Below, piece by piece: positions 1-42,809 of a stretch of DNA of 42,809 nt (position 1 is the first letter of the stretch; the number at the start of each line of letters is the position of its first letter). This stretch comes from Rhodoferax sp. OV413 (GTDB taxonomy: Bacteria > Pseudomonadota > Gammaproteobacteria > Burkholderiales > Burkholderiaceae_C): positions 1 to 42,809 of the forward strand of contig CAMAWD010000054.1 in assembly GCA_945861785.1 (NCBI GenBank), read 5' to 3'. The translations under genes were made by a program, and so were the position numbers. The notes beneath the pieces were generated by a model that did no database searches, was not told where the DNA came from, and saw only the letters and a list, made by a program, of their open reading frames with translations.

Positions 1-132
1 ACGCAGAGAACGAAGTGAACGCAGTGAGTTCTGCGGCCCGACCCTTGGGCGAGCACCACAGGGCAGTCGGCGCGTTCAGCGCCCGACCGCTCCAGTATGA
101 GCCCCCGCCGGGCTGCGCCTGCCGCGACGCGC

Positions 133-176
133 GCCAACGCCAACGCCAAAGACAAAGACAAAGACAAAGCCAACGC
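133..176. repeat. Short tandem hexamer tract
   Basis: Two related hexamer units, CCAACG-like and GACAAA-like, repeat head to tail several times and then return to CCAACG. The tract is strikingly purine/pyrimidine-biased compared with the surrounding GC-rich DNA. It lies about 100 bp upstream of the ABC permease gene. An open frame runs across it, but the predicted product is only an arginine/glutamine repeat and I do not regard it as a gene. It is best read as a simple-sequence tract in the 5' flank, possibly variable in copy number between strains. The rest of positions 1-278 shows no gene I can support. Confidence 0.6.
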
Positions 177-278
177 AGACCAGGCAACGAACGACCGCAA
201 TGGGCCGAAAGCAGACGATAGCGCGGCGCGCGCACTGGTTATTTGGAAACATACTTGAATCACCGTGGACCCAATGAC

Positions 279-1091
279 ATGAACGTCTCCATCTGGAAAA
301 CCCCTCAGTTGTCTTTGCGGTTTTGGCCGGTGTTCCAGCGCAACTTGCTGGTGTGGCGCAAGCTGGCGATACCGAGCCTGGTGGGCAATATTGCCGAACC
401 GCTGATGTGGCTGGTGGCCTTTGGTTACGGGCTGGGTGCGCTGGTGGGGCAGGTGACGGTTACCGGAGGCACTGGCGGCAGCACCCAGGTGCCCTACATC
501 CTGTTCCTGGCCAGCGGCAGCATCTGCATGAGTGCGATGAACGCGGCGTCGTTCGAGGCGCTTTATTCGGCCTTCTCCCGCATGCATGTGCAGAAAACCT
601 GGGACAGCATCATGAACGCGCCGGTGCAACTGGACGACATCGTGCTGGCCGAGATGTTGTGGGCTGCGTTCAAGGCATTGTTCACGGTCACGGCCATCCT
701 GTTGGTGATGCTGGCCCTGGGCATCAGCCACAGCCCCAAGCTGCTGCTGGCCTGGCCGGTGCTGCTTGGGGTGGGTATCACGTTCTCCTGCCTCGCGCTG
801 GTCTTCAACGCGCTGGCCAAGGGTTATGACTTCTTCACCTACTACTTCACGCTGTTCCTGACGCCGATGATGTTCCTGAGCGGGATCTTCTTTCCGCTCG
901 AACAGTTGCCGCCGCTGGTGCGTGTGATCGCCGTCTGGCTGCCACTGAGCAATGCGGTCGAACTGGTGCGGCCGCTGTTCATGGACCAGTGGCCCAGCCA
1001 GCCGTGGCGGCATGTGCTGGTGCTGGCGGTGTATGCCGTGGCGGGGTTCTGGCTGGCACTGGCGCTGACGCGCAGGCGGTTCCGGGGCTGA
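279..1091 (+). CDS. ABC-2 type transporter permease, NodJ family
   Basis: A 270-residue integral membrane protein of the ABC-2/NodJ family, the permease half of exporters that move lipo-oligosaccharides, polysaccharides or drugs across the inner membrane. About six hydrophobic segments are visible, the first after a short cytoplasmic N-terminus ([17 protein letters not shown]). The family's conserved [13 protein letters not shown] block lies near residue 205, followed by the last two segments. The length fits NodJ (about 260). I chose the ATG at 279; an in-frame TTG at 243 would add 12 residues that do not look like family sequence. NodJ normally works with an ATPase (NodI) encoded just upstream. 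None is present in the 278 bp available, so the partner must lie before the window or elsewhere. Substrate unknown. Confidence 0.85.
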
Positions 1092-1145
1092 TCCGTGGCA
1101 CCTGCGTGCGCCGCGACTGCGCAGCGCAGGTGTATGGATGCCGGT

Positions 1146-2744
1146 TCAGGCAAGTTTTGCCGCAGCCTTGATCATGTCGGCGGCCTTCTCGGCAATCATG
1201 ATCACCGGTGCGTTGGTGTTGCCGCTGACCACACGCGGCATGATGGATGCGTCGACCACGCGCAGGCCCTGCATTCCATGCACACGCAGTTGGGCGTCGA
1301 CCACGTCCAGCGGCCCATTGCCCATCCGGCAGGTGCCCACCGGGTGGTAGATGGTGTCGGCGCGGTCGCGGATGAACTGCTCGATTTGGAGGTCGGTTTG
1401 CACCTGCGCCGATGCCGGTGACTCCGTGCCGCCCAAACCCGCCAACGCCGGTTGCGACATGATGTCGCGCATGATGCGAAAGCCCCGGACCATGCGGTCC
1501 ATGTCGTCGCGCTCGCCCAGGAAGTTCGGGTCGATCAGAGGTGGGGTGAGTGGGTCCTTGCCGTCCAGTTTGACGCTGCCCCGGCTCAATGGTCGCAACA
1601 CGCAGATGTGGCAGGAATATCCGTGTCCGAAGGTGGTCTTGCGGCCATGGTCGACCAGCTTGCCGATCACGAAATGCAATTGCAGGTCGGGCAAGGGTTC
1701 GTCGGGCGCACTCTTCACGAAGCCGCCTGCTTCGGCAAAATTGGTCGTGAGCATGCCGGTGCGATAGGCGCGCCACTCTGAGATGCCGCGGATGGCGCGG
1801 ATTGCGCCGGTCAACGAGATGCCGAACAGGTCCGTCAATTTCGGCGCGTTGGTGACCATGACCACGTCCGGGTGATCGTGCAGGTGCATGCCCACACCCG
1901 GCAACTCGTGCTGCGTGGCGATGCGGTTTTCCAGCAGGTGGCGGTGGTCGCCGATACCTGACAACATCAATGTCTGAGGTGACTGCAGGGCGCCAGCGCA
2001 AAGCAGAACCTCGCGCGCGGCCATGAGCTGCTTGAGCATTCCTTCATGCTGGAACTCCACCCCCACGGCGCGTTTCTTCTCCAGCAGGATGCGTGTGGTG
2101 TGGGCGTCAGTGATCACCTTGAGGTTCGGCCGCGACAGGTTGGGGGTGAGATAGCCCTTGGCGGCACTCCAGCGCTCGCCATTCTTGTGCGTGACCTGGA
2201 ACATTCCGACGCCTTCCTGCTCCGCGCCGTTGAAGTCCTTGTTTTCCGGGAATCCCGCCTGCATGCCGGCTTGCACGAAGACCGGGCCGAAGCGGTTGGG
2301 GGTGGTCAGGTCCTTGACGTTCAGGGGGCCGCCGGTGCCGTGGAATGCGTCCGCGCCCCGTTCGTTGTTTTCGGCCCGCTTGAAATAAGGCAGCACCTCG
2401 TCAAAGCTCCATCCAGCATTGCCTTCGGATGCCCAGTTGTCGTAATCGGCGCGCTGACCTCGCGCATACACCATGGCGTTGATCGAGCTCGAACCGCCCA
2501 GCACCTTGCCCCGCGGCTGGTAGCCACGCCGGCCATTCAGACCCGGTTGCGGCGTGGTTTCGAAGCGCCAGTTGCCACTGGGCCGCTTGGCCATCAGCGC
2601 CAGCCCGGCCGGGCAGTGGATCAGCACGCTGCTGTCGACAGGACCGGCTTCCAGCAGTGCGACAGTGACTTTTGGGTCTTCGCTCAGGCGCGCCGCCAAT
2701 ACACAGCCGGCCGAGCCGCCGCCGATGATGATGTAGTCGAACAT
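1146..2744 (-). CDS. GMC-family FAD oxidoreductase (choline dehydrogenase-like)
   Basis: A 532-residue glucose-methanol-choline family flavoenzyme that oxidises an alcohol to an aldehyde and passes electrons to an acceptor. The dinucleotide-binding motif GGGSAG sits at residues 8-13 directly after the start. The GMC signature region [15 protein letters not shown] follows near residue 85. The C-terminal active-site block has [10 protein letters not shown] with the catalytic His at about 467, and an Asn pair in SGNTNAP near 509-511. Length is normal for BetA-like enzymes. I start at the ATG at 2744, which puts the FAD motif at the expected distance; upstream in-frame codons give non-family sequence. 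It stands alone, divergent from the crotonase gene at 2835, with which it shares a roughly 90-bp promoter region. Substrate cannot be told from sequence. Confidence 0.9.
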
Positions 2745-2834
2745 GGTCCTGGGTATCCTTGTTGGGTTGCGAGCGAGCGTCAGCCCAGCGAAGATAGACG
2801 ACAAATCCACCCGATTTCTAAGGAGTCCACTTTA

Positions 2835-3653
2835 ATGCGCACCCCCATTAACCCTGATCCCGGCCCGGATGGCAGCATCGAGTGCACTGTTGCGGGCGAG
2901 GTGTTGTTGATCGGCATCAACCGACCGGTAAAACGCAATGGATTCACGCCAAAGATGTACCGCGAACTCGGCGAGGCCTACACCCGGTTGGACGACGACC
3001 CGGCCCTGCGCGTGGGCGTACTGCATGCCCACGGGGCGCACTTCACGGCCGGCCTGGACCTGCCCGCCATGGCACCGCTCATGCGCAGCGGCGAAAGAGC
3101 CGTGCCTGCCGGCCTGGTGGACCCGCTCGATCTGGGCCTGCCCGGTTACCGCAGACGCACCAAACCGATGGTGGTGGCCGTCAAGGGCATCACCTACACG
3201 CTGGGGATCGAACTGATGCTGGCCGCCGACATCGTGGTGGCCGCAGACGATTGCCGCTTCTCGCAGTTGGAGGTCAAGCGCGGCATCATGGCCACCGGCG
3301 GTGCCACCTTGCGCATGGCCGAACGCGCCGGCGAGGGTGACGCGTTGCTGCATCTGCTGACCGGCGACGAGTTCGACAGCGCCGAGGCCCTGCGCCTGCA
3401 TTTTGTGCAGAGGGTCGTGCCCGTCGGCGAAGAGCTCGCACAGGCGCTGAAGATCGCGCATGCCATCGCGGCCCAGGCACCATTGGCCGTGGTGGCAACC
3501 CGCAACAGCGTGCGCAAGGCGCTGGAGCATGGCCCGCTGGTTGCCGCGCTGGACTTTGTCGCGGTGCAGCAGGGGCTCTGCGGCAGCGCCGACGCTGCGG
3601 AGGGTATTTCGTCCTTCATTGAAAAACGTGCCGCAAGGTTCACGGGAGCCTAG
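2835..3653 (+). CDS. Enoyl-CoA hydratase/isomerase family protein (crotonase)
   Basis: A 272-residue crotonase-superfamily protein. The oxyanion-hole segment HFTAGLDL lies near residue 72 and the second conserved block KGITYTLGIELMLAADIVVAA near residue 117. The region that carries the two catalytic glutamates in true enoyl-CoA hydratases reads FSQLEVKRGIMATGGATLR, so one Glu is present and the second site is a TGG; the exact reaction (hydratase, isomerase or other) is therefore open. The start is fixed by an AGGAG at 2821-2825, nine bases before the ATG. A longer upstream open frame in the same register is only the antisense of the GMC gene. It diverges from the GMC oxidoreductase, so the two may share regulation. 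Confidence 0.85.
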   Translation: MRTPINPDPGPDGSIECTVAGEVLLIGINRPVKRNGFTPKMYRELGEAYTRLDDDPALRVGVLHAHGAHFTAGLDLPAMAPLMRSGERAVPAGLVDPLDLGLPGYRRRTKPMVVAVKGITYTLGIELMLAADIVVAADDCRFSQLEVKRGIMATGGATLRMAERAGEGDALLHLLTGDEFDSAEALRLHFVQRVVPVGEELAQALKIAHAIAAQAPLAVVATRNSVRKALEHGPLVAALDFVAVQQGLCGSADAAEGISSFIEKRAARFTGA

Positions 3654-3988
3654 TTGTATTGTGTGCAATTTGACTGTGTTTTGCCCTCTGCTCGGCCTCG
3701 CTGGCGATGACCAAGCTGTACAAGCCGCTGCCCAAACGCATGCAGGCCGCCGCCTGGTTGCAACGGTCCCGCTCCCTCGAGCATGAGCGCAAGGTGCTGA
3801 TGTTCGCTGATTGCGGGGACTTCTATCCCACGCAACTGGCAGGACTGGGCGCGATTCCGGTCTGGGTATTTGGCTCCGTCGTGTAGTCCCTGTTGCGCCC
3901 GCTGTTCATCCCGGCAACTGAACCGGAGCGACAGCGCGGCCACGGGCGCGTGCCGGCAAGGCGCAATCCTTGGCATACTCGGCGCACG
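3654..3988. other. Intergenic stretch between crotonase and HD-GYP genes
   Basis: This 335-bp gap contains one possible 59-codon gene (3707-3886), annotated separately. Otherwise I see no RNA gene, repeat or clear terminator. The promoter of the HD-GYP gene must lie in its last 100 bp, but I cannot pick out convincing -35 and -10 boxes. Confidence 0.4.
3707..3886 (+). CDS. Possible small protein, 59 residues
   Basis: An ATG-to-TAG frame encoding a basic N-terminal half (MTKLYKPLPKRMQAAAW) and a hydrophobic C-terminal half ending AIPVWVFGSVV. The residue mix looks protein-like and it sits in the same direction as its neighbours. I recognise no family and there is no strong ribosome binding site. 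It could instead be the C-terminal fragment of a lost gene. I list it because nothing else explains this gap. Confidence 0.3.
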   Translation: MTKLYKPLPKRMQAAAWLQRSRSLEHERKVLMFADCGDFYPTQLAGLGAIPVWVFGSVV

Positions 3989-5200
3989 ATGAACTATGTT
4001 GAACTGCCATGCCAGCGGCTGGAGCCAGGCAAGCCCGTGCCATTCAATATCTGGGATGGGCGGCGCAATCTGCTGATGCGCAAGGGCGATGTGGTGCAGT
4101 CGGTGCAGCACCAGGACATGCTTGCCGCCCACAAGGCATGTGTCTCCGAAGTGGATTTCAAAGCCTGGCAACGCAGCTACGACCGGCTGGTCTATCGGAT
4201 GTTCCGTGAAGGCGCGTCGATGGGTGAGCTGGCAAGGAGCTACATGCCGTCGAAGGTCGAGGACGTGGACTACGTGGTCGGTTTCGACGTCACGGGCGGG
4301 TGGCTCGATCTGCATGAGGTGCTCGGCAGCGTGCTGTACATGGGCGCGGCTGCGCGTTCACCGCTCGAGCGACTGGACGGCGTGCAACGCCGGGCCACCG
4401 ATCTCGTGTCGACCGATCCGGACGCCTGCCTGTTCACGCTGTTCCAGCTGATGCCGGACGCCACCCTGGGGTACTGCGCCAAGCATGCACTGCTGTCTGC
4501 GGTGTTGTGCGAGCTGACGGCCCGCAAACTGAATGTGCCCGACCTTCTGCGGCCGGTGCTGGTTCGGGCCGCCCTGACCATGAACATCGCCATGGCCAGG
4601 CAGCAGGATGCCATGGCCCGCCAGACCCACGCGCCCACCCCGGAGCAGCAGACCCTGATCCACGAGCATGCGCAGCGCAGCGTGGAGATGCTCCGCGGGT
4701 TCGGTGTGGTGGACACCGACTGGCTCGACCTGGTCGGTGCGCACCACGCCCCCGATGACCTGGGCGGCGCGGATCCCAACGAGGAGATCAAGCGCATCCT
4801 GCGCATGGCCGACCAGTTCATCGCCAAGGTGTCTGCGCGCGCCACGCGGGCGGCCTTGCCGACCCGTACCGCGGTGCGTTTCCTGGTAGCCAAACCGGCC
4901 GGAAATTTGCTGCGCATTGGCTCTGCCATGACCGCAGCAGTCGGTTTCTACCCCCCGGGGACCTACGTGGCTTTGGCCAACGGCGAAACCGCTGTGAGTG
5001 TGCGCCGGGGCGCAGCCGCGAACAACCCGCTGGTGGTCAGCATCATGACCGCGACCGGCCTGGCGCTGGGGCAGTACGTGGCGCGCGATACCCAGGACAA
5101 GGCATTTTCGGTGCTGGCCCCGGTCAGCGCCGAACGCCTCAAGTTCAACATCAGCACCGAAAAAGTTCAGCGTGCGCTGGGCAAGACTGCGGGCGCCTGA
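3989..5200 (+). CDS. Degenerate HD-GYP domain protein
   Basis: A 403-residue protein with an N-terminal regulatory region (about 1-130) and a central HD-GYP-like domain (about 155-290). Active HD-GYP domains hydrolyse cyclic di-GMP. Here the first His survives in GYCAKHALLS (H166), but the HD dyad is replaced by Met-Asn in AALTMN (about 198-199), and the GYP motif is absent. The later histidines remain in IHEHAQRSVEML (H227) and GAHHAPDD (H252-253). This pattern fits a family of catalytically impaired HD-GYP proteins that I recall in betaproteobacteria. It may therefore act as a binding or scaffold protein rather than a phosphodiesterase. The start at 3989 is the ATG beginning the recognisable domain sequence; an in-frame start 96 bp upstream adds arginine-rich non-family sequence. 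Confidence 0.75.
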   Translation: MNYVELPCQRLEPGKPVPFNIWDGRRNLLMRKGDVVQSVQHQDMLAAHKACVSEVDFKAWQRSYDRLVYRMFREGASMGELARSYMPSKVEDVDYVVGFDVTGGWLDLHEVLGSVLYMGAAARSPLERLDGVQRRATDLVSTDPDACLFTLFQLMPDATLGYCAKHALLSAVLCELTARKLNVPDLLRPVLVRAALTMNIAMARQQDAMARQTHAPTPEQQTLIHEHAQRSVEMLRGFGVVDTDWLDLVGAHHAPDDLGGADPNEEIKRILRMADQFIAKVSARATRAALPTRTAVRFLVAKPAGNLLRIGSAMTAAVGFYPPGTYVALANGETAVSVRRGAAANNPLVVSIMTATGLALGQYVARDTQDKAFSVLAPVSAERLKFNISTEKVQRALGKTAGA

Positions 5201-5264
5201 CCCGGAGCGGGATTGCGTCGCCCGCAAGGTCCATTCGAACCAACCACAACGAGACTGCCCGCCG

Positions 5265-5591
5265 TCAGGCCTGCCAGACGCCGAAGCCGGCACTGCGCAG
5301 ATCGATTGCGATTTCCACCTCCTTCAGTTGCGCCTGCTCCCGGCCCATCGGATTGAACGCTTCAAACAGGTCGGGCAGCAGGCGCAGGCCGTGGCGCAGC
5401 ACATAGCGGTTGGACTGGATGCCCGCCATGTGTTTGTCGAAACGCACATCCGGATCCAGCCCGGTCATGCCGACATACACGCAGGGTTTTCCGGTCACAT
5501 AAGATGGGTTGGACCTGAGAAAACGCGGCTCCTGCAGCACCGTGTCTGCCAGCAGCACCACGTACACGTGGTAACGCCCTCTGCGGCCCAT
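5265..5591 (-). CDS. GIY-YIG-like small protein
   Basis: A 108-residue basic protein. The segment VYVGMTGLDPDVRFDKH resembles the core of GIY-YIG nuclease-like proteins, where YIG-type residues precede a conserved Arg and His. An N-terminal YHVYVVLL strand could stand for the GIY half. A late ELxxAIDLR-type helix with a Glu (KEVEIAIDLRSAGFGV) matches the usual third element. It lies tail to tail with the HD-GYP gene and upstream of the hydrolase gene at 5656 on the same strand, about 65 bp apart. The family assignment is tentative: similarity is at motif level only, and the activity (nuclease or structural) is unknown. Confidence 0.6.
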   Translation of the reverse strand: MGRRGRYHVYVVLLADTVLQEPRFLRSNPSYVTGKPCVYVGMTGLDPDVRFDKHMAGIQSNRYVLRHGLRLLPDLFEAFNPMGREQAQLKEVEIAIDLRSAGFGVWQA

Positions 5592-5655
5592 GGTGGCGCT
5601 CAGCCGCTCAGCCGGTCAGCGCCAAGTTCAGCGCCGACCATGGCGAGTGCGTCTT

Positions 5656-6777
5656 TCACACCAGGTCGCGCAGCGGATGCGCGTGCGCCGGCCATGGGCT
5701 GTGGAAGAACGCCTTGACCATGTCGTGTGTGACATCCTCTATGCGCGCCGGGTGCCAGCGCGGAGCATGGTCCTTGTCCACGGCCAGCGCGCGGATGCCC
5801 TCCACGGTGTCGGTCGCGGCTCCGGAGCGCGCCAGGTGCGCCGGATGGAAACAGTGGCGCACCAGGTCGCGCTCCATGCGCAGGTCCTCGGCCAGTCCCA
5901 TGCCGCGTGCGCGGCGGATTTGCTCCAGTGCCACGTGCAGCAGCAGTGGGCTGCGCTGGCGCAGCGCGGCCGCCGTGTCGCGGGCCCAGGTGTCGGCTTG
6001 CTGCGCAGCCTCCAGTGCCTGCACGATGGCGCAGACCGTGGGCAGGCCGAAGAAGTGGTCGATCTGGTTCGCCGGGGCGATGGCCGGTGCGGCCGGTTCG
6101 ACGTAGTGCTCCGCCACCCAGGCGGGTACGGCGTGCGGGTTGTCGAACCGCTGGGATGCCAGTGCCTGCCACAGGTCGTCCAGGCGGTCGCTGGCCAAGA
6201 CACCGTCGGCCAGGCCGGCCAGCACCGCCTGCGGACCATCGAGCATGTGCCCGGTGAGCGCCAGGTATTCACCCAGGTGTCCGGGGCAACGGCTCAGAAA
6301 GTAGCCGCCGCCGACATCGGGGAAGAGGCCGATGTTCGTCTCGGGCATGGCCATCTTCGTGCGTGCGGTGGCAATGCGAACCCGCGCCCCCTGTGCGATG
6401 CCCATGCCGCCGCCCATGACAATCCCGTCCATGAACGCCACCACCGGCTTCGGGTAGTTGTGCAGCAGGTGGTTCAGCCGGTATTCCTCGGTGAAAAAGT
6501 CCTCGAGCTCCGGGTTGCCGGCCAGTGCCGCCTGGTGAAAAAAGCGGATATCGCCGCCGGCGCAAAACGCACCGAAAGCTTCGTCCTGCCCGGAGACCTT
6601 GTTGTGTCGCATGCCACGGATTGCCACCACCTGCACCGCCGGGTCCTTGTGCCAGGCGAGCAATGTGGCTGTCAGGTCGCGCACCATGGGCAGCGACAAG
6701 GCATTGAGCGCGCGGGTGCGGTGCAAGGTGATCAGGCCGGCGTGGCCCTGGATGTCGGAATGGATGTGGCTGGACAT
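5656..6777 (-). CDS. 3-hydroxyisobutyryl-CoA hydrolase-type crotonase
   Basis: A 373-residue crotonase-superfamily enzyme of the HIBCH type, which removes CoA from 3-hydroxyisobutyryl-CoA in valine breakdown. The long form (about 360-375 residues) separates it from ordinary enoyl-CoA hydratases (about 260). Diagnostic blocks are FCAGGDIRFF near residue 71-80, GIVMGGGMGIAQG near 118-130, and MPETNIGLFPDVGGGYF near 144-160, which contains the family's catalytic Glu and Asp. The C-terminal half carries the HIBCH-specific extension. The start at 6777 places the first strand (IHSDIQGHAGLITLHR) correctly; upstream in-frame sequence is antisense to the amidohydrolase gene. It diverges from the amidohydrolase operon with about 106 bp between starts. 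Confidence 0.85.
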   Translation of the reverse strand: MSSHIHSDIQGHAGLITLHRTRALNALSLPMVRDLTATLLAWHKDPAVQVVAIRGMRHNKVSGQDEAFGAFCAGGDIRFFHQAALAGNPELEDFFTEEYRLNHLLHNYPKPVVAFMDGIVMGGGMGIAQGARVRIATARTKMAMPETNIGLFPDVGGGYFLSRCPGHLGEYLALTGHMLDGPQAVLAGLADGVLASDRLDDLWQALASQRFDNPHAVPAWVAEHYVEPAAPAIAPANQIDHFFGLPTVCAIVQALEAAQQADTWARDTAAALRQRSPLLLHVALEQIRRARGMGLAEDLRMERDLVRHCFHPAHLARSGAATDTVEGIRALAVDKDHAPRWHPARIEDVTHDMVKAFFHSPWPAHAHPLRDLV

Positions 6778-6883
6778 GGTTTCGCGGGTGGATGTTGCAA
6801 GGCCTGCATCCCGGGCGAGGCAGAACTTGCCGCCAGTGGATGACACGGCGTAGACTGCTTGCTTTGCGTTGCAGGAGTACGCG

Positions 6884-8395
6884 ATGTTATCTCCCGAAGA
6901 CATGCAGGGGCTGGTGCCGGCCGAGACGGCGCGCTTCCGTTCGCCGATCCCCACCCAGTCGGTATCGAGCGACGAGTTCCTGCCTGCGGCGCAGACCACC
7001 AGGCAGCAGGAGTTTGAATCGCGCCTCAAGGCGATCGGCAGCGCGCTGGCGAAGCGGCACGGCGTCTCGCGCCGGCGGTTCTTCCAGGGTGCCGCCGGCA
7101 TGGCAGCCGCTTTCCTGGCCATGAACGACACCTACGGACCGCTGTACATGGTGAGCCGGGCCGAGGCGCAGACGCCCGAGCTGGCGAATGCCCGCGCCGC
7201 CGGCCTCAAGGGCCAGTTCATCATGGACATGCACACCCACTTTCTGCGCGACGACACGCGGTTGGAGGGTTTTGTGCGCTCGCGCGAGGCGGTCGGCCGG
7301 GCCGGCTGGAACCCGGCGCTGGCGGGCAAACCACAGACGCTGGACGACCTGAAGTTCGCCAACTACTTCAAGGAGGTGTTCCTGGACAGCGACACCAAGG
7401 TGGCGTTGATTTCTGGTTCGGGTTCGGAGGAGCCACGCGACTGGTTCCTGACCAACGAGATGAAGGCCGATGCCCGCGCCGAGGTCAACCGCAAGGCCGG
7501 CACGCAGCGCATGTTTTCACATGCCATCTTCATGCCCGGCATGCCGGGTTGGCTCGACAAGGTGGACCGCGACCTGGAAATACTCAAGCCGGATTCCTTC
7601 AAGGGGTACACCGTCGGCGACAACACCAACAAGCAGCTGGCCCGCCACCCCTGGCACCTCGACGATGAAAAACTGCTGTACCCGTTCTACGAGAAACTGG
7701 TGCGCGCCAGCAAGACCCGCCCCAGTTTGGCCAATGCGTGTGTGCACAAGGGTCTGTTTCCGCAGGCGGTGACGGATCGTTTTCCCGACCTGGTGAAATA
7801 CGCCGACGTGCGCGATGTGGCCAAGGCGGCGAAGGACTGGCCGCAACTCAACTTCATCGTCTACCACTCGGGGTTTCGTTTTGTTGGCGGAACGCAGAAC
7901 ACCGGGTGGGAACAGTTCGAGAAGACCGGGCGCATCGACTGGGTGACCGACCTGGCCGAGATTCCGCAAAAACACGGGGTGAAGAATGTCTATGGCGACC
8001 TGGGCCAGATCTTCGCCCAGAGCACGGTGGCGGAGCCGCGCTTGTGCGCCGCGATGATGGGCCAGCTGGTCAAGGGGCTGGGCGCCGACCACGTGGTGTG
8101 GGGCTCCGACGCGGTGTGGACCGGTGCGCCGCAGTGGCAGATCGAGGCACTGCGCCGCTTGGAGATTCCCGAGGAAATGCAGCGCAAATACGGTTTTGCC
8201 CCGCTGGGTGCGGCCGATGGCCCGGTGAAGTCGGCGATTTTCGGGCACAACTCGGCGCGGCTGTACCACTTCACACGCCAGCAACAGTTGTCGCTGCGCG
8301 ACGACGCCGTCAGTGTGGCCCGCGCGGAGTACGACCTGCATGGCGCGGGCCGCACGAACCTGCGTTACGGCTACATGCAAACGCGGGTCGGGTGA
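6884..8395 (+). CDS. Tat-exported amidohydrolase (Amidohydro_2/ACMSD-like)
   Basis: A 503-residue metal-dependent hydrolase of the amidohydrolase superfamily, probably periplasmic. A twin-arginine motif SRRRFF at residues 62-67, followed by a hydrophobic stretch, indicates Tat export; the 61-residue region before it is unusually long. The barrel starts with MDMHTHF (metal ligands H117 and H119). A further His is at about 328 in VYHSGF and the catalytic-type Asp at about 409 in GSDAVW. These positions match Amidohydro_2 enzymes such as ACMSD and related decarboxylases or hydrolases. The start is the ATG at 6884, six bases after AGGAG; a TTG 15 bp upstream is rejected. It heads a three-gene operon with a 4-bp gap to the esterase, suggesting stepwise degradation of one substrate. 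Substrate unknown. Confidence 0.85.
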   Translation: MLSPEDMQGLVPAETARFRSPIPTQSVSSDEFLPAAQTTRQQEFESRLKAIGSALAKRHGVSRRRFFQGAAGMAAAFLAMNDTYGPLYMVSRAEAQTPELANARAAGLKGQFIMDMHTHFLRDDTRLEGFVRSREAVGRAGWNPALAGKPQTLDDLKFANYFKEVFLDSDTKVALISGSGSEEPRDWFLTNEMKADARAEVNRKAGTQRMFSHAIFMPGMPGWLDKVDRDLEILKPDSFKGYTVGDNTNKQLARHPWHLDDEKLLYPFYEKLVRASKTRPSLANACVHKGLFPQAVTDRFPDLVKYADVRDVAKAAKDWPQLNFIVYHSGFRFVGGTQNTGWEQFEKTGRIDWVTDLAEIPQKHGVKNVYGDLGQIFAQSTVAEPRLCAAMMGQLVKGLGADHVVWGSDAVWTGAPQWQIEALRRLEIPEEMQRKYGFAPLGAADGPVKSAIFGHNSARLYHFTRQQQLSLRDDAVSVARAEYDLHGAGRTNLRYGYMQTRVG

Positions 8396-8399
8396 ACGT

Positions 8400-9362
8400 A
8401 TGGCCAGCTGGCAAGCCGGTTTTCTGCAGGCAGTGTTGCGCTGGATGGTCAAGCGCAAGGCGCATCTGCCCATCGATCCGGTCGAGACCCGCAGCAAGGT
8501 GCAGGGCCGGCACCTGTCACGCAAACTCCTGTCACGCATCACCGGGTTCCGGGCCGGCGCGGTCAGTGGTGACCAGGTGGCGCCGGCGCCATGGCTGACG
8601 CCCAACAGCGGGCTCGGTGTCCTGTACCTGCACGGAGGTGGTTATTTTTTCTGCTCGCCCCAGACCCACCGGCCGATGACCCTGGGCCTTGCCACCCAGC
8701 TGAAGGCGCCCGTCTGGGCCCCTGACTACCGGCTTGCGCCCGAGAACCCGTATCCGGCAGCCCTGGACGACGCGCTCGCCACCTACCGCTACTTGCTGGA
8801 AACCGAACCGGCGCGGCAATGGGTGCTGGCGGGTGACTCCGCAGGCGGCGGCCTGTGCCTGGCGCTGGCGGGGCGCATCCGGAGCCTGGGTTTGCGAACT
8901 CCGTTGGCCCTGCTGCTGTATTCGCCCTGGACCGACCTGACCTGCAGCGGCGCGTCGCTGCTGACCAACGACCGGAGTTGTTCCATCTTCAGCGCGCAGA
9001 GTGTGCGTTTCGCCGCCAGCCTGTATCCCGGGTCCACCGCGCCGGGGCACCCAGAGATTTCTCCCCTGTTCGCCGACCTGACCGGTTTGCCGCCGATGCT
9101 GGTGTTTGCGGCCAACGAGGAGGCGCTGCTCGATGATTCGACCCGCCTGGTCGAACGCGCCCGCGCCAGCGGCGTCGAGGTGCAGTTTGAGCGCGTGAGC
9201 GGTGTGCCGCATGCCTGGCCGGTGTTCCAGCGCCTCCTGCCCGAGGGGCGCGAGGCGATGCGGATCAGCGGGGAGTTCGTCGACCGTCAGATCACGGCAC
9301 ACCAGGCCGACGGCGCGCGGACCTGTCCTGCGACGGTACTTTTGCACCGAGGTGATCCATGA
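8400..9362 (+). CDS. HSL-family (family IV) alpha/beta hydrolase esterase
   Basis: A 320-residue esterase of the hormone-sensitive-lipase family, which cleaves short acyl esters. All signatures are present: the oxyanion motif HGGG at residues 78-81, the nucleophile motif GDSAGG with Ser147, an acid residue in EEALLDDS (about D245), and the catalytic His in GVPHAW (H271). There is no signal peptide, so it is likely cytoplasmic, unlike the upstream amidohydrolase. It starts 4 bp after that gene and overlaps the next by the sequence ATGA, so the three are almost certainly cotranscribed and translationally coupled. It plausibly handles an ester or lactone related to the amidohydrolase substrate; that link is inference. 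Confidence 0.88.
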   Translation: MASWQAGFLQAVLRWMVKRKAHLPIDPVETRSKVQGRHLSRKLLSRITGFRAGAVSGDQVAPAPWLTPNSGLGVLYLHGGGYFFCSPQTHRPMTLGLATQLKAPVWAPDYRLAPENPYPAALDDALATYRYLLETEPARQWVLAGDSAGGGLCLALAGRIRSLGLRTPLALLLYSPWTDLTCSGASLLTNDRSCSIFSAQSVRFAASLYPGSTAPGHPEISPLFADLTGLPPMLVFAANEEALLDDSTRLVERARASGVEVQFERVSGVPHAWPVFQRLLPEGREAMRISGEFVDRQITAHQADGARTCPATVLLHRGDP

Positions 9363-10108
9363 AAATGAAGCCGCTGGTAATCGGTGCCCTCGCGCTGTTC
9401 GGGCTGGCAAGTGTCTGTGGCCAGGATTACGAGCGAGAAAAGCGATGGGCCGACGAGATCATTCCAGCGATTGTGGTGGGCGACGCGGTATCCATCCGGG
9501 CCGCATCCGGGCGCGACTTCCTGGCCATCTACACGCCGGGCAAGGCGGGCAAGCAAGCCATCGTGTTGGTGCACAGTTTGGGCGTACACCCTGATTTTGG
9601 GGTCGTCGGCATCCTTCGTGCGAGCCTGGCCGACATGGGCTACACGACCCTTTCGATCCAACTCCCGGTGCAGGGCCGCGAAGCCACTGCTGCGGACTAC
9701 TACCCCAAGGTCTTTCCCGACGCCGCCGACCGCATGGCCAAAGCCGCCACATGGCTGCGCGAACGCGGCCACACCGATGTGGTGCTGTTGTCGCATGCCA
9801 TGGGTGCCTGGATGGCCAACGAGTACCTCGACCGCGCCTATGCCTCGACACCCTACACGGCCTGGGTCGTGCTTGGGCACACCGGCGGTTATTCGTGGGG
9901 CATGCGCGGTTATGCGATGCCGATCCTGGACGTCTACGGCGAGCAGGACTACGGCCCCACGCTCAGCTCGGCGGCACGCCGCCGGTTTGCCCTCAAACAG
10001 TCCAACGGATCACGCCAGGTGATGATCGCTGCAGCCGACCAGAACTACACCGGCCGTGAGCGTGAGCTGGCGGCGGCGATCGACGCCTTCCTGGGCGCCA
10101 GACGGTGA
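9359..10108 (+). CDS. DUF3530 family secreted alpha/beta-hydrolase-fold protein
   Basis: A 249-residue protein with an N-terminal signal peptide (MKMKPLVIGALALFGLASVC; a lipoprotein is less likely, as no good lipobox follows). It has a DUF3530-type alpha/beta fold: VLVHSLGVH as the first loop and LLSHAMGAW where hydrolases carry GxSxG. In the latter the expected Ser nucleophile is Ala and the first Gly is Ser, so classical esterase chemistry is doubtful. Family proteins are annotated as uncharacterised exported proteins. Its start codon overlaps the stop of the esterase gene (ATGA), so it is the last gene of the amidohydrolase operon and probably acts in the periplasm with the Tat-exported enzyme. 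Confidence 0.75.
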   Translation: MKMKPLVIGALALFGLASVCGQDYEREKRWADEIIPAIVVGDAVSIRAASGRDFLAIYTPGKAGKQAIVLVHSLGVHPDFGVVGILRASLADMGYTTLSIQLPVQGREATAADYYPKVFPDAADRMAKAATWLRERGHTDVVLLSHAMGAWMANEYLDRAYASTPYTAWVVLGHTGGYSWGMRGYAMPILDVYGEQDYGPTLSSAARRRFALKQSNGSRQVMIAAADQNYTGRERELAAAIDAFLGARR

Positions 10109-10744
10109 TCGGGCACTGGGCCCTTTGTCACCGGGCAATGCGGGCGTTCAGGACATCAGGCACCCCGAAGGTGCCAAAACACCATGCCGCCATTGGGGAA
10201 CGGCAGTTCTCGCTCAGGCACTGACTGCCAGGGTTGGCACAAGCCTCTGCGGCAACTCCGGGAGCAACTGCTCCAGCGCCTGAATACGGTTGTTGCGAGG
10301 TCGAAGCACGACTATCGCGATGGGAAGGGTCGTCAAGCAGGACGCGCATCTTGCACAAGAGCTGCTCTTGCCTGCTCAAGGACAGAGACAGCCATCGAGC
10401 GCGTCACCGACGGAAACTGCGCCAGAAACACATTTCTGCAAACCGTAGAAGTGCGTGTCGAGCCGGCGCACTGCCTCTGGGCGGTGGCCTCATCGCGCGT
10501 ATCTACGAGGCTTTTTCGCTGGTGTGCCCCTTGCGTGGTGGCAACATGGACCTGATCGCGTTCATCACCGAGGGGTGCAGATCAGGTGGATCCTGGCGCA
10601 CATCGGTGTGCACACCCGGGCACCGCAAAAGGCCGGACGACCGTTTCATCGGGACCAAATGAAGCACAGTGTTCGTGTCAGCGCTGGAGTAGTGCGGATG
10701 AAGTGCTGAAGTGCGGGTTTTTGGGGGTTGGCGCGCCTGCGCGT
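10109..10744. other. Gene-poor stretch with decayed sequence
   Basis: This 636-bp region lies between the tail ends of two convergent operons. The only recognisable content is a frameshifted transposase remnant at about 10477-10640. On the minus strand around 10150-10260 there is a short frame ending PFPNGGMVFWHLRGA, which faintly recalls the C-terminus of a PLP-dependent/MocR-type protein and needs a frameshift to extend; I do not call it. No RNA gene or convincing terminator is seen. The region looks like old insertion debris. Confidence 0.5.
10477..10640 (+). pseudogene. Transposase C-terminal relic (IS91-like), frameshifted
   Basis: Two reading frames join to give a recognisable transposase tail. 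The first, about 10477-10575, reads LIARIYEAFSLVCPLRGGNM then LIAFITEG. The second frame continues from about 10572 with GVQIRWILAHIGVHTRAPQ. Together they resemble the segment of IS91-type transposases with a zinc-ribbon-like CPxCGGxM, an IAFIT strand and an IRxILxHIGV helix. The second zinc Cys is Arg here, and a frameshift near 10575 separates the halves. Nothing of the catalytic part is recognisable upstream, so only a dead fragment of less than 60 codons remains. Assignment rests on motif recognition. Confidence 0.6.
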
Positions 10745-11968
10745 TCACACCACCTGATCCGCGCGCAGTTGCGCCACCTGCGCTGCGGTTTTCCCCAGCA
10801 AGGATTGCAGCACCTCGTCGGTGTGTTGCCCCAGCATCGGTGGTGCACGGTGCTGCACCGGCGCGGCCGACAGGTGCAGCGGGCTGCGCAGCACGGGCAC
10901 GTCCACGCCACTGGCATGCGGCAGCGTCATTGCCAGGCCGCGGTGGCGCACATGCGGGTCGTCAAAAAGTTGCTGCATGTCGTAGATCGGCGCGCAGGGC
11001 ACGTTGAGCGGCGACAGGCGGTCGATCCAGTGGCGCACCGGTTGCTCCAGCGTACGCGCCTCCAGGATGTCATGCAGCGCCTTGCGGTGCTTGATGCGCG
11101 CCATGCCAGTGGCGAAACGCGGGTCTTGGTCGAGCGCGGGTTCGATCCCCAATACCTGCAGCATGCCAGTGAACTGCCCGGCATTGGCAGCCGACATGCT
11201 GAAGTAGCCATCCTGGGCGCGGAACACCTCGCTCGGTGCCGTGATCGGGTTGTTGTTGCCCTGGCGCTGTGGCACCTGGCCGGTCATCAGGTAACCGAGC
11301 GCGAGGTGGGCGTTGATGGCGGTGGTCACGTCCACCATGGCCGCGTCGATGAACTGCCCTTCGCCGGTCTTGCCGCGCTGGATCAGTGCCCCCAGGATGC
11401 CGATGGCCGCGTACAGCCCGGTGAAGATGTCGGCGATGGGCACTGCAGAACGCATCGGCCCCGCACCGGGTTCGCCGTCGGGCTGGCCGCAGGTGCTCAT
11501 CAGGCCGCACATGGCCTGCATCACCGAGTCGTAGGCCGGGCGTGGTGCATACGGGCCGTCCTGCCCGAAACCGGTCACGCTGCAATAGATGATGCGCGGG
11601 TTCAGGGCGCGGATGCTGTCGTAGTCCAGCCCGTATTTCTTCAGCGCGCCGACCTTGTAGTTCTCGATGAAAACGTCGCTCTGCGCAGACAGTTCGCGCA
11701 CGAGCTGCGCGCCCTCAGGGCTGGCGATATCGATGGTAAGCGAGCGCTTGCCCCGGTTGCTCCCCATGAAGAAAGCCGAGTCATTGGTAAGCTTGCCGTC
11801 GGCGCCGGTCACGAACGGGCCGACCTTGCGGGTGTCGTCGCCGCCGTCCGGGCGCTCGATCTTGACCACGTCGGCACCCAGGTCGGCCAGGGTCTGCGTG
11901 CACCAGGGGCCGGCAACCACGCGGGTCAGGTCGAGCACGCGGACCTGGTCGAGGATGCCCACGGCCAT
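10745..11968 (-). CDS. CaiB/BaiF family CoA-transferase
   Basis: A 407-residue type III CoA-transferase that moves CoA between carboxylic acids. Visible family blocks are LDLTRVVAGPWCTQTLADLGADVVKIE at residues 13-38, NRGKRSLTID at 71-80, the VTGFGQDGPY turn near 131-140, and the catalytic-type Asp at about 180 in PIADIFTG. The length is typical. The ATG at 11968 shares bases with the stop of the upstream Bug gene (TGATG), implying translational coupling; an in-frame GTG one codon earlier is less likely. As last gene of the thiolase/carotenoid-oxygenase operon it probably activates the acid released by that pathway. Substrate unknown. Confidence 0.9.
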   Translation of the reverse strand: MAVGILDQVRVLDLTRVVAGPWCTQTLADLGADVVKIERPDGGDDTRKVGPFVTGADGKLTNDSAFFMGSNRGKRSLTIDIASPEGAQLVRELSAQSDVFIENYKVGALKKYGLDYDSIRALNPRIIYCSVTGFGQDGPYAPRPAYDSVMQAMCGLMSTCGQPDGEPGAGPMRSAVPIADIFTGLYAAIGILGALIQRGKTGEGQFIDAAMVDVTTAINAHLALGYLMTGQVPQRQGNNNPITAPSEVFRAQDGYFSMSAANAGQFTGMLQVLGIEPALDQDPRFATGMARIKHRKALHDILEARTLEQPVRHWIDRLSPLNVPCAPIYDMQQLFDDPHVRHRGLAMTLPHASGVDVPVLRSPLHLSAAPVQHRAPPMLGQHTDEVLQSLLGKTAAQVAQLRADQVV

Positions 11969-12939
11969 CACTCCAGCGTGATCTTGAGTTGTTTGTTCAT
12001 TTCACGCATGTCGTCGAACTCCTTTTTCACGCGTTCTGCAAATGCGTCGCCACTCAGGTTGCGCGGTTCGCCCCCGCCATTGGTGAAGTTGGCCACCACT
12101 TCGGGGTCTTTCACCGCAGCGGTCAGCGCCGCGATCAGCTTGTCGCGGATGGCTGGTGGCACACCGGCAGGAACCGCAAAACCGAGCCAGCCCGAACTGA
12201 CGTGCGCAATGCCCAGCTCTTTGACGGTAGGCACGTTGGGCAACAGCGCTGAACGCTTCTCGCCGGTGAAGGCCAGGGGCACCAGCTTGCCCTGTTCGAT
12301 CATGCCGCGGCTGCCCAGGGACGAAAAAGCCATTTCCACCTGGCCACCGATCAGGTCGGTCAGCAGGGGGCTTTCACCGCGGTAGGGGATATGCAGCATC
12401 TGCACACCCGCGCTGTAGACAAACTGCTCGGTGGCCAGGTGAAAACCGGTGCCCATGCCGGTTGAGCCGAACTTGTATTTGCCTGGTGACGCCTTGGCCA
12501 GTTGCACCAGTTGCGGCAGGCTCTTGATGCCAGACGCCGGTTGGGTGTTGATCAGGTAGTGCGACTCGAAGATCATGGTCAGGTAACTCAGGTCCTTGAT
12601 CGGGTCATAAGGCACATTGGCGGCCAGCGCCGGGCCCGACACCACACCGGCGTTGGTGATCACGCCGATGGTTTAGCCGTCCTTCGGCGATTTGGCCAAT
12701 GCGTCGGTGCCGATGCGCTGGCCGGCGCCGGCCTGGTTGCGGATCACCATCGGCTGGCCCAGGATGGTGCCAGCCTTGTTGGCGACCAGGCGTGCGTAGC
12801 CGTCGACGATGCCGGGCGGAAAGGGCACGATCACCGTGATGGGTTTGTCCGGGTAACTGGCCTGCGCACCGGCAAAACCGACCCACAGGCTGGCACACAG
12901 GGTCAAAGTTGTCTTGGCGATTTGTCTCATCGGGTTCAC
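11968..12939 (-). pseudogene. Bug-family (TTT) periplasmic receptor, interrupted by TAA
   Basis: A tripartite-tricarboxylate (Bug) receptor gene of normal length (323 codons), with a signal peptide (TTLTLCASLWVGFAGAQA) and the family start YPDKPITVIVPFPPG. After residue 88, in the conserved segment SPKDG-stop-TIGVI, the codon at 12673-12675 (minus strand) is TAA. Family members have Tyr or a similar residue at that point (DGYT), so one base change from TAC or TAT explains it. The reading frame is otherwise open to the natural stop at 11968, and all later blocks remain (FGSTGMGTG, LTDLIGGQVEMAF, KELGI). Translation would give an 88-residue stub, so it is annotated as a recent pseudogene; a sequencing error is the main alternative. 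It lies fourth in its operon. Confidence 0.85.
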
Positions 12940-12954
12940 CTCGTTGTTGGAAAA

Positions 12955-13767
12955 TCAGTTTGCGGGAAATCGCCGTGCCAGGAAATCCAGCACGGCGGTG
13001 TTGAAACTTTGCGGGTCCTCGGCCCAGCCAAAGTGGCCCAGGCCGGCCACGCTGGCGAACTCGGCGCCCGCGATCTTGGCCGCCATCTTCTGCATCACGG
13101 CTGCCGGTGCGGTGGTGTCGAGTTCGCCGGCGATACACAACACCGGGATGTCCAGCGTGGGCAGCAGGTCGCGGCCTTCGAACCCGACGATGGCAGCCAC
13201 CGCCGCGCGGAAGGTCTCCTCGCGCATCTGGCTGACGGTGCCCACCACCAGGTCCACCGCGGGGCCGTGGGCGCCGGGTGCCATCATGGCGCGCAGCATT
13301 TCGGGTGCGTAGTCCGGGATCGACCTGCCGGCATCCAGTGGCGCGACCCGGGCCCGCACGAATTCCTTTTGCCAGTCGCCATCGGGGCTGCCAAATGACG
13401 CGCTGGTGGCTGACAACACGTAGCCGTGGATGTGCGGGCGTGCGTGGCGCCAGGCCTGCTGCGCGATCATGCCGCCCATGCTGTGTCCCATGACCACGTT
13501 GCGTGCGCCGCCTTCCTTGGCCAGCAGCAGAGCGAGGGCCCGCGCGCAGTGGTCGATGGTGAGCGGCACGGGCAGGGCCGATAGGCCATAACCCGGCGCG
13601 TCCCAGGAGACGACCCGGTAGCCCGCATGGACGAAGGCGCGCAACTGTTCGCGCCAGTATTCCTTGGCACCGAAGGCGCCATGCAACAGCACGACGGTGG
13701 TCCCGTTGGCCGCACCCACCGGATGGTGCACGGCGTAGTCGGGCAGGGTGACTGCAGGTGTTGTCAT
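12955..13767 (-). CDS. Alpha/beta hydrolase
   Basis: A 270-residue alpha/beta hydrolase with a complete triad: oxyanion loop HGAFG near residue 29-33, nucleophile motif GHSMGG with Ser96, an Asp in AGELDTTAP in the last third, and the His in GLGHFGWAEDP near the end. The cap and length resemble C-C-bond or ester hydrolases of aromatic degradation (meta-cleavage-product-hydrolase-like), but the substrate cannot be assigned. The start ATG overlaps the stop of the carotenoid-oxygenase gene (ATGA), so the two are coupled. In the operon it would act after the dioxygenase and before CoA activation. Confidence 0.87.
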   Translation of the reverse strand: MTTPAVTLPDYAVHHPVGAANGTTVVLLHGAFGAKEYWREQLRAFVHAGYRVVSWDAPGYGLSALPVPLTIDHCARALALLLAKEGGARNVVMGHSMGGMIAQQAWRHARPHIHGYVLSATSASFGSPDGDWQKEFVRARVAPLDAGRSIPDYAPEMLRAMMAPGAHGPAVDLVVGTVSQMREETFRAAVAAIVGFEGRDLLPTLDIPVLCIAGELDTTAPAAVMQKMAAKIAGAEFASVAGLGHFGWAEDPQSFNTAVLDFLARRFPAN

Positions 13768-15242
13768 GCAGCCACCCCTTGCAGCGCCGCGGCCGGGGTC
13801 CAGACGGTGTGTGCGCCCATCGGGATGTGGTGCGGCAGGATGATGCGGCAGATCGGGCCCGGGGTGATGTCGCGTGCGTCGAAGATCGCGCACTCGCCCC
13901 GGCCGGTGTTGAGGTTGGTCATGAAGGTGACCAGGTAACCGTCGTCCTCGTCGACGCCACCGTCGCGTGCCGCGAACGGCGTCTCGCTCACGAAGCAGCC
14001 CGCGGGCGTTTCCCAGCGCTGGGTCTTGCCGGTCTGCCAGTCGTACTTCTTGAGGCCGACGACCTGCCAGTTGGGCTTCATCAAGGCGTTGTAGACATAG
14101 CGGTTGCGGCGGCCCTTCACCTGGCCGTTGACCATCGAGAACTCGGTCACCTCGTCGTCGAGATCTTCTTCCGTGGTCTGGCCGGTCACCATGTTGAAGC
14201 GCCAGCGGTGCATGCGCGTCTCCTGCAGGTCCATCGACAGCAGTGCATGCATGCGCGCGTAACCCTCCTTGGGCAGGGCGCTGAGGTCGGGCACCGGGTT
14301 GGTCTGGATGGCGCCGTCCATGACGATCTCGTCACCGACTTCGTAGGTATTGGCCAGGTGCAGGATGTAACACGGCATGCCTTCGAACCACTTCACGTCG
14401 CGGCTGGTACCAAAACGCGGGATCACGCCGAAACGCGCTGGCCGGTCTCGGTGGAACTTCAGGCGGTGCTGGCCCTTTTTAAGCGCCTCCGGCTCGAAGA
14501 ACATCGACAGGTCGTGGATCACGCAATAGTGCTCGCTCATGCCCAGGTCGTGTGGCCAGGTGGCGTGCGGCAGGTCGATCGGCTCGTAATGCACCAGCTT
14601 GTTCTCGGGGCTGATCACGCCGTAGTTCAAGTAGGGTGCATGTTCGCCGAAGTTGAAGAACATCATCTCCTTCGTGTGTTCGTCGACCTGGTAGTGGGAG
14701 CAGATGCCACGGTCGCCCAGAGCACGCGCCCAGGCCGGGTCCGGCCCCAGGGTGTCGAGCGTGACCGGGTCGAGCCGGTAGGGCTCGCTGCACTGGCTCA
14801 TGGCCGCCAGGGCGCGGCCGGCGTGCACCTTCACGTCGGTGCCGGCGTTGTCCTTCATGGCGCCGATGGAACCCCAGCCACGGCGCACGGCGCGGCGCGG
14901 CTCGATGATGCCGGGCCACAGCGACTCGCCTGCGGCCTCCTCGGCCATGAAGCCGGTGGTGCGCACGAAGCGGTTGCGGTAGGTGGCCGTGCCGTTGGCG
15001 AAATGCATGCCATGGAGCATGCCGTCGCCGTCGAACGGGTGGTATTTTCCGATGCTGGCGTGGATCTGGTTGTGCCCGTTGCGCAGGTACACACCGTTGA
15101 GGTCCTTCGGGATATCGCCGATCACCTGCAGGTCGGGCGTGCTGGCGGTCCACTCGGTGTCGCTGGGGCGCCAGCCGTCGTTGAGGTAGGGGTTGTCGGA
15201 GGGCAGGCAGGGCAGGTCGTAGGCCTTGTGGACTTCAAGCAT
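13764..15242 (-). CDS. Carotenoid oxygenase (RPE65/lignostilbene dioxygenase) family
   Basis: A 492-residue member of the carotenoid cleavage oxygenase family, non-haem Fe(II) enzymes that split alkene double bonds in carotenoids, stilbenes or phenylpropenes. The N-terminal family block GVYLRNGHNQIH and the FDGDGMLHGMHF segment are intact. The four iron-binding histidines have good candidates in CSHYQVDEHT, EHYCVIHDL, YILHLANTYE and the C-terminal IPMGAHTVWTP. A purine-rich CTCCTGGAG-type sequence just before the ATG at 15242 serves as ribosome binding site. It is second in the thiolase operon, 36 bp downstream of the thiolase. Because the rest of the operon is CoA/acid catabolism, a lignin-type stilbene or phenylpropene substrate is more plausible than a carotenoid; this is inference. 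Confidence 0.87.
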   Translation of the reverse strand: MLEVHKAYDLPCLPSDNPYLNDGWRPSDTEWTASTPDLQVIGDIPKDLNGVYLRNGHNQIHASIGKYHPFDGDGMLHGMHFANGTATYRNRFVRTTGFMAEEAAGESLWPGIIEPRRAVRRGWGSIGAMKDNAGTDVKVHAGRALAAMSQCSEPYRLDPVTLDTLGPDPAWARALGDRGICSHYQVDEHTKEMMFFNFGEHAPYLNYGVISPENKLVHYEPIDLPHATWPHDLGMSEHYCVIHDLSMFFEPEALKKGQHRLKFHRDRPARFGVIPRFGTSRDVKWFEGMPCYILHLANTYEVGDEIVMDGAIQTNPVPDLSALPKEGYARMHALLSMDLQETRMHRWRFNMVTGQTTEEDLDDEVTEFSMVNGQVKGRRNRYVYNALMKPNWQVVGLKKYDWQTGKTQRWETPAGCFVSETPFAARDGGVDEDDGYLVTFMTNLNTGRGECAIFDARDITPGPICRIILPHHIPMGAHTVWTPAAALQGVAA

Positions 15243-15278
15243 GGGTGGGCTCCAGGAGGTGGACGTTGCAGGGAAGTG

Positions 15279-16475
15279 TCAGTGGGCGACGCGTTCGAAC
15301 ACGGTCGCGGTGGCCACCCCGAACGCGCCGGGCAACGCGGCCACGCCGTAACGCAGGCCGCGCAGTTCCATCTCGTCGAGCAGGCAACTCACCAGCATGG
15401 CGCCGGTGGCGCCCATCGGGTGGCCGAGCGCAATCGAACTGCCGTTGACGTTGAAGCGCTCCAGGTCGAGCCCGAGGCTGCGGATGTAGTGCAGGGTGAT
15501 GGCGGCGAAGGAGTCGCGCACCTCCCACAGGTCGATGTCGGCCACGCTCAGGTTGGCGCGCGCCAGTGCCTTGCGGGTCGCGTCCACCGCGCCGGTTTGC
15601 GTGAGCGGTACGCAGGCGTCGGCATGGGCCAGGATGCGTGCACGCACCGGCAGTGCAAGCCGCCGTGCCGCCGCCTCGGTGCCGAGCAATACGGCTGCCG
15701 CGCCGTCCGCCATGCACGGCGCATTGCCGGCGGTGTGAACGTGCGCAATCTCCCGCAATTCGGGCTCGCGCTCCAGGCCCCAGGCGTCCAGGCCGTTGGC
15801 GCCCGGTTCGTAGACGGTGCGCAGCATGGCGAGTTTCTCGGGCGTGTTGGCCTCGCGGATGTTTTCGTCGTGGTCGAGCAGCACTTCGCCCTGGGCATTG
15901 TGTACCGGCACCATGGAGCGGGCCAGCCCGCGCTTTCGGGCTGCCAGGGCGCGTGACTGCGACAGCGCCGCATACGCGTCGCAATCCTGGCGTGAGGTGC
16001 CCATGCGCGTGGCGACCAGGTCCGAGGACCAGGGCGGCGGCACGAACCCGATCTTGCCGGCCAGATCTCGGTCGGTGTAGTAGGGCACCTTGTCACCGAA
16101 CATCGGAACGCGCGACATCATCTCGACACCACCGGCCACCGCCAGCGTGTCGCCATCACGCGCCTGCTGCGACGCCCAGTTCACGGCGCTCAGGCCCGAG
16201 GCGCAGTAGCGGTTGATGGTGACTGCGCTCATGGCCGGGCTCCAGCCGGCCAGCAGGCAGGCCGACTTGCCGATGTTGCCGCCCTGCTCGCCGGTCTGGG
16301 TGACACAGCCGAACACGCCGTCGGCCACCTGCTCGATGTCCACCCCCGTGCGTTGCTGCAAAACCCGCAGGGTGCCAGCCAGCAATTCCATGGGCGTCAG
16401 GCTGTGCAGGGCGCCAGTGTCCTTGGCCGCGCCACGGGGCGTGCGCAGGGCTTCGATGACAAGAACATCGGTCAT
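15279..16475 (-). CDS. Thiolase-family protein with altered active site
   Basis: A 398-residue thiolase-superfamily protein. The acyl-carrying nucleophile is present (INRYCASGL, C91) and so is the GHP His (SSIALGHPMGATG, H352). Two other catalytic loops are changed. The usual NEAF reads RDSF (320-323), replacing the water-holding Asn by Arg, and the C-terminal CxG loop reads VAALPGAFGVA, so the second catalytic Cys (expected near 380) is Ala. The TAGNxxxxxDGAAA block is conserved (248-261). It may therefore be a non-standard thiolase (SCP2-like or repurposed) rather than an acetyl-CoA acetyltransferase. It is the first gene of the operon; AAAGGTG precedes the ATG and an inverted repeat lies just upstream. 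Confidence 0.82.
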   Translation of the reverse strand: MTDVLVIEALRTPRGAAKDTGALHSLTPMELLAGTLRVLQQRTGVDIEQVADGVFGCVTQTGEQGGNIGKSACLLAGWSPAMSAVTINRYCASGLSAVNWASQQARDGDTLAVAGGVEMMSRVPMFGDKVPYYTDRDLAGKIGFVPPPWSSDLVATRMGTSRQDCDAYAALSQSRALAARKRGLARSMVPVHNAQGEVLLDHDENIREANTPEKLAMLRTVYEPGANGLDAWGLEREPELREIAHVHTAGNAPCMADGAAAVLLGTEAAARRLALPVRARILAHADACVPLTQTGAVDATRKALARANLSVADIDLWEVRDSFAAITLHYIRSLGLDLERFNVNGSSIALGHPMGATGAMLVSCLLDEMELRGLRYGVAALPGAFGVATATVFERVAH

Positions 16476-16486
16476 GGGGCACCTTT

Positions 16487-16511
16487 AACTTTCGTTAGCA
16501 GACTAAAAGTT
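16487..16511. promoter_or_regulatory. Candidate operator between thiolase and HxlR-type genes
   Basis: The arms AACTTT and AAAGTT form a perfect 6-bp inverted repeat with 13 bp between them; inside lies a second element, TTAG-CAGA-CTAA. The site sits 11 bp before the thiolase start. It is directly downstream of a TATGAT hexamer on the minus strand (16517-16522), which is the position expected for a repressor blocking the operon. The 130-bp intergenic region is AT-rich against its surroundings. The tandem HxlR protein encoded divergently is the obvious candidate ligand. A TTGACA at 16573-16578 could serve the regulator gene but has no clear -10. Confidence 0.5.
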
Positions 16512-16605
16512 TTTGGATCATATCGAAAAATTGGCAAATAGAAAACATATTCGGACTCCGCTTAAGCTATCGTTGACATACCACTATTGACACCGCAGCC
16601 GCAGC

Positions 16606-17553
16606 ATGATTCCAAAAAGCGAAGTGCCCGACGCAGCCGTCCAGGCGAGCGGCAGCGTGGCCCAACGCACCATTGCCGTCGTCGGTGACGCCTGGACGTT
16701 GCGCATCCTGCGTTCGGTGTTTCGGGGCCAGCGCCGCCACGGGGAGTTCGTCAAAGAGTTCGGTGTGTCGCGCGCCGTCTTGTCCGACCGGCTCGCCCGG
16801 CTGGTGGGCTACGGCGTGCTGGAGCGGGCGGTGCTGGACGGCAGCCATCCCGAATACCGCCTGACCGAACGCGGCCTCGACCTGTGGTCGCTGTTTCTGG
16901 CCATGTGGCAGTGGGAAATCGACTGGGGCACGGCACGCGACCCCGACACCTGGGCGCCCGACCTGCCACGCTCGCAGGTCTCCCATTCGGTGTGTGGTCA
17001 CCCGATGCGGCCGCAGTTGCGTTGCCTGGCTTGCCGGCAACTGGTGCTGCCCTTCGATACCCGGGCCGAGCCCTCCATGCAAGACCCCGCCCGTGCCGTT
17101 TCGCAGGTGCCAGTCTCATCGGGCTTTCGCAAGGCCCGCGCCAGTGCCGAACCGGCGGCGCGCACGCAGCGCCTGTCGCGCATCATCGGCGACCGCTGGA
17201 ACAGCGCGGTGGTGGCAGCCGCCTTTCGGGGTACACGCCTGTTTGCGCGTTTCGAGGCAGAACTGAAGATCGGCCCGGCGCAACTCAGCGATCGGCTGGC
17301 CGAACTGCAGCAACTGGGGATCCTGCGCACGCGGGTGCTCGCTGGTGCACGCCTGGAATACCGGCTGACGCAAGCGGGCATCGCGTTGTTCCCGATGACA
17401 CTCGAGTTGGTGCGCTGGGGCAATCGCTGGTTGTCGGAGGGTGCCGACCCGCTGGCCGTGCGCCACCTGCCGTGCGGCAGCGTGTTGCAGGCCCGCTGGC
17501 ATTGCGGGCACTGCGTGCAGGAGCTGGCGCGGGACGCAGTGCGGTTTACCTGA
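16606..17553 (+). CDS. Tandem HxlR-type transcriptional regulator
   Basis: A 315-residue protein with two fused HxlR winged-helix units; ordinary HxlR proteins have about 100-150 residues and act as dimers. Unit one spans about 17-110 (GDAWTLRILRSVFRG, then LSDRLARLVGYGVL and the wing YRLTERG). Unit two spans about 186-275 (GDRWNSAVVAAAFRG, LSDRLAELQQLGIL, YRLTQAG). Each is followed by a Cys pattern of the same spacing, C130-x9-C140-x2-C143 and C290-x9-C300-x2-C303, suggesting two small metal-binding knuckles. The protein can thus present both DNA-reading heads in one chain. It is divergent from the thiolase operon and likely regulates it through the inverted repeat at 16487-16511; the effector is unknown. 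Confidence 0.85.
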   Translation: MIPKSEVPDAAVQASGSVAQRTIAVVGDAWTLRILRSVFRGQRRHGEFVKEFGVSRAVLSDRLARLVGYGVLERAVLDGSHPEYRLTERGLDLWSLFLAMWQWEIDWGTARDPDTWAPDLPRSQVSHSVCGHPMRPQLRCLACRQLVLPFDTRAEPSMQDPARAVSQVPVSSGFRKARASAEPAARTQRLSRIIGDRWNSAVVAAAFRGTRLFARFEAELKIGPAQLSDRLAELQQLGILRTRVLAGARLEYRLTQAGIALFPMTLELVRWGNRWLSEGADPLAVRHLPCGSVLQARWHCGHCVQELARDAVRFT

Positions 17554-17645
17554 GCATCGTTTTGCATTTGCCAGAGATCGAAGCGGCCTTGACCTTGAAT
17601 ATGCCCTGCCTCAGGCTCTCGGCCTTGCGGCCTGGGGGCTGGGGA

Positions 17646-18167
17646 TCAGTCATGGAACAGACCGGCGATGGTTTTCATGGGCAGGAACAGGCGGCGTGGT
17701 TGCTGCTGCAGAGGCAAGAAGCTGAAATGCCGGTAAAAGGTTTCCGCCGCTTCGTCCTTGGCATCGACCAGCACGGCCATCGCTGCAATGTTGACTGCGG
17801 CTTCAAGGCTGCGACGCAACGCGTCCAGCAACAGCAACTGTCCAACCCCCTTGCCCTTCATGTTTTGGTCGACGGCCAGCCGACCAATCAGCGTCACCGG
17901 TAGTTGCGGATAACGAGGCAGCTTTTTGGCCAGGGTGGCGGGCAGTTCGCTGGCGTTTACCAACGATGCGCAGAGCGTGTAGTACCCGAGAACCCGTAAC
18001 CCGGGTGGCTCGACCAGGACAAAAGCCGCGGCGACTCTTTTCTCGGTGTCTTGACGGGCCTGCTGGTGCAGGTAACGATCAAGCGCCGCGCTGCCGCAAT
18101 TGAAAGTGGCGCGGTCGTGGGTTTTGCCGAGTACCGCAATGCGATACGGCGTGCCAGGCGCGGGCAA
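17646..18167 (-). CDS. GNAT acetyltransferase toxin (TacT/AtaT-like)
   Basis: A 173-residue GNAT N-acetyltransferase of the toxin type, which acetylates the amino group of charged tRNAs and blocks translation. Family features are the N-terminal FNCGSAALDRYLHQQARQD block, GYYTLCASLV, and the acetyl-CoA loop GRLAVDQNMKGKGVGQLLL. The later Tyr in AETFYRHFSF corresponds to the general-acid region of GNATs. It begins with a TTG that follows directly on the stop codon of the DUF1778 antitoxin gene (TGATTG), so the two are coupled; no ATG in frame would keep the full N-terminus. Together they form a type II toxin-antitoxin module. Confidence 0.88.
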   Translation of the reverse strand: MPAPGTPYRIAVLGKTHDRATFNCGSAALDRYLHQQARQDTEKRVAAAFVLVEPPGLRVLGYYTLCASLVNASELPATLAKKLPRYPQLPVTLIGRLAVDQNMKGKGVGQLLLLDALRRSLEAAVNIAAMAVLVDAKDEAAETFYRHFSFLPLQQQPRRLFLPMKTIAGLFHD

Positions 18168-18467
18168 TCACAGCCCCAACTGTTTTCGGTAGGTCGCTGC
18201 GGCCTTGCGCAGACGCGCATTCGGCGGCGGTGGATCGAGCAAAGCACCCACGAACGCAATCTGTTCGGCGCGGCCCAGCCGGATGGTCTCGTGTTCCTGG
18301 ATGATGCGGCTGGCCGCCTCTTGGGCGCTGGCGACGACAAACTCACTCAGGGTGCGCCCTGACAGGGTGGCGGCCTGCTGCAGTACGATCTTTTGTTGCA
18401 CCGAGATACGGGCTTCCAGGCGCGCACCCCGCAACTTGTCAGCGGCTTCCGGCGTGGTGGATTGCAT
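18168..18467 (-). CDS. DUF1778 ribbon-helix-helix antitoxin
   Basis: A 99-residue antitoxin of the DUF1778 family, the usual partner of GNAT toxins. The RHH part is LEARISVQQKIVLQQAATLSGRTLSEFVV, followed by an amphipathic helix and a C-terminal tail that binds the toxin. The ATG at 18467 is preceded by AAGGAG with good spacing; a longer in-frame extension upstream is not needed. The protein should bind its own promoter, and ATGTACG repeats at 18516-18556 are the likely operator. Confidence 0.88.
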   Translation of the reverse strand: MQSTTPEAADKLRGARLEARISVQQKIVLQQAATLSGRTLSEFVVASAQEAASRIIQEHETIRLGRAEQIAFVGALLDPPPPNARLRKAAATYRKQLGL

Positions 18468-18515
18468 GGCGCAACTCCTTAGGGGCGGTGCAGGTGGATT
18501 CCTGGACCGTTTGCA

Positions 18516-18556
18516 ATGTACGCCAAATGTACGGATGGTGCAACGAATTGCGTACA
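18516..18556. promoter_or_regulatory. Likely autoregulatory operator of the GNAT/DUF1778 module
   Basis: ATGTACG occurs at 18516-18522 and again at 18527-18533, exactly one helical turn (11 bp) apart, and the inverted form CGTACA follows at 18551-18556. Spaced short repeats of this kind are typical binding sites for ribbon-helix-helix antitoxins. They lie about 50-90 bp before the antitoxin start. A clear -10/-35 pair is not obvious. Confidence 0.55.
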
Positions 18557-18659
18557 GAAATTCCGGCCGGAAAGATGCCGATCGATGCGACCAGGTGGCA
18601 CTCGCCACTCCGCGGATCAGGCGTACAACCTATCGCATTGGCCTCGACGGACCCACGGC

Positions 18660-18811
18660 GAGCACCGCCTGACCGAGCGCGGACTGGGCCCTTGGTCGCC
18701 GTTCCTGGCCTGCCGGCAACTGGTGCTGCCCTTCGATACCCGGGCCAAGTCCTGCCTGCAGGGCCCTGCCCGCGCCGGTTCGCTGGTGCCGGATTCATCA
18801 GGCTTTCGCAA
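18660..18811 (+). pseudogene. Decayed internal fragment of the HxlR regulator gene
   Basis: In one frame this reads EHRLTERGLGPWSPFLA directly joined to CRQLVLPFDTRA and then a segment ending SSGFRN. The tandem HxlR protein at 16606 has EYRLTERGLDLWSLFLA, then about 42 residues, then CRQLVLPFDTRA and SSGFRK. The nucleotide match is close, including about 36 identical bases over the CRQLVLPFDTRA part. It is therefore a partial copy with an internal deletion. No start, no DNA-binding helix and no second unit remain. It marks duplication or recombination between the regulator locus and the toxin zone about 1.8 kb away. Confidence 0.8.
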
Positions 18812-18821
18812 CCCGCTGCGG

Positions 18822-19859
18822 TTATTGCCGCAACTGGGCAGCGTTCACAGCGCTGCTGGCACGCAACCCGGCACTGAGCGCCGGCAACCCGGCGGCACGC
18901 TGCCAATAAGTGGCGGCCCACGCGCGGGCCTGCGCGGCTTGCGCCTCGAAACCCGCCGGCTGCAGCATTGGTTGCACCGGGCCGGCGTCGAGTTCGCCCC
19001 CGTGGACGCCGGGGCGCCACAGCATCGGCAACATGTCGTAGACCGGTGTGGGAACCAGAATCGGGCGGCTCACGTCGTCGACAAAAAAAGACAGGTTGCC
19101 GAAGTGCATGTCGGTGTTGCCGATGTACTGCCCGAACAGGTAGGCGCTGGCAATGCTGCGCACTTGCGAGTTGGTCAGCATGCCCTGTGTGCACAGGCTC
19201 TCGGCGCTTGCCACCCAGTGGCGACGCGCACCCTGCACGAACGCGTCGTGCAAGGCCGATGCGGCGACCACATGGCGTTTGCCGGTTGCGCCGATCCTGT
19301 CAAAACGAAGCGACAGCAGGTAAGTGCGCCGCGGCGTGTGCACCAGCGTCGTCTGCGCGCTTGCGACGCCGTGCTCCCGCAGCACCTCCAGGGCCAGATG
19401 TTCCAGATGCAGCAGATCGTGCCAGCGCTCGCCGAACGGCGTGCCGCGCGGCGGGGTGAACTTGACGATGACCGGCATGCCATCGACCCGGGCAATGAAC
19501 TTGGGCTGTTCGCCTCCCGCAGACGAGCCCGCAGGCAACGCGTCCGAAGCGCGCTCGGCCAGGCGATCGAATGCAACTCCGTCATTGGCTGCGAGCGTGT
19601 CGTGGGATCCGGTCTGCAGGTTGGTCGCCCCCAGCGAAAACGCGCCAGGCGGGTCCGACAGGTGGTTTGCGGCCATGTACAGCGTCTGCAGCAGGCTCCA
19701 GTGCTCGGGGTCAGGCGAGAAATCCGGCCGCAAGCGGGCGAATTGCCGGCCGAGAAATCCCTGGGCTTGCAACGGCGACAACCACCAGGGCAGCGCCGCA
19801 TCTGCAAGCCATTGCTGTTGCCGCGGCCCGCGGACGTGCACCCTGTTGCCATGGAGCAT
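18822..19859 (-). CDS. HipA/YjjJ-type kinase toxin, probably N-terminally truncated
   Basis: A 345-residue HipA-fold protein, serine/threonine kinases acting as toxins. It matches the YjjJ subgroup through LPWWLSPLQAQGFLGRQF at 24-40. Kinase features are SSAGGEQPK (112-120, the Gly-rich loop), the ATP-site Lys in VIVKFT (K133), RFDRIG, the catalytic IGNTDMHFGNLSFF (D250, N255) and VYDMLPM (D275). YjjJ-type proteins are about 440 residues, so roughly 90-100 N-terminal residues, including a winged-helix part, are missing. In-frame codons upstream run only about 17 further to a TAG and do not supply it. No HipB-like antitoxin gene is adjacent. It may be a remnant or a short orphan kinase. Confidence 0.75.
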   Translation of the reverse strand: MLHGNRVHVRGPRQQQWLADAALPWWLSPLQAQGFLGRQFARLRPDFSPDPEHWSLLQTLYMAANHLSDPPGAFSLGATNLQTGSHDTLAANDGVAFDRLAERASDALPAGSSAGGEQPKFIARVDGMPVIVKFTPPRGTPFGERWHDLLHLEHLALEVLREHGVASAQTTLVHTPRRTYLLSLRFDRIGATGKRHVVAASALHDAFVQGARRHWVASAESLCTQGMLTNSQVRSIASAYLFGQYIGNTDMHFGNLSFFVDDVSRPILVPTPVYDMLPMLWRPGVHGGELDAGPVQPMLQPAGFEAQAAQARAWAATYWQRAAGLPALSAGLRASSAVNAAQLRQ

Positions 19860-19920
19860 CGTGAGCGACCCGAACGTCCAATTGATAAAGTCAAATATAT
19901 TGTGGAATAGCTAATGGATA

Positions 19921-19989
19921 CTTGGTCACCAGCCCACCATGCGCGGGGCCTTGGTGGTGGCCTTTGAAGGTCTGCTTTTCGCAGCAGAT
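19921..19989 (-). pseudogene. Fragment of a LivK-type substrate-binding protein gene
   Basis: The minus strand reads ICCEKQTFKGHHQGPAHGG over about 23 codons. The intact receptor at 32369-33535 ends with IFYEKQTFKGNHQGPEFVE, so this is a small piece of the C-terminal region of a Peripla_BP_6 receptor gene. The nucleotide similarity to 32443-32487 is about 80% by eye. Flanking codons do not continue the match. It lies just upstream of the truncated HipA gene and supports a history of recombination here. Confidence 0.65.
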
Positions 19990-20030
19990 CCGAAGCGGGC
20001 AGCGCGGGTGCGGGTGTGACGGGGGGGCGA

Positions 20031-21191
20031 TCAAGTCACCACGCTTGCCAGAGCATGCAATGGCACGGCGGTGATGCCTTGTGCGAGTGGCCAGGGGGCC
20101 GCTTGTTCATGTGCATGGCACACAACGTAGAGGTGATCCAGCGCCAGCGCCTGCTGTGCTGTGCGCATGGATGCGGTGACCTTTGGCGAGCGCGTCAGCT
20201 TCACTTCAAATCCCAGGCGCTGTGCGCCGCGCACCCACAAAAAGTCAAGCTCCGCACCCGAGTGCAGCGCCCAAAAGTAGCACTCATCTCGTTGAGCCTG
20301 GGTATGCCGAATGACTTCACCCAAAGCAAAACCTTCCCACGACGCGCCGCACTTTGGGTGCGAGAGCAGGTTGTTGTGATCGGTGATACCCAGCAAGCTG
20401 TGCAGCAGGCCGGTGTCGCTCAGGTACACCTTGGGGGCCTTGACTTCGCGCTTGCCCAGGTTGGCGTGCCAGGGGCGCAGCCGCCAGGCCATGAAGGTGC
20501 CTTCCAGAATGTCGAGGTAGCGCGACACGGTTTTGTCGGTCACACCCAGGGCACGGGCCAGCTCGCTGCCGTTCCAGGTTTGGGCGTGGTAATGCCCCAG
20601 CATGGTCCAGAAGCGGCGCAAGGTCAGCGCTGGCAGGTTGATGCCCAACTGTGGCAAGTCACGCTCCAGATAGGTGCGGATGAACGCCTCGCGCCAAGTC
20701 CGACTGGCCGCAATGTCGGGGGCCAGAAAGGCACGGGGAAACCCGCCGCGCAGCCACAAATCGTCCATCGCTGCTGGGGAGGCTTCCTCCAGGCTCAGCC
20801 CCCCCAGCTCGTGGAACACCACGCGCCCCGCCAAACTCTCGGAGGTGTTGCGCAGCAAGGCTGGGGCGGCGCTGCCCAGCAGCAGAAAGCGCGCGGGGGT
20901 TTCGGGCCGGTCTGCCAGCACCCGAAGCAAGGGAAAGAGTTGGGGTTGCGTCTGGATTTCATCCAGCACCACCAGCCCGGTCAGCGGACGCAACGCGAAC
21001 GAAGGGTCGCTCAAGCGCGCCAGATCGTCCGGGTCTTCCAGGTCGAAGTGGTGATGCGGCCCAGGCCATTCGGCCGCGAGTTGCCTGGCCAGTGTCGTTT
21101 TGCCCACTTGCCTGGGGCCCAGCAAGGCAAGCACCGGAAACTGTTCCAGCCCACGGAGGATACTTTGCAGGTGCCGTTCACGTCGGATCAT
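20031..21191 (-). CDS. AAA ATPase with DUF4143 domain
   Basis: A 386-residue P-loop ATPase of the ATPase/DUF4143 family. The Walker A motif GPRQVGKTT is at 25-33 and the Walker B motif LVVLDEIQ at 73-80. A sensor-type segment FLLLGSAAPALL follows, and then the C-terminal DUF4143 part from about 170 (RTYLERDLPQLG, ALGVTDKTVSRYLDIL, GFEVKL) with a winged-helix and a nuclease-like fold. ELDFLW and GFEVKLT resemble the Asp and ExK residues of a restriction-endonuclease-like core. Members are widespread, mobile and uncharacterised, often near toxin genes. It begins at the ATG at 21191. The neighbouring TA modules fit an accessory or defence setting, but its function is unknown. Confidence 0.87.
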   Translation of the reverse strand: MIRRERHLQSILRGLEQFPVLALLGPRQVGKTTLARQLAAEWPGPHHHFDLEDPDDLARLSDPSFALRPLTGLVVLDEIQTQPQLFPLLRVLADRPETPARFLLLGSAAPALLRNTSESLAGRVVFHELGGLSLEEASPAAMDDLWLRGGFPRAFLAPDIAASRTWREAFIRTYLERDLPQLGINLPALTLRRFWTMLGHYHAQTWNGSELARALGVTDKTVSRYLDILEGTFMAWRLRPWHANLGKREVKAPKVYLSDTGLLHSLLGITDHNNLLSHPKCGASWEGFALGEVIRHTQAQRDECYFWALHSGAELDFLWVRGAQRLGFEVKLTRSPKVTASMRTAQQALALDHLYVVCHAHEQAAPWPLAQGITAVPLHALASVVT

Positions 21192-21281
21192 GGCGCATGA
21201 TAATGCGAAATATCGGAGTTGCACTCCGACATTTCAAGAAAATTAGGTCGCAGATCTGGATCCGAACAGGGCGGGTTGGGT

Positions 21282-21392
21282 GTGCTGTTCGGGGCCAACA
21301 TCGAGGGGCCGCTCTCGCTCGACGAGATCGCTGCGCTGGTGGGCTTGTCGCGGCGCCAGATCGAGCGCCTGTTCAAGCGCTGCGTGGGGCAG
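21282..21392 (+). pseudogene. GlxA-type AraC regulator fragment (HTH only)
   Basis: The frame reads VLFGANIEGPLSLDEIAALV then GLSRRQIERLFKRCVGQ. This is the first helix-turn-helix of GlxA-family AraC regulators, normally preceded by an amidotransferase-like domain of about 190 residues and followed by a second HTH. Neither flank is present: the frame runs into unrelated sequence and stops at 21431. It is a dead fragment. Confidence 0.75.
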
Positions 21393-21477
21393 GCGCGCCG
21401 GGCGCATGCGTTGTCGGTGGGGGCGGCATAGTCCGGGCCGCAGTGCCCGCGCGGGCGCTCGTCAGCCGCGCGCGCAA

Positions 21478-21582
21478 CGCTTCACGCCGGAGCCGTATTT
21501 CGATTGGGATTCGTTCCAGGAGATCGTGCGGGAGCCGGTGCGGGTTGAATGCGCCGGGGCCGGGGTCTCCATTCACGCCTGA
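21478..21582 (+). pseudogene. Unrecognised C-terminal gene fragment
   Basis: About 34 codons ending in a TGA read RFTPEPYFDWDSFQEIVRE, then PVRVECAGAGVSIHA. The residue composition looks like a real protein C-terminus rather than chance frame, and upstream codons in this frame are arginine-rich nonsense. I do not recognise the family. A related-looking stretch (QEIVRGSVRFG) occurs at 30805-30843, at the other side of the low-GC island. Confidence 0.3.
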
Positions 21583-21609
21583 AATCTGCCGATGCATCCC
21601 GCCGTCGCC

Positions 21610-21624
21610 CGACCAAAGTGGTCG
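21610..21624. promoter_or_regulatory. Palindrome CGACCA-AAG-TGGTCG
   Basis: A perfect 6-bp inverted repeat with a 3-bp centre, about 155 bp before the lipocalin-like gene and just upstream of a TACTAT hexamer (21638-21643). Its ACCA/TGGT half-sites recall GntR/FCD-type operators. No GntR gene is in the window, so the regulator would be elsewhere. Confidence 0.35.
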
Positions 21625-21766
21625 AATTGGCGAGTGGTACTATCAAACGAAATCGTTGGAGTGTGTTTGTCGACACCGCCGGGTGTCTCCCGCAAAGACG
21701 GGTTTCTTCCAATGGTGGCACCCCAATATGTTCAACTGTCAAGTCAATAATCTTGGCGTCACCCTT

Positions 21767-22195
21767 ATGCACGCACCTGAAGTTGATCCCGTTGGCACCT
21801 GGGATCTGGTCGATTCTCTGGTCGAGAACTCCGTTACCGGCGAGGTCACACGCCCACGTGGCATACACCCCGGCGGGCGGCTGATCTACACCGCAGGGGG
21901 CGGCATGTGTGCCGTGGTAACGGCAGAAGGCAGGAAGCCGCTCGAAGGTAACGACGACATCGTCAAAGCGAGTGCTGATCTTTTTCACAGCGTCAATGCA
22001 TACGCCGGCACCTACACGGTGGCGGGCAGCACCGTCACGCATCAGGTTGAAGTCGCTTCCAACCCGGCGTGGATTGGAACGGCGCAGTTGAGGTACGTAT
22101 CAATGGAAGGTGACCGGCTGACCATTGACGCAAACATCACCCTGGCGGGTGCCGCATTGACCAAGGTCCGCTTGGTGTGGCGCCGGATCGGCTGA
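21767..22195 (+). CDS. Lipocalin-like domain protein
   Basis: A 142-residue protein of the lipocalin-like family (PF13924 type). The opening VGTWDLVDSLVENSVTGEV followed by HPGGRLIYTAGGGMCAVV matches the family's strand pattern of a TWxLV start and an L-I-Y-T-x-x-G hairpin. The end TLAGAALTKVRLVWRR also fits. There is no signal peptide, so it is probably cytoplasmic. The ATG at 21767 is taken because the domain starts right after it; an in-frame ATG at 21728 is possible, and neither has a strong ribosome site. It lies 52 bp upstream of the mandelate racemase homologue and is likely cotranscribed. Family members often sit in catabolic clusters, with ligand unknown. Confidence 0.75.
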   Translation: MHAPEVDPVGTWDLVDSLVENSVTGEVTRPRGIHPGGRLIYTAGGGMCAVVTAEGRKPLEGNDDIVKASADLFHSVNAYAGTYTVAGSTVTHQVEVASNPAWIGTAQLRYVSMEGDRLTIDANITLAGAALTKVRLVWRRIG

Positions 22196-22247
22196 TCCCT
22201 GCCCTCCATCGTCACGAGCATTGCATACTTTCGCAGAGGTGATATCG

Positions 22248-23330
22248 ATGTCAGGAATTCGCATTCGCAAGCTGCATGTTCGGCCTCTGAATTTCAAGCT
22301 GGACCGACCTTTGGAAACCGCAGGCGGTCAGATCGGGTCGTGGCCAGTGGTCATACTGGACATGCACACAGATGCCGGGATCGTTGGTGTAAGTTTTGTT
22401 GGCTGCTTCATGCCCATGTTGGTGAAGCCTGTCGTGTCGCTGCTTCAGGACATGGGCGCCATGATCGAGGGTGACGAATTGAGCCCAGTGAGCATCGAAG
22501 CGAAATTGCGAGCCAAGAGTCGACTCATCGGAACCCAGGGACCGATTGCGATGGCGGTGGCGATGATTGAGATCAGCGCTTGGGATGCCCTGTCAAAGGC
22601 CTCCAATCTGCCCCTGTGTCGGCTGCTTGGTGCCAAGCCACGGGCACACCCCGTCTACCTGACTATTCCGGCCATGACTCCATCACGAGTTCGGGAGCTC
22701 GCACAGAGGGCGCTTGAACTTCAATATGCGGGGGTGAAGTGCAAACTTGGGCATCCAGACCCGTCCAAGGATCTGGCGCTCATCGACGCGGTGCGAAGCG
22801 TTTGTGGCCCCAACTTTCCAATCATGGTTGATTACAACCAATCGCTTTCAGTACCAGATGCGATACAACGAATCCAAAGACTCGATGATATGGGGCTCGG
22901 CTGGATCGAGGAGCCCACAGACGCCATGAACGTGGAGGGCCATGTCAAAATTGCGAATGCCGTCAAGACGCCTGTTTCACTTGGCGAAAATTGGCACAAT
23001 CCGATGGAAGCCGCACGCGATATTCTTAGTGGGGCAGCGGATGTAGTCATGCCCGACGTACTCACAGTGGGTGGGATTTCTGCCTGGCTGAAATGCGCCG
23101 CCTTGGCTGAAATTCGGGGCATCCCCATATCTGCCCATAGTTACCCGGAAATCTCCACACAACTTTTGCCTCTGGCCGCAACGCCGCACTGGCTGGAGCA
23201 TGCGGAAATATTTGACAGTCTGTTTTTGAATCCGGTTCGGCCTGTCAATGGAAACCTGATTGCAACCGAGGACCCTGGGTGTGGTGTTGCATGGGATGAA
23301 AAGGTCGTGGCACGATCGGCTTGGACCTGA
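22248..23330 (+). CDS. Mandelate racemase homologue (enolase superfamily)
   Basis: A 360-residue enolase-superfamily enzyme of the mandelate racemase group, which abstracts a proton alpha to a carboxylate via an Mg-bound enolate. The residues align without shift on the well-studied Pseudomonas putida enzyme: K164 and K166 (KCK), metal ligands D195, E221 and E247, the D270/H297 dyad, and E317 (HWLEHAE). The surrounding text also matches (MVDYNQSL, WIEEPT, GENWH). K164-K166 plus H297 gives the two opposite-face bases needed for racemisation, so racemase activity on mandelate or a similar 2-hydroxy acid is well supported; epimerase or dehydratase activity remains possible. AGAGGTG precedes the ATG by six bases. 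No mandelate dehydrogenase is nearby. Confidence 0.85.
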   Translation: MSGIRIRKLHVRPLNFKLDRPLETAGGQIGSWPVVILDMHTDAGIVGVSFVGCFMPMLVKPVVSLLQDMGAMIEGDELSPVSIEAKLRAKSRLIGTQGPIAMAVAMIEISAWDALSKASNLPLCRLLGAKPRAHPVYLTIPAMTPSRVRELAQRALELQYAGVKCKLGHPDPSKDLALIDAVRSVCGPNFPIMVDYNQSLSVPDAIQRIQRLDDMGLGWIEEPTDAMNVEGHVKIANAVKTPVSLGENWHNPMEAARDILSGAADVVMPDVLTVGGISAWLKCAALAEIRGIPISAHSYPEISTQLLPLAATPHWLEHAEIFDSLFLNPVRPVNGNLIATEDPGCGVAWDEKVVARSAWT

Positions 23331-23337
23331 CCCTTCG

Positions 23338-23928
23338 CTATTTCATGAATGAGAAGCCAATTGATTCCAGTTTCTCACTTACTGATTCGCCAAACTCCGC
23401 CTTGAACTTTTTGCTTTCTTCTGGCGAAAATGCAATGTCGTTGTAGTCAGCCTCTGCGGCACCGGTAATGAGTACCAGCAGCAAGGCTGTTTCGCTGCTG
23501 ATGTTGGTGAAGTCTCGGCAGACTGCTTTGGGCACGCGGATGAGGTCATAGGGCTCAAGCACCGTCTCGTGTTCCCCGTGATCGCCCCAACGGATCAAGA
23601 ATCTCCCCTTCAAGCAAAAAAAATGCTCCACCGTGTGGAAGTGGGCGTGCAGCATCGGCTTATCACCAGGGGGGCACTCGGCAATGATGACGGACAAATT
23701 TTCACCCGTCACGATAGCTGGTTTGGCGGACATGGGCCCCGCCTTCTGCGATGGTGCCATGAGCGTATAGAGGGTCCTCGCCGCGATCGATGTGTAGGCC
23801 TCTGTCGGGATGCCTGAGTCCTTTGCGTAGTAACTGCTCTGCGGACGAAGGTCCTTGAACCGCACTGTCAGTTTTTCCATCTCCTCCGGACTAATGGTTT
23901 GGGTCGGTGGCAATTCTGGTTTGGCCAT
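23338..23928 (-). CDS. Cupin domain protein
   Basis: A 196-residue single-cupin protein. The first cupin motif LHAHFHTVEHFFCLKG carries likely metal ligands H94, H96 (or H98) and E101. The second part PYDLIRVPKAVCRDFTN has Arg or Asn where many cupins carry the last His, so the metal site may be incomplete. About 60 N-terminal residues precede the barrel and a charged helical tail follows. It lies downstream of the TauD-type dioxygenase on the same strand (110 bp gap) and tail to tail with the racemase gene, only 7 bp apart. It may be a small dioxygenase, isomerase or ligand sensor of the island pathway. Confidence 0.8.
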   Translation of the reverse strand: MAKPELPPTQTISPEEMEKLTVRFKDLRPQSSYYAKDSGIPTEAYTSIAARTLYTLMAPSQKAGPMSAKPAIVTGENLSVIIAECPPGDKPMLHAHFHTVEHFFCLKGRFLIRWGDHGEHETVLEPYDLIRVPKAVCRDFTNISSETALLLVLITGAAEADYNDIAFSPEESKKFKAEFGESVSEKLESIGFSFMK

Positions 23929-24038
23929 GATGGGTCTCCTCTACTTTTGATGTTGATTGAACGCTTGCAGCGGTGAGTTGTTGGCACCCACTATCGCACC
24001 GACCCCATTTGCACCAAGAGGAAAGTTCGACACTGCAC

Positions 24039-24902
24039 TTACACGGGGACTGTTTCGTGCACCGCACACTGCCGCATTTTTCGGGGATGAGTCCCATCAT
24101 AGGGCGTTGCCCTGTGCATTGTTCTGCGATCATCCCAAAGTACAAAATCGTCCGGTTGCCAAGAGTGGGCATACGTGAATCTCGATTGCGTCGAATATTC
24201 AATCAGCTCCGCTATCAGTGCGCGCCCTCTCTCAACCTCCCACCCGTCAACATGCGATGCATGTGAAGCCAAGTACAGTGACTTCAACCCATCCTGTGGA
24301 TGAACTCTCACCAACGGATGCGTTACCGGCGGATGATCACGGAGCGTCGCCGGGTCGAACTTGTCCGCAGTGAATCCGACTTGTTCTCGCGATCGGATCA
24401 CACTGTGAATGACTTGAAGCCCTTCCAGTTCTGCCTGTCTCGACGCCGGCAATGAAGCCCAAGCAGACCGTGTGTCTGCAAATTCGGTAGGCGGAGGACT
24501 CGGAGGAAGTTCTCTCGCGAGCAGGCCAGTCAGGCGGATCGGCAGCCGCAAAAATGAGCCGTCTGTATGCCACAGGCGATTGGCCAGGTTGTACCATCCC
24601 TGGACGCTGTCCTTGCTGATCGGGTTGCCTGAATCATCAACAGTGCCAACATCGATGAGGGTCGCACTCGCGCCTGCAACTTCTTTGAACAAAGGAGTTC
24701 TGCCAGGACCAAATTGCCGAATGAATGCGTCCTGCTGTTCCGCATCCATGGGTTGTTTTCGAAAGACCAACACCCCATAGGTTGCAATCGCAGATTCAAT
24801 TTGGCCCACATCATCCGCTGCCAGAGGGCGCCTCAGGTCAAAGCCCGCGGCCTCTGCAACAAACGTGTTGCCCAACCTTCGATACGCGTGCTTGATTGTC
24901 AT
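24039..24902 (-). CDS. TauD/TfdA family Fe(II)/2-oxoglutarate dioxygenase
   Basis: A 287-residue dioxygenase that hydroxylates its substrate using 2-oxoglutarate and O2; relatives cleave taurine or 2,4-D. The iron triad is visible: H112 and D114 in WHTDGSF and H263 in TMHRATPYDG. The 2-oxoglutarate-binding Arg follows in HPRKMR (R274-R277 region). Length and layout match TfdA/TauD. It is transcribed away from the ABC importer and is followed by the cupin gene. Ether or alkyl cleavage releasing an acid for the racemase pathway is a reasonable guess, but only a guess. Confidence 0.88.
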   Translation of the reverse strand: MTIKHAYRRLGNTFVAEAAGFDLRRPLAADDVGQIESAIATYGVLVFRKQPMDAEQQDAFIRQFGPGRTPLFKEVAGASATLIDVGTVDDSGNPISKDSVQGWYNLANRLWHTDGSFLRLPIRLTGLLARELPPSPPPTEFADTRSAWASLPASRQAELEGLQVIHSVIRSREQVGFTADKFDPATLRDHPPVTHPLVRVHPQDGLKSLYLASHASHVDGWEVERGRALIAELIEYSTQSRFTYAHSWQPDDFVLWDDRRTMHRATPYDGTHPRKMRQCAVHETVPV

Positions 24903-25382
24903 GCTAGGTCCGACCCAAATTGGTTATTGTGAAGACGAAAGACTCACCAAGGGACCTTTTCCGCGCATCAAATCGCACACAGCCAATAGCCCTCGCGACT
25001 TGCTGGGTCAACACGTTCGGCCTCTTTCTCAAGAGGCATCGCAGTGCCGCCAAGGACTTGTTGAATGTGAACCGCGCCCTGGTCACATCGCCAAGCGCGA
25101 GGCCCTTTGAACGAGAGACCGTCTTCTGTCATGCCCAAAAACATTCTAGGCGGCGGGTAACTCAAAGGTCACCTAGGGTCTACCCCTAGAGGCGTGGGAG
25201 GGTGTTGACATGATTAGATTAGATCACATACTATCGTCGCAATTCGAGGAACCATGCGCGCACATGCGGGCATGGATTGTGTCGAAGTTGAATGCAAGCC
25301 AGCCTGTCAGGCCTCCTGTTGAGCGTCTGTCAGGCCCGCCGCATTCTGCGTCCAAAAAATGAATTTTCAGGAGACAAATGCA
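24903..25382. other. Divergent control region of the island
   Basis: The 480 bp between the dioxygenase and receptor genes carry the promoter for the importer operon (25173-25234, separate entry). A 65-codon minus-strand frame (24968-25165) has no recognisable family and no good ribosome site, so I do not call it. The dioxygenase promoter must lie near 24905-24965, but its boxes are not clear. Confidence 0.5.
25173..25234 (+). promoter_or_regulatory. Promoter of the LivKGFHM operon with upstream palindrome
   Basis: TTGACA at 25205-25210 and TACTAT at 25229-25234 are separated by 18 bp, a near-consensus sigma70 promoter. Fifteen bp upstream of the -35 lies CTAGGGTCTACCCCTAG (25173-25189), an inverted repeat with 6-bp arms, at a typical activator position. 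The spacer itself contains TGAT and ATCA arms (25211-25226), which could bind a repressor. Together they suggest substrate-controlled expression of the importer. Confidence 0.7.
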
Positions 25383-26549
25383 ATGTTGAAATTCAACCGC
25401 CGAGTCGTGTCACGTGTTGCAGCGAGTGCGGCCGTGCTTGCTGCCATGGCCACCAGCATTGCGGCTCTTGCGCAATCGCCTGCGGGGCCCATCAAGGTTG
25501 GAGGTCTGTCATTCCTTACCGGTAAGTTTGGTTCGTACGGGCAGGATATTGGCAAAGGAATGCGCCTTGCAATCAAACAGATCAATGATGGTGGCGGACT
25601 GCTGGGAGGCGCAAAGCTCGAACTGGACCTTCAAGACACAGTGTCCGATTCAGCGCAGGCGGTTAGTCTGCTGCGCCGCTTTGCCGGGTCAGCCGATGTA
25701 GTTGGTGTTGTTGGCCCGGTGGGGACTCCCGACTTTCTCGCCATACTTCCGCTGTCCGGCCAGTTGGGCATACCAATTATCAGTTTGGGATCTCAGAAGG
25801 AGATGGCAAGCACTGAATTCTCTGACTGGATTGTCCGTGTGAATTTGCCAGTCACTCCCGCCCTCATCACTGCTGTTTTGGCGCAGACCAAGAAGGGCCG
25901 AAAGCTGGAGACGGTTGCATTGATCCGCGACCGTGCAAATGACTCGGGCCAGGCCGAGGCGAAGGCTGTTCGTCAGGCAATTGAAGCAGGCGCTGGTGTC
26001 AAGCTTGTGGCGGATGAGGCATATGCCGCAGGCGACAAGGACTTTGGGGCAGTCCTGGACAAAATGCTTCGCGAGAAGCCGGACGCGATCTGGATTGCCG
26101 GCGTAACCAACGAGGTCTCGCTGTTGCTGCAGCAAGCGAGGGCCAGGGGCTTCAAGGGCTCTTTCCTGGGCGGCGCGGGGATGAATGATCCAAAAATTGC
26201 GCAGCTGGCGAAGGAAGCCGCCGCGGGGATAGTGACATTTTTGCCGGTTAATTTTGAGTCAAACGCGCCTCAAGTGAAGAAATTTATTGCGGGCTATCGT
26301 GAGGCCCATGGGCAGGGGCCGATCCCTGTCTACGCCGTGTATGGCTACGACGGAGTGATGATTTTGGCGAACGCAATCAGTACAGCAAAAAGCACGGACC
26401 GAAAGGTGGTCATGCAGGCACTGGGCAACACAAAGGGGTTTGTCACGGTTTCGGGAAGCTACACCTATGCCGGCAAGGGGGACAACGTGGCTCCATTCCC
26501 CTTCCTGATGGAAATGACCGCTGAAGGAAACTTCAAGCCACTCAATTAG
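25383..26549 (+). CDS. ABC transporter substrate-binding protein (LivK/Peripla_BP_6)
   Basis: A 388-residue periplasmic receptor of the branched-chain-amino-acid type. A signal peptide covers about residues 1-31 (RRVVSRVAASAAVLAAMATS...ALAQ). The mature protein opens with IKVGGLSFLTGKFGSYG and contains the two-lobe pattern (DTVSDSAQAVSLLRRF, GVVGPVGTPDFLAI, VYAVYGYDGVMILANA). The start at 25383 is supported by AGGAGA eight bases upstream; the ATG at 25378 leads to a stop after three codons. It is the first gene of a five-component importer followed by a hydrolase. Homologues bind amino acids, aromatic acids or amides; the racemase and dioxygenase next to it suggest an organic acid. Confidence 0.9.
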   Translation: MLKFNRRVVSRVAASAAVLAAMATSIAALAQSPAGPIKVGGLSFLTGKFGSYGQDIGKGMRLAIKQINDGGGLLGGAKLELDLQDTVSDSAQAVSLLRRFAGSADVVGVVGPVGTPDFLAILPLSGQLGIPIISLGSQKEMASTEFSDWIVRVNLPVTPALITAVLAQTKKGRKLETVALIRDRANDSGQAEAKAVRQAIEAGAGVKLVADEAYAAGDKDFGAVLDKMLREKPDAIWIAGVTNEVSLLLQQARARGFKGSFLGGAGMNDPKIAQLAKEAAAGIVTFLPVNFESNAPQVKKFIAGYREAHGQGPIPVYAVYGYDGVMILANAISTAKSTDRKVVMQALGNTKGFVTVSGSYTYAGKGDNVAPFPFLMEMTAEGNFKPLN

Positions 26550-26564
26550 CTTTGCGGCTCCAGT

Positions 26565-27293
26565 ATGCATGGGGTGTTGGCTCTTAGAGAAATCAGCAAG
26601 AGCTTTGGCGGAAATCAAGCGCTTCAACGGCTTAGCCTGGATGTCCATGTGGGGCAGATTCAAGGTTTGATTGGCCCGAATGGCGCGGGGAAGACAACTG
26701 TCCTCAATATAGCGACGGGAGTCTATAAGCCGGATGCAGGGCAGGTGTTGGTGAATGGTCACGACGTAACCAGTCTGAGGCCGTATGAGAGGTCGCGTTT
26801 AGGGCTTTCCCGGACATTCCAAGGAGGCAGACCCTTTGGCCAACTGACAGCCCGCGAAAACATCCAGATTGCGATCGAACAGCGCCAGAAGATTGAACGC
26901 GCAGGTAGATTTGAGCCGTCTCCAGTTCAAAATGCCGACGCCCTGCTTGATGAAATAGGACTGCTGGGCGAGGCAGAGCTATTGGCGAAGTCTTTGCCCT
27001 ACGGAAAGCAAAAGCAACTTGAGATCGCAAGAGCAATTGCCTATGCCACCTCCGTCATGCTCCTCGACGAGCCAACCTCTGGCCTGAGCCTGGAAGAAAT
27101 TGATCTGGTTTTATCTGTTGTTGCCAAGTACCGAAGCAAACTGGCCATCCTGCTCGTTGAGCACAATATGGATGTGGTGATGGCAGTCTGCAATCAAATC
27201 GTCGTGATCGACGCCGGATGCTGGATTGCCGCCGGCGAGCCCAAGGAGATTCAGGTGAACCCGCAGGTTGTCAACGCGTACCTGGGCACCTGA
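26565..27293 (+). CDS. LivG-type ABC transporter ATP-binding protein
   Basis: A 242-residue ATPase of the LivG class. The Walker A motif GPNGAGKTT is at about 37-45, the Q-loop region is in LSRTFQGGRPF, the signature is the variant LPYGKQKQLEIARA, and Walker B is VMLLDEPTSGLS. The H-loop His is in LLVEHNMDVV. It begins 15 bp after the receptor gene and is followed 14 bp later by the LivF gene; both ATPases form the cytoplasmic heterodimer that drives import. Confidence 0.92.
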   Translation: MHGVLALREISKSFGGNQALQRLSLDVHVGQIQGLIGPNGAGKTTVLNIATGVYKPDAGQVLVNGHDVTSLRPYERSRLGLSRTFQGGRPFGQLTARENIQIAIEQRQKIERAGRFEPSPVQNADALLDEIGLLGEAELLAKSLPYGKQKQLEIARAIAYATSVMLLDEPTSGLSLEEIDLVLSVVAKYRSKLAILLVEHNMDVVMAVCNQIVVIDAGCWIAAGEPKEIQVNPQVVNAYLGT

Positions 27294-27307
27294 CGGTCCT
27301 CCTGGTT

Positions 27308-28045
27308 ATGCTTTCTATTCAAAAATTGAGCTGCTCCTACGGACAGGCGCCTGTACTGCACGATATTTCAATCGAAGTTGCGGCAGGAAAGGTCAGCGTC
27401 ATCCTTGGGCCGAACGGTGCCGGAAAATCGACGTTGCTCAAGGCCATCATGGGCCACATGCCCGTCGTTTCCTGCCAACGCATCTCGGTGGCCGGAGGAA
27501 GATCACTCGATCGCTTGCCCATGCACGCAGTCGCGCGAATGGGTGTCGCTTACGTGCCGGAAGGCAGAGGCATTCTCAATTCACTGACGGTATTGGAAAA
27601 CCTGCAGCTTGGTTTGTCACTGCTGCGCATAAGAAGCCCAAAGGAAGGCGCTGAGGCGGCTCTGGACAAAGTGCTCGATAGTTTTCCAATGTTGAAGGAT
27701 CGGACACATGTTGCTGCGGGTCTCCTGAGCGGCGGGCAGCAACAGATGCTGGCGATTGCGCGGGCTTTGATTTCCAACCCTTCGGTTCTGCTGCTGGATG
27801 AGCCTTCCCTCGGGCTGGCACCGCTAATCCGGCTTGATATCGCGAGGCTGCTGCGGGAGATCGCTGATTCGAAGAACGTTGCGGTCCTGCTTGCGGAGCA
27901 GGACATTACGCTCGCACAGCGCTGCGCTGACCAGGCTTACGTACTCCGTCGCGGCAGGATAGTCGCCGAGATGGCCGGCGGCGAGTTGATAGATCGCGAG
28001 CGCCTCAGGCAGTTGTATCTTGGCTCCGCGCCTGCCGCCAGCTAA
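27308..28045 (+). CDS. LivF-type ABC transporter ATP-binding protein
   Basis: A 245-residue ATPase of the LivF class. Walker A is GPNGAGKST at about 34-42, the VPEGRGI segment is typical of LivF, the signature is LSGGQQQMLAIARA, Walker B is VLLLDEPSLGLAP, and the His switch is replaced by a Gln-rich LLAEQDITLAQRC, as is usual in LivF. The ATG at 27308 is used because the preceding in-frame sequence belongs to the LivG gene in another frame. It ends 20 bp before the permease gene. Confidence 0.92.
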   Translation: MLSIQKLSCSYGQAPVLHDISIEVAAGKVSVILGPNGAGKSTLLKAIMGHMPVVSCQRISVAGGRSLDRLPMHAVARMGVAYVPEGRGILNSLTVLENLQLGLSLLRIRSPKEGAEAALDKVLDSFPMLKDRTHVAAGLLSGGQQQMLAIARALISNPSVLLLDEPSLGLAPLIRLDIARLLREIADSKNVAVLLAEQDITLAQRCADQAYVLRRGRIVAEMAGGELIDRERLRQLYLGSAPAAS

Positions 28046-28065
28046 GTATTAAGGGCGATTTGAAG

Positions 28066-28959
28066 ATGGAATTTTTTATTCAGTTGATTGTCGGAGGTCT
28101 CTCAGTCGGTGGCACCTATGCCCTGGTCGCGCTAGGCTTTGTGCTCATATTTGGTGTGGCGAATGTCCTGAACATCGCACACGCGCAGTCCATCATGCTG
28201 GCACCATTTCTGATATTCGTCTTGATGGAGCAATGCAAGGTATCGGCTGCGGTGGCGCTGCCACTGGCTATTGCCTTGACGGTTCTGATTGCGTTCATTG
28301 TTTACTATGGTGCGATCCGGCCATTTCTCGTGGCTGGGCGAGAGTCGGGCTATCTGGCACCATTCATCGGTAGCTTTGGCGCGTCGTTGCTCATCGAGAA
28401 TTTGCTCGGGAAGATCTTCGGGACGGATTCGCAATCATTTCCCATCGCGATTCCACGAGAAGTCTGGACCATTCATTCAATCGTCCTTGTGCCCATGCAG
28501 GTCGTCAGTATGGCTTGCGTCTTCGTCGCGTCGCTGACCCTTGCCTGGATTGTCAAGCGAACCCAGATTGGGCGTGCGATGCGCGCCGTTGCCGAAAATC
28601 CTGTTGTTGCCGAGTCGCAGGGTATTTCGGCCAGATTGACGATCATCGTCACCATATCCATTGCCACTGTACTGGGCGCGATTTCCGGGATCCTTTTTTC
28701 TGCTGGAAACAATGCCGTCTCACCGTTCATGGGCATGGAGTATGGCCTGAAAGGCCTGGTGGTCATGATTATTGGCGGCGTTACCAGTCTCGCCGGCGCA
28801 GTCGTTGCTGGCCTGCTTTTGGGTGTCGCCGAGTCGCTGGCGGTTGGTTACCTGTCGTCGAGTTTCAGCATGGTGATAAGTTTCGGTCTGCTTCTGATTA
28901 TTTTGCTGTTCCGCCCGACGGGACTATTTGCCTCTGCGTCCCGGGAGTCACGTCCATGA
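28066..28959 (+). CDS. LivH-type ABC transporter permease
   Basis: A 297-residue membrane protein of the LivH class with about eight transmembrane segments. The family start IVGGLSVGGTYALVALGFVL and NVLNIAHAQSIMLAPF are intact, and the cytoplasmic EAA-like loop contains RTQIGRAMRAVAENPVVAE, which docks on the ATPases. The ATG at 28066 follows AAGGGCGA; the TTG two codons earlier is less likely. Its stop overlaps the start of livM (ATGA), so the two permeases are translationally coupled. Confidence 0.92.
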   Translation: MEFFIQLIVGGLSVGGTYALVALGFVLIFGVANVLNIAHAQSIMLAPFLIFVLMEQCKVSAAVALPLAIALTVLIAFIVYYGAIRPFLVAGRESGYLAPFIGSFGASLLIENLLGKIFGTDSQSFPIAIPREVWTIHSIVLVPMQVVSMACVFVASLTLAWIVKRTQIGRAMRAVAENPVVAESQGISARLTIIVTISIATVLGAISGILFSAGNNAVSPFMGMEYGLKGLVVMIIGGVTSLAGAVVAGLLLGVAESLAVGYLSSSFSMVISFGLLLIILLFRPTGLFASASRESRP

Positions 28960-29804
28960 ATGGGTACCTTGCGTCCATAGTTATTCCCGTTTTGATCGAC
29001 GCGATTGCCGTGTTGGGACTCTATGTGATTGTGAGCAGCGGACGATTGTCCATCGGGCATGCCGCCTTTTTTGGCATCGGCTGCTACGTCAGCGCACTGT
29101 TGTCCGCCCAGTTGAAGTACCCGGTGTGGCTGGCGATCTCGGCTGGTGTGGTCAGCGCGGCGATGGCTGGACTTCTGTTCGCCTTGCTGGCAGAGCGATT
29201 AAGCCACTGGTTCTTTGCCATTGCGACATTGGCCTTCTCGGTCATGCTTTCTGGAATTGTTTCTAGCGTAGAAAGCCTGGGGGGGGCGACAGGAATTTAT
29301 GGCGTCCCATTGGCCGTTGACTTGCCAGTGGTCGCAGTCTGCCTCGTGGCAGTCCTGGTACTCGTGTATTTCATCGATGGCTCATCGTTCGGGCGGTCAT
29401 TGCGTGCAGTTCGCGATTCGGAAATTGCCGCCGAGGCAGTTGGCATCAATCCCAGATTTGCACACGTGGGGGCATTTGCCATCGGGACAGCGGTGGCGGG
29501 TTTGGCTGGGGGACTATGGGCACATTACCTTGGAGTCGTCAAGCCAGTTGACATGTCGCTTGACCGATCCCTGTTCTTCTTGATCTACTTGGCCGTGGGT
29601 GGCGTCGAGCATTGGGCCGGCGCGCTTCTGGGCACAATCTCATTGGGGATATTGCCAGAGGTTCTGAGGTTTTCACGCGAGTATCGGCTGGTATTCTTCG
29701 GCCTGCTATTGACGAGCTTCATGGTACTTCGGCCCAGTGGATTTTTGTCGCGGGAGACCGTCTCTTGGTTGATCAAGAAAGTGCGCCTTGGCCAACGCGC
29801 TTAG
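28956..29804 (+). CDS. LivM-type ABC transporter permease
   Basis: A 282-residue permease of the LivM class. Marker segments are SSGRLSIGHAAFFGIGCY in the second helix pair and the ATPase-contact loop SFGRSLRAVRDSEIAAEAVG near residue 150. The C-terminus ends FMVLRPSGFLSRE, close to the usual family ending on a Leu/Phe-x-P-x-G motif. It is shorter than the LivM of the second cluster in this window (358 residues), lacking the extra N- and C-terminal extensions. It starts inside the last codons of livH. Confidence 0.9.
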   Translation: MNGYLASIVIPVLIDAIAVLGLYVIVSSGRLSIGHAAFFGIGCYVSALLSAQLKYPVWLAISAGVVSAAMAGLLFALLAERLSHWFFAIATLAFSVMLSGIVSSVESLGGATGIYGVPLAVDLPVVAVCLVAVLVLVYFIDGSSFGRSLRAVRDSEIAAEAVGINPRFAHVGAFAIGTAVAGLAGGLWAHYLGVVKPVDMSLDRSLFFLIYLAVGGVEHWAGALLGTISLGILPEVLRFSREYRLVFFGLLLTSFMVLRPSGFLSRETVSWLIKKVRLGQRA

Positions 29805-29897
29805 CTCTTGAGTCTGCTGCGGCTCGTAATTTGACCCGACCCAGTGCAAGGAGCCGACCGAGGTCTCACATTCGGTTCAACAAGCGAGAGAGCTCCC

Positions 29898-30746
29898 ATG
29901 AATGACCAGCTTCCCTTTCCCCCATTGCCGGAGCCGCTCTCTGAATTGATGCGGCGTTACGAAGTGCGGGACTACGTGATCGATGAGCGAGTGTGGAGGG
30001 TAGTTGACACCGCAAGCACAGCCGGGACCGATCTTTGCCCCTTGGTGATGCTGCCGGGCGCACTCGGTTCGCACTTGGTTTTCTATCGCCAATGGAAGCA
30101 CCTTGATCTTTACCAGCCGGCCCGTCGAGTCATTTTGGTGGACTATCCGGGGTCTTCGGATTTGACTCGTATGGCCGCTGCGTTCGAGGAGTTGATGCGT
30201 CTGCTTAAAGTCGAGCGTGCGATATTTGCGGGTTCCTCGCTCGGCGCGTGCTGGCTGCAGGTTTTTACGTCTTCGATCGCGCCATCGATGGTTCAGCGCA
30301 CAGAGCACCTGTTGATTGGCAACGCCTTTGTCGACGCCGAACCACTCCAGTTGAACCCGCTTTTTGTGCGGTCTCTTGTCAACGACAAACCGGCCGATGA
30401 ACTGAAGAAGAAATTTTCGGGATTCATCGAGGCCATGCCAGATGGCGAATTGCGCTCAGCCCAAATTTGCTTTGCGCGAGTCCAGACGGCAGAGCAGTTG
30501 TCTGGTCGACTTCGGATGGTTGCCAATGTTGGCGCGATTCCACTGAGCAAAGTGGCGCAGGAACGGATGACGGTATTAACGTGCGATGACGATGGCGTCA
30601 CCACAAAAGACATCGGCAACCTGGTTTGCGCTGCCTATCCGAAGGCGCGACACGTTTCATTTGAAAGTGGCGGGCACTATCCGCATGTCAACCAGGCCGC
30701 GCGTTACAACGAGTTGCTTGGTGAAATTCTGGCTTTGCCAATTTGA
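29898..30746 (+). CDS. Alpha/beta hydrolase, maspardin-like
   Basis: A 282-residue alpha/beta-hydrolase-fold protein. The oxyanion region reads LVMLPGALGSHLVFYRQW, and the nucleophile elbow is AGSSLGACWLQ (Ser114). A His is present near the end in SGGHYPHVNQ. The unusual CPLVMLPG start and the YPGSSDLTRMAAAFEELM pattern recall the maspardin group, whose catalytic status is uncertain. It starts 93 bp after livM and is probably the last gene of the importer operon. It may open a CoA, ester or lactone intermediate of the island pathway. Substrate unknown. Confidence 0.75.
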   Translation: MNDQLPFPPLPEPLSELMRRYEVRDYVIDERVWRVVDTASTAGTDLCPLVMLPGALGSHLVFYRQWKHLDLYQPARRVILVDYPGSSDLTRMAAAFEELMRLLKVERAIFAGSSLGACWLQVFTSSIAPSMVQRTEHLLIGNAFVDAEPLQLNPLFVRSLVNDKPADELKKKFSGFIEAMPDGELRSAQICFARVQTAEQLSGRLRMVANVGAIPLSKVAQERMTVLTCDDDGVTTKDIGNLVCAAYPKARHVSFESGGHYPHVNQAARYNELLGEILALPI

Positions 30747-31019
30747 CGTATTGAGGGAGTGGGAAAAGCCGACCACTGCTGTTCCCGCCATCTGGCGCAA
30801 TTGTGCGCAGGAGATTGTGCGCGGGTCGGTGCGGTTTGGCTGAACGCCACAGCCCGGCGCGCCACTTGACCGGCGCTCCGCGGAGTGACTTGTGCAGCAG
30901 GGCCGCCCGCGCAGTTGCCGACCATGCCGCCGCCCAAGATCTTGCCTTGGCCCAGATTGCGCTTGAAGTCAGCAGAAAATCAATTGATAATTCAGTTTTA
31001 CACATTTACTCAAATCACC
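30747..31019. other. Right edge of the low-GC island
   Basis: No gene is supported here. Base composition returns to GC-rich near 30.8 kb. A short frame ending QEIVRGSVRFG (to 30843) resembles the fragment at the left edge of the island (21478-21582). A TTGATA (30984-30989) with TACTCA 17 bp later (31007-31012) may be the promoter of the following toxin-antitoxin pair. Confidence 0.4.
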
Positions 31020-31295
31020 ATGACGGATGCAGCGCCAGAACCCACCCAGCGCCTGAATGTTGACCTGCCGAAGTCACAGTATTTCGCGCTCAAATCATAT
31101 GCGCTGCACAACGAGACCACGGTGTCCCAACTGGTGCGTGATTCTTTGCGCGGCATTGTGGAGTACGACACCTGGTTCAAAGCCAAGGTGCGAGCCGCTC
31201 AGGCTGACCAGCGTCCTGCCATTGAGCCCGCAGAATGGAAAGCCATCCGCGCTCAAAAACTGGCGCAACGTAAAGCGCTGGCTGACAAGACATGA
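31020..31295 (+). CDS. Ribbon-helix-helix antitoxin of a ParE/RelE module
   Basis: A 91-residue antitoxin. The N-terminal DNA-binding unit is RLNVDLPKSQYFALKSYALHN then ETTVSQLVRDSLRG, a clear ribbon-helix-helix. A charged helix (PAEWKAIRAQKLAQRKALA) at the C-terminus would wrap the toxin. Its stop overlaps the toxin start (ATGA), which couples their translation as usual for type II modules. Family is CopG/ParD-like; a precise subgroup is not claimed. Confidence 0.82.
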   Translation: MTDAAPEPTQRLNVDLPKSQYFALKSYALHNETTVSQLVRDSLRGIVEYDTWFKAKVRAAQADQRPAIEPAEWKAIRAQKLAQRKALADKT

Positions 31296-31564
31296 AGGTG
31301 CTGCGCAAGCCGCAGTACTGGGAGAGCCTGCAAGCCATCGAAGACTACATTGCCCATGACAATCCCCTCGCTGCGAGCGATCTGTGGTTGGGCATTGACG
31401 AGCAAGTCAGTCTGCTTGCCGACCCGAATTTTCCCCGCAGACCTGGCCGCGTAGCAGGCACGCTCGAGCTGGTGGTGCATCCCAATTACGTTGTGATTTT
31501 GGAGCAATCACCTCATACCGTGACGGTGCTTGAGGTACTGCATGTGGCGATGAAGTACCCGTGA
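31292..31564 (+). CDS. ParE/RelE-superfamily toxin
   Basis: A 90-residue toxin-fold protein. An N-terminal helix (YWESLQAIEDYIAHDNPLAAS) leads into the strands PRRPGRVAGTLELVV, NYVVILEQ and VTVLEVLHVAM, the characteristic ParE order with an Arg-containing turn and a final hydrophobic strand. ParE toxins poison DNA gyrase and RelE toxins cleave mRNA; sequence alone does not decide which. The pair sits between the low-GC island and the second ABC operon, a common stabilising position beside horizontally acquired DNA. Confidence 0.82.
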   Translation: MKVLRKPQYWESLQAIEDYIAHDNPLAASDLWLGIDEQVSLLADPNFPRRPGRVAGTLELVVHPNYVVILEQSPHTVTVLEVLHVAMKYP

Positions 31565-31590
31565 GGTGTTGATGCCGACGTCCCCCGCAG

Positions 31591-32364
31591 CTACTGCGTA
31601 ACCACCCCGCCATCCACGATCAGCATCTCGCCGTTCACAAAAGCCGAAGCCGCGCCCAGCAGGAACAGGATCGGCCCGGCCATGTCCTGCGGTTGTGCCA
31701 TGCGTTTCATCGGCACGCGTTTGGCGTAGACCGCTTCGGGGATGCCGTCGAATATCTTCTCGCGCCCGGTGCCGCCGGTCAGGAAGGCGGTGTTGGTAAG
31801 GCCGGGCGCCACCGCGTTCACACGCACGCGCGGTGCGTTCTCGCGCGCCAGGCCCTTGACCATGCCCACGATGCCGGCCTTGGCCATGCCGTAGTGGGTG
31901 TAGTTCTTCACCACGTCCACCGCCATGGTGGACGCCACGCTGACCAGTGATCCCTAGCCGGATTTGTGCAGCAATGGCAATGCCGCCCGAGCGCACAGGA
32001 AATGGCAGCGCAGGTTGCCGGCGATGGTCTCGTCGAAAACCTCCACGGGCAGTTCGCTGATCGGCAGGAAGCCCTTGAAGAACCCGGCCAGGTTGACGAA
32101 ACCGTCCAGGTGGGGCCAGCGCGCGGCCAACACGGCAAACGCGGTCTCGACACTGCTGGCATCGCTGCCGTCCATGGCCAGGGCCAGAGCTTCCGGCGGG
32201 GGCGGGTTCTGCGCCAGCGAGGCCGGCAGGTCGAGCACGGCCACCAACACACCGGTGTCGAGCAGGGCGCGCACCAGCACGCGCCCCATACCCCCGCAGC
32301 CGCCGACCACCGCCACCCGGGACCCGGGCGCGGGGCCCAGGCGGGCGGGATCGAAATCGCTCAT
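31591..32364 (-). pseudogene. Short-chain dehydrogenase/reductase, interrupted by TAG
   Basis: A 257-codon SDR gene. The N-terminal Rossmann motif VAVVGGCGGMGRVLV is intact, and so are the NLAGFFKG region and the C-terminal half with the catalytic Ser in SVAST and the YxxxK motif in HYGMAKAG. Codon 137 (31954-31956, minus strand) is TAG, within KSG-stop-GSLVSV. Family members often have Gln or a similar residue here, so CAG to TAG is a one-base explanation. The stop precedes the catalytic Ser and Tyr, so the truncated product cannot be active. The rest of the frame is undamaged, implying a very recent loss, a sequencing error or readthrough. It is the last gene of the seven-gene operon, 4 bp after livK. 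Confidence 0.85.
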
Positions 32365-32368
32365 CCGA

Positions 32369-33535
32369 TCACTGCATTGGCTTGGTCAGCGAGGTCCAGG
32401 CGCCGCCCTTGACCTGGTCGACCTCGACGAACTCGGGACCCTGGTGGTTGCCCTTGAAAGTCTGCTTTTCGTAAAAGATCGGGTGCTCGAAGCTGTTGGT
32501 CTGCAGGTACTTGACCACCTTGTCGGCCGTCAGGTCCTTGCCCGCACCCTGCACGGCCTTGACGAACATGTCGGTGTAGGCGTAAGCGAGCAGCGCGTTC
32601 TCGTCCGGCTCGTTGGTGTACTTCTTCTTGTAGTCGGCAAACCACTTCTTGACGGCGTCCGGTCCGTTGGTTGGCGTGAAGAGTTTCCACACGCCCACGC
32701 CGTACAGGCCTTCGACGGTGTCCTTGCCGAGTTGCAGCACGATGCCGGTGCGGCCCGGGTTGCCGGTGATCACCTTCACATTGGTCCAGCCGAGCTTCTT
32801 GACTTCGGCCATGATGCCGATGGTCTCGCGCGTCACGGTGGCGATCACGATCAGGTCGACGTCGGCGGCTTTCATGCGCGCCACCTGGGAGGAGAAGTCG
32901 ATGTCGCCGGCCTTGTAACCGGCCTCGGCGGCATAGGCCATGCCCTTGGCGGTGAGCGCCTTCTTCACACCTTCGCCCATCAGCGAACCCAGCGGGCCCT
33001 CCTGGTAGATGTAGCCGACCTTCTTGGGTTTGTAGGTGTCGAGCATCCAGGTGACACCGGTGTTCATGATGGTGTCGTAGTTGGGGGTGCTTGTGAACAG
33101 CAGCTGGTTGTCGGCCGCGCTCTTGCGGATGATCGAGGATGCGCCCCAGGGTGCGAAATAGATCACGCCTTCGTCCACCGCGCGTTTGACGACTGCCGCA
33201 TTGGTGGCGGAGCCGAACGGGTTGACGATGGCGAAAACTTCGTCCTTGCGGATCAGCTTGTCGATCGCGCGCACGGCCATCTGCGGCTGGCTGCCGTTGT
33301 CTTCCACGACCATGCGGAACTTGCGGCCGTTCACGCCGCCGGCGTCGTTGGCCTCGTCCAGGCGCATCTGCATGCCGTTGCGCAGGCTGGGCATGCCGGC
33401 TGCGACCGGGCCGGACAGGTCGAGGTGCGTGCCCAGCACGATCTCGGTTGCGCTGACGCCGGCCGCTTGCGCGCCACCGGCAACACCGGCGGCGAGCAGC
33501 GCCGCAAGCAGCGTGTTCTTGAGTCTCTTCAACAT
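32369..33535 (-). CDS. ABC transporter substrate-binding protein (LivK/Peripla_BP_6)
   Basis: A 388-residue periplasmic receptor. The signal peptide is LKRLKNTLLAALLAAGVAGG with cleavage after AQA. Mature blocks include EIVLGTHLDLSGPVAAG, AIVNPFGSATNAAVVK, FTSTPNYDTIM, NALLAYAYTDMFVKAV and, at the end, YEKQTFKGNHQGPEFVEVD. GAAGGAG lies just before the ATG at 33535. It belongs to the livHMGF/acyl-CoA synthetase operon. The association with an acyl-CoA synthetase suggests a carboxylic acid ligand rather than a branched-chain amino acid. The C-terminal motif recurs as a fragment at 19921-19989. Confidence 0.92.
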   Translation of the reverse strand: MLKRLKNTLLAALLAAGVAGGAQAAGVSATEIVLGTHLDLSGPVAAGMPSLRNGMQMRLDEANDAGGVNGRKFRMVVEDNGSQPQMAVRAIDKLIRKDEVFAIVNPFGSATNAAVVKRAVDEGVIYFAPWGASSIIRKSAADNQLLFTSTPNYDTIMNTGVTWMLDTYKPKKVGYIYQEGPLGSLMGEGVKKALTAKGMAYAAEAGYKAGDIDFSSQVARMKAADVDLIVIATVTRETIGIMAEVKKLGWTNVKVITGNPGRTGIVLQLGKDTVEGLYGVGVWKLFTPTNGPDAVKKWFADYKKKYTNEPDENALLAYAYTDMFVKAVQGAGKDLTADKVVKYLQTNSFEHPIFYEKQTFKGNHQGPEFVEVDQVKGGAWTSLTKPMQ

Positions 33536-33581
33536 GGCAGTCTCCTTCAAAAAATGGGCCGGTGGCCCGATGCAAAAATGT

Positions 33582-35426
33582 TCAGGCCGTGTACATGGTA
33601 GCGATTACATCGGCATATTTGCGCGCCACCACTTTGCGCTTGAGTTTCATGGTGGGGGTGAGTTCGTCGTCTTCGGCGGTCAGCAACTGCGCGATGATGC
33701 GGAAATCCTTGATCTGCTCGACACGGGCCAACCGGGTGTTGACCTGCTCCAGTTCGGCCCGTATCAGCGCGATAACCTCTGACGCGCGTGTCATGCTGGC
33801 GAAATCGGTGTAGGGCACCTGGCGGTCCTGCGCGAACTTGGCCACGTTGTCCTGGTCGATCATGATCAGGCAGGTGAGGTAGTTGCGGCCCTCGCCGATC
33901 ACGACCGCGTCCGACACATAGGGGCTGAACTTGAGGTGGTTCTCGATGTTGCTGGGTGTGATGTTCTTGCCGCCCGAGGTGATGATGATGTCCTTGAGGC
34001 GGTCCTTGATGGCCAGGTAACCATCGGCGTCGATCTCGCCGCAGTCGCCGGTGTGCAGCCATCCTTCGGGGTCGATGGCCTCGCGGGTCTTTTCGGGCAG
34101 TTTCCAGTAACCGGCAAACACGTTGGGGCCGCGCACCAGCACCTCGTTGTCCGGGCCCAGGCGGATCTCGGTGCCCTGGGCGCGAATGCCGGCCGTGCCG
34201 ATCCTGATGCGGTCCGGCGGCATCGAGGTGCAAAAGCCGCAGGTCTCGGTCATGCCGAAGGCTTCCAGCAGGTCGATGCCCACCGCCATGTACCAGCGCA
34301 GCAGGTCGGGGGGCACGGGTGCGGCGCCGGTCATGGCGGTCTTGATGTTCTGCAGGCCCAGGAAACTGCGCAGGTTGGACAACACCAGCTTTTGCATCCA
34401 GGCGTAACGCGTGGCGCGCCAGCCCGTCACCGGCGCGCCGTCGAGCCGTGCCTGCGCCAGCGCGGCGCCTTCGGCCAGCACCTGGGCATAGACACGCCGC
34501 GCCGCCGGAATGGCGTCCTGCATGTACAAGGTGACCTGCGAATAGAGCTTTTCCCAGAAACGCGGCGGGCCGAAGATCAGGTGCGGCGCAACCTCGCGAA
34601 CGTCGTTGAACACCGTGCCCGCGTTCTCGGGAAAGTGCACGATCTGGCCCTGTGCCAGCGGGTTGAAGACCGTGCTCATGCGTTCTGCGATGTGGCACAG
34701 CGGCAAAAAGGAAAGCGTGCGGTCGAGCGGCTGCAGGTCGAGGTACTGGGCCACGCTGCCGATTTGAAACACCAGATTCCGATTCGAGATCATCGCCCCC
34801 TTGGGGGCGCCGGTGGTGCCCGAAGTGTAGACCAGGAAGGCAGTGTCGTCCGGTGCACTGGCGTCGATGCCCTGCTCGAACCGTTCCGACTGCTGGCGGG
34901 CAAGGTCCATGCCCGTTGCCACGAACTTCTCGAAGGTGCCCACCATGGGGTCAGTCAGGCCGCGCAGCCCCTTCAGGTCGGTGATCACGATGCGCTGCAG
35001 GGCAGGGCAATCGCCGCGCACGGCCACCGCCTTGTCGTACTGCTCCTGGTTCTCGACAAACAGCACCCGCACACCGGCATCGTTCAGGATGTACTGCACC
35101 TGCTCGGCCGATGACGTGGGGTAGATGCCCGTGCTCAGGATGCCCATGCACTGCGCGCCCATGTCGGCGTACAGCCATTCGGGCCGGTTCTCGGACAGGA
35201 TGGCGATGGCCTCGCCGCGTTGCAGGCCCAGATCCGCGAGCGCCAGTCCCACGGCCCGTGCATGTTCGTAGTATTGCGCCCAGGTGGTTGAAGCCCAGAT
35301 GCCCTTGCGCTTGTGCCGCAACGCGGGCTGCGCGGCCCAGTCGACACAGCGCGCGCGGAACAGGTTCTGCGGCGTTGCGTGGCCGTAGGCCTTCAGTGCG
35401 TCGGAGGCGGCGGTTGATGTGGCCAT
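33582..35426 (-). CDS. AMP-binding long-chain acyl-CoA synthetase
   Basis: A 614-residue ligase of the ANL superfamily, activating a carboxylic acid to its CoA thioester with ATP. The P-loop YTSGTTGAPKGA, the FLPLCHIAER segment, the FGMTETCGF core motif, the hinge TGDCGEIDADGYLAIKDRLKD and the final SGGKNITPSNIE are all present. The layout resembles the FadD15/ACSL-like long form (about 600 residues). GGAGGTGAC directly precedes the ATG, and the gene starts one base after the stop of livF, so it is translated together with the ABC importer. The imported acid is therefore probably its substrate; chain length and identity are unknown. Confidence 0.92.
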   Translation of the reverse strand: MATSTAASDALKAYGHATPQNLFRARCVDWAAQPALRHKRKGIWASTTWAQYYEHARAVGLALADLGLQRGEAIAILSENRPEWLYADMGAQCMGILSTGIYPTSSAEQVQYILNDAGVRVLFVENQEQYDKAVAVRGDCPALQRIVITDLKGLRGLTDPMVGTFEKFVATGMDLARQQSERFEQGIDASAPDDTAFLVYTSGTTGAPKGAMISNRNLVFQIGSVAQYLDLQPLDRTLSFLPLCHIAERMSTVFNPLAQGQIVHFPENAGTVFNDVREVAPHLIFGPPRFWEKLYSQVTLYMQDAIPAARRVYAQVLAEGAALAQARLDGAPVTGWRATRYAWMQKLVLSNLRSFLGLQNIKTAMTGAAPVPPDLLRWYMAVGIDLLEAFGMTETCGFCTSMPPDRIRIGTAGIRAQGTEIRLGPDNEVLVRGPNVFAGYWKLPEKTREAIDPEGWLHTGDCGEIDADGYLAIKDRLKDIIITSGGKNITPSNIENHLKFSPYVSDAVVIGEGRNYLTCLIMIDQDNVAKFAQDRQVPYTDFASMTRASEVIALIRAELEQVNTRLARVEQIKDFRIIAQLLTAEDDELTPTMKLKRKVVARKYADVIATMYTA

Positions 35427-35427
35427 G

Positions 35428-36213
<786 letters not shown>

Positions 36214-36214
36214 C

Positions 36215-36973
36215 TCATCCCCCAAGGTAGGCCGCGATAACGGCCGGGTTGCCCTGCACCTCTTGCGGCGTGCCGAGCGCCAGCACCTGCCCCATGTTCA
36301 TGCACAACACGCGGTCGGCGGCTTCGGACACCAGCGACATGTCGTGCTCGACCATGATCACGGTGATGCCAAGGTCATTCTGGATGTCGTCGATCCAGAA
36401 GGCGAGTTCGCGTGTTTCCTCGGGGTTCAGTCCGGACGCGGGTTCGTCGAGCAGCAGCAGCCGGGGCTGTGTGCACAAGGCGCGCGCCAGTTCCACCACC
36501 TTGCGCACGCCGTAGGGCAGGCCGGCCACCGGGCTGTTGCGGTGGGGCATGAGGTCGAGCAGGTCGATCACGTCCTCCACATGCGCGCGCGATTGCGCCT
36601 CGGCGGCGCGTACGCCGGGTGTCCACAACCACTGCGCGGCGAAGTTGCCATGGTCGAAGCGGTGGCGCCCGAGCAGCAGGTTGTCCAACACCGTGCCACC
36701 TTCGAACAGCTCGATGTTCTGAAAGGTGCGCGCGATGCCGCTGTGCACCACCTTGTGCCGCGGCAGCCGCGTGATGTCCTGGCCTTCGAATTCGACGCTG
36801 CCGGCGGTAGGGTCGAAGACGCGGGTGATCACGTTGAGCATGGAGGTCTTGCCCGCGCCGTTGGGCCCGATGATGGCGAACACCTCACCTTGTTCGACCT
36901 CGAAACTCACGTTGCCGACGGCCAACACGCCACCGAAACGCAGCGAGACATCCTTGGCCGCGAACACGCTCAT
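36215..36973 (-). CDS. LivG-type ABC transporter ATP-binding protein
   Basis: A 252-residue LivG-class ATPase with Walker A GPNGAGKTS, Q-loop in IARTFQNIELF, signature-type LPYGVRKVVELARA (a variant of LSGGQ that is common in LivG), Walker B LLLLDEPASGLNPEE and the switch His in VMVEHDMSLV. Its ATG at 36973 overlaps the stop of livM (ATGA). It pairs with the LivF protein encoded next. Confidence 0.92.
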   Translation of the reverse strand: MSVFAAKDVSLRFGGVLAVGNVSFEVEQGEVFAIIGPNGAGKTSMLNVITRVFDPTAGSVEFEGQDITRLPRHKVVHSGIARTFQNIELFEGGTVLDNLLLGRHRFDHGNFAAQWLWTPGVRAAEAQSRAHVEDVIDLLDLMPHRNSPVAGLPYGVRKVVELARALCTQPRLLLLDEPASGLNPEETRELAFWIDDIQNDLGITVIMVEHDMSLVSEAADRVLCMNMGQVLALGTPQEVQGNPAVIAAYLGG

Positions 36974-38046
36974 TTGTAGCGCTCCGACTTCATGTAACTC
37001 TTGCCGCGCTTGAACATGTCCTTGCGGTACAGCGGAAAGGTTTCGAGGAAGGTCTTGAACTTGGTCCATCGACCGTTCAGCCCCTTGGGCTCGAACAGCA
37101 CGAACACTGCCAGCACCAGGCCGAAGACAAAGGTCTCCAGGCCGAACTGCTTGGAGATCTGTTCGGGCAGCATCGGCTTGATGCGCGAGATGAAGGTGGG
37201 CAGCATGCTGATCAGCACCGCACCGAGGATGGCGCCGCGCAACGAGCCAAGCCCGCCGATAGTCACCATGAGCACCAGCTCCAGCGACAGGATCAGGCCG
37301 AAGCCCTCGGGCGTGAGAAAGCGCACATGGTGCGCGAGCAGCGCGCCACCCAGCCCTGTCACCATGGCCGAGATGACGAAGGCCAGCACCTTGTAACCAG
37401 CGACCCAGATGCCCAGGCTGTAGGCGGCGGCTTCGGAGTCGCGCACCCCCATGAACGCGCGCCCGGTCTTGGCGCGCATCAGGTTGATCAGGCCGAGCAG
37501 CACCAGCACCAGCACGCCCAGGCACAGGTAATAAAAGGGCTTGAGGCCGGCCATGTCGAAACCCGCGATCACCGGGTTGCCGACGCTCAGGCCGTTGAAA
37601 CCGCCAGTGACACTCTTCCAGTGGCCGATGGTGTGTTCGGTGAGGATGGCGAAGGCCAGTGTCACCATGGCCAGGTACAGGCCCGACACCCGGATTGCCG
37701 GCAAGCCGATGACCAGGCCGATGGCACCGCTGGCACACGCGGCCAGCAGGATCGACGCTCCGAATGGCACACCCTGGCTGAGCAGCCAGGTGTGCGTGTA
37801 GGCCCCGATCGCGATGAAGGCCGAATGCCCCAGCGAGACCTGGCCGGTGTAACCCACCAGCACCATCAGGCCGAGGCTGGCAATACACATGATGAACAGG
37901 TACGAGATCTCGCCCACGTAGTATTTGGGCAACACCCAGGGCACGGCCAGCAGGGCCAGCAGCAGCAGCACGTAGGCGATGCGGCCCACCGGGTAACGCA
38001 GCAGCGTCTGGCCGTCGCGGTAGCTGGTGTCGTAATGGAAACGCAT
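36970..38046 (-). CDS. LivM-type ABC transporter permease
   Basis: A 358-residue permease of the LivM class with about ten hydrophobic segments. Markers are YTGQVSLGHSAFIAIGAYTH, RVSGLYLAMVTLAF and the ATPase-contact loop TGRAFMGVRDSEAAAYSLG. The sequence FVLFEPKGLNGRW ends the core and is followed by a charged cytoplasmic tail of about 35 residues (RKDMFKRGKSYMKSERYK). It lies 17 bp downstream of livH. Confidence 0.92.
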   Translation of the reverse strand: MRFHYDTSYRDGQTLLRYPVGRIAYVLLLLALLAVPWVLPKYYVGEISYLFIMCIASLGLMVLVGYTGQVSLGHSAFIAIGAYTHTWLLSQGVPFGASILLAACASGAIGLVIGLPAIRVSGLYLAMVTLAFAILTEHTIGHWKSVTGGFNGLSVGNPVIAGFDMAGLKPFYYLCLGVLVLVLLGLINLMRAKTGRAFMGVRDSEAAAYSLGIWVAGYKVLAFVISAMVTGLGGALLAHHVRFLTPEGFGLILSLELVLMVTIGGLGSLRGAILGAVLISMLPTFISRIKPMLPEQISKQFGLETFVFGLVLAVFVLFEPKGLNGRWTKFKTFLETFPLYRKDMFKRGKSYMKSERYK

Positions 38047-38063
38047 GGCGGTGAAGGCCGGGT

Positions 38064-38948
38064 TCAGACGCGCCGGCCGTGGGCTTCGCCGAGCAGGCCG
38101 CGCGGCCACAGGATCAGCACGCCGATCAGCACCAGGTAGGCCATCGCATCCTTGAAGCCGTCGGGCAGGTAGACGCCGGAGAACTGCTCGATCACGCCCA
38201 GCAGCAGGCCACCCAGGATGGCGCCTGGCACACTGCCAAAACCACCCAGCACCACGGCGGGCAGGGCCTTGAGCACCACGATCCACAGCCCGATGTCGAC
38301 CAGCGCGATCGGCGCGAGCAACAACCCGCAGACCGCGGCGATGCCCCCCGAGATGGCCCACACGAGAGAGGTCACGCGCTTGACCCGGATGCCGCTCAGG
38401 TAGGCGGCCAACTGGTTCTGCGAGGCGGCCTGGATGGCGACACCCAAAGCGGTCTTCTTGAGGAACCAGAACAGCACCAGGGTGATGGCCAATGCGGCCG
38501 CGACGATGACCAGGCTGAGGTCGGCGACCACCAGGGTGCCGAGTTGGGTCTTCTGACCGCTCCAGGGCGTGGGGTAGGTGCGCGATTCCGGGCCGAAGAG
38601 CATGCTCACCAGGCCGCGCAGCATGAAGGCGATGGCGATGGTAAGCATCACGCCGGCGAACTGCGGTTGCCCGACGATCAGGCGCATCACACGGGCATCG
38701 ATGAACCAGCTCAAGGCCGCTGCGAGCGCCACGGTGGTGAGCGCCGCCAGCCAGAATGGCCAGCCCAGACCAACGATGAGGCCCCAGCCGACAAAGCTCG
38801 ATGCCATGAGAACGTCACCATGGGCGAAGTTCAGCACCTCGGTGGCCTTGTAGGTCAGCACCAGCCCCAGCGCGACCAATGCGTAGATGGCCCCAATGGC
38901 CATGCCGTTGATCGTCAACTGCGCCAACTGCGCAAGGGCCGGGCTCAC
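38064..38948 (-). CDS. LivH-type ABC transporter permease
   Basis: A 294-residue permease of the LivH class and the first gene of the seven-gene operon livH-M-G-F-ligase-livK-SDR. Family features are TINGMAIGAIYALVALGLVL, ATEVLNFAHGDVLMASSF, and the cytoplasmic loop KKTALGVAIQAASQNQLAAYLSG. The start is taken as GTG at 38948; an internal ATG (at residue 16) would cut into the first membrane segment and is unlikely. The promoter should lie in 38949-39165. Confidence 0.9.
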   Translation of the reverse strand: MSPALAQLAQLTINGMAIGAIYALVALGLVLTYKATEVLNFAHGDVLMASSFVGWGLIVGLGWPFWLAALTTVALAAALSWFIDARVMRLIVGQPQFAGVMLTIAIAFMLRGLVSMLFGPESRTYPTPWSGQKTQLGTLVVADLSLVIVAAALAITLVLFWFLKKTALGVAIQAASQNQLAAYLSGIRVKRVTSLVWAISGGIAAVCGLLLAPIALVDIGLWIVVLKALPAVVLGGFGSVPGAILGGLLLGVIEQFSGVYLPDGFKDAMAYLVLIGVLILWPRGLLGEAHGRRV

Positions 38949-39189
38949 GCAGCCGGGTCCCGGGCGGATTTGCGTGGCGACGCAAGTGTCACATCAGTCT
39001 CCTTTGGGTGGCCAGTCTGCCGCTTGTTTTGGCCGGCCGGCCAGCTGCTGGTTTCGTCTGGTTCTTGATGATAGTCAAACCCGTGGAGCAAGTCTAGTTG
39101 AGAAAGTGAAAATGCCATGAATCTAGGGTAAACACGGACGGCGTCGGGGTGTCTGTGTCGCCCAGGTGTCTTTGCGCCGCATTGGGGGA
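38949..39189. other. Divergent control region, livH operon / KefC-type antiporter
   Basis: No gene is visible in these 241 bp. The element CTAGGGTAAAC at 39123-39133 matches one arm of the palindrome in front of the island importer (25173-25189) and a CCCTAGGG site at 42737-42744. A TATGAT hexamer at 39209-39214, just inside the annotated start region of the antiporter, could be its -10. Promoter boxes for livH are not clear. Confidence 0.4.
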
Positions 39190-40929
39190 ATGCGCGATGT
39201 ACGGGGCTATGATGATCGAGTGCATGCCAACCTCCTGACCCTGCTGGTGTTGCTGACAGCGGCAGTCGTTGCCGTGGCCTTGGCGCGCCGGTTCAAGCTG
39301 CCCAGCATGCTGGCCTATCTGTTGATCGGCATAACGCTCGGTCCCCATGGACTGGGCCTGTTCATGCAGTCGGATGCAGTGTCTGAAGTCGCCGAGTTCG
39401 GCATCGTCTTTCTGATGTTCTCGATCGGGCTGGAGTTCAGCCTGAAGCGACTTCGGGCGATGCAGAAACTGGTGTTCGGACTGGGTCTGAGTCAGATGGC
39501 CATGACCACGCTGGCCACGGCAGCGATCACCTGGTTTGGTTACGGGCAGGGCTGGAAGAGCGGGCTTGTGATCGGGCTTGCGGTGGCAATGTCCTCTACC
39601 GCCATCGTGGCGCGCATGTTGTCCGATAGCCTTGGTCTTCACTCGCGTTCGGGGCGCCAGACCATGGGCGTGTTGTTGTTCCAGGATCTGGCCGTGGTCC
39701 CGTGCCTGATCCTGCTGCCGGCCCTGGCCGCCCCGGGTGACGGACTGCCGCACGCCTTGGCGCTGGCGCTCCTGCAGGCGGCTGCCGTGCTGGTGCTGCT
39801 GGTCTGGCTCGGGCAGAAATACCTCGGCCGGATTTTCGGCGCCGTGGCGCGCCACCGTTCCGACGAGTTGCTGGTGTTGCTGTCGCTGTGGATCGTGGTC
39901 GGCCTGTCCTATCTCACCGCGCTCAGCGGCCTGTCGATGGCGTTGGGGGCGTTCGTGGGCGGGATGCTGATATCCGAGACGATCTACCGCCACCAGGTGG
40001 AAGCCGACATCCGGCCGTTCCGGGACATCCTGCTGGGCCTGTTTTTTGTCACCGTGGGGATGATGCTGGATCTGGAGTTCGTCCTGGCCAACATCGACAA
40101 ACTGGTGTTGGCAGTCGTGCTGCTGGTGGGTGGCAAGGCCGCGGTGGTGCTGTTCATCACCTGGTTTGTGCGAACTCCGCTGGCCCATTCCTTGCAAACC
40201 GCGGCCCAATTGGCGCAGGGGGGCGAATTCGGTCTGGTGCTCGTGGAACTGGCGCACCGGCTGCAGCTGATTTCGCTGCTGGTGTTCCAGATCACCTTGT
40301 CGGCGATGCTGATCTCGATGTTCGCCGCGCCGTTTCTGATCAAGCGCGCTGCGCGGCTGTCGGTCGATCTGGGGCGGGGCGACTGGGCGCACAAGGTCAC
40401 GACGGTCCAGGACATCGCCGTGCACAGCATCGACCTGCAACAGCATGTGGTGATCTGCGGCTTCGGGCGCACGGGTGAGTGCATCGCCGATTTTCTGGCT
40501 CTCGAGAAAATTCCCTTCATCGCGCTGGATGCCGACCCGCAGCGCGTCGCCGGCGCCAGGGCCCGGGGCATCAATGTGGTGTTCGGAAACGCCGACCGCC
40601 CGGAGGTGCTGGTGGCTGCGGGCATCGGGCGCGCGCGTGCCGTGGTGGTCAGTTACCCGGACATCCACTCCGCCGAGCGCGTGATGCAGGTGGTGCTTGA
40701 AAAAAGGCCAGACATGCCGATCATCGTGCGCACCAGCGACGACAAGGACGTTGCCCGCCTGAAGGCCGCCGGCGCCACCGAGGTGGTACCGGAAGTGCTC
40801 GAAAGCGGCTTGCTCATCGCCGCGGAGACACTGGTTCACGCCGGCATACCGATGAACCGGGCGATCCGCCACGTGCGGGCAGCACGTGCCGCACGGTATG
40901 CATCCTTGAAGGATTTCTATGGCAGCTGA
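39190..40929 (+). CDS. KefC-type cation:proton antiporter (CPA2) with RCK/TrkA-N domain
   Basis: A membrane antiporter of the CPA2 family of up to 579 residues. The N-terminal two thirds hold about 12 transmembrane segments with family blocks MLAYLLIGITLGPHGLG, EFGIVFLMFSIGLEFSL, AMSSTAIVARML and LLFQDLAVVP. From about residue 415 a cytoplasmic RCK/TrkA-N domain follows with the nucleotide motif VVICGFGRTGECIADFL and an acidic end of strand two (LDADP). Such proteins expel K+ or Na+ in exchange for protons, gated by NAD(H) or glutathione adducts. Start uncertain: ATG 39190 is used, but GTG 39220 (VHANLLTLL), seven bases after a TATGAT, would fit a leaderless start and the family N-terminus. 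Confidence 0.88.
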   Translation: MRDVRGYDDRVHANLLTLLVLLTAAVVAVALARRFKLPSMLAYLLIGITLGPHGLGLFMQSDAVSEVAEFGIVFLMFSIGLEFSLKRLRAMQKLVFGLGLSQMAMTTLATAAITWFGYGQGWKSGLVIGLAVAMSSTAIVARMLSDSLGLHSRSGRQTMGVLLFQDLAVVPCLILLPALAAPGDGLPHALALALLQAAAVLVLLVWLGQKYLGRIFGAVARHRSDELLVLLSLWIVVGLSYLTALSGLSMALGAFVGGMLISETIYRHQVEADIRPFRDILLGLFFVTVGMMLDLEFVLANIDKLVLAVVLLVGGKAAVVLFITWFVRTPLAHSLQTAAQLAQGGEFGLVLVELAHRLQLISLLVFQITLSAMLISMFAAPFLIKRAARLSVDLGRGDWAHKVTTVQDIAVHSIDLQQHVVICGFGRTGECIADFLALEKIPFIALDADPQRVAGARARGINVVFGNADRPEVLVAAGIGRARAVVVSYPDIHSAERVMQVVLEKRPDMPIIVRTSDDKDVARLKAAGATEVVPEVLESGLLIAAETLVHAGIPMNRAIRHVRAARAARYASLKDFYGS

Positions 40930-41199
40930 GCCTGCGTGACCAGCATCGCGCTGGCACGCGGTCTCGGGCCCGGTCGCGCCGCCGTGCGCCCCTGACGCAT
41001 CGGCATGCGGTGCATCGTTACCGCGTCGCTTCCGTCGACACCCACACCTCGAGCCGCGGCACCGGCATGTGTATGCCGCGCACACCTTGCATCGCGAGTG
41101 CCGCACCGGCGCCGGCCCGCGGCGGTCTTCCTTCAGTTGCGCGCCCGATCAGGCTGAGAGAGCGCATTGGCGGCAATCTCCGGATCGGTCGCCGCTGGT
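40930..41199. other. Intergenic stretch, no supported gene
   Basis: These 270 bp lie between the convergent antiporter and DUF2784 genes. Short frames on both strands have arginine-rich chance-like content. One minus-strand frame ends GIHMPVPRLEVWVSTEATR (to 41018), which looks faintly protein-like but matches nothing I recognise. No terminator hairpin with a T-run is seen. Confidence 0.4.
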
Positions 41200-41604
41200 T
41201 CATCGGCGCTTCACATCCGTGGCAACCGGTGGGAAGAAGTACCAAGCCGCAAGAACAAGCAGTCCGAAAAGAGTGTAGGCGGCGGCGAACACCCATTCCG
41301 GCGCCTCATAGAACAACATGCGCTGCACCCAATGCGCAATGAAGCTGCGGGCATATGGTTCCCCCCCGGCACGGGTGCGCAGCCAGGACTCCAGCGTTGT
41401 CAGGGGGCAGGTGACGCCGAGCCATGACTCGGCCACGACGAAACCGATCGCGCAGACATGGCCCAGCCGGAACCACCACCCATTGACCCAGCGCCAGCCG
41501 GCCAGGTTGCCTGCCAGAATAACCACCAGAGCGCCCACCACAAACACGGCAACGCAGAAGTGCACCAGCAAGACCAGATCGGCCAGGAACTGCAGAGACA
41601 ACAT
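41200..41604 (-). CDS. DUF2784 membrane protein
   Basis: A 134-residue inner-membrane protein of the DUF2784 family. Four hydrophobic segments are visible (ADLVLLVHFCVAVFVVGALV, GHVCAIGFVVAESWLGV, then two in the C-terminal half). The family core WLGVTCPLTTLESWLR followed by FIAHWVQRMLFYEAPEWVF is fully conserved. Function is unknown. I take the ATG at 41604; a GTG five codons upstream is possible. The gene is 69 bp downstream of the Bug receptor gene on the same strand. Confidence 0.85.
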   Translation of the reverse strand: MLSLQFLADLVLLVHFCVAVFVVGALVVILAGNLAGWRWVNGWWFRLGHVCAIGFVVAESWLGVTCPLTTLESWLRTRAGGEPYARSFIAHWVQRMLFYEAPEWVFAAAYTLFGLLVLAAWYFFPPVATDVKRR

Positions 41605-41673
41605 GGGCGGGTTGTCCACGAGAAGACCGATGCGTCAGAGGCCCGGGCCGCGTGCGTCTGGCAATTGCCCAGC

Positions 41674-42672
41674 TCAATCCGGCGTCAGGCCAGTCTCCTT
41701 GATGAAGCGGGCCCAGAACTCGACTTCGCGCGCCACCAGCGCATTCACCTCGGCCGGCGTTCCGGCGGGCAAGGTGGCGCCACCGACCGTGTCGATACGC
41801 AACTGCACGGCCGGGTCGGCAAGCACCTTGGCGAACTCACGGTTCAGGCGTTCGATCACTGGCCGGGGTGTGGCCGCAGGCACCATCCAGGCATACCAGG
41901 AGATCACCGGAGACTCCGGAAAACCCGCCTCGGCCATGGTCGGAAGATCGGGAAATTGCTTGCTGCGCGTGGGCGCGGCGATGGCCAGCGCGCGCAGCTT
42001 GCCGGATTTGACGTGGGGCGCGGCCACGCCAAAAGGCACGAAGCCGAACTGCACCTGGCCACTGATCAGGTCCGGAATGGCCGGCGGAAAACCCTTGTAG
42101 CCCACACCCACCATCTGCATGCCGGTGTTTTTTTGCAGACGCAGGACGCCCAGAGTGGGCGAGGTGCCATTGCCCCCGTTGATGAAGTTGATCTTGCCTG
42201 GGCGCGCCTTGGTGTATTCGACGAATTCCTTCAGGGTTTTCGGCTCCAGACCCGAGGGGACGACGGCCAGATTGGGAACCTGCCCGAGCATGGCCACGCC
42301 GGCAAGGTCCTTGGTCGGGCTCCAGGGAAGGTTGCCGCCAAACCCTGGCAGCGTGGCCGTCGTGAGTGTCGCCAGCAGGATCGTGTGGCCATCCGGCTCG
42401 GACTTGGCAACCGCGTCGGTGCCGATGCTTCCGTTGGCGCCGGTTTTGGTCTCCACGATCACAGGCTGGCCGAGTGCTGCAGCGAGCGGCTCCGTCACAG
42501 CCCGTGCCATCAGGTCGACGATACCGCCGGCGGGGAAGGGAACGATGATGCGAACGGGCTTGCTGGGCGCCCATGCGGCCTGGGCCTGCGCGGCTTCGGG
42601 CGCGTTCAGCAAGGTCAGGGCGAGCAGTGCGTAAAAAGTTGCGCGGCGCGTGCGGACGGCGAGGTGTGGCAT
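41674..42672 (-). CDS. Bug-family (TTT) tricarboxylate receptor, intact
   Basis: A 332-residue periplasmic receptor of the Bug family, which captures carboxylates for tripartite tricarboxylate transporters or acts as an orphan sensor. The signal peptide is RRATFYALLALTLLNAPEAAQAQA. Mature features are KPVRIIVPFPAGGIVDLMAR, LGQPVIVETKTGANGSIGTDAVAKSEPDGHT, FINGGNGTSP and the C-terminal LNREFAKVLADP. Note that here the segment corresponding to the broken codon of the other Bug gene reads DGHT. The ATG at 42672 gives a normal signal peptide; upstream codons are discarded. No TctA/TctB genes are adjacent, as is usual for the many orphan Bug receptors of Burkholderiales. Confidence 0.92.
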   Translation of the reverse strand: MPHLAVRTRRATFYALLALTLLNAPEAAQAQAAWAPSKPVRIIVPFPAGGIVDLMARAVTEPLAAALGQPVIVETKTGANGSIGTDAVAKSEPDGHTILLATLTTATLPGFGGNLPWSPTKDLAGVAMLGQVPNLAVVPSGLEPKTLKEFVEYTKARPGKINFINGGNGTSPTLGVLRLQKNTGMQMVGVGYKGFPPAIPDLISGQVQFGFVPFGVAAPHVKSGKLRALAIAAPTRSKQFPDLPTMAEAGFPESPVISWYAWMVPAATPRPVIERLNREFAKVLADPAVQLRIDTVGGATLPAGTPAEVNALVAREVEFWARFIKETGLTPD

Positions 42673-42736
42673 GGGTGCCCCAAGCGTTGAACGAAGCCCA
42701 GTGTATGGCGTGCAAGGGCGCCGCACAGGGGATTTA

Positions 42737-42744
42737 CCCTAGGG
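42737..42744. promoter_or_regulatory. CCCTAGGG palindrome upstream of the Bug gene
   Basis: The 8-bp palindrome, extended as TTTACCCTAGGG on the plus strand, lies 65 bp before the Bug start. It shares CTAGGGTAAA with 39123-39132 and the CTAGGG arms of 25173-25189. A shared regulator is possible, but the motif is short. Confidence 0.3.
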
Positions 42745-42767
42745 AGCAGGGGCGCGACCAGGGTTTC

Positions 42768-42809
42768 CTACCGCAGGTGCGTCCGCTCGATCACCATCGC
42801 GCTCGCCAC
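42768..42809 (-). CDS. 3' end of a gene running off the window
   Basis: The last 13 codons and a TAG on the minus strand read VASAMVIERTHLR. The frame is open to the window edge and its position upstream of the Bug gene suggests a gene in the same direction. Too little is visible to name a family, and it could be chance. Confidence 0.3.
   Translation of the reverse strand: MASAMVIERTHLR

Follow-up and report, generated by a model that had tools for sequence, protein, structure and literature searches.

Gene content and transcription units

The stretch of DNA analysed here (42,809 nucleotides from Rhodoferax sp. OV413, hereafter the window) contains a run of ten genes from a lipocalin-like protein to an alpha/beta hydrolase. 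Pfam bore out the domains named in the first-pass annotation, giving Lipocalin_5, MR_MLE_N/C, Cupin_2, TauD, Peripla_BP_6, two ABC_tran, two BPD_transp_2 and Abhydrolase_6. On the plus strand, the lipocalin-like protein (PF13924; 142 amino acids; 21767–22195) lies 52 bp upstream of a mandelate-racemase-like enzyme (22248–23330; Pfam and PDB alignment). On the minus strand, a single-domain cupin (23338–23928) and a TauD/TfdA-family Fe(II)/2-oxoglutarate dioxygenase (24039–24902) were identified by Pfam and alignment. The plus strand then carries a LivK-type substrate-binding protein (25383–26549; Pfam and PDB comparison), LivG-type (26565–27293) and LivF-type (27308–28045) ATPases, LivH-type (28066–28959) and LivM-type (28956–29804) permeases, all four by Pfam, and finally the hydrolase (29898–30746; Pfam), whose sequence shows a G-S-S-L-G nucleophile motif. 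The earlier description of this hydrolase as maspardin-like was not borne out, as it matched only Abhydrolase_6 and had no PDB hit at E≤0.001; its single-sequence structure model was uninformative (pLDDT 37). An Rfam search gave no matches.

The divergent region at 24903–25382 contains back-to-back promoter-like sites, one on the minus strand for dioxygenase–cupin (25143–25172) and one on the plus strand for the importer unit (TTGACA-18-TACTAT; 25205–25234), both being consensus matches only. The dioxygenase and cupin genes are on one strand with 111 bp between them. Lipocalin–racemase forms its own unit on the plus strand, convergent with the cupin and separated from it by 8 bp. The divergent control region proposed previously is flanked by only the dioxygenase–cupin and importer units; as a single control region for all of the genes it was ruled out, since the lipocalin–racemase unit stands apart. 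No dedicated regulator was recognised among ORFs of at least 150 amino acids, the only trace being an AraC-type fragment. The divergent region also holds ORFs of 40–89 amino acids.

Composition, borders and origin of the island

GC segmentation on a 50-base grid gave 21600–31650 as the best low-GC segment (55.8% inside compared with 65.0% outside; log-likelihood gain 137). This low-GC, low-GC3 island was refined to 21610–31575 (55.7% GC compared with 65.0% outside). GC3 was 0.55–0.69 across the whole ten-gene run, lower than both the flanking window genes measured alongside them (0.74–0.89) and the host (0.70–0.92, median 0.84, for 25 ORFs picked from the same-genome stretches L025 and L026). 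A break in composition is present at both borders, and the shift in GC and codon usage for which the first-pass annotation had called was therefore seen in both measures. The low-GC block that it had placed at ~21.6–30.8 kb stands, whereas its right edge does not: this lies at 31.58 kb and takes in a small toxin–antitoxin pair, consisting of a PaaA2-type antitoxin (31020–31295) and a ParE-type toxin (31292–31564), both on the plus strand and identified by Pfam.

Immediately to the right, a short-chain dehydrogenase gene on the minus strand (31593–32364) is broken by an in-frame stop and has a host-like GC3 of 0.87. To the left of the island is a 104-bp plus-strand fragment (21293–21396) that sequence comparison showed to be 90% identical with another place in the same genome and that, in our own reading without a family search, looks like a putative AraC-type helix-turn-helix. 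Further out, a 47-bp stretch (19944–19990, plus strand) is 83% identical with 32434–32480, the 3′ end of the binding-protein gene in the right flank, forming an imperfect direct repeat that brackets the inserted stretch. Neither integrase or transposase genes nor att repeats were recognised in the set of ORFs that was listed and scanned.

An empty-site-like contig was found in one draft genome of a close relative in the same genus (G261, contig L084), in which the flanks matching window positions 18877–19856 and 32369–36191 are 375 bp apart, compared with 12.5 kb in the window. Together with GC and GC3, this contig supports the previously suggested horizontal gain, and the ~10-kb island is probably foreign DNA. 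Most of window 7–18.9 kb is missing from this contig as well, indicating general variability of the region, and the empty site may reflect loss in that relative rather than gain here.

The racemase belongs to a clade with an altered pocket

The best PDB match of the racemase was Pseudomonas putida mandelate racemase (E=2.1e-83), and alignment to 1mdr showed that Lys164, Lys166, Asp195, Asn197, Glu221, Glu247, Asp270, His297 and Glu317 are all kept. It falls into a clade of four with two reservoir MAG loci (L090 and L091) and a paralogue in its own genome (L026), with a bootstrap support of 91/100 (not starred) in a tree for which two of the four members had been retrieved by patterns derived from the remaining pair. 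Two further loci, L027 (33%, own genome) and L014 (a 4-kb locus of G336), are left out of this tree and of the locus counts given below. A contig scan with the racemase alone matched five stretches, none of which was a relative.

All four members retain the catalytic residues and have in common the pocket set Trp32, Gly52, Phe54, Thr139 and Ser298. This combination was present in 4/4 clade members and in none of 17 other mandelate-racemase-like rows, a comparison that leaves out two rows of a second MR-type enzyme (MR2); it is also absent from L014 and L027, although Thr139 alone is not distinctive, being present in L027. According to one report, the S-pocket of mandelate racemase is lined by Phe52 and Tyr54 (PMC9835602). 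This side of the aryl pocket is not kept in the window racemase, which has Gly52 and Phe54 instead, and these substitutions would open the pocket on the 50s-loop side.

The altered pocket suggests a substrate other than simple mandelate, and the protein may instead act on another acid as a dehydratase or epimerase, with the dioxygenase acting on a different carbon or in an unrelated step and no C–H bond shared between them. The same subgroup includes acid-sugar dehydratases in which KxK and H-D are also found, such enzymes are among the PDB matches (2pp0), and in L026 and L091 the racemase has MR2 as a neighbour. However, mandelate racemase is matched far more strongly than the first hit named as a dehydratase (E=1.9e-39), and both Glu317 and Asn197 are kept; we therefore consider a dehydratase or epimerase unlikely.

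A TauD/TfdA-type dioxygenase accompanies the racemase clade

The dioxygenase (Pfam TauD, 5.5e-60) keeps the HxD...H triad (His112, Asp114 and His263) and the 2-oxoglutarate-binding Arg274. Its nearest PDB relatives are 2,4-D and (R)-phenoxypropionate dioxygenases, the nearest being 5bke at about 41% identity, and plasmid tfdA genes are ~40% identical with it. Such relatives could point to a module for xenobiotics, namely chiral phenoxypropionate herbicides, in which the racemase would make one enantiospecific dioxygenase enough. Identity to these enzymes and genes is only ~40%, however; a scan of the ten island proteins showed no chlorocatechol or phenol genes, two of the related loci are from MAGs, and the racemase would need an ether, not an alcohol, as its substrate. 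A herbicide module is thus quite improbable.

A TauD/TfdA dioxygenase gene is next door or one gene away in 4/4 loci of the racemase clade. No TauD-type gene was near the racemase in any of the 16 other mandelate-racemase-like loci fetched, which comprised eight of nine other family hits and eight of 243 plasmid records, and neither L027 nor L014 (within its 4 kb) gave a TauD hit. In L091, the racemase and dioxygenase are 58% and 56% identical with those of the window and divergently adjacent; the L090 racemase (56%) has a TauD-type gene alongside; and the gene order in L026 is TauD–MR2–MR1–TauD. Two distantly related TauD types, 27% identical with each other, serve the clade.

An FMN hydroxy-acid enzyme was present in 5/16 comparison loci, all five grouping with the P. 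putida mandelate racemase and four of them also carrying benzoylformate decarboxylase; one of the five, L039, had supplied both queries. Neither enzyme was found in any of the four clade loci. The earlier proposal that the module racemizes and oxidizes its substrate thus receives indirect support from the clade linkage (TauD in 4/4 clade loci compared with 0/16 others).

Dioxygenase relatives at 50–52% identity occur elsewhere without this racemase. One of these lies beside genes read as YcaO/ATP-grasp. A scan of viral contigs with the dioxygenase alignment returned 17 stretches, none of them a relative.

Importer, cupin and hydrolase

The LivK-type receptor has Ala273 where its five nearest PDB rows have Asp (3td9, 4gnr and 4nqr), Asn (4obb) or Ser (3hut). 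We take this position to be the place of the acidic residue for the amino group in Liv/HAAT amino-acid receptors, and Ala273 might hint at a substrate other than an amino acid, an argument that is weak because 4obb and 3hut do not have Asp there either. Liv importers were also observed near racemases of other clades, in L097, L040 and, ~7 kb off, in L031.

In the cupin, His94, His96, Glu101, Arg138 and Asn142 are invariant in 14 aligned sequences, and Arg138 takes the place of the usual third histidine. In L091, the gene cluster with the racemase is followed by a frame-broken homologue of the cupin. A cupin gene is directly upstream of a hydrolase homologue in L103, L104 and L080; these hydrolase-linked cupins are 33% (L103) and 25% (L104) identical with the window cupin, the one in L080 being unmatched at E≤1e-6. 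The first-pass annotation had set unlinked genes elsewhere against its own reading: the racemase–dioxygenase pair stays linked, whereas lipocalin, hydrolase, receptor and Liv homologues were not found in L026, L090 or L091.

That the parts occur apart elsewhere, that gene fragments lie at the island borders and that the racemase sits on a separate unit would all fit a mosaic of two or three catabolic units that landed together, with racemase–dioxygenase, cupin plus hydrolase, and importer serving different substrates. Against this, low GC and GC3 run through all ten genes, the closely spaced cupin and dioxygenase share a strand, the hydrolase is the last gene of the importer unit, and a cupin homologue comes after the racemase cluster in L091. 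Such a mosaic is conceivable, and we regard it as doubtful.

Proposed pathway and comparison with known systems

We lean towards the island being a horizontally acquired catabolic module for the import of a 2-substituted acid, its racemization at C2 and the oxidation of one enantiomer by the dioxygenase; such a module would probably allow its host to exploit both enantiomers of the acid. The LivKGFHM importer would bring in the 2-substituted carboxylic acid, and the racemase, judging from its residues, would exchange the C2 proton and so interconvert the enantiomers. The dioxygenase would then oxidize one of them, most simply at the same C2–H. A 2-hydroxy acid would give a gem-diol, equivalent to a 2-oxo acid, and the step would stand in for the FMN dehydrogenase found in mandelate operons; a 2-aryloxy acid would give a hemiketal and hence a phenol and a 2-oxo acid. 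The cupin and hydrolase might process the product.

Known operons couple mandelate racemase, a classic model enzyme, to a flavin dehydrogenase. The mandelate operon of Agrobacterium K84 plasmid pAtK84c (racemase, FMN mandelate dehydrogenase and benzoylformate decarboxylase) resembles the island in having a same-family racemase with the same catalytic residues and a stereochemical step ahead of oxidation. The island differs in its TfdA-type dioxygenase in place of the FMN dehydrogenase, its remodelled pocket and the lack of a decarboxylase; as noted previously, neither mandelate dehydrogenase nor benzoylformate decarboxylase is present, and a tblastn search of the window (E up to 1e-3) found no homologue of either K84 protein. 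The statement that no known mandelate operon has this gene set is true of each locus compared here, and the complete set was in no other locus among those searched. No description of a mandelate-racemase/TauD pair was found in the open-access literature by title or abstract start, among the matches listed.

A sister clade with kept catalytic residues, a changed pocket and a repeated oxygenase linkage would amount to natural pathway rewiring. Tentatively, the racemases with Trp32/Gly52/Phe54/Thr139/Ser298 might form a new isofunctional group which, with a dioxygenase acting on the same C2–H, would turn a racemic 2-hydroxy (or ether) acid into a 2-oxo acid, with oxygenation taking the place of dehydrogenation. 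If true, this would be a new catabolic logic, in which a racemase of the enolase superfamily and a dioxygenase dependent on Fe(II) and 2-oxoglutarate share one C2–H bond; the clade signature is searchable by sequence, and a direct assay is possible.

A Variovorax boronicumulans plasmid locus likewise has a Liv importer, a racemase and an oxidizing enzyme in one gene run. Its oxidizer, however, is annotated as an alpha-hydroxy-acid oxidase, an indolepyruvate oxidoreductase is also present, and its racemase groups with that of P. putida. The TfdA/aryloxyalkanoate dioxygenases (5bke and RdpA) share the family, the facial triad and the 2-oxoglutarate-binding arginine with the window enzyme, which differs in its modest identity to 5bke and in its linkage to a racemase. 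The MAG loci L091 and L090 resemble the window in racemase and adjoining TauD-type gene, and differ in that no Liv importer, lipocalin or hydrolase homologue was found in their available DNA, and in their neighbours, with coenzyme-A enzymes nearby in L091 and a carboxylase-type gene in L090.

Racemase clade and its oxidising partners

The core claim that survives the analysis is that a racemase–dioxygenase pair recurs in four loci and that the racemase pocket is changed in them. A tree of 23 rows placed the window racemase (22,248–23,330, plus strand) in a clade of four (support 91/100) with those of two MAG loci, L091 and L090, and a paralogue (47% identical) at locus L026 of its own genome, and TauD-type genes were present at all four loci. 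In L091, a dioxygenase (56% identical) was divergently adjacent to the racemase, followed by MR2, a different MR-type gene 82% identical to MR2 of L026, and then by a frame-broken cupin homologue. For the L090 racemase, which lies at a contig end with one side only visible, the gene directly upstream encoded a different type of dioxygenase. L026 showed the order TauD–MR2–MR1–TauD (7103–11323 on contig C11), and by our ORF reading coenzyme-A-transferase-like genes appear to lie nearby.

These loci were compared with 16 others of 7 to 25 kb each, representing eight of the nine other family racemase matches (L030–L037) and eight of 243 plasmid records (L039, L040 and L097–L102). No TauD-type match was obtained in any of the 16 with three dioxygenase queries (E≤1e-5), nor in L014, the ninth family match (4 kb), or L027, an own-genome relative at 33% identity. 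The linkage of 4/4 versus 0/16 gave a one-sided Fisher value of 2e-4, which ignores relatedness and uneven flank lengths. An FMN alpha-hydroxy-acid enzyme was found in five comparison loci (L039, L040, L097, L099 and L100), four of which also carried benzoylformate decarboxylase; both queries were taken from L039, the Agrobacterium K84 pAtK84c mandelate operon. The racemases of these five grouped with the Pseudomonas putida mandelate racemase (99/99), and the remaining 11 loci contained neither of these two enzymes. Thus the oxidising enzyme that accompanies the racemase differs between clades: TauD-type in the clade of four and an FMN enzyme in the P. putida group. On the Variovorax boronicumulans plasmid (L097), a Liv importer, racemase, hydroxy-acid oxidase, indolepyruvate oxidoreductase and indoleacetamide hydrolase occur together, perhaps as an indole-lactate or indole-acetate module.

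Racemase pocket and dioxygenase relatives

All four clade racemases keep K164, K166, D195, N197, E221, E247, D270, H297 and E317; position 166 is arginine in several outgroup rows. They also share W32, G52, F54, T139 and S298, of which we take positions 139 and 298 to have pocket roles. The 17 other mandelate-racemase-like rows (two MR2 rows being left out) all had F52 and Y54, with serine or proline at 139 and leucine, isoleucine or phenylalanine at 298, and L014 agreed with them. The more distant L027 had Y52, I54, T139 and F298; T139 by itself therefore does not mark the clade. The S-pocket includes F52/Y54, and the flap V22/V26/V29 (PMC9835602). With glycine in place of F52, the S-pocket side should be more open, and it is therefore likely that the clade substrate differs from mandelate.

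The closest PDB relatives of the window dioxygenase (24,039–24,902, minus strand) were, best first, 5bke, a 2,4-D dioxygenase (E 5.8e-59), 5j92 and (R)-phenoxypropionate dioxygenases, and the facial triad and arginine are kept. The type-b enzymes of L026 and L090 were 27% identical to it. Two further relatives, in L025 (52% identical, adjoining SMP-30-like, amidohydrolase and Liv genes) and L028 (50% identical, apparently adjoining YcaO and ATP-grasp genes), lie in stretches without a clade racemase, showing that dioxygenase identity alone does not fix function. We lean slightly towards a catabolic module in which racemisation would be followed by oxidation by the dioxygenase. That both enzymes would act strictly on the same C2–H bond is a tentative proposal of ours, and rather doubtful.

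Transcription units and control region

Strand and spacing suggested three transcription units: lipocalin–racemase (21,767–23,330, plus strand), dioxygenase–cupin (24,902–23,338, minus strand), and receptor, LivG, LivF, LivH, LivM and hydrolase (25,383–30,746, plus strand). The first-pass annotation had arranged all of the genes around one divergent control region. That region, however, is common to the dioxygenase–cupin and importer–hydrolase units only; the lipocalin–racemase unit is a separate plus-strand unit outside it, its racemase converging on the dioxygenase–cupin unit with 8 bp between them. The divergent region contained back-to-back promoter-like sites (three versus a mean of 0.4 in shuffles), and 21,400–23,960 contained none (1.3 in shuffles). 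No regulator was recognised among window ORFs of at least 150 aa.

Rarity of the genes

The racemase was matched in 10 of 399 family genomes at E≤1e-80 (best other than its own, 40% identical) and in one of 399 order genomes at 1e-95, and the dioxygenase in three of 399 family genomes at 1e-60 and one of 389 order genomes at 1e-75, where all counts include the own genome, which is each single order match, the draws partly overlap and many genomes had only some first-look candidates scored. Scanning species genomes with a racemase alignment of two rows gave 45 matched stretches, of which two, L090 (56%) and L091 (58%), were relatives. The cupin (23,338–23,928, minus strand) was matched in 17 of 399 order genomes, including its own, at 1e-15. 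Its best match (67%, genome G540) adjoins LysR, NmrA-like and GMC genes on a contig with no racemase or dioxygenase homologues. The whole own genome matched the racemase at 28 places (E≤1e-3), many MR-type enzymes for one genome.

Cupin, hydrolase and importer

Pfam bore out the domain names proposed at first pass, except that ‘maspardin’ found no support beyond Abhydrolase_6 for the hydrolase. Four loci with hydrolase homologues were analysed, comprising all three plasmid records matched (L103, L104 and L105) and L080. A cupin gene lay just upstream of the homologue in L103, L104 and L080, and none was found beside it in L105; in L104 a Liv importer followed ~6 kb further on. The L103 and L104 cupins were 33% and 25% identical to the window cupin, and that of L080 was detected only with these two as queries; by sequence, the hydrolase-adjacent cupins are a different branch. 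Furthermore, a hydrolase occurred in only one (L080) of 13 loci fetched for window-like cupins, drawn from 10 of the 16 other genomes with a cupin match. The pairing therefore argues only weakly that cupin and hydrolase act in one pathway. The window cupin keeps H94, H96 and E101 of a motif that normally has a third histidine, with Arg138 in its place. Ala273 of the receptor (25,383–26,549, plus strand) aligns with aspartate in 3td9, 4gnr and 4nqr, asparagine in 4obb and serine in 3hut, which at best hints that the ligand is not an amino acid. Two plasmid relatives of the receptor were matched at 1e-20 (30–33% identical).

Composition, borders and origin of the island

A GC profile with refined likelihood segmentation gave a single low-GC segment at 21,610–31,575 (55.7% GC), versus 65.0% outside the coarser-fit segment 21,600–31,650. 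GC3 was 0.55–0.69 across the ten genes from lipocalin to hydrolase, versus 0.70–0.92 (median 0.84) in 25 ORFs selected from two other own-genome stretches, L025 and L026. The GC drop and codon-usage shift are thus confirmed, with the left border near 21.6 kb as proposed; the right edge, placed earlier at 30.8 kb, extends to 31,575. By Pfam, the segment also includes a PaaA2/ParE-type toxin–antitoxin pair (31,020–31,564), which may be an island stabiliser.

The right flank was strongly matched in five of six other same-genus genomes, the sixth (G399) giving weak matches only. Both flanks occurred together on one fetched contig only, L084 of genome G261, which matched 18,877–19,856 (70.7%) and 32,369–36,191 (81.8%) with 375 bp between the two matches. 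The stretch filled in the window would accordingly be ~19.9–32.4 kb, wider than the GC island. Five same-genus genomes, G399 not among them, gave no racemase (E≤1e-80) or dioxygenase (1e-60) match. L084 also matched 6,226–7,050 and 8,324–8,378 and was without most of the window content between 7 and 18.9 kb, indicating that the region is variable in general, and the difference may instead reflect loss in G261. The composition makes gain the preferred reading. We regard the island as real, unusual and catabolic, and probably acquired horizontally as first proposed, the composition and the closely spaced L084 flanks favouring acquisition and the general variability weighing against a simple history.

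The scanned ORFs included no recognisable integrase or transposase. A 47-bp direct copy at 19,944–19,990 was 83% identical to the end of the right-flank gene, and a 104-bp fragment (21,293–21,396) was 90% identical to own-genome contig C36. The similarity of the HipA-like gene (18,822–19,859, minus strand) to its G261 homologue ends at 19,856, so its start side looks cut at the insertion border. A short-chain dehydrogenase gene (31,593–32,364, minus strand) is broken by one in-frame stop, and a 250-bp part of it is 91% identical to own-genome contig C66. Another set of Liv receptor and transporter genes lies directly right of the island (32,369–38,950) and is matched in same-genus contigs.
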